From positions 682,001 to 746,000 of the forward strand of contig CAINNJ010000004.1 of NCBI GenBank assembly GCA_903851195.1: a DNA stretch of 64,000 nucleotides, read 5' to 3'. A model generated the notes under the pieces. That model did not search any database. It was not told where the DNA came from and was given only the letters and a program-made list of their open reading frames with translations. Shown here piece after piece: positions 1-64,000 of the stretch. Within the stretch, counting starts at the first letter, position 1, and each line of letters opens with the position of its first letter. The DNA is from an uncultured Acidobacteriia bacterium. GTDB lineage: Bacteria > Acidobacteriota > Terriglobia > Bryobacterales > Bryobacteraceae. A program made the position numbers and the translations under genes.

Positions 1-79
1 CGGGGTGGTGCGGCATGCCGATGTAGTAGGGCTGCGCGAGGTCCACGGTGCGGTAGCGGCTGAGGTCGGGAAGAGACAT
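1..79 (-). CDS. Cyclase family protein, N-terminal fragment
   Basis: Only the first 26 or so codons are present, because the gene runs off the left edge. The visible N-terminus contains TVDLAQPYYIGMPHHP, which resembles the DLSxP...GMPxxP opening of the metal-dependent cyclase/kynurenine formamidase family (family knowledge). The ATG at 79-77 follows a triple 14-bp repeat on the upstream side and lies about 40 bases after the stop of the ABC permease gene, so it could be the last gene of that operon. Substrate cannot be inferred from this fragment. Confidence 0.55.
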   Translation of the reverse strand, partial: MSLPDLSRYRTVDLAQPYYIGMPHHP

Positions 80-84
80 GTCGT

Positions 85-126
85 GACGAGTTTATGTGGA
101 CGAGTTTATGTGGACGAGTTTATGTG
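85..126. repeat. Three perfect tandem copies of a 14-bp unit
   Basis: The unit GACGAGTTTATGTG occurs at 85-98, 99-112 and 113-126 without mismatches. The stop codon TAA (122-120) of the ABC permease lies in the third copy, and each copy would supply the same stop. Read on the minus strand, every copy also offers a TAAACT hexamer just upstream of the cyclase start at 79. Confidence 0.9.
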
Positions 127-1727
127 ATGGAGAGCGGTCCATCGGAGCGGGACAGTTCCTGCAGCATTTTTTCGCGGCAGTTGTACGCGGATTCCACGGC
201 GGAATCGAGGCCGACCCAGTAAAAGATCCCGCCGACGATGGCGGCCACGAGCACGATACCGGCGAAGACCAGCTGGCTTTCGAAGAACCAGCGGGACCAG
301 TAGGCCAGGGCGAGCGGCAGCAGCAGGAAGGGCGCCGCGAAGACCGTGAGGGCCTGCATCTTGTTCGCCATCTGGTTCATTTTGTCGGGGTCCAGCGCGC
401 GGGGGATGCGGACCGAACAGATGTTCCCGAGCGCAAACCAGTACATGGCCGCGATGGTCATGACGACGATGGTCTCGATCACTTTCCCGGCGCTCACCGG
501 CATACTGGCGGCGCGGCAGACCAGAGAAATGATGAGAATCTGCGGGATCAGCAGCGCAATGACGGAGAGGTTCTTGGCGATGAGAACGTCGCGGAAACGG
601 ATGGGCCAGGAGAAGTAGCCCTGGACGGCGGAGCGATCAAAACCGAAGGAGTTCCAGTAGCTGATCTGGCCGAGCAGGAGGAGTCCGTAGAGGGCCATGA
701 AGGGCAGCGCGTTTTGGAAGAAGAAGGAGTTGTGCGCGCGGCCCCGCTGCAGCGAGGGCATGTAGAGGACGATGCCGAAGGAGCAGGACATCACGTAGAC
801 GAGGCGGAAGCGGGCGATGCGGGCGAAGCTCCGCAATTCCTTTTCGACGACGGCGGCGAGGGGGTCGGGCAGAAAGCGCGAGGGGAAGCGGAAGAGGGCG
901 TCGGCGATGGATTGATTGCGGAGGTCGGCGGCAGTCTCTTTGGGCCGGGGTTTGGAGTCCGCGCCGTCGAAGCGAAGGCTGCGGCCGAACTGCCAGCGGC
1001 TGAAGGCGGCGGCGGCCGAGAACCAGACGGCGGACGAGAGCAGGCTGAGGGCAGGCGAATCGTGCAGCATCAGGCGGCCCATCGCGGCCCAGGGCCAGAA
1101 CAGCTGCGTGGGAGCGGCCTGGAAGACGGCCTGTTTCCGGACGTGGAAGGCGATCAGCAACTGCGGCAGGACGGCCGCGAAGACGAAGAAAAACATGGCG
1201 GCCTCTTTGAGGCGGCTGCGAAGGAAGAGGCGCTCCAGCCAGTTGCGGGTGCCGGCGGAAAACAGAATGTTGGTGGCGACGAAGAAGAAGGCGCCCGCCA
1301 GGATGCCGGGGGCGGACAGCCAGCCAAAGCGCGGGTTCCGCAGGAGTCCGGCAGCGACGCCCAGCACGAGCAGGAGCATTTCGAGACAGGTGGTGATGCG
1401 GAGCAGGATCTCGACGAGGAAGAGCTTGTTGTGCGGGATGGGGTAGGCGAGCAGTTTTCGTAAGTCCAGCGAGGCGCCGAAACTGGCGGACAGGATGGGC
1501 GCGACTTGCCAGTAGAGCATCACGAAAAGCAGGGAGCCCGAGAGCACGGGGACGAAGAGCGGGGTCTGATCCGGCAGGGAGAAGAACAGCATCGCGGTCC
1601 AGGCGAGGAAGGCCCAGAAGCCGTAGAAGATCAGACCGGTGGCCGTGCCGAAAAAGGCGGAACTCCGGCGGGCGCCTCCGCGGAAGCGCATGCTCAGGAG
1701 TTGCGCTTTGAGGATGGCGGCGATCAT
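120..1727 (-). CDS. ABC-2 type transporter permease
   Basis: A 535-residue membrane protein with many hydrophobic segments, for example around residues 30-75, 110-155, 175-195 and along the C-terminal half. It is the likely membrane subunit of an ABC exporter whose ATPase is encoded upstream at 3592-4368. Its ATG overlaps the TGA of the M61 peptidase gene by four bases (ATGA), pointing to translational coupling. No sequence motif identifies the substrate. The stop codon lies inside a triple 14-bp repeat. Family assignment rests on topology and on the partner ATPase, so the transporter role is fairly sure and the substrate unknown. Confidence 0.8.
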   Translation of the reverse strand: MIAAILKAQLLSMRFRGGARRSSAFFGTATGLIFYGFWAFLAWTAMLFFSLPDQTPLFVPVLSGSLLFVMLYWQVAPILSASFGASLDLRKLLAYPIPHNKLFLVEILLRITTCLEMLLLVLGVAAGLLRNPRFGWLSAPGILAGAFFFVATNILFSAGTRNWLERLFLRSRLKEAAMFFFVFAAVLPQLLIAFHVRKQAVFQAAPTQLFWPWAAMGRLMLHDSPALSLLSSAVWFSAAAAFSRWQFGRSLRFDGADSKPRPKETAADLRNQSIADALFRFPSRFLPDPLAAVVEKELRSFARIARFRLVYVMSCSFGIVLYMPSLQRGRAHNSFFFQNALPFMALYGLLLLGQISYWNSFGFDRSAVQGYFSWPIRFRDVLIAKNLSVIALLIPQILIISLVCRAASMPVSAGKVIETIVVMTIAAMYWFALGNICSVRIPRALDPDKMNQMANKMQALTVFAAPFLLLPLALAYWSRWFFESQLVFAGIVLVAAIVGGIFYWVGLDSAVESAYNCREKMLQELSRSDGPLSIT

Positions 1728-3604
1728 TTTGTGCCGGCGTGGGCCTTGATGATGGCGGCGATCAGATCGGGTTTCGAGGTGTCGCGAACCAGGTGGGGAT
1801 ATTGTTCGCCGCCGTGATAATCGATGGCGACGGTCTTGTAGTATTCGCCGTCTTTGACGATCAGGGCGATGGGGTTCTTGTCCGTCACGGAATCCTCGAC
1901 GGCGTGGCGCAGGACGGCGGGGCTGAATTCCCTGCCCTGCACGGCGATGATTTTGGCGGCCGGGGCAATGCCGGCGCGCGCGGCGGGGGTGTCCACATGG
2001 ACGTCGAGGATTTCACCGCTCTCTTTGACGACGAGGCCGAGGGAATAGGAGAGGTCGACGCCTTTGCGGACCTCTTCGCGAATCTTCCAGAGGTCCGAAC
2101 GGTCCTTCGTGTAGACGAGCTTGTAACCGCCGTTGACGATGCCGTTCAGGGGGGCATGGGGCTCGGTGGAATGGAGGCGGTCGTTCAAAAACTTCGCCCA
2201 GTCGTGGGGCTGGACGGCGTTGAGCGTTTTCACGACGTCGTCGAACGTGTAGGTCTTGAGCGCGGGTTCGGTGCTGGCGCCGCCGGCCCAGAGTTTGCAG
2301 AAGTCGTCGAGGGATTTCGCGCCTTTGCTCAGGGTGCGAATGGTAACGTCGGCATCGAGCCAGATGAGGGTGCCTTCGGTGTAGTAGTCGACGCTGCGGC
2401 GCAGGTCGGAGTAGTCGGCGCGGGCGCCGTAGAGGATCTGCGCGGCGACGGCGGTGTCTTCGAGGGGACGCCAGGCGCGGCCGGCTTTGCGGTCGAGTTC
2501 GGCGGCTTCGGCGGCCAGTTCGTCGAGGAAGTCGGCGGGGGTGCTCAGGCCGCTGCGGGGGGTGAGGATTTCGCCCAGATACTCGGTGAGACCTTCGTAG
2601 ACCCAGAGCAGATTGCCCTGCATGGGCTCGTTGTAGTCGGGGGTGGCGAGTCCGGCGGGGCGGCGGTATTTGCCGTTCCAGGAGTGCACGAACTCATGCG
2701 GCAGAAGGCCGGCGGAGACGCGGCGGTGGTCGGGATCGACCAGGGCTTCTTCGTCGGTGCGGTCGTCGCTCGATTCGTGGTGTTCGAGGCCGAAGTGGGC
2801 GACGTGATCGCTCAGGGTGTAGAGGAAATGGTAGTCGCGGAAGTGGCGGGCGCCGAAGAGGGTCTCGGCTTCGCTGACCAGGTTGCGGTAGTGGCGGATT
2901 TCGGGCTCGGCGATGCGGAGGGCGCGTTCGCTGTCGGCGGCGAGATGCAGGTAGTGGGCGACGGGTTCGCCGGGGCTGAGGTCCACCGTGCGGAAGTTGG
3001 CGCCGGTCTGGACGGGGGAATCGATCAGGGTGGTGAGCGAAGAGGGCTTGAAGACGATCTGGTTGCCGGATTCGCTCTGTATGGGCAGCGCGGTGCCGTA
3101 GCGCCAGCCGTTCGGGACTTTGAGCGTGGCCTGGATGTTGAGCTGGTCGCTCGGGACGCCTTTGGGATACAGCAGCAGCTGATTCCAGCTCAGGACCGCG
3201 AGTTGGGAAGTGATGGAACTGCCGGAGGAGAAGCCGCCGGATTCGGGCGGGGAGATGAATTCGGCCGTGACGTCGATGGCGGAAACGCCCGCGGGGATGT
3301 CGAGGTGGAACTCATACATGTTGACGGCGTCGCGCGACCAGGGGATGGATTTGCCGTTGGCCGAAACTTTGATGCCGACCAGATCTTCGATGGGGCCGGT
3401 GGGGCCGTGTTCGCCAGGGATCCATTTCGGATAAAGCAGAGAGAAGGGGCCGGGCTTCACCGGGAACTGCATGGTGGTGTGCAGCAGGCGGCGGGTGGCG
3501 TCGCTGGCGTCCACGCTGAGTTTGATGGGGGGCGTTTGGGCGAGGAGTGTCGCTGCCAGCATGTTTGACACAAGCCAGGGCAGCGCGATTTTCAGGAGAG
3601 CCAT
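1724..3604 (-). CDS. M61 family metallopeptidase with PDZ domain, exported
   Basis: A 626-residue zinc peptidase of the glycyl-aminopeptidase (M61) type. The N-terminus is a signal peptide ending near AATLLAQ. The zinc motif HEFVH is at about residues 303-307, in the context LLPHEFVHSWNGKYRRP, and a downstream WVYEGLTEY supplies the expected glutamate ligand. The C-terminal part (SLGLVVKESGEI...) looks like a PDZ domain. It lies between an ABC ATPase gene, which it overlaps by 13 bases, and the ABC permease gene, which it overlaps by 4 bases, so the three are probably translated together. It likely acts outside the cytoplasm; whether it works on the transporter or on its substrate is not known. 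Confidence 0.88.
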   Translation of the reverse strand: MALLKIALPWLVSNMLAATLLAQTPPIKLSVDASDATRRLLHTTMQFPVKPGPFSLLYPKWIPGEHGPTGPIEDLVGIKVSANGKSIPWSRDAVNMYEFHLDIPAGVSAIDVTAEFISPPESGGFSSGSSITSQLAVLSWNQLLLYPKGVPSDQLNIQATLKVPNGWRYGTALPIQSESGNQIVFKPSSLTTLIDSPVQTGANFRTVDLSPGEPVAHYLHLAADSERALRIAEPEIRHYRNLVSEAETLFGARHFRDYHFLYTLSDHVAHFGLEHHESSDDRTDEEALVDPDHRRVSAGLLPHEFVHSWNGKYRRPAGLATPDYNEPMQGNLLWVYEGLTEYLGEILTPRSGLSTPADFLDELAAEAAELDRKAGRAWRPLEDTAVAAQILYGARADYSDLRRSVDYYTEGTLIWLDADVTIRTLSKGAKSLDDFCKLWAGGASTEPALKTYTFDDVVKTLNAVQPHDWAKFLNDRLHSTEPHAPLNGIVNGGYKLVYTKDRSDLWKIREEVRKGVDLSYSLGLVVKESGEILDVHVDTPAARAGIAPAAKIIAVQGREFSPAVLRHAVEDSVTDKNPIALIVKDGEYYKTVAIDYHGGEQYPHLVRDTSKPDLIAAIIKAHAGTK

Positions 3605-4368
3605 TCGAGCCTTTCGTAACCATGGTCGGCGCCGACGGTGCGCACGAAGACTTCTTCGAGAGTTTCCGAACCGGAGCGCAGTTCGTCCATGCTGCCTTCG
3701 GCGACGATCTTGCCGGCGTTGATGATGGCGGCGTGGTCGCAGAGGCGTTCCACCACTTCGAGGACGTGCGAAGTCAGGAAGATGGTGGCGCCGTGGCGGA
3801 CCTGGTCGAGCAGGATGTCTTTCATGAGGCGGGCGCCCACGGCGTCGACGCCTTCGAAGGGTTCGTCCATGAGGAAGAGTTCGGGTTTGTGGATGAGAGA
3901 CGCGGCCATGGCGATGCGTTTCCGCATGCCTTTGGAGTAGCCGGCGATGAGTTTGCGGCGTTCGCCGGCGAGTTCGAAAAGTTCGAGAAGCTCTTCGGCG
4001 CGCCGGCGGGCGAGGGCGCGGTCCAGGCTGTACATGCGGCCGACGAATTCGAGGAATTCCGCGCCGGTGAGGCGGTCGAAAAGGAGCGATTCATCGGGCA
4101 CCAGGCCGATGCGCTGTTTGATTTCCATTTCGCGGGCGGGCATGGGCAGGCCGAGGAGTTCGACCGTTCCCGAGGTGGCGGGGATGAGGCCGGTCAGCAT
4201 GCGGATGGTGGTGGACTTCCCCGCCCCGTTGGGTCCAAGGAAGCCGAAGAAGGAGCCTCGCGGGACGGTGAGGCTGAGGCCGTCCACGGCGGGTTTGCCG
4301 TCGTAGATTTTGCGAAGGTCGCGAACTTCGATTGCGGGGCTGGCGGCGGGGCTGGCGGCCGGGTTCAT
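3592..4368 (-). CDS. ABC transporter ATP-binding protein
   Basis: A 258-residue ATPase with Walker A GPNGAGKST near residue 45, a signature region GYSKGMRKRIAMAASL and Walker B LFLMDEPFEGVD. This is the usual layout for the ATPase of an ABC-2 exporter. It is the first gene of a three-gene operon with the M61 peptidase and the permease. The Walker A, signature and Walker B residues look intact, so it should hydrolyse ATP. The signature GYSKGMRKR deviates from LSGGQ but is common in ABC-2 drug or export ATPases (family knowledge). Confidence 0.9.
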   Translation of the reverse strand: MNPAASPAASPAIEVRDLRKIYDGKPAVDGLSLTVPRGSFFGFLGPNGAGKSTTIRMLTGLIPATSGTVELLGLPMPAREMEIKQRIGLVPDESLLFDRLTGAEFLEFVGRMYSLDRALARRRAEELLELFELAGERRKLIAGYSKGMRKRIAMAASLIHKPELFLMDEPFEGVDAVGARLMKDILLDQVRHGATIFLTSHVLEVVERLCDHAAIINAGKIVAEGSMDELRSGSETLEEVFVRTVGADHGYERLEWLS

Positions 4369-4379
4369 CGGATGAGCCT

Positions 4380-4385
4380 ATGGTA
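4380..4385 (-). promoter_or_regulatory. Possible -10 element of the ABC/M61 operon
   Basis: On the minus strand the hexamer TACCAT ends 11 bases before the ATG of the ABC ATPase, in the context GCTACCATAGG. No convincing -35 is visible. The position would give a leader of only about five bases. Read by eye only. Confidence 0.3.
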
Positions 4386-4407
4386 GCGTTCCGGCGTCGG
4401 GAAGGAG

Positions 4408-5007
4408 CTAAATCTCGCGGCGGCCTTCCATGGCTTTCCACATGGTGACTTCGTCGGCGAATTCGAGGTCGCTGCCCACCGGGACGCCCATGGCGATGCG
4501 GGTGACTTTCATGCCGAGAGGCTTCAGAAGTTTCGAGAGATAGACGGCGGTGGCTTCGCCTTCCACCGTGGGGTTGGTGGCGACGATGATTTCCTGGAGA
4601 TCGCCTTTCGCGATGCGGTCCACCAGGCTCTTGATGCGCAGCTGTTCCGGTCCGATGCCGCGGAGGGGTGAAAGCGCGCCGCCCAGCACGTGATAGAGAC
4701 CGTTGAACTGGCGCGTCACTTCCACGCCGACGATGTTATTGGGATCTTCCACCACGCAGACCACGGACTGGTCGCGATCGGGATTGCGGCAGTACTGGCA
4801 GAGTTCGGAGTCGCTGATGTTGTTGCAGACGACGCAGATGCGCAGCTTGTCCTTGACGTCCATGATGGTCTTCGCCAGATGCTCGGCATCGTCCCGGCTG
4901 GACCGCATGACATGGAACGCAATTCTCTGAGCCGATTTCTGTCCAATGCCTGGCAGGCGCTTGAACTCGTTGATCAGCCGTGCCAGCGGCTCCGCGAAAT
5001 CAGCCAT
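4408..5007 (-). CDS. recR: Recombination mediator protein RecR
   Basis: A 199-residue protein of normal RecR length. It has the N-terminal helix-hairpin-helix region ([11 protein letters not shown]), a four-cysteine zinc site (CVVCNN...CQYC) and a Toprim domain starting [12 protein letters not shown]. RecR works with RecO and RecF to load RecA on gapped DNA in the cytoplasm. It follows ybaB with a 12-base gap, in the widely conserved order dnaX - ybaB - recR. All expected motifs are present. Confidence 0.97.
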
Positions 5008-5019
5008 TTCGGGACGACC

Positions 5020-5328
5020 TTAGAACAGGCCGGGGGGCAGGCCCATGCCACCCAGCATGCCGCTCATTTTGCGCTGGGATTCGGCGTCGACCTTCTTGAC
5101 AGCGTCGTTGCAGGCGGCGAGAACCAGGTCCTGCAGCATTTCCACATCGCCCGCGACTTCGGGATCGATCTTCACGGCGAGGACGTTTTTCTGGCCATCG
5201 ACCTTGACGCTGACCATGCCGCCGCCGGCCGTGCCTTCCATACGGATGGCCGCCACTTCCGCCTGCATGCGCTCCTGCATCTGCTGCGCCTGCTTCATCA
5301 TCGCCTGCATGTTTCCGGGCATTTTCAT
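5020..5328 (-). CDS. ybaB: YbaB/EbfC family nucleoid-associated protein
   Basis: A 102-residue protein typical of the YbaB/EbfC family in length and composition. It has a methionine/glutamine-rich helical N-terminus (MQAMMKQAQQMQERMQ) and a core containing GGGMVSVKVDG. Family members are dimeric DNA-binding proteins of the nucleoid. It sits seven bases downstream of dnaX and 12 bases upstream of recR, the standard bacterial neighbourhood. Confidence 0.95.
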   Translation of the reverse strand: MKMPGNMQAMMKQAQQMQERMQAEVAAIRMEGTAGGGMVSVKVDGQKNVLAVKIDPEVAGDVEMLQDLVLAACNDAVKKVDAESQRKMSGMLGGMGLPPGLF

Positions 5329-5335
5329 GGTTTTG

Positions 5336-6997
5336 TCAGTTCTCCTTCAGATTCCGGACGGTGCGGACGTCGCCGCCGAACACTTCTCGAAAACGCTGCA
5401 CTTCCGGATGCGCGAGAGCGCGCTCCGTGACTTCATCTTCCTTCGGGGCCGGCTTTTGCAGGGGGGCGGCGGCGGCGACTTCGCCGATCACGATTTTAAA
5501 GCGCAGGGCGGGATGGCCGAGATGCTTCAGGGCCGTGGCGATTTCGTCGCGGCCGAGGTCCAGCCGGAACTGCTTCTGGGTGGTGACCACGAGTTCGTTG
5601 TTGACCAGCGCGGCGTCGGACTGGGCGATGGCGTCGGCGGAGAATTGCAGGCCGGTTTCCACCATGGCGGTGTGCAGGCGGGCGCGCCAATCGGCATCGG
5701 AGGGGATCGGTGCGGCGGCCGCTGGCGGAGTTGGTGGAGGCGCCGCGGCTTTCTTGAGGCGGTCGGCTTCGAAAGGCGACGGGCCGGTGCGAACGGGCGG
5801 AGGTGGCGGCGCAGTCTGAGGACGAGCCGCGGTTGGGGGTGGAGCAGATGGGCGCGGCGGCGGAGGCGGCGCGGTTCCCAGATTCGCAAGCGCTTCTTCG
5901 ATCGCCACCAGTTTCCCGGCCTGGACCATTTTGAGCAGGCCGAGTTCGAGATGGAAGCGGGGCTGTAGAGAGAACTGCAGGTCGCGGAACAGATCGAGAG
6001 AGAGCTGCAGGTAGCGCGTCAGATCCTCTTCACTGAAACAGGCCGCGATGCGCGTGAGTTCGGCGCGTTCGGACGGGCTGGCCGCGATCAGGCGGGATTC
6101 GGCGCCGGAAATCTTCGCCACCAGCACGTTGCGCAGGTAGCGGGAAAGTTCGCGCGAGAAGTGCTGCGGGCTGCCGCCGTTGCGCTCCAGTTCATCCACC
6201 AAAGACAGCATGGTGCCGCCTTCCTGGTTGGCCAGAGCCGTGGTTACCTGGGCCATGGCGTCGATGCCGAAGGCGCCCAGCAGCGTGCGCACGGCGGCGG
6301 CTTCGAGCTGATTGCCGCAGCACGCGATGGCCTGGTCGAGCGCGGAGAGGGAATCGCGCACGGAGCCTTCGCCGGACTGCGCGATGACGGCGAGCGCTTC
6401 GTCGTCGGCGTCGATGCCTTCGGATACGCAGATCTCGCGCATGCGGTCGATGAGATCGTTGAAATCCACCGAGCGGAAACTGAAGTGCTGGCAGCGGGAG
6501 GCGATGGTCGCCGGGATCTTGTGCGATTCGGTGGTGCAGAGGATGAAGACGGCCCACTCGGGCGGCTCTTCGATGGTCTTCAGGAGGGCGTTGAAGGCCT
6601 CACTGGTGATCTGGTGCGCTTCATCGACGATGAAGATCTTGTAGCGGTCGCGCGAGGGCTGGTAGCGGACGTTTTCGCGCAGTTCGCGCATTTCATTGAT
6701 GCCGCGGTTGGAGGCGGCGTCGATTTCGATGACGTCCGGCGAGCCCCCGGCGGTGATTTCGAGGCAGCTGGCGCACTGGTCGCAGGGCTTGTCCGTCGGG
6801 CCCTGCACGCAGTTCAGACAGCGCGCGACGATGCGAGCCGTGGTGGTCTTGCCGGTGCCGCGCTGCCCGGAGAAGATGTACCCGTGCGCGATGCGATTCT
6901 GCTCAATCGCGTTCCGGAGGGTGGTCTTAATGTGGTCCTGATTGAGCAGATCGTCAAAGGACTGCGGACGATATTTGCGCGCGATGACCTGGTACAT
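5336..6997 (-). CDS. dnaX: DNA polymerase III subunit gamma/tau
   Basis: A 553-residue clamp-loader ATPase. The N-terminal AAA+ module has Walker A GQRGTGKTT near residue 45, a zinc-binding cysteine cluster (CLNCVQ...CDQCASC) and the Walker B region IVDEAHQIT. A proline/alanine-rich linker at roughly residues 370-435 separates this from a C-terminal domain expected to contact the polymerase in tau. I saw no clear A-rich slippery sequence in the linker, so there is no evidence for a programmed frameshift making gamma. The gene follows the SRP RNA and precedes ybaB. Confidence 0.97.
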   Translation of the reverse strand: MYQVIARKYRPQSFDDLLNQDHIKTTLRNAIEQNRIAHGYIFSGQRGTGKTTTARIVARCLNCVQGPTDKPCDQCASCLEITAGGSPDVIEIDAASNRGINEMRELRENVRYQPSRDRYKIFIVDEAHQITSEAFNALLKTIEEPPEWAVFILCTTESHKIPATIASRCQHFSFRSVDFNDLIDRMREICVSEGIDADDEALAVIAQSGEGSVRDSLSALDQAIACCGNQLEAAAVRTLLGAFGIDAMAQVTTALANQEGGTMLSLVDELERNGGSPQHFSRELSRYLRNVLVAKISGAESRLIAASPSERAELTRIAACFSEEDLTRYLQLSLDLFRDLQFSLQPRFHLELGLLKMVQAGKLVAIEEALANLGTAPPPPPRPSAPPPTAARPQTAPPPPPVRTGPSPFEADRLKKAAAPPPTPPAAAAPIPSDADWRARLHTAMVETGLQFSADAIAQSDAALVNNELVVTTQKQFRLDLGRDEIATALKHLGHPALRFKIVIGEVAAAAPLQKPAPKEDEVTERALAHPEVQRFREVFGGDVRTVRNLKEN

Positions 6998-7028
6998 GAC
7001 AGTTGAGCGTGCCGGGAAACTTATGCCA

Positions 7029-7121
7029 GGCCCCGGGTGATCCGCGGCACACGGGTTAAACCACTACCGTTGCTTCCTTCCGGATCTGGCGGGGTTTGCA
7101 GCCACCCATTGCACGGAGCCC
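7029..7121 (-). ncRNA. ffs: Small bacterial signal recognition particle RNA (4.5S-like)
   Basis: On the minus strand the hallmark SRP domain IV core is present: AGATCCGGAAGGAAGCA (around 7071-7087), with the GGAA tetraloop. The ends pair: GGCTCCG near 7120-7114 with CGGGGCC at 7035-7029, seven pairs including one G-U. The CCCGTGTGCCGC stretch on the 3' side also resembles 4.5S RNA. The size, about 92 nt, fits the short SRP RNA without an Alu domain. Its place directly upstream of dnaX is shared with other bacteria such as Bacillus. Confidence 0.93.
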
Positions 7122-7167
7122 GGAACCTGACAAGCTTCAGGTTAACATCCGGCTTTCGTTCCAAACG

Positions 7168-8718
7168 TTACTTCAGAAACGCGGCGGGGCGGAACTGTTC
7201 CGCCTCGGCCGGGGTGAGTTGGCGGGACCACGGAACACGGCCGGAAACGCGCGCTCCGGGACCTTGGGAACCGGCCTCGGCGTACCAGGCGGTTTTCTCG
7301 TTGTTGGGGTCGCGCCAGTTTTCCCAGCCTTCCGGGCGGATGTGCGCGTCCATCTCGCAATCGAGAAAAACGACGCGGGAGTAAGGGCGCCAGGGGCGTC
7401 CGAGATAGACGCCCTTTTGGGTGTTCTCGCCGGTGAGGTGGCAGCGGAGGAAGACGAAGCCGGTGGTCAGCTCGGGCGCGGTGCGGCTGTGCGCGGTGAT
7501 GTAGCCATCGCCCAGGCTGTGAATCTCGGTGTTTTCGAAGACGGCGGTGGCGTTGCCGAAGATGAAATCGACGTGGCCGGCGATGTAGCTGTCGAGGTAA
7601 TGCTGGCGGCCGGTGGCGGCGTAGAGGGTGTCCTGCCAGCCGAGGAAGCGGCAGTGGCGGAACTCGGCCTGGTCGGAATGGACTTTGATGGCGACGGCCT
7701 GTGAACCGTTGCCGTTGCCGGGTCCGAAGGTGTTTTCGAAGGTGATGTTTTCGGCGTGAAACGCGGCGGCTTCGATATCGACGGTGCTGGAGAGGAAGGT
7801 GCCACCGGCTTCTTTGGCGCTCATGGCGGCGGTGATGACGGTGGACCTGGCGTCGGAGCCGAGGAAGGTGGTGCGGGGCCGGTCCTGCGGGACGATCACG
7901 CGTTCGTGGTACGTGCCGGGGCGGATTTCGACGATCAGACGCTGGCCATCTTGGACGAAGGGCGCGTGATCGACGGCCATCTGGATGGTTTTGAAATCGC
8001 CCTTGCCGTCGGGGGAGACGACGACCTGCAGGGAGGGAATTCCGGGAACAAGATGCGCTTTCATGACGGGCGCGACGCGCACGAATTCGGCGGCGGCGAG
8101 CAGGCCGACGGTGTGGCGTCCGAGCGGGCCCAGGTGCGTGGTGTCGGGCTTGCCTTCCGCAGTGACGGCGTGGATGGAGAGGCAGCCGACGGGGCCGAGT
8201 TGTTCGGCCTGTTCGCGGGTGCGCTGGTAGAGGTCCATGAGCGGGACTTTGCGTTCGGCGGCGACGGCGTGGACGGCTTCCACGTAGGGGACCAGGGAAT
8301 CCGGCCTGAATTTGCCTTCGGGCGTGAAGACGCGGCGCACGATGGAGGTGACCAGGATGGGGGTGGCGCCGATGGCGCGGGCTTCGTCGATGTAGCGGTT
8401 CAGGTTGGCGCGGTAGGTGGTTTTGGCGTCGGTCTCGCGATCGGCGCCTTTGCCGGGGACGTCGTTGTGGCCGAACTGGATCAGAATGTAATCGGGTTTG
8501 GCGGCGAGGGCGGGCGCCCAGGCGCCTTCGTCGCGGAAGCTTTTGGAACTGCGGCCGTTGAGGGCGAGGTTGAGGATTTCGACGTCGGGGGAGAAGGAGG
8601 CGCGGAAGCCGGGTCCCCAGCCGCCCTGGTTGTTGACGGTGGAATCGCCGACGAGGACGATTTTGGGGCCGGCCGCCAGGGAGGAAGCGAGGAAGAGCGA
8701 AAGGAGGAGCGGCTTCAT
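7168..8718 (-). CDS. Fused SGNH acetylesterase - pectinesterase, secreted
   Basis: A 516-residue two-domain secreted enzyme. After a signal peptide (MKPLLLSLFLASSLAAG), the first half is an SGNH hydrolase of the rhamnogalacturonan acetylesterase type, with GDSTV, a GHND block (QFGHNDVPGKG) and the DTTHLG motif carrying Asp and His. From about residue 230 on it is a pectin methylesterase with GNGSQAVA, GWQDTLY, HVDFIFGNA and LGRPW. It would remove acetyl and methyl groups from pectin outside the cell. The ATG at 8718 puts the signal peptide at the N-terminus; a GTG at 8736 is also possible. No Shine-Dalgarno decides between them. Confidence 0.88.
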   Translation of the reverse strand: MKPLLLSLFLASSLAAGPKIVLVGDSTVNNQGGWGPGFRASFSPDVEILNLALNGRSSKSFRDEGAWAPALAAKPDYILIQFGHNDVPGKGADRETDAKTTYRANLNRYIDEARAIGATPILVTSIVRRVFTPEGKFRPDSLVPYVEAVHAVAAERKVPLMDLYQRTREQAEQLGPVGCLSIHAVTAEGKPDTTHLGPLGRHTVGLLAAAEFVRVAPVMKAHLVPGIPSLQVVVSPDGKGDFKTIQMAVDHAPFVQDGQRLIVEIRPGTYHERVIVPQDRPRTTFLGSDARSTVITAAMSAKEAGGTFLSSTVDIEAAAFHAENITFENTFGPGNGNGSQAVAIKVHSDQAEFRHCRFLGWQDTLYAATGRQHYLDSYIAGHVDFIFGNATAVFENTEIHSLGDGYITAHSRTAPELTTGFVFLRCHLTGENTQKGVYLGRPWRPYSRVVFLDCEMDAHIRPEGWENWRDPNNEKTAWYAEAGSQGPGARVSGRVPWSRQLTPAEAEQFRPAAFLK

Positions 8719-8770
8719 GCCGTTACTGTACTGCACGGGCCAGGAGAAAAAAGTACACGCAGATGCGTGC

Positions 8771-8776
8771 TACACT
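8771..8776 (+). promoter_or_regulatory. Possible extended -10 of the toxin-antitoxin operon
   Basis: TGCTACACT (8768-8776) fits an extended -10 (TGnTACACT). It lies seven bases before a GTG codon at 8784, which would make the transcript nearly leaderless. No -35 is recognisable. Confidence 0.4.
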
Positions 8777-8783
8777 TATTAAC

Positions 8784-9029
8784 GTGAGCGAAAATAGAAA
8801 CGTGACTCTTAGTCTGCCTGAGCCCTTGCTTCGGAAATTCCGTATCCACGCGGCGTCGGCGAACAGGTCTATGTCAAGCCTTCTGACGGATGCTATCGCG
8901 AAGATGGTCGACGAGGAACGGGAGTACGAGTTGGCGTTCAATCGTTTTGTTGCGCGGTTGCAGGATCCTCCCGGTCAGGGAAGCGGCGACACCGTTTCGT
9001 GGACGCGCGACGAACTCTATGAGCGTTGA
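8784..9029 (+). CDS. Antitoxin, ribbon-helix-helix-like (VapB type)
   Basis: An 81-residue protein beginning MSENRNVTLSLPEPLLRKFR, typical of the beta-strand plus helix of ribbon-helix-helix antitoxins. The rest is helical and acidic (DEEREYELAFNRF) and ends WTRDELYER, a common antitoxin tail. It overlaps the downstream PIN-domain toxin by 11 bases, the usual antitoxin-first arrangement. I chose GTG 8784 because the -10-like element lies just upstream; an in-frame ATG at 8763 would add seven residues. It likely neutralises the toxin and represses its own promoter. Confidence 0.75.
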   Translation: MSENRNVTLSLPEPLLRKFRIHAASANRSMSSLLTDAIAKMVDEEREYELAFNRFVARLQDPPGQGSGDTVSWTRDELYER

Positions 9030-9429
9030 ATTCGTCGATACCAACGTCCTTGTGTACGCGCACGACCGGAACGCAGTCACGAAGCGAGAACCCGCGGCGG
9101 CCCTTCTCGCGCGCCTGTTCCGTGAGAGAACGGGCGCGCTCAGCACGCAGGTGTGCATCGAATTCTATGTTGCCGCCACCCGGAAACTGCAGGTAAGCAG
9201 CGAGCATGCTGAAGCTGTGATTAAGGATCTCGGCCCGTGGTTGCTGCATCGGCCAACTCACGCCGATGTGGTGAACTCTATACGGCTACAGCGGAGGCAC
9301 CAACTCTCCTGGTGGGACGCCATGATTGTGAACAGCGCCATAGAGATGGAAGCGCGGATACTTTGGAGCGAAGATCTGAGCGATGGACAACGCTTCGGGC
9401 GGGTCACGGTGCGGAATCCGTTTCTGTAA
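9019..9429 (+). CDS. vapC: PIN-domain toxin, VapC-like RNase
   Basis: A 136-residue PIN domain. The metal-binding acidic residues are in FVDTNVLVYAHD at the N-terminus, VCIEFY in the middle, SWWDAMIV and LWSEDLSDG near the C-terminus. VapC proteins cleave RNA such as tRNA or rRNA using Mg2+. The ATG at 9019 overlaps the antitoxin gene. A longer reading frame opens upstream, but the PIN fold starts at this ATG. The target RNA cannot be told from sequence. Confidence 0.85.
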   Translation: MSVEFVDTNVLVYAHDRNAVTKREPAAALLARLFRERTGALSTQVCIEFYVAATRKLQVSSEHAEAVIKDLGPWLLHRPTHADVVNSIRLQRRHQLSWWDAMIVNSAIEMEARILWSEDLSDGQRFGRVTVRNPFL

Positions 9430-9471
9430 CGAAAAGCACTCGTCCTTCACGATCCTTGTACTATGGTCGTC

Positions 9472-10140
9472 ATGCAAAAGCGTTCGTTCCTGGTCCTCGG
9501 GATCATTCTTTTACTAGTTGCCGGCGTGGCTTATCCGCGATCGAAAAAGAAGGGATCCGGCGGGAGTACGGCCGGCGCGCCTTTCGATTACTATTTGCTC
9601 ACCCTTTCGTGGGCTCCCGATTTCTGTGCCGGGCCTACCGGCGATAAGGATCCGCGGGAGTGCGGAACGGGCCGGCATATCGGCTTCGTGGTGCACGGGT
9701 TGTGGCCGCAAAACAACAAGGCCAAGGGCCCGGAGAACTGTGGTTCGGCAAGCCCGGTATCGGCCTCGATTATTGCGCTGATGCTGAACTACATTCCCAC
9801 CGAGAGCCTGATTCAGCATGAGTGGAAAGCGCATGGAACCTGCAGCGGACTGAGCGTCGACGACTACTTCGCGAATGTCCGGAAGGCGAAGGACAGCCTG
9901 AAGATCCCGGACGCCTTCACCTCGATGACAAAAGAGACGAGCGAGAGCGCCGGGCAGATTGAACAACAGTTCGCGGCGGCTAATCCTTCCTTCGTGAAAA
10001 CCGCCTTCCGGGCCACCTGCACGAACGGCAAACTGCAGGAAGCGCGGATCTGTCTGAGCAAGAATCTTTCCCCGATCGCTTGCACCGCGAGCGCCGGGGA
10101 GTGCACGTCGCCGTCCATGACGATCCTGCCGCCGAAGTAA
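9472..10140 (+). CDS. Ribonuclease T2 family protein, exported
   Basis: A 222-residue secreted RNase. The N-terminus is a signal sequence (MQKRSFLVLGIILLLVAG). Both catalytic boxes are present: FVVHGLWPQN (CAS I) and QHEWKAHGTC (CAS II), each with its histidine. Several cysteines suggest disulfide bonds and a periplasmic or extracellular site. T2 enzymes cut RNA with little base preference via 2',3'-cyclic phosphates. An in-frame ATG at 9463 overlaps a -10-like TACTAT (9459-9464), so the second ATG at 9472 is preferred. It stands alone, 30-40 bases from its neighbours on either side. Confidence 0.9.
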   Translation: MQKRSFLVLGIILLLVAGVAYPRSKKKGSGGSTAGAPFDYYLLTLSWAPDFCAGPTGDKDPRECGTGRHIGFVVHGLWPQNNKAKGPENCGSASPVSASIIALMLNYIPTESLIQHEWKAHGTCSGLSVDDYFANVRKAKDSLKIPDAFTSMTKETSESAGQIEQQFAAANPSFVKTAFRATCTNGKLQEARICLSKNLSPIACTASAGECTSPSMTILPPK

Positions 10141-10171
10141 TCGATTTCGATGACATAAAATCAAAGCGGCT

Positions 10172-12631
10172 ATGCGGCTGCGGACTGTTTGCTTATTTCT
10201 GACATCGGCGATCCCGGCGTCCGGCGCGGACGCCGGCACGAAGGTGGATTTCGCGCGGGACGTGCAGCCCCTGCTGCAGCAGAAGTGCGTGGTGTGTCAC
10301 GGGGCGAAGCAGCACCTGGCGGGGCTGCGGCTCGACGACCGGGATTCGGCGAAGCGGGTGATTCAGCCGGGCCACGCGTCTGACAGCAAGATCATCGACA
10401 TGGTGAAGGGCGCCTCGGGCAAAGTGATGCCGCCCATGGGCGCCAAACTCACCGACGATCAGATCGCGCTGCTGACGCGCTGGATCGATCAGGGCGCGAA
10501 CTGGCCGGCGTCGGCGAGCGCGTCCCGGCACTGGGCGTGGGAGCCGGTGCAGCATCCGGCGGCGCCCGCGGTGAAGCGCGGGGACTGGCCGGGGAACGAC
10601 ATCGATAAGTTCGTGCTGGCGCGCCTTGAGAAAGAAGGCATCGCGCCTTCGGCCGATGCGGACAAAGCAACGCTGCTGCGGCGGGTTTCCATCGATATTA
10701 CCGGGCTGCCGCCCACCCCGCAGGAAACGGCGGAATTCCTGGCCGACCAGCGCCCCGACGCCTATGCGCGGCAGGTGGATCGCCTGCTGGCGAGCAGCCA
10801 TTATGGCGAGAAATGGTCGCGGGCGTGGCTGGATCTGGCGCATTATGCGGATAGCGACGGGTTCGAGAAAGATCTGATTCGCCCGTGGTCCTGGCGGTAT
10901 CGGGACTGGGTGATTAACGCCTATAACCGCGACATGCCGTACGACCGTTTCGTTACGCTGCAGATTGCCGGCGATGAAATGCCTGGCGCGACCGCGGAAG
11001 ACCGGGTGGCGACCGGCTTCTATCGCAATACGATGACGAACCGGGAAGCGGGCGTGGACCGGAAGGAAGCGCGTTTCGATCAGCTGATCGATCGCGTCGG
11101 AACCACCGGGACCGTGTTTCTCGGCATCACGCTGCGTTGCTCGCAGTGCCATGACCATAAGTACGATCCAATTAAACAGCGCGATTTCTACAAAATGCTG
11201 GCGTATTTCAACGCCGCCGACGAGACGGATATCGAAGTGCCGGTGCCGGGCGAGGTCGGGTCGTATCTGCGGGCGCGTCCGGAGTACGAAAAGAAGCGCA
11301 CGGAAGTGATTGCGCAGTACAACATCCCGGAACTGCAGAAAGAGTGGGAAGCGGACATGCTGGAGGCGATGGACCGCCCCGGCAGGCAACTGGACTGGGA
11401 TTTTCAGGTGACGGAGATCCGGGCGGGTGTGGATCACGGTGAGCGGATTCTGCGGACGGCGCCGGACAAGCGGTCCGAGCCGGATGCGCGCACACTGACA
11501 GCGCGATTTCTGCGCGGGCCGGGGCCGCGTTTCGGCAAAGACAAAGAGCTCACCGCGAAGATCAAAGAGGCGAAGGACAAGATCGACGAGCTGGATAAAG
11601 GCTTCCCCGCCCTCAGCATGGCGTATGTGATGGAAGACCGGTCCGATTACGGGGCGGCCCATATAGCGGTGCGGGGCGACTGGAAGAATCCCGGCGACGA
11701 GGTGCAGCCGGGCGTGCCGGCGTTCCTGCCGGGCGGCGATAAACCGGCGGCGACGCGGCTGGAACTGGCGCGCTGGATCCTCTCGCCGGAAAATCCGCTG
11801 GCCACGCGGGTGGCGGCGAACCGGATCTGGCAGGAACTTTTCGGGCGCGGCATCGTCAGCACGTCGGACGATTTCGGGACGCAGGGCGATAAGCCGTCGC
11901 ATCCGGAACTGCTGGACTGGCTGGCGACGGAGTACCGGCGTGTCGGCTTCAGCAATAAAGCGCTGATCCGGGAGATCGTGTTGTCGCGAACGTACCGGCA
12001 GGCGTCCACGGCGCGGCCGGATCTGGAGAAGAAAGACCCGGAGAATGTCTTGCTGGCGCGGCAGTCGCGCGTGCGGTTGCCGGCGGAGTTGATCCGCGAC
12101 GAAGCGCTGGAAGTGAGCGGACTTCTGAATACGGACGTGGGCGGGCCGAGCATCCGGCCGTTCCAGCTGGTGGGCGTGGCGGAACTGGGATATTCGGTGA
12201 AGAAGTGGATCGAAAGCCCGGGGCGGGAGAAGTACCGGCGCGGGGTTTATATCCACTATCAGCGCACCACGCCGTATCCGTTTCTGGTGAATTTCGACGC
12301 GCCGGATTCCACGCTGGCCTGCACGCGGCGGAGGTTGTCGAATACGGCGCTGCAGTCGCTCGATCTGTTGAACGATCCGGCGTTTTTCGAAGCGGCGCAG
12401 GGGCTGGCGAACCGGGTGGAGACGGAAGCGTCGGGCGACTTCAAAACGCGGCTGCGCTTCGCGTATTCGCTCTGTCTGAACCGCGCGCCTTCGGAGAAGG
12501 AAGTGGCGCGGCTGGCTTCGTACTTCGACACGCAGGCGAGTCTGCGCCAGAAGGATCCGGCGGCCATCGAGCCGTGGGTGGGCGTGAGCCGGATCCTGTT
12601 AAATCTCGATGAGTTTATTACGCGGGAGTAG
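10172..12631 (+). CDS. PSCyt1/DUF1549/DUF1553 protein with c-type cytochrome domain
   Basis: An 819-residue exported protein. After a signal sequence it has a cytochrome-like domain with CVVCHG near residue 40 and ...VMPPMGAKL, then DUF1549, including the CSQCHDHKYDPIKQRDFY stretch near residue 325, and DUF1553 in the C-terminal third. This architecture is abundant in planctomycetes and acidobacteria, and the molecular function is not established. It is followed after three bases by a DUF1501 gene, its usual partner. A TAAAAT hexamer lies 10 bases before the start. Confidence 0.9.
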   Translation: MRLRTVCLFLTSAIPASGADAGTKVDFARDVQPLLQQKCVVCHGAKQHLAGLRLDDRDSAKRVIQPGHASDSKIIDMVKGASGKVMPPMGAKLTDDQIALLTRWIDQGANWPASASASRHWAWEPVQHPAAPAVKRGDWPGNDIDKFVLARLEKEGIAPSADADKATLLRRVSIDITGLPPTPQETAEFLADQRPDAYARQVDRLLASSHYGEKWSRAWLDLAHYADSDGFEKDLIRPWSWRYRDWVINAYNRDMPYDRFVTLQIAGDEMPGATAEDRVATGFYRNTMTNREAGVDRKEARFDQLIDRVGTTGTVFLGITLRCSQCHDHKYDPIKQRDFYKMLAYFNAADETDIEVPVPGEVGSYLRARPEYEKKRTEVIAQYNIPELQKEWEADMLEAMDRPGRQLDWDFQVTEIRAGVDHGERILRTAPDKRSEPDARTLTARFLRGPGPRFGKDKELTAKIKEAKDKIDELDKGFPALSMAYVMEDRSDYGAAHIAVRGDWKNPGDEVQPGVPAFLPGGDKPAATRLELARWILSPENPLATRVAANRIWQELFGRGIVSTSDDFGTQGDKPSHPELLDWLATEYRRVGFSNKALIREIVLSRTYRQASTARPDLEKKDPENVLLARQSRVRLPAELIRDEALEVSGLLNTDVGGPSIRPFQLVGVAELGYSVKKWIESPGREKYRRGVYIHYQRTTPYPFLVNFDAPDSTLACTRRRLSNTALQSLDLLNDPAFFEAAQGLANRVETEASGDFKTRLRFAYSLCLNRAPSEKEVARLASYFDTQASLRQKDPAAIEPWVGVSRILLNLDEFITRE

Positions 12632-12634
12632 AGC

Positions 12635-14062
<1,428 letters not shown>

Positions 14063-14104
14063 GCGTGTAACCGGACGGTCGCGTATGATCGTTTTTATAC
14101 CTTG

Positions 14105-14932
14105 ATGACGCTCCTCCGGTTTGTGACGCTTTCCGCTCTCGCGCTGTGCCCTGCTTTCGCGCAGGATAATTATGAAATTCAGGTCTACCCGTCGGAGACT
14201 CTGACGCCGGGCAAGACGATGATCGAGTTGCACAGCAACTTCACCATCAGCGGGTCGAAGAAAACGGACGACGGCACGGTGCCGACGAATCACGCGCTGC
14301 ACGAAACCATCGAGATCACGCAGGGGATCACGAACTGGTTCGAAACCGGTTTTTACATTTTCACCAGCTACAACCCGATTCGGGGCGGCTATGGCTGGGT
14401 GGGCGACCATATCCGGCCGCGCGTGCGGGCGCCGGAGAGCTGGCATCTGCCGGTGGGGCTGAGTCTTTCGGCGGAGGTCGGGTACCAGAGGGCAAAGTAT
14501 TCCCCGGACACGTGGTCGCTGGAATTGCGTCCGATTATCGATAAACAGCTCGGCAAGTGGTATATGTCTTTCAATCCGACGCTGGACCGCTCTTTTCACG
14601 GCCCGGGCGTGGCTTCCGGCATGGTGTTTTCACCCAATTTCAAGGCGGGCTATGACGTCACGAAGAAGGTGAACGTGGGCTTTGAATACTACGGTTCGCT
14701 GGGGCCGGTGACGGGTTTCGATCCGATCCGCGAACAGCAGCAGCAGCTCATTCCGTCGGTGGATCTGAACCTGAGCGAGAACTGGGAGTTCAATGCGGGA
14801 CTCGGGGTGGGCGTGACGGGATCCACGGACCACCTGATTCTGAAGTTCATCGTGGGGCGGCGCTTCGATTTCGGGCGGCGCAAAAAGCCGGAAGTTCCGG
14901 CTCCGGGCGTGGTTCCGGCGGAAAAGCATTAG
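14105..14932 (+). CDS. Putative outer-membrane beta-barrel protein
   Basis: A 275-residue protein with a signal peptide (LLRFVTLSALALCPAFAQ). The mature part alternates polar and hydrophobic/aromatic residues, as in NWFETGFYIFTSY and KVNVGFEYYGSL, and has strand-like segments throughout, suggesting a barrel. I do not recognise a specific family. A TATGAT hexamer at 14084-14089 precedes the ATG by 15 bases. A TTG three bases upstream is in frame but less likely. A dispersed hairpin repeat begins at its stop codon. Confidence 0.65.
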   Translation: MTLLRFVTLSALALCPAFAQDNYEIQVYPSETLTPGKTMIELHSNFTISGSKKTDDGTVPTNHALHETIEITQGITNWFETGFYIFTSYNPIRGGYGWVGDHIRPRVRAPESWHLPVGLSLSAEVGYQRAKYSPDTWSLELRPIIDKQLGKWYMSFNPTLDRSFHGPGVASGMVFSPNFKAGYDVTKKVNVGFEYYGSLGPVTGFDPIREQQQQLIPSVDLNLSENWEFNAGLGVGVTGSTDHLILKFIVGRRFDFGRRKKPEVPAPGVVPAEKH

Positions 14933-14975
14933 CGCCGGTTACCAACCGGCGCGCAGACTTACAGTCTGCCCCACA
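14932..14975. repeat. Dispersed hairpin repeat, copy A (44 bp)
   Basis: Two perfect palindromes in a row: a 9-bp stem GCGCCGGTT/AACCGGCGC with a 3-base loop, then a 7-bp stem GCAGACT/AGTCTGC with a 3-base loop, ending CCCACA. It matches the segment 31318-31361 at 37 of 44 positions without gaps. It fills the gap between two plus-strand genes and looks like a REP- or MITE-derived element. Confidence 0.75.
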
Positions 14976-14991
14976 ATTGCAGGTGCAAACG

Positions 14992-15441
14992 ATGGGAACA
15001 ATTCCGTACAAGGGAGTGCTCCGCGGTGGCCTGATCGCCGGCGCCGTGCTGAGCCTGAGTGATGTGTTGCTGTACGGATCTGTCCTGAAGGCGCCCATGC
15101 AGGCGGCATGGGAAGCCGCCGGGCGGCCGGCGATGACCGATCTGCAACGGACCCTTGAAGTGCCGGCGTCCATCTTCCTCGATTTCGTGGTCGGCATTGT
15201 CCTCATGTGGTTATATGCCGCTATCCAGCCCCGTTTCCGCGCCGGCGTCGGGACGGCGGTGAGAGCCGGACTATTCGCCTGGTTCCTGGCCGCTTTGCTT
15301 TGCGCGACATTGATGTTTCAGGGGGTGATGCCTTTCGGCATCATGAACATCACGATACTCATCCTGCTGTTCGAATATCCGCTCGCAGTGGTCCTCGGCG
15401 CCAGACTCTGCATGGACCGCGCCGTTATCCAGGCTTCTTAA
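14992..15441 (+). CDS. Hypothetical four-helix membrane protein
   Basis: A 149-residue protein with about four hydrophobic segments, at roughly residues 13-30, 58-75, 90-107 and 115-135. I do not recognise the family. The ATG at 14992 is preferred over an in-frame TTG 15 bases upstream. Its stop codon overlaps the convergent gene at 15438 by four bases. A dispersed hairpin repeat lies just upstream, so its promoter region is very short. Confidence 0.6.
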   Translation: MGTIPYKGVLRGGLIAGAVLSLSDVLLYGSVLKAPMQAAWEAAGRPAMTDLQRTLEVPASIFLDFVVGIVLMWLYAAIQPRFRAGVGTAVRAGLFAWFLAALLCATLMFQGVMPFGIMNITILILLFEYPLAVVLGARLCMDRAVIQAS

Positions 15442-15740
15442 TCCAGATCGATATCGCGGGGCTTTTTGCCGAAATCGGGATTCTGTTTGGCCTGCTTCAG
15501 CAGTTCGTCGAACTTCCGGTTGAGCAGCTGGGGCTGATTCTTTTCCGCGTCCACGGACTTGCGGAAGGCCTCCTCGCGCCGGCTGGCTTCGCCGCGGTGT
15601 TTCGCGACGGCGGCGGCGAAATCCTCGAACATGGGGGCTTTGGCGGCCTCTTGGTGGGAGATGACGGCGCGCAGTTCCGGGTCGATCTTCAGAATGCCCT
15701 GGCAGCAGGGGCAGGTCACTTCAAACAACGGGCTGGGCAT
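15438..15740 (-). CDS. Small zinc-ribbon-like protein
   Basis: A 100-residue protein starting MPSPLFEVTCPCCQGILKID, with a single CPCC knuckle. The rest is highly charged and helical, probably a coiled coil (EEAFRKSVDAEKNQ), ending with an acidic tail DIDLD. Similar short CPxC proteins are found in many bacteria without a known function. Its ATG at 15740 gives the zinc motif near the N-terminus; a longer frame starting at 15803 lacks support. It ends tail to tail with the membrane protein gene. Confidence 0.6.
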   Translation of the reverse strand: MPSPLFEVTCPCCQGILKIDPELRAVISHQEAAKAPMFEDFAAAVAKHRGEASRREEAFRKSVDAEKNQPQLLNRKFDELLKQAKQNPDFGKKPRDIDLD

Positions 15741-15815
15741 GACGATATTATGACCCGTCCGGGCTTTCCGCCGGGAATCGCGCGGGGGAACGGTTACATC
15801 CAACCAGAAGACAAC

Positions 15816-16907
15816 ATGCCAGAGAATACGGAACTTTTTTCAGCTTTGAATGTGGGCGGACTGACTTTGCCGAACCGGATCGCGGTCTCGCCGATGTGCC
15901 AGTATTCCTGCGAGGACGGCTTTGCGACGGACTGGCACCTGGTGCACCTGGGCAGCCGCGCAGTGGGTGGCGCCGGGCTGGTGATGGTGGAAGCCTCGGC
16001 GGTTTCGCCGGAAGGCCGCATCACGCCGGGCGATATGGGGTTCTGGAAGGACGAACACGTCGCCAAACACCGGCAAATCGTGGAATTCGCGCACACCCAG
16101 GGCGCGAAGATGGGGATCCAGCTGGCGCACGCCGGGCGGAAGGCGAGCATGAGCGCGCCGTGGACGGCGGAGCGCGTGATGTCGCCCGAAGAAGGCGGCT
16201 GGACCAACGTGATGGCGCCCAGCGCCATTCCTTTCGCGGCACACTACGCGCAGCCGGTGGCGCTGGACGCGGCGGGGATCCGACAGGTGATCGCGGCTTT
16301 CGGAGCGGCGGCAGCGCGGGCGAAGCAGGCGGGCTTCGACGTGGTCGAGATTCATTCGGCGCACGGGTATCTGCTGCACGAGTTTCTTTCGCCGCTGAGC
16401 AACCAGAGGACGGACGAGTACGGCGGTTCTTTCGTGAACCGGATCCGGCTGCTGACGGAAGTTGTTGAGGCGGTGAGGCGGGAGTGGACCGGGACGCTGT
16501 TCGTGCGCATTTCGGCCACGGACTGGGCGGAGGGCGGTTGGTCGATCGACGAATCGGTGGAGTTGTCGAAAGAGCTGAAAACGCGCGGCGTGGATCTCAT
16601 CGACGTGTCTTCGGGGGGACTGGTGGGCGGCGTTCACATTCCGGCCGGACCGGGCTACCAGACTCCGTTCGCGGCGCGGATCCGGAAGGAAGCCGGCATC
16701 CTGACCGGCGCGGTGGGGTTCATCGTGGACCCGGCGCAGGCCGACCACATCATCCGCACCGAACAGGCGGATCTGGTGCTGCTGGCGCGGGAGATGCTGC
16801 GCGATCCTTACTGGCCTTTGCATGCGGCGGCGCACCTGGGGAAGAAGGGTCAGTGGCCGGCGCAGTATCTGCGGGCGGCTCCGGCGGGCAGCACGGCGCG
16901 CTCCTGA
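15816..16907 (+). CDS. NADH:flavin oxidoreductase, Old Yellow Enzyme family (YqjM-like)
   Basis: A 363-residue FMN enzyme. It carries the class III OYE features: a cysteine in SPMCQYSCEDG near residue 26, QLAHAGRKAS, the paired histidine motif HSAHGYLLHEFLSP and NQRTDEYGGS. Such enzymes reduce activated C=C bonds with NAD(P)H in the cytoplasm. The ATG at 15816 gives a normal-length protein; the reading frame stays open far upstream but is not conserved-looking there. The motif GGTTACATCC (15792-15801) also occurs just before the next gene. Confidence 0.92.
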   Translation: MPENTELFSALNVGGLTLPNRIAVSPMCQYSCEDGFATDWHLVHLGSRAVGGAGLVMVEASAVSPEGRITPGDMGFWKDEHVAKHRQIVEFAHTQGAKMGIQLAHAGRKASMSAPWTAERVMSPEEGGWTNVMAPSAIPFAAHYAQPVALDAAGIRQVIAAFGAAAARAKQAGFDVVEIHSAHGYLLHEFLSPLSNQRTDEYGGSFVNRIRLLTEVVEAVRREWTGTLFVRISATDWAEGGWSIDESVELSKELKTRGVDLIDVSSGGLVGGVHIPAGPGYQTPFAARIRKEAGILTGAVGFIVDPAQADHIIRTEQADLVLLAREMLRDPYWPLHAAAHLGKKGQWPAQYLRAAPAGSTARS

Positions 16908-16956
16908 TATTTTCTGAAACTGCCGGCGGGGGCAGGACGACAATGGTTACATCCGC

Positions 16957-18204
16957 ATGACGAGTTCCCTGACGCAAGACACCGCCGTCTCACGCCCCTG
17001 GTTCTCGGTACGCGTGCAGGACGTCCTGCTGCTGACGCTCTTCGGCACGCTGATTCTGCTGGCGCACAACGGTCTGGAGCGGTCCTCGCTGGGGGCGCTC
17101 GCGGCGCTGCAGCTGATCGAAGGGCGCATCGCGTGGCTGAGCACGAAGCTGGGCCGCGCGACCTCGGTCATTCTGCAGTTGCTGGTCTGTTATTTCCTGC
17201 TCGGGTGGACGTCCACGTTCAGCAGCGAGTACTTCCCCGTGCTGCTGCTGCCCATCGTCTCCACGGCGACTTACATGGGTTTCGGCAGCACCGTGCTGTT
17301 TTCCGGGGCGGTGATCGGGGCGTATCTTTCGTTCCTGCTGTTCGTCGACTGGAACGAGATGACCATCGGGCCGGAAGCCATCCACACGCTGCAGGTGCGC
17401 TGCCTGCTGCTGGCGCTGGGGGCGCTCCTGGTGAACACGCTGGGCGAAGAGAAGCGACTCGAATCGGCGCGTTACAAGGGCGCGGCGGAACAACTGGCCA
17501 TCGCCAACCGGCACCTGCTGGACGCGGAGGCGGCGATCCGAAGGTCGGAGCGGCTGGCGGCGCTGGGGCAGTTGTCGGCGGGTCTGGCGCATGAGTTGCG
17601 AAATCCGCTGGGCAGCATACGGGGCTCGGCGGAACTGCTGGGCCGGGCCGCGCGCAATGAAAATCCGGTGGTGAAGGAACTGGCGCAGATCATCAGCGAA
17701 GAGGTGGACCGGACGAACTCGCTGGTGACGCGCTTCCTCGATTTCGCGCGCCCGCTGGAGCCGCGCCGCGAGAATGCCGATATTACGAAGGTGATCGACC
17801 GGGCGGCTACGCACTCGAAAGTCTCGCTGATCCGCAACTATTCGCCGGACGCCACCTGGCTGCCGGTAGACCCCGCGCTGATGGAGCAGGTCTTCATCAA
17901 TCTGCTGACCAACGCGGCGCAGGCGTCCGCGCCCGACGCGCCCATTACGGTGGTGACGCGCGCGGTGGGGGCCGATGCCGAGATCAGCGTGATCGACCGC
18001 GGCTGCGGCATTCCGGCGGACAAGATCGAGACGATTTTTAATCCGTTCGTGACGAACAAACAGGGCGGCACCGGGCTGGGGCTGGCGATTGTCGCCAAGA
18101 TCATCGACGGACACGGCGGTAGAATGTCGGTCGAAAGCACGCCGGGTAAGGGCAGCATTTTCCGGATCTGTCTGCCGCTGCGATACAACGAAAATCCCTC
18201 ATGA
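16957..18204 (+). CDS. Membrane sensor histidine kinase, NtrB-like
   Basis: A 415-residue kinase with several membrane segments in the first 165 residues. The H-box is GLAHELRNPLGSIRGSAELL, followed by an N-box (INLLTNAAQAS) and G-boxes (DRGCGIPADK, GGTGLGLAIV). The signal is unknown. It overlaps the downstream sigma-54 response regulator by four bases (ATGA), so the two are coupled and presumably form a phosphorelay pair. GGTTACATCC at 16945-16954 lies directly before the start. Confidence 0.9.
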   Translation: MTSSLTQDTAVSRPWFSVRVQDVLLLTLFGTLILLAHNGLERSSLGALAALQLIEGRIAWLSTKLGRATSVILQLLVCYFLLGWTSTFSSEYFPVLLLPIVSTATYMGFGSTVLFSGAVIGAYLSFLLFVDWNEMTIGPEAIHTLQVRCLLLALGALLVNTLGEEKRLESARYKGAAEQLAIANRHLLDAEAAIRRSERLAALGQLSAGLAHELRNPLGSIRGSAELLGRAARNENPVVKELAQIISEEVDRTNSLVTRFLDFARPLEPRRENADITKVIDRAATHSKVSLIRNYSPDATWLPVDPALMEQVFINLLTNAAQASAPDAPITVVTRAVGADAEISVIDRGCGIPADKIETIFNPFVTNKQGGTGLGLAIVAKIIDGHGGRMSVESTPGKGSIFRICLPLRYNENPS

Positions 18205-19550
18205 AAAAACGCATTCTGGTGGTGGAAGACGAAGACAAACTGCGGCGCATTCTGGAGCTGCAGCTGCTCGATTCCGGGTACGATGTCGTGAAGGCCGCCA
18301 CGGCGGAAGAGGCGCTGCCGCTGATCGATCGCTCGGATCTGATTCTCACGGATCTGAAGCTGCCGGGGATGACCGGGATCGAGATGCTGCAGCTGGTGAG
18401 GCGGCAGGATTCGCATGTGCCGGTGATCGTGATGACGGCGTTCGGCACGGTGGAGAACGCGGTGGACGCCATGAAGGCCGGCGCGGCGGACTTCCTGCTG
18501 AAGCCGTTCTCGCTGGATCACCTGACCACGGTGGTGAACAAGGCGCTCGAGATCCGCAATCTGCGCGATGAGAACCGGCGCCTGAAGGAAGAGCTGGGCC
18601 GGAAGTACCAGTGGGACAACATCGTGGGGCGCAGCACCGCGATGCAGCAGATCTTCGGGACCATCCTGCGCGTCGCGCCGACGCGGGCCACGGTGCTGCT
18701 GGCGGGGGAAAGCGGCGTGGGTAAAGATCTGATCGCCCGCTGCATCCATTTCCATTCGCCCCGGAAAGAGCGGCCGTTCGTGAAGATCAACTGCACGGCG
18801 TTGCCGGAAAATCTGATGGAAAGCGAACTGTTCGGCTACGAAAAAGGCGCGTTCACCGGAGCCACGGTTTCGAAGCCGGGGAAGTTTGAACAGGCGGATA
18901 CGGGGACCGTGATGCTGGATGAAATCGGCGACGTGCCGAACAACATCCAGGTGAAGCTGCTGCGCGTGCTGCAGGAGCGCGAGTTCGAGCGGCTGGGCAG
19001 CAACAAGACGCAGCATATCGACGTCAGGGTGGTGGCGGCGACGAATCGCGATCTGCGGGCCGCGCTGGAAGACGGCACGTTCCGTGAAGATTTGTACTAT
19101 CGGCTGAACGTGGTGCCTATCGAAATTCCGCCGTTGCGCGAGCGCAAGGAAGATATTCCTTATCTTGCGAACCATTTCGTGGAAAAACTGTCGCCGGAAA
19201 TGGGCGGACGCGTGCATGGAGTGACTGACGCCGCGATCGAAAAACTGATGCAGTATTCCTGGCCGGGAAATGTGCGCGAACTGGAAAACGTGATCGAGCG
19301 GAGTATCGTGATGGCGCTGCGGGACAAGCTGGACGCGGCGGATATCCGGCTCGACATGAACATCCGTCCGCGGCAGGCGGCGGGCGAACCGGGACTGCCG
19401 GAGGGGATGAGCCTCGACCAGTTCGAACAGGATCTGATCCGGAATGCACTGAAGAAAGCGGACGGCAACAAGAGCCAGGCGGCGCGGCTTTTGGGGTTGA
19501 CGCGGAACGCGCTGCGCTATCGTTTGACGCAAATGGGAATCGAGAGTTAA
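18201..19550 (+). CDS. Sigma-54-dependent response regulator, NtrC family
   Basis: A 449-residue activator with three domains. The receiver (residues 1-120) has the phospho-acceptor Asp in DLILTDLKLPGM. The AAA+ domain has Walker A GESGVGKD and the sigma-54 contact GAFTGA, followed by VMLDEIGD. The C-terminal Fis-type helix-turn-helix is KSQAARLLGLTRNALRYRL. It should activate RpoN promoters when phosphorylated by the kinase encoded just upstream. The target genes cannot be told; I found no clear -24/-12 site nearby by eye. Confidence 0.94.
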   Translation: MKKRILVVEDEDKLRRILELQLLDSGYDVVKAATAEEALPLIDRSDLILTDLKLPGMTGIEMLQLVRRQDSHVPVIVMTAFGTVENAVDAMKAGAADFLLKPFSLDHLTTVVNKALEIRNLRDENRRLKEELGRKYQWDNIVGRSTAMQQIFGTILRVAPTRATVLLAGESGVGKDLIARCIHFHSPRKERPFVKINCTALPENLMESELFGYEKGAFTGATVSKPGKFEQADTGTVMLDEIGDVPNNIQVKLLRVLQEREFERLGSNKTQHIDVRVVAATNRDLRAALEDGTFREDLYYRLNVVPIEIPPLRERKEDIPYLANHFVEKLSPEMGGRVHGVTDAAIEKLMQYSWPGNVRELENVIERSIVMALRDKLDAADIRLDMNIRPRQAAGEPGLPEGMSLDQFEQDLIRNALKKADGNKSQAARLLGLTRNALRYRLTQMGIES

Positions 19551-19555
19551 CGAAA

Positions 19556-20404
19556 ATGAAAAAGCTGGTATCGCTGGCGTGGTTAATTTTGGCGGCGGGA
19601 CCGGCTTTCGCGCAGCCGACCGGGGAGATGGCGTGGCAAACGCTGACGGACGGCCTGAAAGACGGCAACCCGGTAAAACGCATCGCCGCGATTGTGGCGA
19701 TGAGCGTGATTCGGCCGCAGCCGAAACCGGTCGCCATGGTGGAAGGCACGCTGGACGACAAGGATTTCGGCGTGCGCCAGGCGGCGTGCAACACGCTGGG
19801 GTCCATCCAGTCCCGCGCGTCCATTCCGAAACTGAAAACGATGCTGGACGATAAGGCGCCGGAAGTGATTTTCGCGGCGGCCAAGTCGTTGTATGCGATG
19901 GGCGATCCGGCGGGGCGCCAGGTGCTTTCCGATATCCTCGTGGGCGAGCAGAAGGGGGCTTCCGGCTTTCTGCCGACGTCTTTGCGGGATGCGCGGCTGA
20001 AGCTGCATGATCCGAAGGCGCTGCTGTTAATCGGCGTGAATCAGGCCGCCGCGTTTCTGGGTCCGGCGGGAGCGGGCGTGCCGGTGGCGGAGCAGTTATT
20101 GAAAGACGGACAGGCGTCGGGCAAGACCGTGGCGGCGTTGCTGCTGGCGACGGACAAATCGGAAGAATCGAAAGCGGCCGTGAAGACCGCGCTCGGCGAT
20201 AAGAACTGGACGGTGCGGTCGGCGGCGCTGCGGGCCGCTTCACTGCGGGATCTGACGGAGCTTTATCCGGATGCGGCCCCGCTGATCGACGACAAGCGCG
20301 ACGAGGTGAAGTACTCCGCGGCGGCGGCCATGATCCGGCTGAAGCAGAGTCCCGCACGGCGGCCGGCAGTGAAAAAGGCGGCGGCGAAAACCAGCGCTCA
20401 GTGA
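19556..20404 (+). CDS. HEAT-repeat protein, exported
   Basis: A 282-residue protein with a signal peptide (LVSLAWLILAAGPAFAQ) and several HEAT-like helical repeats, for example DKDFGVRQAACNTLGSI, KAPEVIFAAAKSLYAM and NWTVRSAALRAASLRD. The C-terminus is lysine/alanine-rich. Such proteins are scaffolds for protein contacts; no catalytic motif is seen. It starts five bases after the NtrC-type regulator and is probably in the same operon. Its end overlaps the convergent cation transporter gene by seven bases. Confidence 0.78.
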   Translation: MKKLVSLAWLILAAGPAFAQPTGEMAWQTLTDGLKDGNPVKRIAAIVAMSVIRPQPKPVAMVEGTLDDKDFGVRQAACNTLGSIQSRASIPKLKTMLDDKAPEVIFAAAKSLYAMGDPAGRQVLSDILVGEQKGASGFLPTSLRDARLKLHDPKALLLIGVNQAAAFLGPAGAGVPVAEQLLKDGQASGKTVAALLLATDKSEESKAAVKTALGDKNWTVRSAALRAASLRDLTELYPDAAPLIDDKRDEVKYSAAAAMIRLKQSPARRPAVKKAAAKTSAQ

Positions 20405-21339
20405 GCGTGATGATGATGATCGTGGTGATGGTGGGCGCCGCTCACCGGAATCACGCAGCCGGTGTCGGAAATCGCGCAACTCATGTGCTCGAACTGGATG
20501 GTCGTGTGGTGCACGTGGAACTTGTCGCCGAGCATGTGGTTCAGGCCATGCAGAATGCGGTCGCTGCGTGACGGCGGCATGTCCTCGATCAGCACGTGAC
20601 AGCTCAGAGCGCTGGAACTGGAACCGAGGCACCAGATGTGCAGGTCGTGGACGTCCAGAACGCCTTCGATGTTGCGGATCGCTTTGGCCACGTCGCCCAG
20701 ATCCACGCCGCGGGGCATGCCTTCGAGCAGGATGTTCAGGCTTTCGCGCGTGATGTCCCAGGCGGTCCAGACAACCAGGAAAGCGATCAGGATCGAGAGA
20801 ATCGGATCGATGCGGGTCCAGCCCGTGAAGCGGATCACCAGCGCGCCGATCACGATGGCCGCCGCGCCGAGAAGATCGCCCAGCATGTGGAGGAAGGCGC
20901 CGCGGATGTTGATGTCTTTGTCCCCGGTGCGGTGCAGACCGAGCATGATGCCGCCGTTCATCACCATGGCGCCGACGGCCACGAAAAGCATGGTGTTCTC
21001 ATCCACCGCGGCGGGATGCAGCAGGCGCATCCAGCTTTCGTAGAAGATCCAGAGCGAGAGGCCGATGAGCGTGAGGGCGTTCAGAAACGCGGCGAGAACG
21101 CCGGCGCGGTGATAGCCGAAGGTGCGCGATTCGTCGGCTGGCTTGCTTTGCAGGTAGACGGCGAACCAGGCGAGCAGCAGCGCCAGAGCGTCGGTGGCGT
21201 TATGCCCGGCGTCGGAGATCAGCGAAAGACTGTGGGCCCGGATGCCGGCCGCCAGTTCGAAGACAACAAACGCGCTGGTGGCGAGCAGAGACCAGATCAG
21301 GACTTTTCCCGATGCGGCCGGATGGTGATGGGAATGCAA
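20398..21339 (-). CDS. Cation diffusion facilitator (Zn/Co/Cd efflux)
   Basis: A 313-residue CDF transporter with six membrane segments. SDAGHNATDALALLLAW carries the HxxxD metal site of helix 2, and a second site lies in helix 5 (MLGDLLGAA). A soluble C-terminal domain follows. The histidine-rich tail (HHHHDHHHHAH) and an N-terminal HSHHH are typical for zinc. These proteins export divalent metal in exchange for protons. The start is a TTG at 21339, supported by a strong GGAGG about five bases upstream; no in-frame ATG is available nearby. Confidence 0.92.
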   Translation of the reverse strand: MHSHHHPAASGKVLIWSLLATSAFVVFELAAGIRAHSLSLISDAGHNATDALALLLAWFAVYLQSKPADESRTFGYHRAGVLAAFLNALTLIGLSLWIFYESWMRLLHPAAVDENTMLFVAVGAMVMNGGIMLGLHRTGDKDINIRGAFLHMLGDLLGAAAIVIGALVIRFTGWTRIDPILSILIAFLVVWTAWDITRESLNILLEGMPRGVDLGDVAKAIRNIEGVLDVHDLHIWCLGSSSSALSCHVLIEDMPPSRSDRILHGLNHMLGDKFHVHHTTIQFEHMSCAISDTGCVIPVSGAHHHHDHHHHAH

Positions 21340-21397
21340 ACCGCCTCCTTCCTTAATTCTAGTTCGCTACCTTGTTCCGCCGAAATTCGTTAAGCTG

Positions 21398-22840
21398 GTG
21401 CCCGATGGCAGCCGTATTGTGAGGCGAGTACTGACCAGCATTTTGCGCGGCCTGGTGTGCCTTGGCGCATTGTTCGCCATCGTCGCGCTGAACTGGTGGG
21501 TGTTGCCGATCAACCCGACCACGGCGGCGCTGGCGATGTTGCTGCTGGTGCTGGCGGCAGCCACGAAGTGGGGGCTGGCCGAATCGATTTTCACTTCGAT
21601 GGCCGGCATGCTGATCTTCAATTTCTACTTCCTGCCGCCGATCGGCACCTTCACGATTGCCGATCCGCAGAACTGGGTGGCGCTTTCCGCGTTTCTGGTA
21701 ACCGCGACCACCGCCAGCCAGCTTTCGGCGAACGCCAGACAGCGCGCGGAAGACGCGCTGAGACGGAAGGCGGAGATTGAGAAGCTGTACGAACTGAGCC
21801 GGGTGCTGCTGATGGACGATGGCACGGATTCGGTGCGGCATTCCGTCCTGCGCGCCGGTCAGGTGCTGCAGTCCGGCGCGATTACGTTTTTCGACGCGGC
21901 TTCGAACGAGGTGTATGGCCTGGAAGCGGCCATGCAGGTCTCCGCCGGGGACATGGCGCGCGTGGCGGAAACGGGTGAGCCTCTGCTCAGCGCCGGGAAC
22001 AGCGTGGTTCCGGTGAAGATGGGGACGAACGTCATCGGCAGTCTGGCTACGGACACGGGGCGGCTGAGCGCGGCGGTGCGGGACTCGGTGGCCGGTTTGC
22101 TGGCGATCAACTACGAACGCGCGCGGGCGTTGCGGCGCGCGGCCGCGGCGGAACTGGCGCGACGCAACGAAGAGTTCAAGTCGTCTCTGCTGGACGGGCT
22201 GGCGCACGATCTGAAGACGCCTCTGACGGCGATTCGCACCTGTGTGACGCGGCTGATCGAGCTGCCGCCGCGCACCGAGGAGGTGCGGCAGGAACTGCTC
22301 AGCATCATCGATCAGGAGAGCATCCGGCTCCAGAAGACGATTACGGAAGCCGTGGAACTGGCGCGGATCGAATCGCGCGCGCTGCATCTGGAGTTGCAGG
22401 CGACGAGCGTGGCCGAGATTGTGGAACTCGCTCTGGGTGAAGTGCGGGATGAGAATCGCGCGCGTTATTCGGTGGAAGCGGCGGCCGACATCCACGTGAT
22501 GGCGGATGGCGGACTGCTGCGGCGGGCATTGCTGCAGATTCTGGAGAATGCGCGGAAGTATTCGCCGCCCGATTCGCCGATTCGTATCGAGGTGCGCGAA
22601 GAAGACGAAAGCGCCGTAATTACCGTGCTGGACAGTGGGCAGGGCGTTCCACCCGACGAACTGGACCGGATTTTCGAGAAGTTCTACCGGGGTCAGCGCC
22701 GTCGCGACGGGACGGACGGCACCGGCATGGGTCTGGCAATCGCGCGGGGTATTATCGAAGCACATGGCGGCAGAATTATGGCGGAGAATCGTGCCGGGGG
22801 CGGGCTGGCGGTGGTAGTTACTCTGCCACTTATTCCATGA
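21398..22840 (+). CDS. KdpD-type sensor histidine kinase lacking the KdpD N-terminal domain
   Basis: A 480-residue protein equal to the C-terminal half of KdpD. It starts directly with a DUF4118-like four-helix membrane region (about residues 10-105), then a GAF-like region, a dimerisation domain with GLAHDLKTPLTAIRT and an ATPase domain (ENARKYSPPDSP, DSGQGVPPDE, GTGMGLAIARG). The usual N-terminal nucleotide-binding and Usp modules are missing here but occur as separate genes at 28769-30868. It overlaps kdpE by four bases. The start is GTG 21398, with another GTG at 21419. Confidence 0.9.
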   Translation: MPDGSRIVRRVLTSILRGLVCLGALFAIVALNWWVLPINPTTAALAMLLLVLAAATKWGLAESIFTSMAGMLIFNFYFLPPIGTFTIADPQNWVALSAFLVTATTASQLSANARQRAEDALRRKAEIEKLYELSRVLLMDDGTDSVRHSVLRAGQVLQSGAITFFDAASNEVYGLEAAMQVSAGDMARVAETGEPLLSAGNSVVPVKMGTNVIGSLATDTGRLSAAVRDSVAGLLAINYERARALRRAAAAELARRNEEFKSSLLDGLAHDLKTPLTAIRTCVTRLIELPPRTEEVRQELLSIIDQESIRLQKTITEAVELARIESRALHLELQATSVAEIVELALGEVRDENRARYSVEAAADIHVMADGGLLRRALLQILENARKYSPPDSPIRIEVREEDESAVITVLDSGQGVPPDELDRIFEKFYRGQRRRDGTDGTGMGLAIARGIIEAHGGRIMAENRAGGGLAVVVTLPLIP

Positions 22841-23544
22841 ATACGGCTACCATCCTGGTCGTCGACGATGAGCCGCAGTTGCGCCGCGCCATGAAGGCGA
22901 CGCTGACGGATCTGGGCTATCAGGTGATCGAGGCGAAGACCGGCGAAGAGGCTCTGCAGATGTTGCGGGCCGAATCGCCGGATCTGATCCTGCTGGATCT
23001 GAACATGCCGGGTATCGGGGGTCTGGAGACCTGCCGGGCGATCCGGGAGACGTCTGACCTGCCGATTATCGTGCTTTCCGTGCGCAACAGCGAGCGCGAC
23101 AAAGTGCAGGCGCTGGATGCGGGCGCGGACGATTACGTGACCAAGCCGTTCGGAATTCAGGAACTGCTGGCGCGCATTCGCGCCGCGCTGCGTCGTTTGC
23201 CCCAATCGGCGGACAGCGCGTCGAAGCTGGTGGTGAGCGAAGAACTCGAAATCGACTTCGACGCGCGCAGGGTGATTCTGAATGGGCGATCCGCGCGGCT
23301 GACGCCCAAGGAGTTCGATTTACTCAAGTTTCTGGCCGATCACGCCAATAAACCGATTCCTCATCGAAAGCTGCTGCAGACGGTCTGGGGTCCCGATTAC
23401 GGCGATGAGGTGGAGTATCTGCGGGTGGTGGTCAACCAGCTGCGGAAGAAGATGGAACCCGCGCCGTCGAAGCCCCGGTATCTTTTGACGGAGCCCTGGG
23501 TGGGTTACCGGCTGGTGATCTCCGGAGAAACGACGGCCGGATAA
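22837..23544 (+). CDS. kdpE: Response regulator KdpE, OmpR family
   Basis: A 235-residue regulator. The receiver has its phospho-acceptor in DLILLDLNMPGIGG and the conserved lysine in YVTKPFG. The C-terminal winged helix includes LTPKEFDLLKFLADHANKPI and VEYLRVVVNQLRKK, as in KdpE. It should bind upstream of the kdp transporter genes and switch them on at low potassium or osmotic stress. The gene overlaps the kinase gene (ATGA) and precedes the kdpFABC genes on the same strand. Confidence 0.93.
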   Translation: MNTATILVVDDEPQLRRAMKATLTDLGYQVIEAKTGEEALQMLRAESPDLILLDLNMPGIGGLETCRAIRETSDLPIIVLSVRNSERDKVQALDAGADDYVTKPFGIQELLARIRAALRRLPQSADSASKLVVSEELEIDFDARRVILNGRSARLTPKEFDLLKFLADHANKPIPHRKLLQTVWGPDYGDEVEYLRVVVNQLRKKMEPAPSKPRYLLTEPWVGYRLVISGETTAG

Positions 23545-23558
23545 AGTCCTCACGAAAT

Positions 23559-23588
23559 TCTTACGGCTTTCTTATGCGCCGGATCTTA
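23559..23588 (+). promoter_or_regulatory. Candidate KdpE binding site (TCTTA direct repeats)
   Basis: TCTTA occurs at 23559-23563, 23570-23574 and 23584-23588. The first two copies, inside ATTCTTACGGC and TTTCTTATGCG, are spaced 11 bp, one helical turn, as is usual for OmpR-family sites. The cluster lies in the 66-bp gap between kdpE and the first gene before kdpF. Assignment to KdpE is an inference from position and spacing. Confidence 0.4.
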
Positions 23589-23610
23589 CCCTGCAGTTGG
23601 GAAGAGACCC

Positions 23611-24063
23611 ATGAGACAAGTGGAAGAAGTACATCGCAGGACCGAGACCGCACTGCAGGCAGGCGGGCTGGACCTGGTGATTCCGTTTACCACGCCTGCA
23701 TTGACCCAGGCCGCGCTGAATGCGGCGAATCGGCTGGGGGCCGGACTCAACGCAACCATCCGGCTGTTGAAGATCCAGCCGGTGCCCTACCCGCTCGATT
23801 TGCGGGAACCGCCGGTGCCTGTCGGGTTCCTCGAAAAGCAGTTGGAACATTTCCGGTCGAAACTGCCGGCAAGAGCTGAAATCCGCCTTGCGCGCGATTT
23901 CGAACAGGGGCTTACCGGCGCGTTGAGCCCGGATTCCGTGGTCCTGCTCGCCACCCGGAAGCGCCCGTGGAGAACCAACACGGAACGTCTGGCCGCGCGG
24001 CTTCGCAACGCGGGTTACAAGGTTCTGACGGTTTCGGAGAAAGAGGATCCGCACCATGCCTGA
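23611..24063 (+). CDS. Usp-like protein in the kdp operon, function unknown
   Basis: A 150-residue soluble protein. Its alternating strand/helix pattern and SVVLLATRKRPWRTNTERLAARL near the end recall a degenerate universal-stress (Usp) fold, but the ATP-binding glycines are not clear. It has a plausible GGGAAGAG ribosome site and overlaps the next tiny gene by eight bases. Its position directly before kdpF suggests a regulatory role in potassium transport, perhaps as a further detached Usp part of KdpD. That link is inference. Confidence 0.6.
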   Translation: MRQVEEVHRRTETALQAGGLDLVIPFTTPALTQAALNAANRLGAGLNATIRLLKIQPVPYPLDLREPPVPVGFLEKQLEHFRSKLPARAEIRLARDFEQGLTGALSPDSVVLLATRKRPWRTNTERLAARLRNAGYKVLTVSEKEDPHHA

Positions 24064-24139
24064 TCTGATCTACAGCTTGCTGATTGTGGGCTTTTTCCTG
24101 ATCGCGTGGATGTTTACACGCGCGTGCGAAAAGCTCTGA
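24056..24139 (+). CDS. 27-residue membrane peptide upstream of kdpF
   Basis: The reading frame from ATG 24056 encodes MPDLIYSLLIVGFFLIAWMF followed by TRACEKL and a stop. It is one hydrophobic helix with a short charged tail. It overlaps the end of the preceding gene and lies 21 bases before kdpF. Comparable mini-genes are found before kdpF in other bacteria, but their role is not known. It resembles KdpF in size and topology without obvious sequence identity. Confidence 0.6.
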   Translation: MPDLIYSLLIVGFFLIAWMFTRACEKL

Positions 24140-24160
24140 GCCCGACACAGGAGAAATGAA

Positions 24161-24244
24161 ATGGAATACGTGATTGCAGGCGTGATTTCGCTGGCGCTCT
24201 GCGTGTATCTGCTGTACGCGCTGCTGCGGCCGGAAAGGTTCTGA
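24161..24244 (+). CDS. kdpF: Potassium-transporting ATPase subunit KdpF
   Basis: A 27-residue single-helix peptide, MEYVIAGVISLALCVYLLYA followed by LLRPERF. The LLRPERF ending is a KdpF hallmark. An AGGAGA ribosome site lies nine bases upstream, and kdpA starts three bases after the stop. KdpF stabilises the KdpABC complex in the membrane. Confidence 0.9.
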   Translation: MEYVIAGVISLALCVYLLYALLRPERF

Positions 24245-24247
24245 GAA

Positions 24248-26011
24248 ATGACTGTCAATGGATGGATACAGATCGCGATTTTCTTCGCGCTGATTGTGGC
24301 CTGCGCCAAACCGCTCGGCACGTTGATCGCGAACGTAATGGAAGGGCGGCGCAATTTCCTGAGTCCGGTCTTTGGACCGGTGGAGAAACTGATTTACCGG
24401 TTGTGCGGCGTGCGGACGGACGCCAAAGGCCAGCCGGAGGAGCAGCACTGGACCCGCTATGCCGGCGCGCTGCTTGCGTTCAGCGTGACGAGCGCGGTGC
24501 TGTTGTACGCGATCCAGCGGCTGCAGGTCTGGCTGCCTTTTAATCCGCAGGGATTCAGCCAGAACAATGTAAGTCCGGATCTGGCGTTTAATACGGCGGT
24601 AAGTTTCACGACCAACACGAACTGGCAGAGTTACGTGCCGGAAACCACGATCAGTTACTTCGTCCAGATGGCGGGGCTGACGGTGCATAACTTCCTTTCC
24701 GCCGCCGCGGGACTGGCTATCGCCATCGCTCTGGTGCGCGGTTTCGCGCGGCACTCGCTGCAGACTATCGGAAATTTCTGGGCCGATCTGACGAGAGCGA
24801 CCCTCTATGTCCTGCTGCCGATTTCGATACTCGCGGCGCTGGTGCTGTGCTCGCAGGGCGTGATCCAGAACCTGCATCCTTACACGGCGGTTACCACGCT
24901 GGAAGGCGCGAAGCAGACCATCGCGCAGGGGCCAGTGGCGTCGCAGGAAGCGATTAAGATGCTGGGCACCAATGGCGGCGGTTTCTTCAATGCGAACTCC
25001 GCGCATCCGTTCGAAAACCCCACGCCGTTCACGAATATGTTTCAGATGTTCCTGATTTTTCTGATTCCGGGGGCGCTGACTTACACGTTCGGCAAAATGG
25101 TGCGGGACACGCGGCAGGGCTGGGCGCTGTTTGCCGCCATGTCCGTGCTGTGGTTCGCGGGCGTGGTGACCTGCTACCACTTCGAGCAGCGCGGCACGCC
25201 GATGCTGGAGAAGGCGGGCATTGAGATGACCGCCACGGCGACGCAGTCCGGCGGCAACATGGAAGGCAAGGAAACGCGTTTCGGCATCGCCGATTCCGCG
25301 CTGTTCGCCACGGTGACCACGGACGCGAGTTGCGGCGCGGTGAATAGCTGGCACGACAGCTTTACGCCGCTGGGCGGACTGGTGCCGCTGTTCAATATCC
25401 AGCTGGGCGAGGTGGTTTTCGGAGGCGTGGGCGCCGGGCTCTACGGGATGCTGATGTTCGCGATTCTGGCGGTCTTTATCGCGGGATTAATGGTCGGCCG
25501 CACGCCCGAGTATCTGGGCAAGAAGATCGAGCAGAAGGAAGTTAAGATGGCGATGCTCGCGATGTTAGTGCTGGCGGCGAGCATCCTCTTCTTCGCGGCG
25601 GGCAGTTCGGTGATGGAGTTCGCGAAGAACAGCTACTGGAACGCGCCGGGCCCGGCGGCCGCGAATATCAACAACCCCGGCGCGCACGGGCTGTCGGAGA
25701 TCCTGTACGCATTCACCAGCGCGACGGGCAACAACGGCAGCGCGTTCGCCGGCATCAATGCGAACACGCCCTGGTACAACCTGACGCTCGGTTTCGCCAT
25801 GCTGGTCGGGCGGTTCCTGATGCTGCTGCCGCTGCTCGCCATCGCCGGATCGCTGGCGGCGAAAAAGCAGGTTCCCGTCTCGGCCGGCACGTTCCCCACG
25901 CACGGTCCGCTTTTTGTGAGTCTGCTGGTGGGTGTGGTGGTGATCGTGGGGGCGCTCACTTACTTTCCGGCCATCTCGCTGGGCCCTCTTGTTGAACACC
26001 TGATGCTGTGA
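24248..26011 (+). CDS. kdpA: Potassium-transporting ATPase subunit KdpA
   Basis: A 587-residue channel-like subunit of the KdpFABC potassium pump. The selectivity-filter loops are visible: [31 protein letters not shown], the third near [13 protein letters not shown] and [12 protein letters not shown]. About ten membrane helices span the length, which is normal for the family. It binds and passes K+ to KdpB. It follows kdpF by three bases. Confidence 0.97.
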
Positions 26012-26026
26012 AGGGAGGAAAATCCA

Positions 26027-28162
26027 ATGTCGACACAAGTGCAGGAACCTGAAGTGATGACGCCGCCGCAAGGCGATTACGACCCCGCCTCGGCGGTCAG
26101 CGCGGGCCGCGGCAAGCGTTCCAGACCGTTGTTCGATCCGCCGATTGTGCGCCGCGCGCTGGTGGATTCGCTGGTGAAACTCAATCCCGCCACGCTGGCG
26201 AAGAATCCCGTGATGTTCGTGGTGGAAATCGGCGCGGCCCTGACGACGGGGTTGCTGGTGAAGACGCTGGTGACGGGCGGCGGCGGGCTGGGTTTCGAAT
26301 TCCAGATCGCGGCCTGGCTCTGGTTCACCGTTTACTTCGCGAACTTCGCGGAGGCCATGGCGGAGGGGCGCGGCAAAGCGCAGGCGGACAGTCTGCGGAA
26401 GGGAAAGACGGACGCGCAGGCGCGGAAAATCGGGCCGTCCGGCGCCGTGGAGCAGGTGTCGGCCGCGTCGTTGCGGAAGGGCGATGTCTGTCTCTGCGAG
26501 CCGAACGACGTGATTCCCGGCGATGGCGAAGTGATTGAAGGCATCGCCAGCGTGGATGAATCCGTCATTACGGGGGAGAGCGCGCCGGTGATCCGCGAAT
26601 CCGGCGGCGATCGCAGCGCGGTGACCGGCGGCACGAAGGTCTTGTCCGATGCCATCAAAGTGCGGATCACGTCGAATCCGGGCGAGACGTTTCTCGATCG
26701 CATGATCGCGCTGGTGGAAGGCGCGCAGAGGCAGAAGACGCCGAACGAAATCGCGCTCAACATCATGATCGCGGGGCTGACGCTGATTTTTCTGTTCGCC
26801 GTGATGACGCTCGCGCCGTTCGCGCAGTACAGCGTGGCGCAGGCGAAGGCCGGCGTGGTGCCGAGTATCATCGTGCTGGTGTCGCTGCTGGTCTGTCTGA
26901 TTCCCACGACCATCGGCGGACTGCTTTCGGCCATCGGCATCGCCGGCATGGACCGGGTGATGCAGCATAACGTCCTCGCCATGAGCGGCAAGGCGGTGGA
27001 GGCCGCCGGCGACGTGAATACGCTGCTGCTCGACAAGACCGGCACCATTACGCTGGGCAACCGGCAGGCCGTGGAATTCCTGCCCGTCGACGGCGTTACG
27101 GAGAGCGATCTGGCGGACGCGGCGCAGCTTTCGAGCCTGGCCGATGAGACGCCGGAGGGACGCAGTATCGTCGTCCTCGCGAAAGAAAAATACGGCCTGC
27201 GCGGCCGCGACATCGGCGCGGGCGAAGCGGAGTTCATCGAGTTCACGGCGCAGACGCGCATGAGCGGAATCGACTTCCAGGGACGGCGGATCCGCAAAGG
27301 CGCCACCGGCAGCGTGAAACAGCACGTCATCGATCTGGGCGGCCGTTTTCCGGAACGCGCGGCGGAACTGGCGGACGCGATTTCACGCCAGGGCGGCACG
27401 CCGCTGGCCGTTTCCGACGGCGCCCGCGTGCTGGGCGTCATTCACCTGAAGGACATCGTGAAAGGCGGCATGAAAGAGCGCTTCGCGCAGATGCGGGTGA
27501 TGGGCATCCGCACCGTGATGATCACGGGGGACAATCCGCTGACCGCGGCGGCCATCGCGGCGGAAGCCGGCGTGGACGACTTTCTCGCCCAGGCGACGCC
27601 CGCCGACAAGCTGGAACTGATCCGCAAGGAACAGGCCGGCGGCAGACTGGTCGCGATGACGGGCGACGGCACCAACGACGCGCCCGCCCTGGCCCAGGCC
27701 GATGTCGGTGTCGCGATGAACACCGGCACCATGGCCGCGAAAGAAGCCGGCAACATGGTGGATCTCGACAGTAATCCAACCAAGCTGATCGAGGTCGTCG
27801 CGATCGGCAAGCAGTTACTCATCACGCGGGGGGCACTTACCACGTTCTCCATCGCGAATGACGTGGCGAAATACTTCGCCATCATTCCGGCGATGTTCGC
27901 GGTGACTTATCCGTCGCTCAACCGGCTGAATATCATGCAGCTGCATACGCCGGAGAGCGCGATCCTGGCGGCGGTGATTTTCAATGCGCTGATCATCATC
28001 GGCCTGGTGCCGCTGGCGCTGCGCGGCGTGAAATACCGGCCGCTTTCCGCCGGCGCGCTGCTGCGGCGCAACTTACTCATCTACGGACTGGGCGGAGTGA
28101 TCGTGCCCTTCCCCGGTATCTGGATCATCGACCGGTTACTTGGCCTGCTGCATCTTGCATAA
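26027..28162 (+). CDS. kdpB: Potassium-transporting ATPase subunit KdpB
   Basis: A 711-residue P-type ATPase. It shows the actuator motif VITGESAPV, the phosphorylation site [12 protein letters not shown], the hinge motif [18 protein letters not shown] and the KdpB-type membrane segment around [11 protein letters not shown]. It drives high-affinity K+ import by ATP hydrolysis together with KdpA, KdpC and KdpF. It is preceded by a GGGAGGAAAA ribosome site and followed by kdpC after six bases. Confidence 0.97.
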
Positions 28163-28168
28163 AAGGAA

Positions 28169-28756
28169 ATGACTATGTTTTCTGAATTCAAACCCGCGAT
28201 TCTCATGACTCTGGTATTCACGGTTCTTACAGGAATCTTTTACCCGCTGGCCATCACCGGTGCCGCGCAGGCGATGTTCCACAAACAAGCCAACGGCAGC
28301 CTGATCGAACGCAACGGCAAGGTGATCGGCTCGGAACATATCGGGCAAAATTTCACGAAGCCGGAGTATTTTCACCCGCGCCCGTCGGCGGCCGGGTCCG
28401 GTTACGACGCAGCGAATTCCGGGGGCTCCAATCTGGGGCCCACGAATCCGGCTCTCGCGGACCGGCTGACGAAAGACGCCGCCCAGTTCCGCAAAGATAA
28501 TCCGGACTTCACCGGGCCGCTGCCGGCGGATGCCATTACCACCTCGGCAAGCGGACTCGATCCCGACATCACGCCCGCGAACGCCATGGCGCAGGCGGCA
28601 CGCGTGGCGAGGGCTCGCGGCACGTCGTCCGACATGGTTCGAAGCCTGGTGGCGGGCGCGGTGGAAGGGCGCGATCTGGGAGTTTTTGGCGAACCGCGGG
28701 TCAACGTGCTGAAGCTGAATCTGGCGCTCGATGAGAAGCTGCCGGTTCAGCGCTGA
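28169..28756 (+). CDS. kdpC: Potassium-transporting ATPase subunit KdpC
   Basis: A 195-residue subunit with one N-terminal membrane helix ([20 protein letters not shown]) and a periplasmic domain. Family motifs are [39 protein letters not shown] and [14 protein letters not shown]. KdpC stabilises the complex and may help ATP binding. An AAAAGGAAA site lies just upstream. The kdpD-N genes follow after 12 bases, so they are probably cotranscribed. Confidence 0.96.
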
Positions 28757-28768
28757 GGCCGGAATTCC

Positions 28769-29860
28769 ATGGCATCGAAAGAGTTCTGCAGACCGGATCC
28801 GGATCAGCTGCTGCGCCGGATTCAGACGGAGGAATCGGGGGCGGCGCGCGGGCGGCTCAAAATCTTTCTGGGGTACGCGCCGCGCGTCGGCAAGTCGATG
28901 CGGATGTTCGAGGAGGGTCTGCGGCGCATGCAGCGCGGCCAGGATGTGGTGGCCGGGGCGATCCAGCTGAGCGGGTCGCGTGAGCTGGAAGATGTGATGC
29001 ACAAGATCGAGTGCGTGCCGCCGCTGCGGGTCGGGGATGGCGAGAGTATGGACGTCGACGCCATTCTGGGGCGGGCGCCGCAGGTCTGCCTGATCGATGA
29101 ACTGGCGCGGGAGAATCCGGCGGGCAGCCGCCACGCGAACCGCTGGCAGGACGTGGAGGAACTCCGGGCAGCGGGCGTGAATGTCGTCGGCGCGATCAAC
29201 CTGCAGTACGTCTGTGAACAGCAGGATGCGGTGGAGCGCATCACGGGCAAGCGGGCGGCCAACAGCGTGCCGGCCGCGTTCGTCAAATCGGCGGATGAAC
29301 TGGTGATGGTGGATGTGCCGGCGGACGAAGTTTCGAGACACAGCCAGCGTGGCTCGCTACAGCCGGAACAACTCAGCCAATTGAGGGAACTGGCGCTGCT
29401 GTTCGCCGCCGAGGTCGTGGAAGAACAACTGCAGCGCTACATGGAGGAGCATGGCATCCGGCAAAGCTGGGGCACCCAGGAGCGGATTCTGGTGTGCATC
29501 ACGCCCCGGAGCAGCGCGCGGGCCATGCTGGACAGCGCGGCGCGGGCGACACAGCGCTTCCACGGGCAGATGTTCGTGGTGTATGTGAAGCAACCGGACC
29601 TGCTTCGGGAACAGGAAGAAACGCTGGAGGCCAATCTGCGGTACGCCAGGCAACTCGGCGCGGAGGTCCGCCTTCTGGAGGGCGCCGATCCGATCGCGAC
29701 GATCCTCGCCTTCGCGCGGGAAGAGCGCATGACGCAGTTGTTCATCGGCCATACGCAGCGCGCGAAGTGGAAGTTCTGGACGCCCGCGCCGGTCGACCGG
29801 TTGATTGCGGCGGCGGAAGGGATGGATGTTCGACTGTTTCCGCAGACGGCGGCAACCTAA
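28769..29860 (+). CDS. Stand-alone KdpD N-terminal/Usp protein, divergent copy
   Basis: A 363-residue protein with the KdpD N-terminal domain (residues 30-215) and a Usp-like domain (about 235-360) but no membrane region and no kinase. The P-loop reads GYAPRVGKSMRM where the family has GxAPGVGKT, and the family block DExAHTNxPGS is replaced by DELARENPAGSRHANRWQDV. It therefore looks like the less conserved of two tandem paralogues. It may modulate the separate kinase at 21398 or the pump; this is inferred from domain content and location. Confidence 0.85.
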   Translation: MASKEFCRPDPDQLLRRIQTEESGAARGRLKIFLGYAPRVGKSMRMFEEGLRRMQRGQDVVAGAIQLSGSRELEDVMHKIECVPPLRVGDGESMDVDAILGRAPQVCLIDELARENPAGSRHANRWQDVEELRAAGVNVVGAINLQYVCEQQDAVERITGKRAANSVPAAFVKSADELVMVDVPADEVSRHSQRGSLQPEQLSQLRELALLFAAEVVEEQLQRYMEEHGIRQSWGTQERILVCITPRSSARAMLDSAARATQRFHGQMFVVYVKQPDLLREQEETLEANLRYARQLGAEVRLLEGADPIATILAFAREERMTQLFIGHTQRAKWKFWTPAPVDRLIAAAEGMDVRLFPQTAAT

Positions 29861-29863
29861 GGC

Positions 29864-30868
29864 ATGTCAAAAGGGAAGCTGAAGGTCTTTCTGGGCTATG
29901 CGGCGGGCGTCGGCAAGACGTATCGGATGCTGCTGGAAGCCCGCCAACTCCTCGACCAGGGCCGGGACGTGGTGATCGGCTATTTCGAACCGCACGGGCG
30001 CAGGGATACCATCGCGCTGACCGCGGGGCTGGAGACGGTGCCGCGCAAGGTCTATGAACATCGGGGCTCCGTGTTCGAAGACATGGACACCGAAGCGGTG
30101 ATCGCGCGGCATCCGGAAGTGGCGGCGGTGGATGAGTTCGCGCACACCAACGTGCCGGGTTCGCCCCGCCTGAAGCGCTGGCAGGATGTGATGCTGCTGC
30201 TTCAGGCGGGCATCGACGTGCTGACCAGCCTGAACATCCAGCACATGGAAAGCCTGAACGATCAGGTCTGGCATGTGACCGGCATCCGGGTGCGCGAGAC
30301 GGTGCCCGACTGGATTCTGCAGGAAGCTTCCGAAGTCGTCATGGTGGACGTGACGCCGCGGGCTCTGCTGCATCGTCTGGAACGCGGCGTGGTTTACGCG
30401 CCGGAGAAGGCCCGGCAGGCGATGGACAACTTCTTCACGGAAGCCAATCTGAGCGCGCTGCGTGAACTGGCGCTGCGACAGACCGCGCACCAGATCGAAG
30501 AGAAGCGCGATGCGGCCGGCCGGGACCGGATCCTGCTGTGGCTCACGCCGCACCCTGCAGCGGCCATGCTGATCCGTCGCGGCAGGCGCGTGGCGGATTA
30601 TCTGAACTCGCCCTGCACCGCCGTCTTCGCGCAGCGGGATGAGGCCGCGATGGAGCCCTGGCTGAACGTCTGCCGCAACCTGCGCATCGACGCCAAAGCG
30701 ATTCCCTGCGGCGACCCGGCGCGCGATGTGGCCGACTACGCGCGGGCCCAGGGCGTGACACAGCTGTTCGTTTCGCGGAATACGCCGGAACTGGCCAGAC
30801 TGGTCAGCATGGCGCGGGACATGCAGGTGATCATCGTGGCGGAGCGGGTGCGGACGAATACCGCCTGA
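29864..30868 (+). CDS. Stand-alone KdpD N-terminal/Usp protein, intact copy
   Basis: A 334-residue paralogue of the preceding gene, three bases downstream. Motifs are canonical: Walker A GYAAGVGKTYRML, Walker B-type DEFAHTNVPGSPRLKRWQDV, SLNIQHMESLNDQV and RETVPDWILQEA. A Usp-like domain occupies the C-terminal third. In E. coli these modules form residues 1-370 of KdpD and sense the cell's state. Here they would have to act in trans on the kinase encoded upstream of kdpE. It is the last gene of the kdp cluster. Confidence 0.88.
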   Translation: MSKGKLKVFLGYAAGVGKTYRMLLEARQLLDQGRDVVIGYFEPHGRRDTIALTAGLETVPRKVYEHRGSVFEDMDTEAVIARHPEVAAVDEFAHTNVPGSPRLKRWQDVMLLLQAGIDVLTSLNIQHMESLNDQVWHVTGIRVRETVPDWILQEASEVVMVDVTPRALLHRLERGVVYAPEKARQAMDNFFTEANLSALRELALRQTAHQIEEKRDAAGRDRILLWLTPHPAAAMLIRRGRRVADYLNSPCTAVFAQRDEAAMEPWLNVCRNLRIDAKAIPCGDPARDVADYARAQGVTQLFVSRNTPELARLVSMARDMQVIIVAERVRTNTA

Positions 30869-30883
30869 GTCGTTTCCCACCGC

Positions 30884-30889
30884 TACAAT
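30884..30889 (+). promoter_or_regulatory. Possible -10 element before the cytochrome c gene
   Basis: TACAAT in the context CCGCTACAATTGG lies 15 bases before the ATG at 30905. It is close to the consensus TATAAT, but no -35 is seen. Confidence 0.4.
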
Positions 30890-30904
30890 TGGACTGTTTC
30901 GTCT

Positions 30905-31270
30905 ATGCGCAAACCGGTGCTCCCTTCCCTTCTCTTCTGCGGTCTGGCCATGGCGGGCGCGTGCTGGTGTGTGGGTGGGGTCGAAGCGCAGGAGCCAGCG
31001 CAGGAACAAAAAATCAAAGGCGACGCGGTGCGCGGGAAGGCAGTCTTTGAGGCAACCTGCGAAGAGTGCCACGACGCCTACAGCCGCGAAGAGCGGGTCG
31101 GGCCTGGCCTGCAGGGTTTAAAGGCGGGCCGGCTGCCCGATGGCAGGCCCGCCACGCACGAAAAGCTGATCGATATCGTCAACAACGGTCCGGCCGAGAT
31201 GCCTGCCTTCAAAGACCGCCTGAGCGAGCAGCAGAAGGAAGATGTCGTCGCGTTTCTGATGACCCTGTAG
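30905..31270 (+). CDS. Small exported c-type cytochrome
   Basis: A 121-residue protein with a signal sequence and one heme site, CEECH, near residue 57. A methionine in GPAEMPAFKDRLSEQ is the probable distal heme ligand. The fold is that of a class I monoheme cytochrome c carrying electrons in the periplasm. It has its own likely promoter and is not clearly linked to the kdp genes upstream. A hairpin repeat begins right after its stop codon. Confidence 0.85.
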   Translation: MRKPVLPSLLFCGLAMAGACWCVGGVEAQEPAQEQKIKGDAVRGKAVFEATCEECHDAYSREERVGPGLQGLKAGRLPDGRPATHEKLIDIVNNGPAEMPAFKDRLSEQQKEDVVAFLMTL

Positions 31271-31271
31271 G

Positions 31272-31361
31272 TGTGGGGCCGGATGTCATCCTGCGCCGGG
31301 TTGGAAACCCGGCCACAGCGCCGGTTAACAGCCGGCGCGCAGCCTGGCAACCTGCCCCACA
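31272..31361. repeat. Dispersed hairpin repeat, copy B (90 bp) with terminal inverted repeats
   Basis: Bounded by TGTGGGGC (31272-31279) and GCCCCACA (31354-31361), a perfect 8-bp inverted repeat. Inside are an 8-bp stem GCCGGGTT/AACCCGGC around a 3-base loop (31295-31313), then GCGCCGG/CCGGCGC. The right 44 bp match copy A at 14932-14975 in 37 positions. It fills the gap between convergent genes and resembles a REP/MITE-type element. Confidence 0.75.
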
Positions 31362-31376
31362 TGACGTGGTCGGGAA

Positions 31377-31868
31377 CTATCGGCCAATAATTTTGGGGAA
31401 CGCGTCCACCGCCGCCGTCGCGGTCTGGCCGTCCTGAACCGATGTCCCGCCGCTGACGCCGATGGCGCCCAGAAGTTTGCCGTCCACCATCAGCGGAATG
31501 CCGCCTTCCACCGGCAGCGAACCCGGCAGTTTCAGCACCGTATTGCGCCCGCCCACCACGATATCTTCGAAAGCTTTGGTGGGGCGCTTGAAATTCACGG
31601 CGCTCTTCGCTTTCTCAATGGCCACTTCGATGCTGCCGAGCTGGGTCTCGTCCATCTTTTCGAGGAACATCACGTTCCCGCCATCGTCGACCACCGTAAT
31701 CACCATGGTCCATTTGTTTTTCGCGGCGAAGCTTTCGGCCGCGGCGGCGACTTGTTTGGCGATTTCGAGCGTCAGCGCCTTCTTGCCGGCAAGTTCGGCG
31801 GCGGGAAGGGTCGGGGCGAAGGCAGACGCCAGCAGGGCGGCGGCAGGGAAAAGGCGAAGAATTTTCAC
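31377..31868 (-). CDS. GlcG/HbpS-like heme-binding family protein, exported
   Basis: A 163-residue protein with an N-terminal signal peptide (ILRLFPAAALLASAFAPTLPAA) and the GlcG/HbpS-type fold signatures VVDDGGNVMFLEKMDE, GGIPLMVDGKLLGAIGVSGG and a C-terminal DAFPKI. Family members bind heme or small molecules, but function is mostly unproven. The start is a GTG at 31868, and TAACTT (31881-31876 on the minus strand, preceded by TGA) is a possible extended -10. A cytoplasmic-looking relative is encoded at 36633. Confidence 0.85.
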   Translation of the reverse strand: MKILRLFPAAALLASAFAPTLPAAELAGKKALTLEIAKQVAAAAESFAAKNKWTMVITVVDDGGNVMFLEKMDETQLGSIEVAIEKAKSAVNFKRPTKAFEDIVVGGRNTVLKLPGSLPVEGGIPLMVDGKLLGAIGVSGGTSVQDGQTATAAVDAFPKIIGR

Positions 31869-31968
31869 AGACGTTAAGTTATCACGGCGCGGCCGTTCCG
31901 TTATTCAGGGTTTCTTCAGCCTGCTGCGGTATTCTGTTTGACGTCTTCTGAAAGGAGCACGCGATTTT

Positions 31969-32955
31969 ATGAAGTATTTCCTCTTTCTGGCCTTCGGCGC
32001 CCTGGCTTTTGCCGCCCCGCCCGCCTACAAGGTGGTGAGCAAGATCAAGATTGGCGGAGGCGCCCGCTGGGATTATGTCTACGTCGACAGCGCCAACCAC
32101 CGGCTTTATGTGTCGCACGGGACCCAGACGGAAGTGATCGACACGGCTACCGATAAGCTGGTCGCCACCATCCCGGATACCAAGGGCGTGCACGGAATCG
32201 CGGTCGCCAACGATCTGGGCAAAGGCTTCACCAGCAACGGCACAACCAACGACGTGACGATTTTCGATCTGAAGACGAGCAAGGCCACCGGGAACGTGAA
32301 GACGGGCGCGAACCCCGACGCCATCATTTATGAGCCGGTCACCCATCGCGTGCTGACGCTGAACGGGCGCAGCAACGACGCCACAATCTTCGACGCCAAA
32401 ACCGGTGAAGTGATCGCGGCCGCCGTCGCGGTGGGCGGCAAGCCGGAATTCGCGCAGGTGGATGGCAAGGGCCACGTCTACGTGAACATCGAAAACACCA
32501 ACGAAGTGATCGAGATCAATGCGAAAGACGCGACGGTGACGAAGCGCTACTCCATCGCCCCGTGCGACGGGCCCAGCGGCCTCGCCATCGATGTGAAGAA
32601 GAACAAGCTCTTCTCGGTCTGCAACAAAGTGATGGCCGTGAGCGATCCCGCGACCGGGAAAGTGGTGGCGACCCCCGCCATCGGCCAGAATCCGGACGGC
32701 GTGGCTTTCGACGACGGCTATGCGTTCAGCGCCAACGGCAAAGACGGCACCATCTCGATGGTGAGCGAGACGGCTCCGGGCAAATGGGAAACCGTTGCGA
32801 CCATCCCGACGCAGGCGGGCGCGCGCACCATCGGCGCGGACCAGAAAGCGCACAAGCTGTATCTGCCGGCGGCTGAGATGGGTCCGGCCCCCGCGGGCGG
32901 CGGACGCGCGCAGGCGGTGCCCGACAGCTTCTCCATCATCGTCGTCGGACGCTAA
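31969..32955 (+). CDS. YncE/YVTN-type beta-propeller protein, exported
   Basis: A 328-residue protein with a signal peptide (YFLFLAFGALAFAAPP) followed by repeated four-stranded blade motifs such as NHRLYVSHGTQTEVIDTATD, THRVLTLNGRSNDATIFDAK and KLFSVCNKVMAVSDPATGKV. These mark a YncE-like propeller of about seven blades. Such proteins act in the periplasm or at the surface in binding; no catalytic residue is evident. An AAAGGAG ribosome site precedes the ATG, and a strong terminator follows the gene. Confidence 0.85.
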   Translation: MKYFLFLAFGALAFAAPPAYKVVSKIKIGGGARWDYVYVDSANHRLYVSHGTQTEVIDTATDKLVATIPDTKGVHGIAVANDLGKGFTSNGTTNDVTIFDLKTSKATGNVKTGANPDAIIYEPVTHRVLTLNGRSNDATIFDAKTGEVIAAAVAVGGKPEFAQVDGKGHVYVNIENTNEVIEINAKDATVTKRYSIAPCDGPSGLAIDVKKNKLFSVCNKVMAVSDPATGKVVATPAIGQNPDGVAFDDGYAFSANGKDGTISMVSETAPGKWETVATIPTQAGARTIGADQKAHKLYLPAAEMGPAPAGGGRAQAVPDSFSIIVVGR

Positions 32956-32987
32956 CTCGCGGCGGCTGCAAGATAACCTGTAAGGCG

Positions 32988-33037
32988 AAGGGCGGTCTCT
33001 CGTTTGCTCCGGTAAGCGAGAGACCGCCCTTTTTTAT
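32988..33037 (+). terminator. Rho-independent terminator
   Basis: A perfect 15-bp stem AAGGGCGGTCTCTCG (32988-33002) pairs with CGAGAGACCGCCCTT (33017-33031) around a 14-base loop and runs into a T-tract (TTTTTTTATT). It lies 33 bases after the propeller gene and ends its transcript. Confidence 0.93.
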
Positions 33038-33049
33038 TGCGCATCACGA

Positions 33050-33055
33050 TAGAAT
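33050..33055 (+). promoter_or_regulatory. Possible -10 element before the DUF1080 gene
   Basis: TAGAAT in the context CGATAGAATTGG lies 18 bases before the ATG at 33074, right after the terminator. No -35 is seen. Confidence 0.35.
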
Positions 33056-33073
33056 TGGCGGCGGAGAGAAACA

Positions 33074-33844
33074 ATGAAATCCCGGTCCGTGCTGTTATCC
33101 GCCGTGATCCTGTCCGGCCTTTGTCTGATCCATGCTCAGCCCCCGGGCGCCAATCCCGCGGGACCCAAACCCGGCGGCGTCTATCCCGAGTACCAGCCCG
33201 ACGACAACACCGGTTTCGTGCCGATTTTCGACGGAAAAACGCTGAAAGACTGGGACGGCGACACCACCTTCTGGCGCGCCGAGAATGGCGAGATTATCGG
33301 CGAAACCACGCCGGAAAAAGTGGTGAAGGTGAATAACTTTCTCATCTGGCGGGGCGGCAAGGTGAAAGACTTCGAGCTGAAGGCGGAGTTCAAACTCGGC
33401 GGCACCAACAGCGGCATTCAGTACCGCAGCGTGGAAATGCCGGAACTCGGCAAGTGGATCCTGAAAGGCTATCAGGCGGACATGGATATTTCGAACGGCT
33501 ACACCGGCAACATCCATGAAGAACGCGGACGCAAGCCGGGGCACGTGGTGCTCGCGCCGCGCGGTCAGCTCACGCGCATTACGGAAGGGCCGAAGTACAA
33601 GACCGTCGCGACCATCGGCGATAACGCGATGTTGCGCGGCGTGATGAATGTGGGGGGCTGGAACACGTACCACATCATCGCGCGGGGGCCGGTGATGATC
33701 CAGATTCTCAACGGCCAGCTGATCAGCGCCACCATCGACGAAGACGTGAAGAACTTCGTGCCGGAAGGCCTGCTGGGCTTCCAGATGCACGTCGGGCCTC
33801 CGTTCAAAGTGGAGTACCGCAATATCCTCTACAGAAAGTTATAG
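33074..33844 (+). CDS. DUF1080 (3-keto-disaccharide hydrolase) family protein, exported
   Basis: A 256-residue protein with a signal peptide and the DUF1080 signatures [16 protein letters not shown] near residue 50, [19 protein letters not shown] and [20 protein letters not shown] at the C-terminus. The domain is a concanavalin-like jelly roll found with carbohydrate-active proteins; some members hydrolyse 3-keto-glycosides (family knowledge). A GGAGAG ribosome site precedes the ATG. Its end overlaps the convergent amidohydrolase gene by six bases. Confidence 0.9.
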
Positions 33845-34552
33845 AGCGCGCGCGAACCGCAGAGCCCACGCCCGCTGCCCCTCTGCGCCGGCGATTTCGT
33901 CCTGACGAAACTCCACCTGCAGATGGGGCAGCCCGCGGCGCAGCGCGTGGAAGGGTGTGCTGTAGTCGATCGCGGGATCCAGAGCGTAAGGCTGGTTGTC
34001 GCCCACCACCACGTCGCCGGGACGGCGCAATGCGGCCAGCAGGGGATCCACCAGACTTCTGTCGCGATAACTCGAAAGCGAGATCTGCCATGGCCGGGGC
34101 GCGCCGGCCAGCGAAGGTGTCATGGAATGGACGGAAACCAGAGTCGTCGCCACACCCGCCGCCTCGCGCTCCAGCAGCACGTCCTCCACGGCCTGATGAT
34201 ACGGATGAAACCAGCGTTCCACGCGGTCTTGTTTTTCCGCGGCGGAAAGGTGCTGGTTACCCGGAATCAGGGTGCCGTCGCTGACTTCCGGAACCAGATC
34301 GTGCGCGTCGAGTTGCCGGTTGCAGTCCACCACCAGACGCGACGTGTTGCACAGTATCGCGGGCGCATCGAACCATTCCGAGAGCACCGCGGTCACGCCC
34401 GCCGCCCCGATATCCCAGCCAATGTGCCGCGCGAGTTCTTCCGGCGGCAAGCCAAGGTCGCGCAGTTCGGGCGGCACGAGGTTGCTCGCGTGATCGCACA
34501 CAAACACCAAGCGGCTGCGCGCGGCGGGGCGGAGGGTCAGAAACGCCGGCAC
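33839..34552 (-). CDS. N-formylglutamate amidohydrolase family protein
   Basis: A 237-residue protein with the family motifs FVCDHASNLVPPEL, ARHIGWDIGAAGVTAVLSE, NTSRLVVDCNR and VSVHSMTP. The enzyme releases formate from N-formylglutamate in histidine breakdown, though many family members act on other substrates. The GTG at 34552 is preferred: GGAG lies eight bases upstream, and only two bases separate it from the stop of the transglutaminase gene. The frame is open further upstream but that part is an overlap shadow. No other histidine-degradation gene is nearby. Confidence 0.85.
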   Translation of the reverse strand: MPAFLTLRPAARSRLVFVCDHASNLVPPELRDLGLPPEELARHIGWDIGAAGVTAVLSEWFDAPAILCNTSRLVVDCNRQLDAHDLVPEVSDGTLIPGNQHLSAAEKQDRVERWFHPYHQAVEDVLLEREAAGVATTLVSVHSMTPSLAGAPRPWQISLSSYRDRSLVDPLLAALRRPGDVVVGDNQPYALDPAIDYSTPFHALRRGLPHLQVEFRQDEIAGAEGQRAWALRFARAL

Positions 34553-34554
34553 GT

Positions 34555-35439
34555 CTACTCCGGTTCCTCGGTGACGTTCACCGTGACATCCATGCTCAGG
34601 AACGCCTCGGCGGAGCCGGAGTAAGTGCCGCAGAGGGGCAGCACCTGATCGGGAGTCCACGCCATGGCGACGCGGATCAGATTCCGGTTGCCGACGATGC
34701 TGTTCGTCGGGTCGAAATCGATCCAGCCCGCGCCGGGCAGATAGGCCTGCATCCAGGCGTGCGTGGAGCCGCCGCCCAGCGTCGCGCTCTCGTCTTCCGT
34801 GGCGGGGCAGCCTGGAACGAAGATGTAGCCGCTGACGAAGCGCGCCGCGACGCCCAGTGAACGCGCCGCTTCCATCATCAGAATGGCGAAATCCCGGCAA
34901 CTGCCGCGGCCGGTCCGCAACGTTTCTTCCGGCGTTTGCACGCCCTTTTCCAGACGCCGGGTATAGATGAACTGCTGGCGGATGCCGTGGGTCATGCGGC
35001 GCAACATCCGCATCGTCGGGGTGGTCTCCGACGGATCCAGGAACTGCAGTGCCCATCGCGAGACCGTCTCGAACGGATAGTGATGATTCAGCCCCTGCAC
35101 CAGATTGGGGAAGTCGGCGTCGGAGTAGCGGAACGGGTACTCGCGCGCATACTCTTCGATCGGATACTCCGGCACGAAGGTTTCAAAATGCTCCAGGGCG
35201 ACCGTGCTGTCGAAACGCAGTTCCGTGTGTTCGCCCTCGAAGGTTGCGATGGCGACGGAGTTGTCGAAAGGGTCGTGGAGCCAGCGGAGCCGGGCGGGTT
35301 TCGGGTGGATCACGAGTTCCGTCTGCAGCAGGCGGAGATCGTGGCTTTCACGAGGCCGGAACATCATGCGATGTTCACCGAAGCTGACCGGTTCGCTATA
35401 GCGGTAAACGGTGGAGTGACGCACCGTGAGCAAAGACAT
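34555..35439 (-). CDS. Transglutaminase-like cysteine protease family protein (first)
   Basis: A 294-residue protein. An N-terminal beta domain (LTVRHSTVYRYSEPVSFGEH) is followed by a transglutaminase-like core with all three catalytic positions: Cys in GRGSCRDFAILM, His in STHAWMQAYL and Asp in WIDFDPTN. Family members hydrolyse or crosslink peptide bonds in the cytoplasm or periplasm. It is the middle gene of a cluster with another transglutaminase, which it overlaps by one base, and the amidohydrolase. Substrate unknown. Confidence 0.88.
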   Translation of the reverse strand: MSLLTVRHSTVYRYSEPVSFGEHRMMFRPRESHDLRLLQTELVIHPKPARLRWLHDPFDNSVAIATFEGEHTELRFDSTVALEHFETFVPEYPIEEYAREYPFRYSDADFPNLVQGLNHHYPFETVSRWALQFLDPSETTPTMRMLRRMTHGIRQQFIYTRRLEKGVQTPEETLRTGRGSCRDFAILMMEAARSLGVAARFVSGYIFVPGCPATEDESATLGGGSTHAWMQAYLPGAGWIDFDPTNSIVGNRNLIRVAMAWTPDQVLPLCGTYSGSAEAFLSMDVTVNVTEEPE

Positions 35440-36293
35440 CAGGCGGCTGTGCCGGTAACCTCCGGAAGGTAATTTCCATCCGGCGACGCCGGGATTTCTT
35501 CGGCCCAGACCTGGAAACTCTCCAGATAATTGGGCCCGAAGGTGGTGACAATGGCGACATCGGCGGCATCGCGGCCTCTTGCCATCAGAACGCGGCCGAT
35601 GCGGGGCTTGTTGTTACGCGGGTCGAAAGTGTGCCAGCGGCCGCCGATATACGCTTCGAACCAGGCGGCGAAATCGGCGGGAGGGGCCGGAACGGGTTCG
35701 CCGGAGTTACTCAGATAACCGGTACAGTAGCGGGCCGGGATATTCATACAGCGGCAAAACGCAACGGCCAGATGGGCGAAATCGCGGCACACGCCCGTCC
35801 GTTCCTGGAACACATCCCCGGCGCTGCGGGTGGAACGGGCGTTCTGGTAGTTGAAAGCAATGTGGTTATGAACATAATCGCAGATTGCCTGCACGCGCTC
35901 AAAGCCGGGCGGCGTGCCTTCGAAAAGCTGCCATGCCACTGCGGTGAGCATATCAGTCTCGCAATAGCGGCTGCCGAGCAGGTAGACCAGCGTGTCGTCG
36001 GGAAGCCCTTCCACGGGTAACTGCCCCGCGCCGTCTTCCATCGGATCGGGCAGACCGGAGTCCCGGATGGCCGCGGTGGCGGAGAGGCGGATTCGGCCCA
36101 CGGGAGCGGTCAGGCGGCTGCACCAGTTGCCGAAGCCGTCGAGGTAGCCGGTGACCGGAACGTAAGGCTCGGTCGTCAGCCAGTCGGGCGCGGCCAGATC
36201 GCCGGTTCGCGACGAGTGCACGTTGACCAGAAGAATCATCGGCGTCGGCTGGGGTAGGGAGTAAACGATCTCATAGCCGATTTTCAGGAGCAT
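35439..36293 (-). CDS. Transglutaminase-like family protein (second, atypical)
   Basis: A 284-residue protein with a transglutaminase-like core. The nucleophile cysteine is in TGVCRDFAHLAVAFCR and the aspartate in WHTFDPRNN. In the position of the usual HAW histidine it has DFAAWFEAYIGG, so the catalytic histidine is replaced by alanine. From memory, related proteins in this subgroup also lack histidine here, so this may be a subfamily trait and not damage. The conserved RIGRVLMARGRDAADVA follows. It is cotranscribed with the first transglutaminase. Confidence 0.85.
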   Translation of the reverse strand: MLLKIGYEIVYSLPQPTPMILLVNVHSSRTGDLAAPDWLTTEPYVPVTGYLDGFGNWCSRLTAPVGRIRLSATAAIRDSGLPDPMEDGAGQLPVEGLPDDTLVYLLGSRYCETDMLTAVAWQLFEGTPPGFERVQAICDYVHNHIAFNYQNARSTRSAGDVFQERTGVCRDFAHLAVAFCRCMNIPARYCTGYLSNSGEPVPAPPADFAAWFEAYIGGRWHTFDPRNNKPRIGRVLMARGRDAADVAIVTTFGPNYLESFQVWAEEIPASPDGNYLPEVTGTAA

Positions 36294-36386
36294 GCAGGAA
36301 AGTGATTCTGGCCGGGCGTTGCACCGCCGGATCGGGCGGAACGCGCGAGCCAGTATCGTTCACGATAGCACCCCCGATTTCAATCC

Positions 36387-36542
36387 TTACTGCGATTCCG
36401 ATTCCGCCGGGTCGGGTTCCTGCACGGGTGGAGAGTCGCCGGGGTCTTCGGGATCGGGCGGCGGCTCGCGGCGGTCGGGATCGGTATCGCCGTCGGGATC
36501 CCGGACGGGTGGTTCATCCTCAAAGGGTGTTTCGGTCGGCAT
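36387..36542 (-). CDS. Small acidic, proline-rich protein
   Basis: A 51-residue frame on the minus strand, starting MPTETPFEDEPPVRDPDG and ending PAESESQ. About half of the residues are Pro, Asp or Glu, so it should be disordered. It sits alone in the 339-bp gap between the transglutaminase and the GlcG-like gene. AGG is found very near its ATG. Composition-biased frames can be accidental, so its reality needs protein-level evidence. Apart from it I see nothing else in this gap. Confidence 0.5.
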   Translation of the reverse strand: MPTETPFEDEPPVRDPDGDTDPDRREPPPDPEDPGDSPPVQEPDPAESESQ

Positions 36543-36632
36543 ACCTCATGATCGCTTTATTTCCGGATCGGGGCACAAACGCGCAATGGTGCCCCACCTG
36601 CAACACCCGCGATGCAACATCAGGAGAGACGA

Positions 36633-37028
36633 ATGATCACGCTGGCAGACGCGCGCCGCATTATCGCGGCCGCGGAAAAGAAAGCGGCGGAAATCGGACA
36701 ACCGATGAACATCGCGGTGGCGGACGCGGGAGGCAATCTTATCGCGCATGTCCGAATGGATAAAGCCTGGATGGGAAGCATCGATATCTCCATCCGGAAA
36801 GCCTGGACCGCGCGCGCCTTCGATATCGAAACCAAAACGCTGGCGGAATTCAGTCAGTCCGGCGGGCAATTCTTCGGCATTCACGCTTCGAACGATGGAA
36901 AGGTGATGATTTTCGCGGGCGGCGTGCCGCTGAAACGGGGCGGCGACGTAGTCGGCGGACTGGGCGTGAGCGGCGGCACGGGCGAGCAGGATCAGGCTGT
37001 CGCCGAAGCCGGAGCAGGGGCTTTTTAG
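36633..37028 (+). CDS. GlcG/HbpS-like heme-binding family protein, cytoplasmic
   Basis: A 131-residue protein with AVADAGGNLIAHVRMDKAW, FAGGVPLKRGGDVVGGLGVS and a C-terminal AEAGAGAF, all typical for the GlcG family. It has no signal peptide, unlike the copy at 31377-31868. The ATG at 36633 is preceded by AGGAGAG; an in-frame ATG 21 bases upstream lacks such a site. It is three bases from the NmrA-like gene and likely in one operon with it. Confidence 0.85.
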   Translation: MITLADARRIIAAAEKKAAEIGQPMNIAVADAGGNLIAHVRMDKAWMGSIDISIRKAWTARAFDIETKTLAEFSQSGGQFFGIHASNDGKVMIFAGGVPLKRGGDVVGGLGVSGGTGEQDQAVAEAGAGAF

Positions 37029-37031
37029 ATC

Positions 37032-37892
37032 ATGAGCAAACGCAATAACAAGACCATTGTGGTGACCGGAGCGACGGGTCACCAGGGCGGCGCGGCGCTG
37101 CGGCATCTGCGGGAGCGCGGCTTTCCGGTCCGGGCGTTGACGCGCAATCCGGACCGCCCGGAAGCAAGACGCCTGATGACGCCGGGCACGGAACTGGTGC
37201 GCGGCGACCAGACGGATCCCGCCTCCCTCGCCCGCGCCATGGAGGAAGTGAGCGGCGTCTTTTCTGTGCAGGAATCACACGGCGCCGACGATTCCGAAGT
37301 GCAACAGGGAACGAACGTCGCGGATGCGGCGAACCGCGCGGGAGTCAACCATCTGGTCTACAGTTCAGTGGCGAGCGCGGATCAGAACACTGGCATTCCG
37401 CACTTCGAGACCAAGTTCCGGCTGGAGGAACACCTCCGCCGGACGGGACTGCGCCACACCATCTTCCGCCCGGTGTTCTTCATGGAAAACCTGCTGAACT
37501 CGCGCGACGCGGTGGAACAGGGCTTCTTTACCATGCCTCTGGCCCCGCAGACCCGGCTGCAGATGGTGGCCGTCGACGACATCGGTGCCCACGTGGCGAT
37601 GGCGTTCGAGCGGCCCGGCCACTGGGAAAACCGCGCGCTCGAACTGGCCGGTGACGAACTGTCGATGGAAGAGATCGCGGCGGCTCTCAGTCTGGTTTCC
37701 GGGCATCCCGTGGAATATAAACAGGTGCCGTGGGAAGACTTCGAAAAAGGCGCCGGGGCCGAGATCACGACGATGTTCCGGTGGTTCGAACGCGAGGGCT
37801 TCCGCGTCGATATCGCCGGGGTCAGAAAAGAACGGCCGCAAATGCTTACGCTCGAGCACTGGCTCCGGCTCAACTGGCCCCGGCCCGCCTGA
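37032..37892 (+). CDS. NmrA-like NAD(P)-binding protein
   Basis: A 286-residue short-chain-dehydrogenase-like protein. The nucleotide motif VVTGATGHQGGAALRHL is at the N-terminus, followed by RALTRNPDRPEARRL and a YSSVAS segment. The catalytic YxxxK of true SDR enzymes is not evident, matching the NmrA/quinone oxidoreductase-2-like group, which senses NADP. It follows the GlcG-like gene by three bases and is convergent with the TonB receptor gene three bases downstream. Confidence 0.87.
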   Translation: MSKRNNKTIVVTGATGHQGGAALRHLRERGFPVRALTRNPDRPEARRLMTPGTELVRGDQTDPASLARAMEEVSGVFSVQESHGADDSEVQQGTNVADAANRAGVNHLVYSSVASADQNTGIPHFETKFRLEEHLRRTGLRHTIFRPVFFMENLLNSRDAVEQGFFTMPLAPQTRLQMVAVDDIGAHVAMAFERPGHWENRALELAGDELSMEEIAAALSLVSGHPVEYKQVPWEDFEKGAGAEITTMFRWFEREGFRVDIAGVRKERPQMLTLEHWLRLNWPRPA

Positions 37893-37895
37893 TAA

Positions 37896-40800
37896 TTAGA
37901 ACGCCAGACGCAGCGCGAACCGGAACTGCCGTTCTCCGGTGGCGCTGGTGATCTCGGTATAGCCGTTGAGAGCCTTGATGCTCTGGTCGGCGTTGCGCGT
38001 CGCGGCGGAAACCGTGGAACCCGGAGTTCCGAACTGCGGGGTGTTGGTGACCCCGAACGCCTCGGCGCGGAACTGCACGCTGAACCGTTCCGAGACTTTG
38101 AAATCCCGGAACAGGCTGGCGTCCAGGTTGAAGACGCCGGGTCCGCGCAGAATGTCGCGTCCGCTGTTACCGAACCGCACATCGGTCACGGGCGCGAAAG
38201 CCAGCGGATTGAAGTAGGGCTGGCCCACGCCATGTCCGCCGAGGATCGCCACGCTGCTCAGCACCTGATCGGCGGTCTGCGTGTTCCCCGGCGAATTGAC
38301 TGAGGTCCCGGAGGTGGTCACGGTAAACGGTGTCCCGCTGGTGCGGCTCAGGATGCCGTTGGTGTGCCATCCGCCGGCCAGCCAGGAACCGATCCCGGAT
38401 TGCAGGTACTTCTGTCCTTTACCGAAGGGCAGATCGTAATTGCCGTACATCTGGAAGTTATGCGTGCGGTCGAAACCGGCGACGGCTTTGTTCCGCTGCA
38501 GCATCGGGACCCAGTTCCAGACCAGGCCGGAATCCGCGTCGTCCGCGTAATCCACCGCGCGAGAGAGCGTATAGGTAAAGCCGATCATCGACCTGCCGAC
38601 CCGCCTGGTAACCTGCGTCTGCAGCGAGTTGTAATAAGCGGAATTGAACGGGACGAAATCTTTCACGTCGGCGACGCGCTGGAAGGAGGGGTACAACGCG
38701 CGCCCTGCATTGCCGCCGCCTGGCCCGGCCGCATTGATGTTCTGGATTATGGTCTGGCGGATGGAGCGGCTGCCGACATATGCCGCCTGCAGGTTAAAAC
38801 CCGCGCCGGCGTCATGTTGCACCGTCACGTTGTAAGACTCGACATAACCCCGGTTGAATTGCTGCGGGAAGGTGGTGGTGCCGACCGCCGCGGGCAGCGT
38901 GAAAACGCTCTGGTTCAGATTGGGGCCCACGACATCGGGAATGCCGGTCCGCAGAGATCCCGCTGCCTGATAGCTGGACGCGCCGGAATACTGAGACGAA
39001 ATGGTAGCCGGATAATCGTCGCGCAGATACCGGAAAGACGTCGGGTCGATGCTGATGCCGGCGCCCGCGCGGACCACGGTCTTCTCACTTACGCGGTAAG
39101 CCAGTCCAAGGCGCGGCGCGAGTTGTCCCAGACCGACGTCGTATCCGCCACGATAAACCATGTCCGTGTTGGGATCGTAGCGTTCGGCGGCGAAGTGATC
39201 GCGCGTGGGAGCGGCATAGTATTCGTAGCGCATCCCGTAATCCACCGTGAGTTTGCGGCTGATCTGCCAGTTGTCGCGGGCATAAAAACCAAACGACGGC
39301 ATGCGAACGGTGGCCGGGTTCTCATATTGAACGTCTTTGCCCATGCTGAAAGGCAGGCCCAGCAGGAAATCGGCCCAGCTGTTGTATTGCGTGGTGGCCG
39401 GGCCGCCGTTCAGAGACGTCAGGCCGCCGGTGAAATTAAAGCCGCCGCGGGGACCGTTGGAAGCCTGCGGCTGAAAGTGATTGATGTCGTATTTCGAATA
39501 TTCGAAACCGAAGCGCATCGCGTGCGAGCCGCGGGTCCAGCTCACGTTCTCCGAGGTCACATACTGCGGATCGCGGAAAAGAAACGGATTCGAGACGTTG
39601 GGGTTGCCAAGCGAGGAAAACGTATTGAAGGTAAATCGCGGATACCCGCCCTGCAGAGGATCCGTGCCGTTCGTGCCGGGTATTTTCAGCACATCGAGGC
39701 CATAGTTCTTGTTGATATCCACGTTCTGCGCGGCGAGGCGAAGCCGCGTGTAGCCGACGGTCGCGTCGATCAGGATTGTCGGCGTCAGCGTATAGGTGCC
39801 GGAAACGCCCGCGCTCTGCACCAAACCGGGCGCGCGCCCAGGCTGACCGCCGTTCGTCGCATCGCCACCGGCCGCGCCGAGAGAAGGCGGGTCGAAGATG
39901 AGCGTGGGTGAAAAGCTGTAGCGTCCGAAGATCTGCAGTTTGTCGCTGACCAGATAGTTGATTTTGAAGTCGGCGTTGTCGCGCGTCAGGCTGTAGCCGC
40001 CAATCGCCAGGTAGTTATTCGGAAAAACGCTCTGGTTCGGCTGCGGAATCAGGCCCGCCATATAGGTGGCCGCCGGATCGATGCGGCTCGTGGGGACGAT
40101 GTTGTTCGGAAACGGCGTGCGGCCCGTGCCGTTCGGCGCGCCCGTGCCGGGATCGTAAATGGTGGTGCCGGTGCCGGTGAAATCGCCGGCGCGCAGGGCG
40201 TTGGTCGGCACGGTCCGCAGGGCGGAGGCCGCCTGACGCCGCGTGGTGCGTTCCCAGTCGGCGAAGTAAAACAGCTTATTCTTCTTAATCGGACCGCCCG
40301 CCATGACGCCGAACTGGTTGTTCAGATTCTTCGGCGGGTGGTTGGGATCGCCGGTGCACGAATACAGGCAATAGAAATAATTGCGCGCTTTCAGTTCGCT
40401 GTTCGTGTGATATTCCCAGGCCGCGCCGTGCAATGCGTTGGTGCCGGATTTAATGGTAACGTTCATGGCCGCGCCGCCCGCCATGCCCTGCTCCGCGTCG
40501 AAGCTGTTGCTCACCAGGTTCACCGTCTCCACGGCTTCCACCGGCGGCAGATAAGCTACCAGCCGCGGCAGCCAGGGGTAGCTGATGGTCGCGCCGTCCA
40601 GCCGGGTGGCGTTGCTCGATTGCGGCATGCCGTTCACCTGCGTCACCATGGAGCGCTGCGGATTTCCGGCGTCGGAATGCGCTTCCACGGGCGGCGTGAA
40701 GCCGGGAAGAATCTTATACAGCGACTGGAAATTCCGTCCCTGCGAATTGATCAGCGGCAGATCCGTAATCTGTGTCGAACGAATCTGGTTATTGATATCG

Positions 40801-41195
40801 CCGCGATCGGTCTGCAGGGTGATGGCGCCCGCATCCACCGTCACACTCTGGTTGACCTGCGCCAGTTGCAGTTGGGAATCCACGCGGCGCACGGTGTTGC
40901 CGTCAACCGTCACGCCGGAATGAATAATCGTGCCGAAAGAAGACGCGGAAACCGTGACCTTGTACGTGCCGGGAAGCAGATCGCTCAGCAGAAATGTGCC
41001 GCGGTCGTCGGTAATGGTCTGGCGCGCGTAGCCGTTGGAATCGTTCACGGCCTCGACTTTCGCGCTGGGGACGGAACTGCCGGTCCCGTCCGTCACGCTT
41101 CCGGTCACGGAGCCATAAAGAACCTGCGCGTTGAGGTGGGGAATCGCGGCGGCAAACAGAGCGAGCGCGATGACGGAAGACAGCTTTCGAAGCAT
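37896..41195 (-). CDS. TonB-dependent receptor with carboxypeptidase-regulatory-like domain
   Basis: A 1,099-residue outer-membrane protein. After a signal peptide (SVIALALFAAAIPHLNAQ) comes a carboxypeptidase-regulatory-like fold (VTGSVTDGTGSSVPSAKVEA, about residues 28-105), a plug region (about 120-240) and a long beta-barrel rich in aromatic and asparagine residues. It ends in FRFALRLAF, with the terminal Phe of barrel proteins. These giant receptors are numerous in acidobacteria and probably import or bind large organic molecules. The ATG at 41195 is chosen for the signal peptide and the AAAGGGA before it; the frame is open further upstream. Confidence 0.92.
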   Translation of the reverse strand: MLRKLSSVIALALFAAAIPHLNAQVLYGSVTGSVTDGTGSSVPSAKVEAVNDSNGYARQTITDDRGTFLLSDLLPGTYKVTVSASSFGTIIHSGVTVDGNTVRRVDSQLQLAQVNQSVTVDAGAITLQTDRGDINNQIRSTQITDLPLINSQGRNFQSLYKILPGFTPPVEAHSDAGNPQRSMVTQVNGMPQSSNATRLDGATISYPWLPRLVAYLPPVEAVETVNLVSNSFDAEQGMAGGAAMNVTIKSGTNALHGAAWEYHTNSELKARNYFYCLYSCTGDPNHPPKNLNNQFGVMAGGPIKKNKLFYFADWERTTRRQAASALRTVPTNALRAGDFTGTGTTIYDPGTGAPNGTGRTPFPNNIVPTSRIDPAATYMAGLIPQPNQSVFPNNYLAIGGYSLTRDNADFKINYLVSDKLQIFGRYSFSPTLIFDPPSLGAAGGDATNGGQPGRAPGLVQSAGVSGTYTLTPTILIDATVGYTRLRLAAQNVDINKNYGLDVLKIPGTNGTDPLQGGYPRFTFNTFSSLGNPNVSNPFLFRDPQYVTSENVSWTRGSHAMRFGFEYSKYDINHFQPQASNGPRGGFNFTGGLTSLNGGPATTQYNSWADFLLGLPFSMGKDVQYENPATVRMPSFGFYARDNWQISRKLTVDYGMRYEYYAAPTRDHFAAERYDPNTDMVYRGGYDVGLGQLAPRLGLAYRVSEKTVVRAGAGISIDPTSFRYLRDDYPATISSQYSGASSYQAAGSLRTGIPDVVGPNLNQSVFTLPAAVGTTTFPQQFNRGYVESYNVTVQHDAGAGFNLQAAYVGSRSIRQTIIQNINAAGPGGGNAGRALYPSFQRVADVKDFVPFNSAYYNSLQTQVTRRVGRSMIGFTYTLSRAVDYADDADSGLVWNWVPMLQRNKAVAGFDRTHNFQMYGNYDLPFGKGQKYLQSGIGSWLAGGWHTNGILSRTSGTPFTVTTSGTSVNSPGNTQTADQVLSSVAILGGHGVGQPYFNPLAFAPVTDVRFGNSGRDILRGPGVFNLDASLFRDFKVSERFSVQFRAEAFGVTNTPQFGTPGSTVSAATRNADQSIKALNGYTEITSATGERQFRFALRLAF

Positions 41196-41340
41196 GGGAA
41201 TCCCTTTCGCTGCGGGTAATCGATCACACGCACAACATCGGAGTTCTTGCCGAATCACCCTGACAGTGTGCGTTAGTTTATCACCGCCTTCCGGTCGAAA
41301 TTGGAGCGAAGCTTGCTTATATTTCCGCCGGAGAATCCAA

Positions 41341-41802
41341 ATGAGCCTGCAACTGACAAGCGCGGCCTTTGCCCATGAGGGAACCATTGCGGAACAATAT
41401 TCCAAACAGGGCGGAAATGTTTCACCGCAACTTTCCTGGACGGGTGTGCCGGAAGGAACCTCCAGTCTGGTTCTGATTGCGGAAGACCCGGACGCACCTT
41501 CCGGAACGTTTGTGCACTGGCTGGTATACGGCATTCCGCCGGATGTGCACAGCCTCGACGAGCGACAGCCGCAAAACCCCGTGCTGGCAAACAGCGCGCG
41601 GCAGGGATTAAATGGCTACGGAGAGATCGGCTACGGCGGTCCGAAGCCACCCGGCGGGACTCATCCTTATTATTTCCGGCTGTTCGCACTCGATACGGAT
41701 TCCGACCTGCCCATCGAACTGACGCGGGACGAGCTGGAGGGCGTGATTCAGGGACACATCATCGAACAGGCGGAGCTGATGGGACGCTTCTCCGCTTCTT
41801 AA
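41341..41802 (+). CDS. YbhB/YbcL family (PEBP/Raf kinase inhibitor-like) protein
   Basis: A 153-residue protein of the phosphatidylethanolamine-binding fold. It has GGNVSPQLSWTGVPEGTSSL, EDPDAPSGTFVHWLVYGIP and GGTHPYYFRLFALD, which line the ligand pocket. The bacterial role is unclear. The ATG at 41341 follows CGGAGAATCC. Upstream, TGCTTATAT (41314-41322) may be an extended -10. It is divergent from the TonB receptor gene. Confidence 0.92.
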   Translation: MSLQLTSAAFAHEGTIAEQYSKQGGNVSPQLSWTGVPEGTSSLVLIAEDPDAPSGTFVHWLVYGIPPDVHSLDERQPQNPVLANSARQGLNGYGEIGYGGPKPPGGTHPYYFRLFALDTDSDLPIELTRDELEGVIQGHIIEQAELMGRFSAS

Positions 41803-41947
41803 ACCAGCACATATCGGATTGGCGCACCCGCAGCGGTTTTTTGCGCGAAGACACCCAGTGCCCGCCGCGGCAATCCCCCGAAACCGGCAATTCTCAAGGG
41901 TTCTCTTGCGGCGAATCACCTGCATCGCTCTCGGCGGAGGCGATGCG

Positions 41948-43057
41948 ATGTTACAGCAACTGGAAGAGCACAAGATCCCGCAACTGAAGCCGGGCGCCGC
42001 GCGGCCCGGGACCATGCTGGCGAACGTGTTCCGCGGCCCTGGCCGGTGCGGCCTCGAAGAAAAACCGATTCCCGCAGCCGGCCCCGGAGAAGCCGTGGTC
42101 AAAGTCCGTCTCACCACCATCTGCGGCACGGACGTCCACATCCTGCGCGGAGAGTATCCGGTCAAAGACGGTCTGACCATCGGGCACGAAATGGTCGGCG
42201 TCATCCATGAACTGGGCGCGGGCGTCGAAGGCTACGCGGTCGGGCAGCGCGTGCTGTCCGGCGCCATTACCCCGTGCGGGCAGTGCGAGCCCTGCCTGGG
42301 CGGCGATAAGTCCCAGTGCGGCGGTCCCCTGGGCGGCTGGAAGCTGGGCAACACCCTCGACGGCACGCAGGCCGAATACGTGGTGATTCCCCACGCGCAG
42401 GCGAATCTGGCGCTCGTGCCGGACGACCTCGCGGACGAAGACGTGTTGCTGCTCGCCGATATCGCGTCCACAGGCTTTTCCGCCGCCGAACGCGGCCACA
42501 TCCGCCTTGGCGACACCGTGGCCGTCTTCGCGCAGGGTCCCATCGGCCTCTGCGCCACCCTGGGCGCGCGGCTGATGGGCGCGTCCGCCATCATCGCGGT
42601 GGATAACGACCCGAACCGTCTTCACATGGCGGAGCAGTTCGGCGCCACTACCACGCTGCTCGCCGGACCCGGCACCGTCGCGCGGATTCTCGAAATCACG
42701 GGCGGCCGCGGCGTGGATCTGGCCATCGAAGCCCTCGGCACGCAGGAAACCTTCGAGAACGCGCTGCGTTCGCTGCGTCCGGGCGGCACGCTGTCCAGTC
42801 TGGGCGTCTATTCGGGGCACCTGAAGATGCCGCTCGACGCGATTGGCGCCGGCCTCGCGGACCAGACGGTGGTCACCACACTGTGCCCCGGCGGCAAGGA
42901 ACGGATGACCCGCCTGATGCGCCTGGTCGCCGCGGGACGGATCAATCTGCGTCCGCTGTTGACGCACGTGTTCTCTCTGCGCGACATCGCGAGGGCCTAC
43001 GATCTTTTCGCCTCGCGCACGGATGGCGTGCTGAAAGTGGCCATCCGGGTGTCGTAA
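41948..43057 (+). CDS. Zinc-dependent alcohol dehydrogenase family protein
   Basis: A 369-residue medium-chain dehydrogenase. The catalytic zinc cysteine and histidine are in TTICGTDVHIL and TIGHEMVG; the structural zinc site has CGQCEPCLGGDKSQCGG. The cofactor-binding segment (VAVFAQGPIGLCA, ending with IIAVDNDPNR) suggests NAD+. The start at 41948 is supported by GGAGG seven bases upstream; the open frame extends back to 41819 without support. The end of the gene lies in a 17-bp tandem duplication. Substrate not known, possibly a secondary alcohol. Confidence 0.9.
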   Translation: MLQQLEEHKIPQLKPGAARPGTMLANVFRGPGRCGLEEKPIPAAGPGEAVVKVRLTTICGTDVHILRGEYPVKDGLTIGHEMVGVIHELGAGVEGYAVGQRVLSGAITPCGQCEPCLGGDKSQCGGPLGGWKLGNTLDGTQAEYVVIPHAQANLALVPDDLADEDVLLLADIASTGFSAAERGHIRLGDTVAVFAQGPIGLCATLGARLMGASAIIAVDNDPNRLHMAEQFGATTTLLAGPGTVARILEITGGRGVDLAIEALGTQETFENALRSLRPGGTLSSLGVYSGHLKMPLDAIGAGLADQTVVTTLCPGGKERMTRLMRLVAAGRINLRPLLTHVFSLRDIARAYDLFASRTDGVLKVAIRVS

Positions 43058-43076
43058 TCATCCGGGTGTCGTAATC
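43043..43076. repeat. Perfect 17-bp tandem duplication over a stop codon
   Basis: ATCCGGGTGTCGTAATC is present at 43043-43059 and 43060-43076. The first copy holds the dehydrogenase stop TAA; the second repeats it and reaches into the stop of the convergent P-type ATPase gene. Related TGTCGT blocks continue to about 43110, encoding a repeated DDI in the ATPase tail. Confidence 0.85.
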
Positions 43077-44964
43077 AAATGTCGTCTCTCCGGATGTCGT
43101 CGCCAGGCAATGCCACCCGCAGAGCGTTCAGCAGCGCCGCCACGTCGATCACTTCCTGCGCCACGGCCCCGGCCACGGGAGGCAGGTAGCCCGCCGCCGC
43201 CAGCAGCATGCCCGCGAAGCTGAGCGCCATGCCTCCCGCGGCGCTCTGCAGCGCGATTCGTTTCATGCGGCGGCCGATGTGAATCAGTTCATCCACCTTG
43301 CCCAGAGACGCTTCGAAGATCACGGCATCCGCCGCTTCCGACGTCACATCGCTGTTCTGCCCAAACGCGATGCCCACGGTGGCCGCCTGCATGGCCGGGG
43401 CGTCGTTAATCCCGTCGCCCAGAAACAGGGTGGGCGCGGCCTTGGCTTCCGCGCGAACTTTTGCCACTTTCTCTTCCGGAGTCTGACCGAAGTAAACCTC
43501 CGTAATGCCCACCTGGCCCGCCAGGTAGCGGACTTCGGACTCCCGATCCCCGGAAAGCAGCATAATGCGGTTCACGCCGTGTCGCGGCGCAAGGTGGCCG
43601 ATGAAAGAGCGGCTCTCGCTGCGCGGCTTGTCCTGAAACCGAAAGGTCGCCGCGTAACGCTCGTCCAACAGCAGCACCGATTCCATGCCGGACGCCGCTT
43701 CCGGCAGCAGAGCGGCGAGCGCCGGATCGTTCGCCAGCGCCTGCCTGCGGCCCGTGATCCGCGCCCATGAATTTCCGATCCTGCCCGTCAGCCCGCCGCC
43801 GGGCTTCTCGCTGACTTCGGCCACCACCGCCGGAATCACCTGTTCCGCGCGGGCGGCCTCACGCACGGCCGTGGCGAGCGGATGCTTCGAATACTGCTCC
43901 AGTCCGGCGGCTGCGATCAGCGCCGCCTTCCGGTCCATTCCGGGTGCGCAGAGCACTTCGGTAAGCGCCGGCCTGCCGTAAGTGAGCGTGCCGGTCTTGT
44001 CGAAGATCATCGTGCTGCAGGAGGCGATACGCTCCAGCATCGAGGGATCTTTCACGATGATGCCGCGCGCGGCCGCCACCGAAATGGCGCCGATAATGGC
44101 CACCGGAATGGCCAGCAGCAAAGGACACGGCGTGGCAATCACCAGCACGCCGAGGAAACGGGTCGCGTCCCCGCTGATCAGCCAGGCAGCCCCGGCGATC
44201 GCCAGCGCCACAACCGTGTACCACGCGCCCAGCCGGTCCGCCAGGCGTCGCAGCTGCGGCCGGTTTTTCTCCGCCTCTTCCATCACGCGGACAATTTTCG
44301 CGAAGCGCGAATCGACGGGCAGTTTGCCCACCTGAATGGTCAGAGCGGCCTCGCCGTTGATGGCCCCGGACAAAGTTTCCGAACCCGGGATCTTCGCCAT
44401 TTCCCACGGCTCACCCGTCAGGTACGATTCGTCCATCCTGCCCTGCCCTTCCGTCACGGCGCCATCCACCGGACAGCTTTCGTGCGGCAGCACCACCAGC
44501 AGATCCCCGATCCGCACATCCCCCAGCGCCACGTCTTCCAGGCCGCCCGGCGTCTTCCGGTGGGCGGTCTGCGGCATCCGTTTCGCGAGCGCACTCAGCA
44601 CGGAAGAAGCGCGCCGCGTGGCGTACTCTTCGAGCGCCGCGCCGCCGGACAGCATCAGAAGGATCACGGCGCCCGCCAGATACTCACCCAGCGCCAAAGA
44701 TGCCACGATGGAGATTCCGGCCAACAGATCGGATCCGAAATTGCCCCGAACCGCGTTGCGCGCCAGTTGCAGCACCAGCGGCGCGCCGCCGATCACCAGA
44801 ACCGCCAGCAACGGCCGGTTCGCTGCAGACGGCGCGGCATGGAAGAACCACCGGGCGCCGAGGTACCAGCCGATGGCCGCCACGCTAAGTACGGCGACAA
44901 CGGGCTCGAGCGACAGCGCGGCAAAAAAACCGGGGCGGCTTCCCTTCTGTGGAGTCTGCGTCAT
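43075..44964 (-). CDS. Heavy-metal translocating P-type ATPase (P1B-like)
   Basis: A 629-residue pump. The motif TPCPLLLAIPV lies in the ion-binding helix, with the phosphorylation site FDKTGTLTYG, ESYLTGEPW in the actuator and FLGDGINDAPAMQAA. A YSKHPLATAV segment gives the P1B-type HP motif. There is no N-terminal metal-binding CxxC domain. The metal is not certain; TPC without a heavy-metal domain does not settle Zn, Co or Cu. The ATG at 44964 gives a normal start; the frame extends 38 codons further without support. A universal stress protein gene is divergent. Confidence 0.88.
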   Translation of the reverse strand: MTQTPQKGSRPGFFAALSLEPVVAVLSVAAIGWYLGARWFFHAAPSAANRPLLAVLVIGGAPLVLQLARNAVRGNFGSDLLAGISIVASLALGEYLAGAVILLMLSGGAALEEYATRRASSVLSALAKRMPQTAHRKTPGGLEDVALGDVRIGDLLVVLPHESCPVDGAVTEGQGRMDESYLTGEPWEMAKIPGSETLSGAINGEAALTIQVGKLPVDSRFAKIVRVMEEAEKNRPQLRRLADRLGAWYTVVALAIAGAAWLISGDATRFLGVLVIATPCPLLLAIPVAIIGAISVAAARGIIVKDPSMLERIASCSTMIFDKTGTLTYGRPALTEVLCAPGMDRKAALIAAAGLEQYSKHPLATAVREAARAEQVIPAVVAEVSEKPGGGLTGRIGNSWARITGRRQALANDPALAALLPEAASGMESVLLLDERYAATFRFQDKPRSESRSFIGHLAPRHGVNRIMLLSGDRESEVRYLAGQVGITEVYFGQTPEEKVAKVRAEAKAAPTLFLGDGINDAPAMQAATVGIAFGQNSDVTSEAADAVIFEASLGKVDELIHIGRRMKRIALQSAAGGMALSFAGMLLAAAGYLPPVAGAVAQEVIDVAALLNALRVALPGDDIRRDDI

Positions 44965-45202
44965 ATTCTGAAAGGCCTGAGCGGGACGGGGAATGCAGGC
45001 GGCCAGCCATTGGCATTCCCGCGATTGGCGTGGTTCCGGACGGCTCCGGCTGGTCTTCGACTGCGCCGGGAAGCGCACCCGGCGCGGTTTTCGGCGTCAA
45101 TTGACTCCGCTCCGGCCCTGGCCGGGAGCCGAAAGCCTTTGCCATTCATAGCCAGGCCAAACGGATGCCCGCGTGCGCGCCGCAGGTACAGGAGTTTCCC
45201 AT

Positions 45203-46099
45203 ATGCATGCGTTTCATCAGATCCTGTTCCCCGTCGATTTCTCCGCGCCGTGCGTCCGCACCGTGCCGTTCGTCAAAGAGATGGTCAGGGCGAATGCGGC
45301 GAGCCTGACCCTGCTCCACGTGGTGGAAATTCCCGCCTATTGGTACGCGGCCATGTCGCCCGAAGCTCCGGTCGCGTGGAACGACTTTCCCGCGATTGAG
45401 CGCGAAGCGCAGGAACGCCTGTCCGCTTTTGGATGTGAACACTTCAGCGATCTCGCGAAAATCACCCACGTGGAGGCTTTGTGCGACCGGGGAGACCCGG
45501 GTTACGCGATCGCCGCTCACGCCGAAAAGCGGGAGCCCGATCTGATCATGATGCCTTCGCACGGGCACGGGCCGTTCCGGACATTCCTGCTGGGCTCCAC
45601 CACCTCGCGAGTGCTCCATCGCGCCGCCTGCCCCGTCTGGACCGGCGCGCACCTGGGAACCGAGGCAATCCCGTCCGGAACGGCCGCTCACGCGCGTATC
45701 CGAAACATACTTTGCGCCGTCGATCTGGAGCGCGAAAGCCGCCACGTGCTCGACGCAGCCGTCACCCTGAGCCAGATGCATGACGCGCCGGTTCGCCTGG
45801 TGCACGCCATCCCCGTACCGGAGTGCGGTCCTGCCGAAGACTTCGTCTCGGAATTCGACCGCTTCCTGGCCGATTCCGCCCGCGAAAAGATGCTCGACCT
45901 GCAACGGGAAGCGGGGGTCGATCTCGAAGTTTGCATGCAGGGCGGACCGATCTCCGCCGTGGTGCGCGACACCGCGCTCGCGCGGAAGGCCGACATTGTC
46001 GTGATCGGCCGCGGTCACACGCACGCCCCGCTGAGCCGGTTGCGCTCCAATGCCTGGTCGATTATCCGGGAATCGCCCTGCCCCGTGCTGAGCGTCTGA
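45203..46099 (+). CDS. Tandem universal stress protein
   Basis: A 298-residue protein made of two Usp domains. The first (residues 5-150) has the ATP-binding pattern MPSHGHGPFRTFLLGSTTSR before CPVW, the second (about 170-298) ends VVIGRGHTHAPLSRL...CPVLSV. In the second, the glycine-rich loop is weaker. Usp proteins bind ATP or nucleotides under stress in the cytoplasm. AGGAG lies nine bases before the ATG. It is divergent from the metal P-type ATPase and its end overlaps the PEP-CTERM gene by 38 bases. Confidence 0.9.
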   Translation: MHAFHQILFPVDFSAPCVRTVPFVKEMVRANAASLTLLHVVEIPAYWYAAMSPEAPVAWNDFPAIEREAQERLSAFGCEHFSDLAKITHVEALCDRGDPGYAIAAHAEKREPDLIMMPSHGHGPFRTFLLGSTTSRVLHRAACPVWTGAHLGTEAIPSGTAAHARIRNILCAVDLERESRHVLDAAVTLSQMHDAPVRLVHAIPVPECGPAEDFVSEFDRFLADSAREKMLDLQREAGVDLEVCMQGGPISAVVRDTALARKADIVVIGRGHTHAPLSRLRSNAWSIIRESPCPVLSV

Positions 46100-46865
46100 C
46101 CGTTTGAACCGCCGCGGATCCGGCGATCGCCAGGAACAACGGCCCCGCCAGCGCCGGTTCCGGCACGGGATAGAGATCTCCCGAGTCCGACGTAATGATC
46201 GCGCCGGGGAGCGGGTTGCCGTCCGCGTCGAACACCGAGACATCGGTCAGGACGGAGAGCAGCGACGTGTTGAAGGCGCCCAGGTGAGGGTCGGAACCGT
46301 AGGGATTAATGGTCGAGAGGAAAGCCTGCGCGCTGAAAAGATACGGCACCAGGCTGGTGAACGGAGCGAAATCGGTCACAAAGGTATACGACAACTGACC
46401 GTCGAACGGCGAGGGGCAGGACTGGAGCGAAATCACCGGGGAAGCGCCCAGCGAAACCCCGTCCTGAAACACTTCCATGCCGGCCGGAACGCAGGCGGCG
46501 CCCGCCATGTCGTCGCTTCCCTCCAGCGTGATCAGGAACTGGTACTGCACGTAACCGTTTGGATTTTCGCCCGCGTCGATGGTCAGCATTTCGTCGAAAC
46601 TGCTGTACGCGAAAACCAGACTGGTGCCGTCGGGAGTGCCGGAAGCCACGCCGACAATGCCGAAACCCGCCACCGCGCCGATCGACAAGGGGCCGGCTGA
46701 GCAAACGGCGGAAGACGTTCCGATTTCCTGACATGCCGCCGGCGGATCCGTCTCATCCGGCGGGAAGTAATTGGAAAGCACTTCGGTAATCAGCGCTCCG
46801 CGGAGCGGAAAACACGAGAGTGAAACCAGCAGGAACCAGAGGCGAAGGAGTTTGCGCCCCTTCAT
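46062..46865 (-). CDS. PEP-CTERM sorted extracellular protein
   Basis: A 267-residue protein with a signal peptide after MKGRKLLRLWFLLVSL and a beta-rich body. The C-terminus has VPEPALAGPLFLAIAGS, a hydrophobic stretch and a basic end (RRSARGR), the layout of PEP-CTERM sorting signals recognised by exosortase. Its body has no recognised domain. Such proteins are often parts of the extracellular matrix. Its end overlaps the stress protein gene on the other strand. The ATG at 46865 is chosen because it begins the signal peptide. Confidence 0.78.
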   Translation of the reverse strand: MKGRKLLRLWFLLVSLSCFPLRGALITEVLSNYFPPDETDPPAACQEIGTSSAVCSAGPLSIGAVAGFGIVGVASGTPDGTSLVFAYSSFDEMLTIDAGENPNGYVQYQFLITLEGSDDMAGAACVPAGMEVFQDGVSLGASPVISLQSCPSPFDGQLSYTFVTDFAPFTSLVPYLFSAQAFLSTINPYGSDPHLGAFNTSLLSVLTDVSVFDADGNPLPGAIITSDSGDLYPVPEPALAGPLFLAIAGSAAVQTVRRSARGRAIPG

Positions 46866-47171
46866 GCGAAACCGCCCCGACGAGCGATCCGCCCACAACT
46901 GGCTAATTGCATTCGTATTCACCATCCCATTTCCGGCCTCGGGAATCAAACTTCCCCGTGTCTTTTTGGTACTTTTTGTTTCTTATTTACCCGTCATTTC
47001 GTGCTGATTCACACTCCGTCTTCCGCGGCCGCCGGAGCTGCGCCAAATCGCGCACCGGGGCCGCGATTGCGCGCAGAATCCCTCTTCGCGGGTGGTGATG
47101 TCTCCTGTTTTCAGCAGCTTACCTTTGGTTGCCGCGTTGCATTCCGGGGGGTACGCTCCAACACGGCACCG
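46866..47171. other. Divergent intergenic region upstream of the respiratory operon
   Basis: This 306-bp region separates the PEP-CTERM gene (minus) from the ccoS-like gene (plus). Its left part (about 46900-47005) is AT-rich, with runs such as CTTTTTGGTACTTTTTG. A TACGCT at 47153-47158 may be a -10 for the operon. I found no FNR-type TTGAT-N4-ATCAA site by eye, although cbb3 operons are often under such control. No gene is seen. Confidence 0.55.
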
Positions 47172-47384
47172 ATGGAACTCCAACTCACCTGGATAGCGCT
47201 CGCGGCCAGTCTTCTGATGGCTCTGGGCGGAGCCTGCATGTTCATCTTCGCGGTCCGGAAAGATTACTTCCGCGATGTGGAAGAGGCGAAGTTTCATATG
47301 TTCTGGGCGGATCTCGAAGAGCCCGGCGAGCCCGCACGCGGGCAAAACACCGAAGAAGGGAATGGACGCGGAAATCCGCGATAA
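47172..47384 (+). CDS. ccoS: CcoS-like cbb3 oxidase assembly protein
   Basis: A 70-residue protein with one membrane helix ([20 protein letters not shown]) followed by [19 protein letters not shown]. This is the shape of CcoS, a small protein needed to insert cofactors into cbb3 oxidase. It is the first gene of the respiratory operon, six bases before the Rieske gene. A longer upstream frame has no support. A related small protein is encoded at 53025. Confidence 0.75.
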
Positions 47385-47389
47385 TCCGA

Positions 47390-47863
47390 ATGAATAATCA
47401 GAACATTTCTGAAAAATCCGGCAGTTCCAGACGAAGTCTCCTCACCTGGTTCAGCGGAGCCGCGCTCGCCGGTTCGGCCGCCATCAGCGCGCTGGCCAAC
47501 TTCGTTTTCATGAAGCCCCGCGCCACCTACGGGCAGCCGAGCCGGTATTCCATCGGACGGCCCGACGATTTCCCTTCCGGCACGCGCGTCTCGCTCGATC
47601 AGCGCCGCGTCTGCGTGGTCCGCGAAGGTTCGAAACTGGCCGTGATTTCCACCATCTGCACCCACCTCGGCTGCACCGTGGGCGTCTCGGACACCGGCTT
47701 CGCCTGCCCCTGCCACGGTTCACGCTATGACCAGGACGGGAACGTGGTGGGCGGACCCGCCCCGAAATCCCTCACCTGGTACCAGGTCTCTCTGGCTCCC
47801 AACGGCGATCTGGAAGTCGACACCAATAACGCGGTCAGCCAGGGCACCTATTACAACTTATGA
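47390..47863 (+). CDS. Rieske iron-sulfur protein of a bc-type complex
   Basis: A 157-residue protein. An N-terminal arginine pair precedes a membrane anchor ([20 protein letters not shown]). The 2Fe-2S site is complete: CTHLGC near residue 90 and CPCHGSRYD near residue 107. The Ser and Tyr next to the second motif match standard Rieske proteins. It accepts electrons from quinol at cytochrome b. It overlaps the next gene by four bases (ATGA). Confidence 0.93.
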
Positions 47864-49185
47864 GCAACCTTCCCGTTCAGGAGCCCCCGGCCGCCCCGCC
47901 GTCCGAAACCGGTGTTCCCAAACCGGGGCTCACCACCGCCCTCCTGCAGTTCCCCCGCAACCTCTGGGACTCGATCTTCCGCCATCCGCTGCCCGATTCC
48001 GACCTCGGCGCGGCCCAGACCTCCTTCAGCAACTTCTTCCTCCACATCCACCCGGTCAAGGTTCACCGCAACACGCTCCGGCCGCTCTACACGCTGGGCC
48101 TGGGAGTCATGTCGTTCGTGACCTTCGTGGTGCTCACCATCACGGGCATCCTGCTGATGTTCTATTACGTGCCCTCCACCACGCAGGCTTATGACCGCAT
48201 GCTCGATCTGCGCGGTTCGGTCGCGTTCGGCACCTTTCTGCGCAATCTGCACCGCTGGTCCGCGCACGCCATGGTGGCCATCGTGTTCCTGCACATGTGC
48301 CGCGTCTTCCTCACCGGCTCTTACAAACGGCCGCGGGAATTCAACTGGCTGATCGGCTGCGTGCTGCTGCTGCTCACTCTTTTCGCCAGTTTCACGGGCT
48401 ACCTGCTGCCATGGGATCAGCTGGCTTTCTGGGCCATCACGGTAGGCACCTCCATCGCGGCCTACGCGCCCCTGATCGGCAAGAAGATCCAGTTCCTGCT
48501 GCTCGGCGATCAGGCGGTCGGCCAGGAAGCGCTGCTGCGGTTCTACGTTCTCCATGTCGTCGTGCTGCCCGCGCTCATCACGCTGCTGGTCGCCATCCAC
48601 TTCTGGCGCATTCGCAAAGACGGCGGCCTTTCCCGCCCCGCCGAAGCGGATCTGCCCGCCGGCGGCCAACCGCTCCGCGTCGAGATCGTCTCCGGCCCGG
48701 CAGCCGGCAAGCGCACCTTTGGCCTGATGGGCTTTGTTCGCGGGCCTTTCACAAAAACCGGCAACGTGCCCGATAACTCCGTCTACGCCTGGCCGAATCT
48801 GCTGGTCGCCGAACTCTTCGTCTTCGTCGTCACCGTGGCGGCGCTGCTGGTGGTCTCGCTGCTCTTCAACGCGCCGCTCGAAGAACCGGTCAACGTGCTC
48901 CACCCGCCCAATCCCGCCAAGGCGCCCTGGTACTTCCTCGGGCTGCAGGAACTGGTCAGTTACTCGGCCTTCTGGGGCGGCGTCGGCGTGCCCGGCATTG
49001 AAGTCGCGCTGCTGATGCTGGTGCCCTATATCGACCGCAAAGTCTCGGGCGTCGGCAAATGGTTCGCGAAGGAGCGCTTCCTGGCGAACACGCTCTTCAT
49101 CACTTTTGCGCTGCTGAACGTGATCTTCATCATTATCGGCACGTTCTTCCGTGGCCCCAACTGGGCCATGGTGAGTCCCTTCTGA
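47860..49185 (+). CDS. Cytochrome b of a bc-type complex, fused form
   Basis: A 441-residue protein with about eight membrane helices, joining cytochrome b6-like and subunit IV-like parts. Four heme histidines are visible in [18 protein letters not shown] and [20 protein letters not shown] followed by HFW. The quinol-site motif reads [12 protein letters not shown], so APWY stands where PEWY is found in standard bc1 proteins. A long N-terminal part (about 65 residues) and a loop rich in Gly/Ala near residue 270 are unusual. It oxidises quinol and passes electrons to the Rieske protein and hemes b. Confidence 0.93.
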
Positions 49186-49192
49186 GGATGCT

Positions 49193-51046
49193 ATGAAACT
49201 GGCTCTCGCAATCGCAAGCGCAATCATCCTGATCATTCACGGAATCGTCTTTTACGACCAGTTCTTCCACCAGTGGGAGCGGCACCAGACCGCTTATTTC
49301 GACCAGGCCCGCACCCAGGCCCGCAATGACGCCGAGCGCGCCGAACTGGCCGGCCGCAGTCCGAAGATCGAACAGATCATCGTCACGCAGTTCGGCGAAA
49401 ATCGAGTGGACCGCTGTAGCACCTGTCACCTCGCCATCGACGATCCCCGCTTCAAAGACCACTTCGAACCTCTGAAGACGCACCCCTACTCCGCCGCCCT
49501 CGGCGACGTGCAGCGCAACGGCCACTGGGAACGCCGCCATAAGTTCAACGATTTCGGCTGCACGGTCTGTCACGATGGCCAGGGCCGCGGCCTCGAAGCC
49601 GCCTATGCCCACGGCGAAGACGAGCACTGGAACGACCCCCTCACCGGCTACATCACGCAGGCCGCCTGGCGCAAAGACTTCCAGCCCCACCTGAAGGGCA
49701 AAGAATACATGGAAGCCAACTGCGCCCAGTGCCATACCGAAGAAAACTTCGCCGGCACGCCTCACGTGAACCGCGGCCGCCAGTTGTTCTTCCAGACCAA
49801 CTGCTATGGCTGCCATAAGATCGACGGACTCTCCGAAGGCACGCTGGCGCCGGAACTGACCGAAGCCGGCCACAAATTCAAGATCGATTACCTCTGGGAA
49901 TCCATCGTGGAGCCCCGCGCCAATCTCGCCACCTCGTTCATGCCGAAATTCAACCTGAACGATGAGGACGTGAAGAGCCTGGTGATCTTCCTCAAGAGCC
50001 GCCGCGGCGTGAATTACGCCGAAACCTCGCTGGCCCGCTACCGCGCTAAACTGAGCCCGGCCAAAGCGGAAATCACACCCGAAGCCGCGCTCGGCCTGGC
50101 CGCCAAAACGCCTTCGGCACGCGCCGCCGATCTGGCCAGCCAGGGCAAACAACTCTTCGAAGACCGCGCCTGCGCGGCCTGCCACAAACTCGGCGACAAG
50201 GACGGCGGCATCGCCCCCGACCTCAGCTTCGAGGGCAGCCTGAAAGACGAGGAATGGCTGCGCGAACACTTCCGCACGCCGCGCTCCCGCGTGCCCGATT
50301 CCATCATGCCGGCCTTCCGCTTCAGCGACGCCGATTTCGCCGCGCTCACGGCCTACCTCGAAAGCGGACACCCGCCGCAGAACCTTCCTTCGGACGGCGC
50401 GGAGATCTTCAAAACCCTCTGTTCGCGCTGCCACGGCGAAAAGGGCGACGGCCTCGGCAAGACGGCATTCTATCTCGACCCGGCGCCCCGCGACCTCACC
50501 AAAGTCGCCTTCATGAACAGCAAGCCGGAAGAGCGTTTCCTGCGCTCCATCAAAGACGGCGTGCCGGGAACGTCCATGCCGGCCTGGGGCAAAGTCCTCT
50601 CGGAGGCGCAGACCCAAACCGTGCTGCGCTACGTCAAAACGGCCTTCGTCAAAGAGCCGCAGCGCGCGCTGAAGGAACACACCAATGTCCCGGCCGCGAA
50701 TCCAAACCCGTCTTCCCGCGACTCCATCGCGCAGGGTGAACGCTTGTTCCTGCAGCGGTGTGCCGGCTGCCACGGCCTCAAAGCCGACGGCAAAGGCCCC
50801 AACTCCATCGATATCGTGCCGCGGCCACGCAATCTGCGCAATCGCTGGTTCGTGAACAACCTCAGCGATCACCGCGCGCTCGCCTCCATCCTCTACGGCG
50901 TTCAGGGCACGGCCATGCCGTCGTGGATCGATTACGGCTTCACCATGAAGGACGCCGGCGACCTGCTGAATTACATCCGCAGCCTGAATCCGGCCCCGCG
51001 CCCCGCCGACAAACAGCTCGCTTCACTCACGTCAGGAACTCACTAA
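49193..51046 (+). CDS. Membrane-anchored heptaheme c-type cytochrome
   Basis: A 617-residue protein with an uncleaved-looking N-terminal helix ([17 protein letters not shown]) and seven CxxCH sites: CSTCH 75, CTVCH 123, CAQCH 177, CYGCH 204, CAACH 327, CSRCH 410 and CAGCH 523. The first four lie close together, the last three are in separate class I-type domains with methionines such as SIMPAF, TSMPAW and TAMPSW as likely ligands. Its gene lies between cytochrome b and CcoN. It probably links the bc complex to the oxidase and may replace cytochrome c1 and CcoP; this role is inferred. Confidence 0.9.
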
Positions 51047-52452
51047 TGGAAGAACAACTGGTAATCGAATCGACGCACGCCGGGACAAGGACGGTCACCC
51101 CTACCCTCCACCGGGACGCCACCGCGAAGTGGTTTCTCATCAGTTCCGTCTCGTACTTCTTCATCGTCGGCATGATCGCGCTGGCGATCGCGGCCAAGTT
51201 CGTCTGGCCGGAACTGCTGGGCACCGTCTCCATCCTGACTTACGGGCGCCTGCGTCCCCTCCACGTCAACGGCATGCTGTTCGGCTGGCTGCTGGCGTGC
51301 GACATGGGGCTGACATTCTACTTCGTGCCGCGCCTTTGCGGGGTCCGGCTCTGGAGCGAAAAGCTCGGCCTGGCCACGGCGGGACTCTGGAATGTCATCA
51401 TCCTCGGCGCGGTGGTCGAACTGCTCGCCGGGCACAATCAGGGTCTGGAATACGCGGAACTGCCCATGTGGCTCGACATCCTGGTCGTCATCGCGTGGGT
51501 GATGTACGGGACCAACATTCTGATGACCGTGGCGACCCGCAAATACCAGCAGATGTACGTCTCGCTCTGGTACACCATGGGCACCATCCTGTGGACGCCC
51601 TTCGTCTATCTCACCGGCAACTTCGCCACGCTCTTCGCCACCGGCGTCAACCAGGCGAATCTCAACTGGATGTACGTGCACAACGCGGTCGGGCTCATCT
51701 TCACGCCGGTGGGCCTCGCCATCGCGTATTACTTCATCCCGCGCGCCAGCAACGCGCCGCTGCACAGCCACCGCCTCTCCATGATCGGCTTCTGGTCGCT
51801 TGCCTTCGTCTATGTCTGGACGGGCGCGCACCACATGCTGCACGGGCCCATCTCGCAGTGGCTGCAAACCATCGCGATCGCCTTCTCGGTCATGCTGCTG
51901 ATTCCGGTCTGGACCGTCGTTTATAACTTCTTCGCCACCATGAAAGGCCAGTGGCAACTGGTGCGCGAGAACGTCTCCCTGAAGTTCCTCATGTCCGGCG
52001 TCGTGTTCTACCTGCTCACCTGCTTCCAGGGACCCATGCACAGCCTGCGCACCGTGAACGCCATCGTCTCGAAGACGGACTGGATTCCCGGCCACGCGCA
52101 CATGGCGCTGCTGGGCGGCTTCAGCTTCTTCGCCATCGCCGGCACTTACTATGTGCTGCCGCGCATTTACAACACGAAGCTCTACTCCGACACCCTGGCC
52201 AACTGGAGTTACTGGCTCTTCATGATCGGCGGACTCGGCTTCTTCGTCTGCCTCTGGCTGGGCGGCTTCTGGCAGGGCTGGCAGTGGAATAACCCGTCCA
52301 TCCCCTTCATCGACACCGTGACGGCTCTGAAGCCCATCTGGATGGTGCGCTTCTTCTCCGGCGTGCTCATGTTCGCGGGCATCACGGCGTTCCTCTATAA
52401 CTTCATGGCCACCATTCTGTATGCCGGCGCGGAGAACGAAACCCATGCTTAA
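51046..52452 (+). CDS. ccoN: cbb3-type cytochrome c oxidase subunit I (CcoN)
   Basis: A 468-residue subunit with about twelve membrane helices. Heme and copper histidines are seen in RPLHVNGMLFGW, WMYVHNAVGLIF, TGAHHMLHGP and DWIPGHAHMALLGG. It reduces oxygen to water at a heme b3-copper site, with high oxygen affinity in this family. The ATG at 51046 overlaps the TAA of the heptaheme gene by one base; the longer frame upstream is an overlap shadow. The end overlaps ccoO by eight bases. Confidence 0.95.
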   Translation: MEEQLVIESTHAGTRTVTPTLHRDATAKWFLISSVSYFFIVGMIALAIAAKFVWPELLGTVSILTYGRLRPLHVNGMLFGWLLACDMGLTFYFVPRLCGVRLWSEKLGLATAGLWNVIILGAVVELLAGHNQGLEYAELPMWLDILVVIAWVMYGTNILMTVATRKYQQMYVSLWYTMGTILWTPFVYLTGNFATLFATGVNQANLNWMYVHNAVGLIFTPVGLAIAYYFIPRASNAPLHSHRLSMIGFWSLAFVYVWTGAHHMLHGPISQWLQTIAIAFSVMLLIPVWTVVYNFFATMKGQWQLVRENVSLKFLMSGVVFYLLTCFQGPMHSLRTVNAIVSKTDWIPGHAHMALLGGFSFFAIAGTYYVLPRIYNTKLYSDTLANWSYWLFMIGGLGFFVCLWLGGFWQGWQWNNPSIPFIDTVTALKPIWMVRFFSGVLMFAGITAFLYNFMATILYAGAENETHA

Positions 52453-53014
52453 GAAAATCGATCTCGACGCGCGCCTCTTCGTCGGCGCCGCGCTGGCTCT
52501 CTTCTTCATCGGCGGCACGCTCACCACCGTGATGCCGCCGCTCATCGATAAGAGCTGGGGTAAGCCGTTTGAAAACTCCGACCCCTCCAAAGGGCCCACC
52601 GGCAAGCTGTTGCCTTACACCGCGCAGGAGAAGAAAGGCCTCGCCATCTATACCCGGGAAGGCTGCTGGTACTGCCATACGCAGCAGACGCGAACCCTGC
52701 TGGCCGATACCAAACGCTCGGGCTGGCGCGGCGTCGACGCACCCGTCTCCACTCCGGACGAGTTCGTCTACGACTCCCCGCACATGTTCGGCACCAAGCG
52801 CACCGGCCCCGATCTCTCGCACGTCGGCGGCAAATACGACGCGCAGTGGCACCGCACCCACTTCCGCAATCCCCGCGATCTGGTGCCCGGCTCCATCATG
52901 CCGCCCTTCCCCTGGATCGCCAATAACGAAGAAGAATTCCAGGCCCTGGTCGCTTATCTGCAGCGCCTCGGACGCGCCAAGAACTGGCGTCCCGATAACG
53001 ACTACGAAAAGTAA
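52445..53014 (+). CDS. ccoO: cbb3-type cytochrome c oxidase subunit II (CcoO)
   Basis: A 189-residue subunit with an N-terminal anchor (FVGAALALFFIGGTL) and one heme site, CWYCHTQQTRTL, at residue 74. GTKRTGPDLSHVGGKY and PGSIMPPFPWI carry the likely methionine ligand. It takes electrons from a cytochrome c domain and passes them to CcoN. The spacing and length fit known CcoO proteins. It overlaps ccoN by eight bases. Confidence 0.95.
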   Translation: MLKKIDLDARLFVGAALALFFIGGTLTTVMPPLIDKSWGKPFENSDPSKGPTGKLLPYTAQEKKGLAIYTREGCWYCHTQQTRTLLADTKRSGWRGVDAPVSTPDEFVYDSPHMFGTKRTGPDLSHVGGKYDAQWHRTHFRNPRDLVPGSIMPPFPWIANNEEEFQALVAYLQRLGRAKNWRPDNDYEK

Positions 53015-53024
53015 GAGGAAAACT

Positions 53025-53213
53025 ATGGACTATACCTATCCCAGCATTTTCTTTTCTTACTTCATCTTTTTTCTGTTCCTTGCCGGCGGGATTTTCTTCT
53101 GCATTCGCAGCCTGAAACGCGGCTACTGGACGCGGGACGCCGAAGACGTGAAGTACCAGGTATTCAACGATTCGTTCGAGGAAAGCGAGGCCACCCATGG
53201 TCGCCGGAACTAA
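53025..53213 (+). CDS. Small CcoS/CcoQ-like membrane protein
   Basis: A 62-residue protein with one helix (IFFSYFIFFLFLAGGIFFCI) followed by RSLKRGYWTRDAEDVKYQVF. The second part matches the pattern of the CcoS-like protein at 47172 (aromatic pair, acidic cluster, then Lys-aromatic and an F(x)D segment). It occupies the position of CcoQ, between ccoO and the next subunit gene. AAGAGGAAA lies before the ATG. It overlaps the next gene by 17 bases. Confidence 0.65.
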   Translation: MDYTYPSIFFSYFIFFLFLAGGIFFCIRSLKRGYWTRDAEDVKYQVFNDSFEESEATHGRRN

Positions 53214-53511
53214 AACGCAAACCGAGCAGCCCGACGTGCACGAAATCGCGGGCGGCTGGATTACGGAGAAAAAGGGCACGGAAGTTCCTCCGTTCCTCCG
53301 CGTCGCCTATGTCGTGATCGCCAGCTGCTGCGTCGCCTATCTCATCCTCTTCATGTACGGCGAAGTGGGCCATGCCGAACGCGGACCCCTGGTGAAACAG
53401 CTGAACATGACCACCATGACTTCGGAACCACTGATGTACGGAGTGGCCGCCATGGCCGCGCTCTTCTTCGTCGGCGTCTCGGTCTTTGCCGCGCAAAAAG
53501 GGAAGGAATAA
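53197..53511 (+). CDS. Heme-less CcoP-like membrane protein
   Basis: A 104-residue protein with two membrane segments (about residues 34-55 and 78-97). The segment VPPFLRVAYVVIASCCVAYLI resembles the N-terminal helix region of CcoP, but no CxxCH is present. CcoP normally follows ccoO and carries two hemes. This gene sits in that place, so it may be the CcoP membrane part whose heme domains are supplied by the heptaheme cytochrome. That is an inference; it could also be an unrelated assembly protein. Confidence 0.6.
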   Translation: MVAGTKTQTEQPDVHEIAGGWITEKKGTEVPPFLRVAYVVIASCCVAYLILFMYGEVGHAERGPLVKQLNMTTMTSEPLMYGVAAMAALFFVGVSVFAAQKGKE

Positions 53512-53526
53512 CGGCCCGGGGGCGTC

Positions 53527-55482
53527 ATGACTCAATCCCTGCTCTCCCCGCTCACCGATTCGCTGGTGCAGATCCAGCCGCCCGACGCCACTGCCTACTG
53601 GATGAAGCAGGTCAAGTGCCGCGACGCCTGCCCCGTTCACACGGATGCCTGCGGCTACGTCACCGCGATTGCCGGCGGCGAGTATGAACGCGCCTACAGC
53701 ATCGCGCGGGCGACCAACCCGTTCGCCTCCATCTGCGGACGCGTCTGCGGCGCGCCGTGCGAAGCGGCCTGCCGCCGCGGCGCGGTGGATGCGCCGGTCT
53801 CCATCCGCGCGCTCAAGCGCTATGTGACCGACAAGTACGGCCCCGAAACCGGCGACTTCACCGCCCACCGCGCCGGCTGCAATGAAAAAATGTTGCCGCC
53901 CGGCCGCGGCGATTTCGAGCGTATCGCCGTCATCGGCGCGGGCGTCTCCGGCCTGACCGTCGCGCACGATCTGGCGCGCATCGGCTACAAAGTCACGGTC
54001 TTCGAAGCCTACTCGCAACCGGGCGGCATGCTCACCGTCGGGGTGCCCGTGTTCCGTCTGCCCCGCGACCTGGTGCAGTGGGAAATTCAGGCCATTCAGT
54101 CGCTCGGCGTCGAGATCCGCTGCAACCAGGCGCTCGGCCGCGACTTCACCATCGCCCAACTGCGCAAAGAGGGTTTCGCGGCGATTTTTCTGGGCGTCGG
54201 TCTGCCCAAAGGCCGCCGCCTCCCGATCCCCGGAGCGGACCTCGCCAACGTCTACGACGGCCTCGACTTCCTCCGCTCCTTCAACGAAGGCAATCCCATG
54301 CCGCTCGGGCGCCGCATCGGGGTCATCGGCGGCGGCAATGTCGCTTATGATGTGGCCCGTTCCGCCATCCGCCCCGTCCGTGCCGATGCCACCGGCGAAG
54401 AGACCAGCGAAGAGATGGCGCGCGGCGAAAAGACCGCCTACGACATCGCCCGCACCGCTCTCCGCATGAGCGGCGACAAACAGGTGCACGTCTTCTGTCT
54501 CGAAAGCCGCGAGCAAATGCCGGCCGACCTCCGTGAAGTGGAGGAAGGCGAAGAAGAAGGCATCTGGCTGCATAACAACGCCGGGCCGAAGGAGATCCTC
54601 GGCCGCGACGGCAAGACCACCGCTCTGCGCACCGTCAAGTGCCTTTCCGTCTTCGACACCGAAGGCCGCTTCAATCCCACTTTCGATGAAACGCAGTTGC
54701 AGGATGTCGAACTCGACACCATCCTCTTTGCCATCGGCCAATCCTCCGACCTGTCCTTCCTCAGCCCCGAAGACGGCGTGGAAACCCACCGCGGCCTCAT
54801 CAAAGTAAATCCGGAAACCTACGGCACGTCCGCGCCGGATGTCTTCGCCTGCGGCGATATCGCGCACGGGCCCAAGCTCTTCATCAATGCCGTGGCGTCC
54901 GCGCAGATCGCCGCGCGCTCCATGCATGATTTCCTTCGCTCCACCCGGACGGAGGTCGTCGTCCGCAAGCAGTGGCATCCCGCCGCTTACACCATGGCCG
55001 AGGACTGGCATCGCCTCATCCGCCATGAGCCGCCGGTGATCGACGCCGGGCGCCGCGCCGCCTCCATCGACATCGTGGAGGAAAGTTACTCCGAACAGGA
55101 AGCGCAGCGCCAGGCCTCGCGCTGCCTGCGCTGCAATGTCAACACGGTCTTCGATACCTCCCTCTGCATCGGCTGCAACGGCTGCGTGGACGTCTGTCCG
55201 CAGAGTCTGATCCGCCTGCTCGGCCTCAGCAGTCTGGTGCTCGACGATCAATGGTCGCAGGAGATCGCCGCCAACCTCGGCGTCACCATCGCGCAGTTGC
55301 GCCGCATGCCGGCCGCCGAACTGGACCAGATGGGCGCCATCATGACCAAGGACGAATCCACCTGCATCCGCTGCGCTCTGTGCGCCTCGCGCTGCCCCAC
55401 GCATGCCATCACCATGCAGCGCTTCGAGTACACCACCGAATGCGTGAGCTACGGGCTTGCTTCCTACGGAGCCGCGTCGTGA
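53527..55482 (+). CDS. GltD-like FAD/NAD(P) oxidoreductase with C-terminal 4Fe-4S domain
   Basis: A 651-residue flavoprotein. The N-terminus has a GltD-type cysteine set (CRDACPVHTDAC, CGRVCGAPCEAAC). FAD binds at VIGAGVSGLTVAHDLAR near residue 140, with FEAYSQPGGML, and NAD(P) at GVIGGGNVAYDVARSA near residue 265. The last part has two ferredoxin motifs, CIGCNGCVDVCP and CIRCALCASRCP. Relatives are the small subunit of glutamate synthase and similar electron-splitting enzymes, but no large subunit is near. Its place inside the oxidase operon suggests it moves electrons between NAD(P)H, ferredoxin and the respiratory chain; this is inferred. Confidence 0.85.
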   Translation: MTQSLLSPLTDSLVQIQPPDATAYWMKQVKCRDACPVHTDACGYVTAIAGGEYERAYSIARATNPFASICGRVCGAPCEAACRRGAVDAPVSIRALKRYVTDKYGPETGDFTAHRAGCNEKMLPPGRGDFERIAVIGAGVSGLTVAHDLARIGYKVTVFEAYSQPGGMLTVGVPVFRLPRDLVQWEIQAIQSLGVEIRCNQALGRDFTIAQLRKEGFAAIFLGVGLPKGRRLPIPGADLANVYDGLDFLRSFNEGNPMPLGRRIGVIGGGNVAYDVARSAIRPVRADATGEETSEEMARGEKTAYDIARTALRMSGDKQVHVFCLESREQMPADLREVEEGEEEGIWLHNNAGPKEILGRDGKTTALRTVKCLSVFDTEGRFNPTFDETQLQDVELDTILFAIGQSSDLSFLSPEDGVETHRGLIKVNPETYGTSAPDVFACGDIAHGPKLFINAVASAQIAARSMHDFLRSTRTEVVVRKQWHPAAYTMAEDWHRLIRHEPPVIDAGRRAASIDIVEESYSEQEAQRQASRCLRCNVNTVFDTSLCIGCNGCVDVCPQSLIRLLGLSSLVLDDQWSQEIAANLGVTIAQLRRMPAAELDQMGAIMTKDESTCIRCALCASRCPTHAITMQRFEYTTECVSYGLASYGAAS

Positions 55483-56174
55483 CCCCCGCGCTGCCCGTGA
55501 CCATGTTTCTGCTTGGTCTCGCCGGCAGCCTGCACTGCGTGCAGATGTGCGGACCCCTCGTCCTCAGCTTCAGCCTGACCTCCCGACAGCCCGCGGCGCA
55601 CGCGGCCTATCATGCGGGCCGTATTCTCACCTACGCGCTGCTGGGCGCGCTCGCGGGCTGGACCGGCTCCGGTCTCACCCTTGCCGGCTCCCTGGCCGGA
55701 CTGCAGAATACGGCGGCGGTGGTGGGCGGAATCTGCATGATCGTCGCCGCGCTGCTGCTGGGGACCGCGGCGTCCGGCCGGAGCCTGATCCGGATCGGCG
55801 CGCCTTCCCGCTTCAGTGTGTTCGCGGGAAGACTGCTGCGCAACGCTTCCCTGCGCGGCCGCTTCGCCACCGGCCTGGCAATGGGCCTGCTCCCCTGCGG
55901 CATGATCTACGCGGCGCTGCTGCGTTCGGTCGCGGCCGCGTCGGCAACCTCCGGCGCCGTCGCGATGCTTGCCTTCGGCCTGGGCACGGCCGGCCCGTTG
56001 TTCGGCCTGAGTCTGATCTCCACGCCGGTCAACCGCTGGCTTGGCGTCCGCGGACCGAACTGGGCCGCCGCGGGCATCGCGTTGATGGGCGCGGTCCTGA
56101 TCTGGCGCGGCCTCCTGCCACCCGCTCCACACCAGCACCATCTGAATCGCGAAATCCATGTCAGCTCCCGTTAA
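55479..56174 (+). CDS. TauE/SafE-family membrane protein in oxidase operon
   Basis: A 231-residue protein with about six membrane helices. Its N-terminus (FLLGLAGSLHCVQMCGPLVL) has the GSxHCxxMCG motif of the subgroup found with cbb3 oxidases. Such proteins are thought to help copper supply or oxidase assembly. The GTG at 55479 overlaps the upstream TGA (GTGA); an ATG eight codons later is also possible. It overlaps ccoG by 17 bases. Confidence 0.85.
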   Translation: MTPALPVTMFLLGLAGSLHCVQMCGPLVLSFSLTSRQPAAHAAYHAGRILTYALLGALAGWTGSGLTLAGSLAGLQNTAAVVGGICMIVAALLLGTAASGRSLIRIGAPSRFSVFAGRLLRNASLRGRFATGLAMGLLPCGMIYAALLRSVAAASATSGAVAMLAFGLGTAGPLFGLSLISTPVNRWLGVRGPNWAAAGIALMGAVLIWRGLLPPAPHQHHLNREIHVSSR

Positions 56175-57486
56175 AATCGCCCCCGCCGCCGCTGTCCCCG
56201 CCCCGCCCGCGCGCCCCCATCACGTGCGCCGCCGCCGCATCCACCTGTTCTTCTTCCTCGTCTTCTGCGCCCTCCCGTTCTTCAACCTGATGCGCTTCGA
56301 TCTGCCGAAGCAGCGCTTCTACTTCGCCGGCGCGGAGATCTGGATCAACGAGTTCGCCATCATCTTCTTCTCCCTCATGTTTCTGATGTTCGGCATCGTC
56401 GCGCTCAGCATGATCTACGGCCGCGTCTACTGCAGCTATGCCTGCCCGCAGATGATCTTCAGCGAAACCGCCCTCGCGCTCGACGATGCCCTGCGCCGCT
56501 GGACCACCAAGAAATTCATCGCCTGGCCCGCCCCGCGCCGCCGCTTCGCGCACTTGGCCCTGACCTACCTCATCATCGCGGCCGCGTCCGTGGTCCTGGC
56601 CTTCGTCTTCATCTCGTATTTCGTCGAGCCACGAGACCTGCTCCGCCGCCTCATCCATCTCGATATCGCCACCTCCGGCGGCTTCGCGGGCGCGGTCACC
56701 ACGCTCATCGCCTTTCTCGATTTCGCTTTCGTCCGCCAGAAATTCTGCACCACGCTCTGCCCGTACGGCTACCTGCAGGGCATGCTGGCCGACCGCCACA
56801 CGCTTCTGGTCCAGTACCGCGATCCCGACCATCTCTGCATCCAGTGCAAGAAATGCGTGCGGATTTGCCACATGGGCATCGACATCCGCGACTCGCCCTA
56901 CCAGATCGAGTGCATCCATTGCGGCGAGTGCATCGACGCCTGCGAAGAAATCATGACGAAGGTCAAGCGCCCCACGGTAGTCGAGTATTCGTGGGGACAG
57001 GACGGTCCGAAACTGGAAGCGGAAGCCGGCAAGCCCTGGTGGTACCGGCTCGGTATCCGCGATGCCAAACGCCGCATCGTGCTGCTGGTCATGCTCTGTT
57101 ACGCAAGCGGTCTGGCCGTCGCGCTCTCCATGCGCAACCCCGTGCTGGTGCGCATCAATCCCATCCGCACCACCAGCCTCTATCGCGTGAATGCGGCAGG
57201 TGAAGTGGAAAACCAGTTCTCCGTCTCCGTCTCGAACCGCGGCTCGCAAAATGCGAAGGTCGCGATCGCCGTGGACAGCCTGCAGGGCGCCCGCGTGGAA
57301 GAACTGCCGAATCCGCTTTCCGTTGCGCCGGGAGAAACCACAAGAAAAGACTTCGCCGTCGCCGTTCCGCGCGGCGCGGCCCTGGGCGACGTCACCCACT
57401 TCCATTTCCAGGTGGAAGCGCAGCCGGGCGGCCGCAAACAAACCATCGACATGACCTGGCTGATGCCACCGAAAACGAAAAGGTAA
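56158..57486 (+). CDS. ccoG: cbb3 oxidase accessory protein CcoG
   Basis: A 442-residue membrane ferredoxin-like protein (FixG/RdxA). It has an N-terminal helix region, CSYACPQMIF near residue 92, CTTLCPYGYLQG, and two 4Fe-4S motifs CIQCKKCVRICHMG and CIHCGECIDACEE. The C-terminal Ig-like domain (EVENQFSVSVSNRGSQN) is also typical. CcoG reduces copper for insertion into cbb3 oxidase. It overlaps the upstream gene by 17 bases; a 47-residue protein gene follows after two bases. Confidence 0.94.
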   Translation: MSAPVKIAPAAAVPAPPARPHHVRRRRIHLFFFLVFCALPFFNLMRFDLPKQRFYFAGAEIWINEFAIIFFSLMFLMFGIVALSMIYGRVYCSYACPQMIFSETALALDDALRRWTTKKFIAWPAPRRRFAHLALTYLIIAAASVVLAFVFISYFVEPRDLLRRLIHLDIATSGGFAGAVTTLIAFLDFAFVRQKFCTTLCPYGYLQGMLADRHTLLVQYRDPDHLCIQCKKCVRICHMGIDIRDSPYQIECIHCGECIDACEEIMTKVKRPTVVEYSWGQDGPKLEAEAGKPWWYRLGIRDAKRRIVLLVMLCYASGLAVALSMRNPVLVRINPIRTTSLYRVNAAGEVENQFSVSVSNRGSQNAKVAIAVDSLQGARVEELPNPLSVAPGETTRKDFAVAVPRGAALGDVTHFHFQVEAQPGGRKQTIDMTWLMPPKTKR

Positions 57487-57488
57487 AT

Positions 57489-57632
57489 ATGAACTTCAAA
57501 GTCCTGCTGGGCGGCGTGATGAGCCTCTTTGTCACCATCCTGATCGTCTGTTACTTCATCGCGAAACAGGCGAACCCCGTGTTTCTCGACGACCACGGCC
57601 GCCCCGCCAGCCAGGCCCGTCAGAGCTACTGA
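57489..57632 (+). CDS. 47-residue membrane protein between ccoG and ccoI
   Basis: The frame encodes one helix (FKVLLGGVMSLFVTILIVCY) and a soluble tail (ANPVFLDDHGRPASQARQSY). It is in the place where FixH/CcoH is usually found, between ccoG and ccoI, but is much shorter than FixH and has no further domain. It may be a reduced CcoH. It is two bases after ccoG and one base before ccoI, so it is certainly in the operon. Confidence 0.65.
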   Translation: MNFKVLLGGVMSLFVTILIVCYFIAKQANPVFLDDHGRPASQARQSY

Positions 57633-57633
57633 A

Positions 57634-60006
57634 ATGACCGCCACCGCGCCTCCGCCGCTCCGCCAGGAATTCGGACACGAATGCGCGCTCTGCACCCAGC
57701 CCTGTCCGGCCGATGACACCTTCTGCTGCATGGGCTGCCGCAACGTCTACACCATCCTGCAGGAGAGCGGCGCCATCGTGGAAGGCGCGGACCCGCGCGA
57801 TTCCGAACTCTTCCGCCGCAGCCTTGCCCTCGGCCTGGTCTCCAACGCGCCGCGCCCGCCCGCGCCCGGCGCGATCCCCGCCTCGGCACTGGTCGAAGAG
57901 AAGCTCTTTCACGTCTCCGGCATGTGGTGCGGCGCCTGCGGCTGGCTCATCGAACACGTCCTCGCCAAAGAACCCGCCGTTCGCCAGGCCGAAGTCTTCT
58001 TCACCTCGGACCTGCTCCGCATCCGCTATTGCCCGCAATACCTGCCGGTCAGCCGGCTCGAAGAAAATCTCGGCCGCCTCGGCTACCAGATCCGCCTCCA
58101 CAGCGGAGAGGCCGCCGATCAATCCGCCGACCGCCGCCGGGAACTGCTGCGCCTGGGCATCGCGGCCTTCCTGTGGCTGAATGTCATGACGCTGAACCTC
58201 TCCGTCTATCTGGGCGGCGGTCTGCAGCACTTCCTGCCGTTCCTGGTCATGGCGCTCGCCACGCCCGTGGTCTTCTTCTCCGGACAGACCATTCTGCGCC
58301 TCGCCTGGAGCGGCCTTCGGCAGGGCATCGCCCGCATGGAAACCCTGCTCTCCATCGGCATCCTGGCCGCTTATGGCTACAGCGCCGCCGAAACGTTTCT
58401 CGGCGGCAACCACCTCTATTTCGATATCGCCTGCGCCATCGTGACTCTGGTGCTGCTTGGCCGATATCTGGAGCGCAACGCGAAAGAGGCCACCAGCCGC
58501 GCGATCACCGGTCTCTACTCCATGCTCCCCGTCAAAGCCCGCGTGCTGGAAAACGGCCGGGAGCGCTTCCTCGCCATCGACGCTCTCGCGCCCGGCGACA
58601 CCTTCCTGGTCCGAACCGGTGAGCGCATTCCCGCCGATGGCATCGTGGTCGCGGGCGAGTCCGACGTCGATGAAAGCATTCTCACCGGCGAGTCGCGCCC
58701 CGTGTCCCGCCGCGCGGGCGACAACGTCACCGGCGGCAGCCTCAATACCAGCGGCGTGCTCGAAGTCCGCGTCACCGCCGTCGGCGACAACAGCGTGCTC
58801 GCACAGATTCTTCGGTCGGTCGAAGCCGCTCTCAGCCGCCGCTCCGATATCGAACGCGTGGCCGACAAGGTCTCCCGCATCTTCGTGCCCGGCGTGATCG
58901 CCCTTGCCGCGCTCACCGCGCTCCTGCTGATCCTGACCGGCGTGCATCCCGCCGAAGCCCTGCTGCGCGCCATCACCGTCCTGGTCATCGCCTGCCCCTG
59001 CGCGCTTGGCATCGCCACGCCCATGGCGATCACGGCGGCCATTGGGGCGGCTTCCCGCCGCGGCATTCTCATCTCGAACCCGCGCGCTCTCGAAACCGTG
59101 CAGCGCGTCGACACCGTGCTTCTCGATAAGACCGGCACCGTGACCGAAGGCCGCTTCACGCTGCTCGAATACGATCCCGCCCACCTGCCGCTGCTCGCCT
59201 CCCTCGAAATCTTCTCCGAACATCCTCTGGCCAAAGCCGTGGTGGATCTGGCGGGCGACATGTCCCCGGCCACGAACGTGGAAATCCGCAAAGGCCGGGG
59301 CATTCTCGGCAATTCCGCCGGAATGGAAATCTTTTGCGGGAATCGCGCGCTGCTCGCCGAACTCGGCGTCGCGCCCGATCCGCAACTCGACGCCCGCGCC
59401 CGCGCGGCCGAAGCCCGCGGCAGCACCGTCGCGTTTTATGGCTGGGACCGCCGCCTCGCCGGCATCCTCGTCTTCGGCGACCGCATCCGCCACGACGCCT
59501 CCGCGCTCGTCGCGGACCTGCGGCAACGCGGCATCGCTGTGATAGTGGTCTCGGGCGACGCCGCGGGCACGGTTCGCCACGTCTCCGAAACCATCGGCGC
59601 CGACGAGTGGTTCGCCGAAGTTCTCCCCGAAGCGAAACAGAGCGTCGTCGAAAAACTGCAGGCCCGCGGCAAGCGCGTCGTCATGCTGGGCGATGGCGTC
59701 AACGACGGCCCGGCGCTCGCCCAGGCCGACCTCGGCATCGCCATGGGCTCCGGCGCCGGCCTCGCCATGAAAGCCTCCAGCGTGGTCCTGATGACCGGGC
59801 AACTCGACCGCGTCACCGAAGTCTTCGACCTCGCCCGCCGCACGCTGCGCATCATCCGCCAGAATTTATTCTGGGCGTTCTTCTACAACATCGCGGGCGT
59901 GAGCCTCGCCGTGATGGGCCGCCTGAATCCCATCGTCGCCGCCGGCGCCATGGTTTCCTCCAGCCTGATCGTGGCCTGGAACTCCTCCCGCCTGCGTCGG
60001 ACTTAG
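57634..60006 (+). CDS. ccoI: Copper-translocating P-type ATPase CcoI (FixI)
   Basis: A 790-residue P1B ATPase. A cysteine-rich N-terminus (CALCTQPCPADDTFCCMGC) precedes a heavy-metal domain with GMWCGACGWL near residue 95. CPCALGIATP is in the ion-binding helix; ILTGESRPVS, LLDKTGTVTEG, FSEHPLAKAV and MLGDGVNDGPALAQ complete the catalytic set. CcoI exports copper to the oxidase assembly site. It ends the respiratory operon and is convergent with the sortilin-like gene, with eight bases between them. Confidence 0.95.
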   Translation: MTATAPPPLRQEFGHECALCTQPCPADDTFCCMGCRNVYTILQESGAIVEGADPRDSELFRRSLALGLVSNAPRPPAPGAIPASALVEEKLFHVSGMWCGACGWLIEHVLAKEPAVRQAEVFFTSDLLRIRYCPQYLPVSRLEENLGRLGYQIRLHSGEAADQSADRRRELLRLGIAAFLWLNVMTLNLSVYLGGGLQHFLPFLVMALATPVVFFSGQTILRLAWSGLRQGIARMETLLSIGILAAYGYSAAETFLGGNHLYFDIACAIVTLVLLGRYLERNAKEATSRAITGLYSMLPVKARVLENGRERFLAIDALAPGDTFLVRTGERIPADGIVVAGESDVDESILTGESRPVSRRAGDNVTGGSLNTSGVLEVRVTAVGDNSVLAQILRSVEAALSRRSDIERVADKVSRIFVPGVIALAALTALLLILTGVHPAEALLRAITVLVIACPCALGIATPMAITAAIGAASRRGILISNPRALETVQRVDTVLLDKTGTVTEGRFTLLEYDPAHLPLLASLEIFSEHPLAKAVVDLAGDMSPATNVEIRKGRGILGNSAGMEIFCGNRALLAELGVAPDPQLDARARAAEARGSTVAFYGWDRRLAGILVFGDRIRHDASALVADLRQRGIAVIVVSGDAAGTVRHVSETIGADEWFAEVLPEAKQSVVEKLQARGKRVVMLGDGVNDGPALAQADLGIAMGSGAGLAMKASSVVLMTGQLDRVTEVFDLARRTLRIIRQNLFWAFFYNIAGVSLAVMGRLNPIVAAGAMVSSSLIVAWNSSRLRRT

Positions 60007-60014
60007 ACCGGCCC

Positions 60015-63000
60015 CTACTTCTCCCGGAACTCCACCAGCCGGCCCGGCGTATGCGGCGCGCCCGCCAGTTCCACCTGCTGCTCCAGCTTCCGCATGTCCG
60101 TGCTCACCAGCGTCGTCAACTGCGCCAGTTGCGCCTTGAAATCCGCCGCCGCGATGTCATAGCCGTGCATCTGCGTCCCCGTCGGCCGCGCCGTGGACAT
60201 CCGCTGCCCCTGCACTATCTGCATCACCCGCTCGTTAATCGACGGACCCGTCGGCTCGCTGCGCCCGCGCAGCACCGAATCCCCGCGCAGCGCCACCAGG
60301 ATCGCCTCGTTCTTCTTCTCCAGCGCCGCCACCGTATTCGCCAGTTCCGCGGGCGCACCCGGCGTCTCGAACAGCGCCCGCCGGATCGCCGCCAGCCGCC
60401 CCATGTTCCCGTTCGCCACCTCCAGCGCACCGGTCACCGCGCGTTGCAGCCGCGCCGTCTTCTGCTGGAAACTCACCAGCACGGCGCGGTCTTCCTTCGC
60501 CATACTCGCCTGACCCGGCACCGATATCGTGAACGTCGCCGAACCCGCCAGCGGCTTCAGTTCGCCATCCACGCGCTGCGCCATCGAAACCTGATAATTC
60601 CCCGGCATCACCAGCGGACCCGACGGCGGACCCGCGAACTCCTCGTCACCCCCGCCTTCCGCGCCCGGCTGCGCGGGATTCGCCAACACCGGCGCCGGCT
60701 CCCGCAGATCCCACGTGATCCGGTGAATCCCCGCCGCGCCCGGCCCCGTCAGACGCCGCACCGCCCGCCCTTCCGCATCCGAAATCAGGAACACCACCGC
60801 CGGAGCCTCCTCACGCGCCTCCGCCCGGAACTCCTCCGCGCTCGGATACACCACCGTGCCCTTCTTCTCCGCCTCGCGCCGCCGCTCCGCCCGCGTCTTC
60901 AGAGCGCTCTTCAGATACCACGTGAACGTCGCGCCATATGCCGGATTCTCCGCCGCATAGAATGCATCGCCCTGGTAGCCCTTGCCCTGCCGGCCATACG
61001 GCCCTGCCTGCACATACATCGGCGTCTCGCGCACCGGAAACAGATGACTCTCCGCCTGCAGCGTCTCCGGCTTCAGCGAACGCAAAGCCGAGTAATCGTC
61101 CAGCACGTAAATCCCCCGCCCGAACGTGCCGATCACCAGATCGTCCTGCTGCTTCTGAATCGCGATATCGCGCACCGCGATCGTCGGCAGCCCCGTCCGC
61201 AGCCGCATCCACTTCACGCCGCCATCGGCCGAGAAAAACACGCCGTACTCCGTGCCCGCGAACAACAGATTCGGATCCTTGTGGTCCTCCGCGAACGCAT
61301 ACACCGCGCCGTTCACCGGCAGATCGCCGCGAATCGAACGCCACGTCCTGCCCCCGTCCGTCGTCTTCATGAGGTACGGATTGAAATCGCCGCTCTGGTG
61401 ATTCTCGAACGCCGAATACGCGGTATTCGCGTCATGCTGCGACGCAATCACCCGGCTGACATAAGAATGTTCCGGCACGCCCGGAAAATCGTTCGATTTC
61501 CTCCAGTGCCCGCCGCCGTCTTCCGTAATCTGCAGAATCCCGTCGTCCGTTCCCGCGTAAATCAGCCCCTCTTTCTTCGGGCTCTCCGCAATCGACGAAA
61601 TGTTGCTGTAATAAGCCGTCGACGTATTCTTGGCCACCGCGTCCGGACCCCAGACCTTGCCCATCACCGGCAGTTTGTTCCGGTCGATCTGCTGCGTCAG
61701 GTCCGGGCTGATCGCCTTCCAGCTGTTCCCGCGATCGTCGCTGCGATAAAGCCGCTGATTGCCGAAATACAGCCGCGTATGCGCATGCGGACTGATGATC
61801 AGAGGCGAATCCCAGTTCCATCGGGCGGGATCCTCGCCCTTTTCCGGCTGCGGCTGCAGATTATTGATCGATTCCCCCGTCCGCTTATCGAAACGCGCCA
61901 GCACGCCGTTCTGCGATTCCGCGTAAATGATATTCGGATCCTCCGGATCCACGCGCGACACAAACCCGTCGCCGCCCTGCGTCATGAACCAGTCGGCATT
62001 GGTGATGCCGGTATTATTTCGCGTCCTCGCCGGACCGCCCACCGACGCATTGTCCTGCGTGCCGCCGTACACGTTATAAAACGGCGCCTGATTATCCACG
62101 GTGATGTCGTAAAACTGCGCCAGCGGCAGATTGCTCTTGAACGCCCAAGTCTGCGCCCGGTCGAACGTCTCATACAGACCGCCGTCGCACCCCACCAGAT
62201 AATGGTCGCCATCCCGCGGATCGATCCAGATCAGATGGGTATCGCCATGCTTGTTGCGTTCCCCCATGTTCCGGAACGTGCGCCCGCCGTCGTCCGACAC
62301 CGCCATCCGCTCCGCAAAGAAATACACACGATCGGCCGTATGCGGATCCGCGAAGATGCGACCGAAGTACATCCCCGCGAACTCCCGCGGACTCCGCAGT
62401 TCCCAACTCGCCCCAAAATCCGTCGAACGGTAAATGCCCGATTTTTTATTCGCCGCCTCCACGCTCGCATAAACCAGCGCCGGATTCTTCCCCGATGGCG
62501 CGAACGTAATGCGCCCGATATCTTCCGCCGGCAGACCACCTACCTTCGACCACGTCGCCCCCGCATCCGTGCTCCGGTAAATCGCCGATTCCGGCCCGCC
62601 GTCGATCAGCGTCCAGAAATGCCGCCGCCTCTGGTAACTGGCCGCAATCACCACATCCGGATTCCGCGGATCCATCGCTACATCCGTCACGCCCGTGTTC
62701 GGCGAAACGGTCAGCACGGCCTTCCAGGTCTTGCCGCCATCGGTCGTCTTGTACAGACCGCGCTCCCCGCCCGGCGCCCACAGCGGCCCCTGCGCCGCCA
62801 CGTAGACGACCTTCGAATCGCGCGGATCGATCGCAATGCGTGCAATATGTTCGGAAGTCTTCAGGCCCAGATTCCTCCACGTCTTGCCGCCGTCGTCCGT
62901 GCGGTAAACACCGTCTCCGTAGGACACGCTGCGCTGGCTGTTGGCCTCGCCCGTCCCGACCCACACCGTCTCCGGATTCTTCGGATCCATCGCCAGCGCG

Positions 63001-63287
63001 CCGATCGAGTAACTGCCCTGACCATCGAACACCGGCGTCCACGACGCGCCGTTATTCCCGGTCTTCCACACCCCGCCCGACGCGGCCGCGACATAATAAT
63101 GAGCGGCATTCCCCGGTTCCACCGCGATATCCACGACTCGCCCGGAGATCATCGCCGGACCCACCAGACGAAACCGCAGATCCCCCAGCGTGGCGGGCGT
63201 CAGCGCGACCGCCGGCGTATCGGCTTTCGGCTCATCGGCGCCCAAAGCAAGCGTGCAGAGAAAGAGAAAGGAAAGAAAGAGGCGCAT
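60015..63287 (-). CDS. Large Asp-box (sortilin/VPS10-like) exported protein
   Basis: A 1,090-residue secreted protein with a signal peptide (RLFLSFLFLCTLALG). The body has about ten Asp-box motifs, such as VWKTGNNGASW, VYRTDDGGKTW, LYKTTDGGKTW, IYRSTDAGATW, LYRSDDRGNSW and LMKTTDGGRTW, forming one or two propellers. A beta domain and a helical C-terminal region follow. It is annotated in related bacteria as a glycosyl hydrolase or VPS10 protein without a proven role. The ATG at 63287 begins the signal peptide; the open frame extends 18 codons further. Confidence 0.9.
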   Translation of the reverse strand: MRLFLSFLFLCTLALGADEPKADTPAVALTPATLGDLRFRLVGPAMISGRVVDIAVEPGNAAHYYVAAASGGVWKTGNNGASWTPVFDGQGSYSIGALAMDPKNPETVWVGTGEANSQRSVSYGDGVYRTDDGGKTWRNLGLKTSEHIARIAIDPRDSKVVYVAAQGPLWAPGGERGLYKTTDGGKTWKAVLTVSPNTGVTDVAMDPRNPDVVIAASYQRRRHFWTLIDGGPESAIYRSTDAGATWSKVGGLPAEDIGRITFAPSGKNPALVYASVEAANKKSGIYRSTDFGASWELRSPREFAGMYFGRIFADPHTADRVYFFAERMAVSDDGGRTFRNMGERNKHGDTHLIWIDPRDGDHYLVGCDGGLYETFDRAQTWAFKSNLPLAQFYDITVDNQAPFYNVYGGTQDNASVGGPARTRNNTGITNADWFMTQGGDGFVSRVDPEDPNIIYAESQNGVLARFDKRTGESINNLQPQPEKGEDPARWNWDSPLIISPHAHTRLYFGNQRLYRSDDRGNSWKAISPDLTQQIDRNKLPVMGKVWGPDAVAKNTSTAYYSNISSIAESPKKEGLIYAGTDDGILQITEDGGGHWRKSNDFPGVPEHSYVSRVIASQHDANTAYSAFENHQSGDFNPYLMKTTDGGRTWRSIRGDLPVNGAVYAFAEDHKDPNLLFAGTEYGVFFSADGGVKWMRLRTGLPTIAVRDIAIQKQQDDLVIGTFGRGIYVLDDYSALRSLKPETLQAESHLFPVRETPMYVQAGPYGRQGKGYQGDAFYAAENPAYGATFTWYLKSALKTRAERRREAEKKGTVVYPSAEEFRAEAREEAPAVVFLISDAEGRAVRRLTGPGAAGIHRITWDLREPAPVLANPAQPGAEGGGDEEFAGPPSGPLVMPGNYQVSMAQRVDGELKPLAGSATFTISVPGQASMAKEDRAVLVSFQQKTARLQRAVTGALEVANGNMGRLAAIRRALFETPGAPAELANTVAALEKKNEAILVALRGDSVLRGRSEPTGPSINERVMQIVQGQRMSTARPTGTQMHGYDIAAADFKAQLAQLTTLVSTDMRKLEQQVELAGAPHTPGRLVEFREK

Positions 63288-63304
63288 CACAATTTCATGA
63301 AGGT

Positions 63305-63310
63305 TAACAT
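63305..63310 (+). promoter_or_regulatory. Possible -10 element before the alpha/beta hydrolase
   Basis: TAACAT in the context GGTTAACATAAG lies 15 bases before the ATG at 63326. The overlapping TATGTT on the minus strand could serve the sortilin-like gene. Read by eye only. Confidence 0.3.
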
Positions 63311-63325
63311 AAGCCACAAGCCCCC

Positions 63326-64000
63326 ATGCCGATGAGCACACACACCCTTCTCCGGCTGTTCACCTTCGCCTCGATTCTGTCCCTCCATGCGGACGCCGCC
63401 GTCCGTACCGACACGGACGAACACCTCACCACTCCGGTCCCCCATCGCTATCTCCACGGCGTCATCCCCGACGATGCGAAGTTCCAGCTCGCCCTGCCCG
63501 ACCACTGGAACGGGAAGCTGGTCATCTTCTCCCGCGGCTTCTCCGGCACCGAACTCAGCACCGGAGCCTTCAAAACCACGGCGCTCGAAAAAGGTTACGC
63601 GTTCGCCGCCAGCGATGAGGGCTGGAACCGTGTCACAATCGCCAGCCGCCCGCGGGACACTTATTTCGAATCCCGCCGCCGCATCCTCGAACTCACCCGC
63701 TACGCCAAACAGGTGGTGCTGAAGCAGTACGGCAAACCCGCCTCGCGCACCCTGATGACCGGCGGCTCCAACGGCGGCCACCACACCAAATGGATGATCG
63801 AAAGTTATCCGGACCTCTACGACGGCGGTCTCGCCGGCTACGGTTTCAACTCGCAGGTCAGCCAGTGGGGCTCCATCCCCGTGGTGCTGCGCAACTACGA
63901 TGTGATCGCCCCGCGCATCGACGACATCGTCCGGAAGCGTCTGGAAAACGCGCAGTGGAACCCGTTCACCACTCCCCTCTCGCCCCCGCTGACGCCGGAA
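63326..64000 (+). CDS. Exported alpha/beta hydrolase, N-terminal part
   Basis: The first 225 residues are seen; the gene runs off the right edge. After a signal peptide (LLRLFTFASILSLHADA) come the oxyanion region (LVIFSRGFSGT) and the nucleophile elbow TGGSNGGHHTKWMIE. The GGSNGG motif fits a serine hydrolase of the tannase/feruloyl-esterase-like or peptidase-like type. The Asp and His of the triad would lie beyond the edge. ATG 63326 or 63332 may be the start; neither has a clear ribosome site. It is divergent from the sortilin-like gene. Confidence 0.75.
   Translation, partial: MPMSTHTLLRLFTFASILSLHADAAVRTDTDEHLTTPVPHRYLHGVIPDDAKFQLALPDHWNGKLVIFSRGFSGTELSTGAFKTTALEKGYAFAASDEGWNRVTIASRPRDTYFESRRRILELTRYAKQVVLKQYGKPASRTLMTGGSNGGHHTKWMIESYPDLYDGGLAGYGFNSQVSQWGSIPVVLRNYDVIAPRIDDIVRKRLENAQWNPFTTPLSPPLTPE

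Follow-up and report, generated by a model that had tools for sequence, protein, structure and literature searches.

Results

The window, a 64,000-nucleotide stretch of a contig from an uncultured member of the Bryobacteraceae (Acidobacteriota), carries a block of respiratory genes between positions 47172 and 60006, all on the + strand. The block opens with a small FixS/CcoS-like membrane protein (47172..47384), which matched FixS weakly and below the curated cut-off (E 0.003), and continues with a Rieske [2Fe-2S] protein (47390..47863; Pfam Rieske, E 6e-14, passing the cut-off) and a cytochrome b whose b6 and subunit-IV parts lie on one chain (47860..49185; Pfam, E 5e-44, also passing). These are followed by a cytochrome c with seven CxxCH motifs (49193..51046), the catalytic oxidase subunit CcoN (51046..52452; COX1, E 6e-92, above the cut-off), and the monoheme subunit CcoO (52445..53014; FixO, E 5e-39, above the cut-off). 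The sequence confirmed that these five genes, from Rieske protein to CcoO, stand side by side and partly overlap, as a preliminary description had stated. That description also placed ccoG and ccoI downstream of CcoO, which is correct, with four further genes in between: a CcoQ/FixS-like small membrane protein (53025..53213) without a significant family match; a 104-aa heme-free membrane protein in the ccoP slot (53197..53511); a GltD-like FAD/NAD(P) oxidoreductase with 4Fe-4S domains (53527..55482; Pfam); and a DsbD_2-type membrane protein (about 55503..56174, with an approximate start codon; Pfam DsbD_2, E 1.7e-34) that is possibly an oxidase biogenesis factor. CcoG (56158..57486) matched TIGR02745 below its curated cut-off (E 6.6e-71), and the CcoI-like copper P-type ATPase (57634..60006) has an HMA domain and scored above the cut-offs of copper P-type ATPase models. 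The cbb3 maturation genes are represented in the block by ccoG, ccoI, and the ccoS-like gene. The NCBIfam equivalog models for ccoN (E 2.8e-93, 313 of 583 bits), ccoO, and ccoG all gave strong matches that fell below their cut-offs.

Residue conservation supported these identities. The Rieske motifs CTHLGC and CPCHGS were invariant in an alignment of homologues (80/80), as were the candidate heme ligands of cytochrome b (H131, H145, H232, and H247) together with an 11-residue stretch (73/73); the Qo motif reads APWY, not PEWY. With a Rieske protein, two conserved His pairs, and a Qo motif, this half of the block belongs with the Rieske/cytochrome b complexes (bc, b6f) rather than with cytochrome bc1 proper, as a search of the host genome with Cytochrom_C1 (PF02167) gave no match. 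In CcoN, H212, H262, H263, Tyr256, H350, and H352 were present in all 82 aligned sequences and H73 in 81; we take these, by P. stutzeri CcoN numbering matched by eye and spacing, to be the CuB ligands, heme histidines, and active-site tyrosine. The protein has the C-family active site (three CuB His, heme His, and Tyr), as expected of a C-type oxidase, and identity as an NO reductase was set aside on these canonical residues. CcoO kept its single CxxCH and M152 in 80/80 sequences, as in monoheme CcoO.

The seven-heme cytochrome starts with a predicted helix (residues 2-41), and the heme domains follow. Exactly seven CxxCH motifs were found in 81 of 84 distinct homologues, drawn from the 96 rows left after filtering the window and loci L050-L149 at 60% coverage, so the pattern is not due to chance; two of the exceptions (L090 and L149) have an undetermined residue at the break and the third (L069) is a natural split. 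Across 82 rows, each ligand position was kept in at least 81. The sequence suggests a protein of three parts. Hemes 1-3 (49325..49762) come with three extra histidines (H97, H116, and H140) invariant in 82/82 rows, which would serve as ligands and make these hemes probably bis-His; none of the bc, CcoO, and CcoP profiles tried gave this part a score above 34. Hemes 4-5 (49754..50380) and hemes 6-7 (50381..50998) form sister diheme pairs, with Met at the candidate ligand positions M250 and M372 in 82/82 rows and at M462 and M575 in 81/82.

We compared the two pairs with known diheme proteins by hhalign. Hemes 4-5 scored 124.6 over the full length of the diheme tail of the host's own cytochrome b-c fusion, a profile of one sequence, vs. 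79.3 against CcoP, and hemes 6-7 scored 122.6 against the CcoP diheme vs. 37.9 against the b-c fusion tail; these class-I cytochrome c domains are not uniquely assignable, however, because hemes 5-6 reached 126.3 against CcoP as well, hemes 4 and 5 taken singly preferred CcoO (81 and 111) to either b-c fusion domain (at most 63 and 93), and in a PDB profile search of hemes 6-7 a Kuenenia diheme protein (6h5l_B, 1.5e-18) outranked the CcoP chains 8smr_G (1e-10, residues 428-591) and 3mk7_C (2e-10, residues 390-477). The Kuenenia protein, by its entry title the partner of an HAO-like protein and not of an oxidase, was also the best Foldseek match to an AlphaFold2 model of the whole cytochrome. 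That model had a mean pLDDT of 70.6 with low confidence across hemes 1-3, and its Foldseek matches, mainly general cytochromes c, were taken as support only. Residues 340-596 aligned in order with three-CxxCH CcoO-type subunits from Sinorhizobium plasmids (E about 1e-11), and residues 303-598 with a Paraburkholderia subunit annotated as CcoO (E 3e-15).

A natural split form was seen in genome G062, where separate genes encode a pentaheme and a diheme protein, the diheme gene adjoins ccoN, and cytochrome b is split too. The first domain of the split diheme protein is closest to heme 7 (158) and the second about equally close to hemes 6 and 7 (123 and 122), so the split is not a plain break between hemes 5 and 6. 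The claim that the heptaheme protein does the work of both cytochrome c1 and CcoP gains from this split, from the CcoP-like and b-c fusion-like pairs, and from a host genome with neither a ccoP nor a c1 match; support is partial, as the class-I domains have no unique counterparts.

The ccoP slot is not empty. The 104-aa protein it holds lacks CxxCH in all 74 distinct homologues and is homologous (E 7e-8) to the protein that follows the three-heme CcoO-type subunit in Sinorhizobium. For comparison with CcoP, we translated the 9 of 18 CcoP loci (L157-L174) with the gene on the + strand. Against the CcoP N-terminus the protein scored 24.2 by hhalign (E 6e-4), with 122 membrane decoys at 20.5 or less; combined with the Sinorhizobium anchors it scored 26.0 (E 2.7e-4), again above decoys, at a probability of 42% at best, and the Sinorhizobium anchors alone scored 18.2, below the best decoy at 19.7. 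One Sinorhizobium anchor matched FixP_N weakly (E 0.13), FixP_N was absent among the 25 families listed, of 32 matched, in a Pfam search with the 104-aa protein and 19 relatives, and the AlphaFold2 model of the protein was poor (pLDDT 67.5). The scores are modest and suggest that the protein is probably a CcoP anchor without hemes. The preliminary description had the block lacking a diheme CcoP; this is right for the heme-bearing part and overlooked the probable heme-free anchor in the usual place.

A search for a separate ccoP or c1 gene elsewhere in the host genome (7.72 Mb, 67 contigs, 99.66% complete) found neither, with no FixP_N and no Cytochrom_C1 match; a ccoP outside the block was set aside on this result, and a diheme CcoP combining the FixP_N anchor and hemes in one protein was not found in the genome. 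Other respiratory genes are present: COX1 matched three times and Cytochrome_B twice, and the genome carries a caa3-type oxidase adjoining an apparent ACIII, a further A-type oxidase recognized by eye, and a second cytochrome b with a diheme tail. Cytochrome_CBB3 gave at least 86 matches (150 of 177 candidates scored), mostly in large frames, the others including short frames of 121-157 aa.

The preliminary description had proposed a survey of acidobacterial genomes for the same gene order, and the order does recur. A scan with a one-phylum alignment and two peptide patterns gave 112 relatives, of which 80 were kept. Among these 80, Rieske and cytochrome b genes lay upstream of the heptaheme gene in 68/68 loci with room, ccoN and ccoO lay downstream in 63/63, and the heme-free anchor was present in 62 of the 63 loci with downstream room; L139 lacked the anchor, GltD, ccoG, and ccoI downstream. 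Within the phylum, 19/20 loci kept the order Rieske, cytochrome b, heptaheme, ccoN, ccoO, anchor, GltD. By tblastn, a FixS-like homologue preceded the Rieske gene in 19/20 of the other phylum loci (the twentieth, L068, has a short FixS-like frame by eye), and a homologue of the CcoQ/FixS-like small protein occupied the same place in 18/20. A GltD-like gene was found in 20/20, in L069 upstream rather than downstream, and the DsbD_2 gene between GltD and ccoG was not constant (7 of the 17 phylum loci showing both in order). Counts across the two locus sets are not independent, as the sets overlap and several records appear under two names; independent counting was done on distinct proteins. An assembly artefact was set aside, the same gene order being found in many separate assemblies. 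One record labelled Geothrix (L101) carries the heptaheme gene. Another five cbb3 loci of acidobacteria (L211-L215) served only as context.

Of the 297 genomes sampled from the phylum, 21 had the CcoN subtype (at least 59% identity; next CcoN, 42%), and the same 21 carried the heptaheme protein, once split, a one-to-one relation within the sample. FixP_N was found in one of the 21, in a 92-aa heme-free protein of another operon. Trees of the two halves of the block largely agree, no better than with the neighbouring GltD or CcoG, and this agreement therefore indicates joint inheritance, not contact.

Discussion

Together, these data make it probable that the product of the block is a dedicated quinol:O2 oxidoreductase, built from a Rieske/cytochrome b complex and a cbb3 oxidase with a single cytochrome c subunit in common. 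Quinol would be oxidized at cytochrome b, and one electron would pass from the Rieske center to the three-heme part and hemes 4-5 of the heptaheme protein, run along it to the CcoP-type pair (hemes 6-7), and reach CcoN, the site of O2 reduction, through the CcoO heme. Such a path would join complexes III and IV physically and free them of soluble cytochrome c. CcoP itself may have been taken apart, its heme head becoming the C-terminus of the bc cytochrome and its anchor persisting without hemes as a protein of its own alongside CcoNO. Confidence in the joint unit is lowered by the preference of hemes 4 and 5, taken singly, for CcoO and by the Sinorhizobium anchors that alone fell below decoys.

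Known systems offer partial parallels. The Sinorhizobium plasmid cbb3 loci (L151 and L152) have a three-CxxCH CcoO-type subunit followed by a heme-free homologue of the 104-aa protein, as if the CcoP hemes had moved onto CcoO, and tblastn (E 1e-5) gave no Rieske or cytochrome b match there in 15 kb. Actinobacterial bcc-aa3 supercomplexes (6adq, 7q21) bridge III and IV through a multiheme c subunit without a free carrier; their oxidase is A-type and the bridging subunit diheme, not heptaheme, and their chains were weak Foldseek matches to the heptaheme model. In the bc1-cbb3 supercomplex of Pseudomonas aeruginosa (8smr/8snh, so named by entry title), whose CcoP matches hemes 6-7, c1 is reportedly separate and CcoP full. 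Our best reading, by analogy, is that the acidobacterial block is a natural counterpart of the cytochrome c1-CcoP fusions engineered in R. capsulatus, which form functional bc1-cbb3 supercomplexes (PMC7876108). In those supercomplexes a fused c-type cytochrome links complex III to a cbb3 oxidase, as the heptaheme protein would here. The R. capsulatus fusion is man-made, linking c1 to an intact CcoP on the inner side of the membrane, and the report sections available ascribe QH2:O2 activity in the absence of added carrier to the version that also has a cytochrome cy domain rather than to c1-CcoP alone (PMC7876108); the acidobacterial form is natural and has three further hemes in the chain, and what is probably the CcoP anchor is encoded separately.

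Complex III-IV superoperons (bc1-caa3 and ACIII-caa3) have been described in several acidobacterial strains and suggested to form supercomplexes (Trojan et al., 2021, PMC8407424). The oxidases in those superoperons are caa3; the cbb3 genes described are ccoN, ccoO, and one cco gene of unknown function, as in the A. capsulatus operon, and the parts of that report available to us hold no mention of a heptaheme protein. No description of the heptaheme operon was found in the portion of the literature searched; Ducluzeau et al. (2008) and the work of Nitschke and Baymann on the variety of Rieske/cytochrome b complexes may mention clusters of this kind.

The two complexes could instead be merely co-transcribed, the heptaheme protein serving the bc complex as its c subunit and reducing a mobile cytochrome c that feeds CcoNO via CcoO. 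The many Cytochrome_CBB3 matches in the host, some in short frames, would supply candidate carriers, and CcoNO is named as the minimal functional core in the sections of PMC8407424 available; this arrangement is nonetheless unlikely, as it leaves unexplained the CcoP-like diheme inside a bc cytochrome, the one-to-one pairing with a single CcoN subtype across the sampled genomes, and the conserved heme-free membrane protein. Less probable still is a branching hub, in which hemes 1-3 trade electrons with other partners in the periplasm or outside the cell, leaving O2 reduction as just one exit. Geothrix is a metal reducer, and it is true that a record of that label carries the heptaheme gene, that the three-heme part scores low with all bc, CcoO, and CcoP profiles tried, and that its extra invariant histidines are unlike a plain c1+CcoP fusion. 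Oxidase genes, however, follow the heptaheme gene in every locus with room, and no other constant periplasmic partner was seen in a mapping that covered the window's own genes.

Some C-family enzymes reduce NO, and the oxidase unit might serve mainly NO reduction or O2 detoxification rather than respiration. Transcription of the A. capsulatus cbb3, low at 10 uM O2 and down-regulated below that, fits such a role as far as the available sections of the report go (PMC8407424); yet all 82 CcoN sequences have the same residues at the positions of the CuB ligands and the cross-link Tyr, as in O2-reducing cbb3, and we consider this role very improbable.

Returning to the shared-subunit reading, in some soil and sediment bacteria the usually separate electron carriers of two enzymes look, from their genes, to have been welded into one seven-heme protein. 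A bolder form of this reading falls slightly short of an even chance: that across the Acidobacteriota CcoP has been dismantled into a heme-free anchor subunit and a diheme head built covalently into the bc cytochrome, and that one chain with seven hemes (three bis-His, four His-Met) carries electrons from Rieske to CcoO, making III and IV obligately one machine. The kinetic purpose of III-IV supercomplexes is disputed, because the complexes usually also work via free cytochrome c. If the natural link is one polypeptide, that escape route is gone and the kinetic question would become testable in cultivable Acidobacteriota. If true, the arrangement would also mean that cbb3 oxidases can evolve by shifting heme heads between subunits while the membrane anchors are retained.

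Organization of the bc-cbb3 gene block

On the forward strand, the block runs in the order FixS-like protein, Rieske protein, cytochrome b, the seven-CxxCH cytochrome (heptaheme; 49193..51046), CcoN, CcoO, a CcoQ/FixS-like peptide, a 104-aa membrane protein (53197..53511) and a GltD-like flavoprotein carrying ferredoxin domains (53527-55482). From the FixS-like gene to GltD, neighbouring genes overlap or stand no more than 15 bases apart; beyond GltD come a DsbD_2 protein, CcoG and, 147 bases on, a CcoI-like ATPase. Homologues of the flavoprotein were present in 20/20 phylum loci, and our guess is that it may be an electron source for copper reduction by CcoG.

The preliminary description held that both CcoP and cytochrome c1 are absent. 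Searches of the host genome (GCA_903851195.1) with FixP_N, the Pfam CcoP anchor domain, and with Cytochrom_C1 returned no matches, while Caulobacter controls were positive in the same searches; this much stands, but a probable heme-free CcoP anchor had been overlooked. The host genome has two further COX1 genes, which we read by eye as caa3 type (adjoining an apparent alternative complex III) and A-type (elsewhere). Its second cytochrome b carries a two-CxxCH tail within the same chain (b-c fusion), and a 15-CxxCH cytochrome lies about 4-5 kb from that gene (locus L028, 454-1992). Elsewhere in the window, a tandem pair of KdpD-sensor-domain proteins (28769-30868), with no kinase domain found in either, is preceded by apparent kdpABC genes (named by eye), and a DUF4118 histidine kinase (21398-22840) is followed by a response-regulator-like gene.

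The gene order is conserved in Acidobacteriota

The heptaheme was found in 21 of the 297 genomes of the phylum searched. Beyond the host, identities were 61-69% in 18 genomes, 46% in one and, over the first 406 residues, 43% in one with a split form. A separate search for CcoN at 59% identity or more recovered exactly these 21 genomes, the next best CcoN being at 42%. The order Rieske, cytochrome b, heptaheme, ccoN, ccoO, 104-aa homologue and GltD recurred in 19 of 20 fetched stretches; ccoG comes next in 17 of the 19, and the remaining two stop short of it. The sole exception was the split form (L069), with GltD upstream.

A wider collection contributed 80 relatives out of 112, with titles that name Bryobacterales/Solibacter, Holophagaceae/Geothrix, Pyrinomonadaceae, Blastocatellia, Vicinamibacteria, Acidobacteriaceae and other Acidobacteriota; one titled Bacillota (L092) appears to correspond to G292, a genome placed in the window's phylum. 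Among loci with room, Rieske and cytochrome b lay upstream of the heptaheme in 68/68, ccoN and ccoO downstream in 63/63, and the 104-aa homologue downstream in 62/63. The one locus without that homologue, L139, has different genes after about 13990, where GltD, ccoG and ccoI were not found.

Anatomy of the heptaheme

The seven CxxCH motifs first described proved real: they are present in 81 of 84 distinct homologues, the others being two with an undetermined residue and the split form. At least 81 of 82 rows (those without X, including L069, whose row lacks the last two hemes) share each of the seven heme histidines, Met 250, 372, 462 and 575, and His 97, 116, 140 and 359. Three extra histidines within the three-heme part would suit a role as second heme ligands there.

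Profile comparisons indicated that hemes 4 and 5 form one sister pair and hemes 6 and 7 another. Pair 4-5 scored 124.6 against the diheme tail of the host's own b-c fusion and 79.3 against CcoP, whereas pair 6-7 scored 122.6 against CcoP, in order, and 37.9 against the tail. Pair 5-6 scored 126.3 against CcoP, which counts against a unique assignment of 6-7, and the individual profiles of hemes 4 and 5 scored 81 and 111 against CcoO, above CcoP or b-c fusion domains. In a PDB profile search, residues 391-595 gave a better match to a Kuenenia diheme protein (1.5e-18) than to CcoP (1e-10 and 2e-10), each CcoP match covering just part of the region, and residues 334-374 matched CcoO. In-order alignments also connect the last three hemes to CcoO-type subunits of Sinorhizobium that carry three CxxCH, and to a Paraburkholderia subunit annotated as CcoO.

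In the split-form genome (G062), the block encodes pentaheme and diheme proteins as separate genes, the latter adjoining ccoN. The first domain of the diheme protein is most like heme 7, and therefore the split does not amount to a simple break between hemes 5 and 6.

A probable heme-free CcoP anchor

The 104-aa protein occupies the ccoP position of annotated ccoNOQP operons. Its low-confidence model shows a pair of long helices, at 32-55 and 77-103, plus a shorter one, and none of 74 distinct homologues contains a heme motif. A homologous 79-80 aa protein follows the Sinorhizobium three-heme subunit (E 7e-8). The 104-aa profile scored 24.2 against the CcoP N-terminus versus 20.5 for the best of 122 membrane-protein decoys; with other anchors added, the scores were 26.0 versus at most 20.4, and the Sinorhizobium anchors alone gave 18.2, under the best decoy at 19.7. 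A heme-free 92-aa protein of G062, located in another cbb3 operon, matched FixP_N over the cut-off (2.4e-6). Because Sinorhizobium and G062 also have such proteins, heme-free CcoP-like anchors seem to recur where CcoP hemes have moved elsewhere.

Other cbb3 arrangements in Acidobacteriota

A distinct bc-cbb3 neighbourhood occurs at L213, L214 and L215 (genomes G097, G182 and G115), in the order ccoN, two-CxxCH CcoO-like protein, diheme cytochrome, Rieske-like protein and cytochrome b. The Rieske had a tblastn match in L213 only, and was named by position and look in L214 and L215; in G097 this neighbourhood is a second one besides the heptaheme operon. At L211 (G062), a cbb3 operon whose CcoO has two CxxCH and whose FixP_N protein is heme-free is preceded by genes for an NrfD-like membrane protein and for a cytochrome with 5 CxxCH, by eye alternative complex III-like. 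FixP_N-bearing CcoP of Acidobacteriota had a single CxxCH in 9/9 translated (L157, L161, L162, L164, L165 and L167-L170), from 18 loci. Several CcoN from these genomes sit in open frames reaching 700-890 aa, a length that suggests CcoN-CcoO fusions.

Proposed electron path and comparison with known systems

Electrons would pass from quinol to cytochrome b/Rieske, then to heptaheme hemes 1-5, on to hemes 6-7 and CcoO, and through CcoN to O2. Across the family, Rieske, cytochrome b, CcoO and CcoN all retain their catalytic residues. Passages of PMC7876108 report that R. capsulatus engineered to fuse c1 with CcoP formed functional bc1-cbb3 supercomplexes and that a fusion with an added cytochrome cy domain supported QH2:O2 activity without added carrier. 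The engineered fusion shows that such a design is workable, though not that the heptaheme system operates this way.

For Acidobacteria, passages of PMC8407424 already report superoperons of complexes III and IV as well as a cbb3 described as CcoNO plus one further gene. In the literature searched, we found no description of a naturally occurring chain that joins bc-side hemes to CcoP-side ones and leaves an anchor behind. The heptaheme system departs from canonical cbb3 in CcoP and from canonical bc1 in c1, and it is therefore not to be classed as either without qualification. We rate the block as a putative cbb3-containing III-IV system in which a single-chain cytochrome would link the quinol-oxidising bc-type complex to the oxidase.
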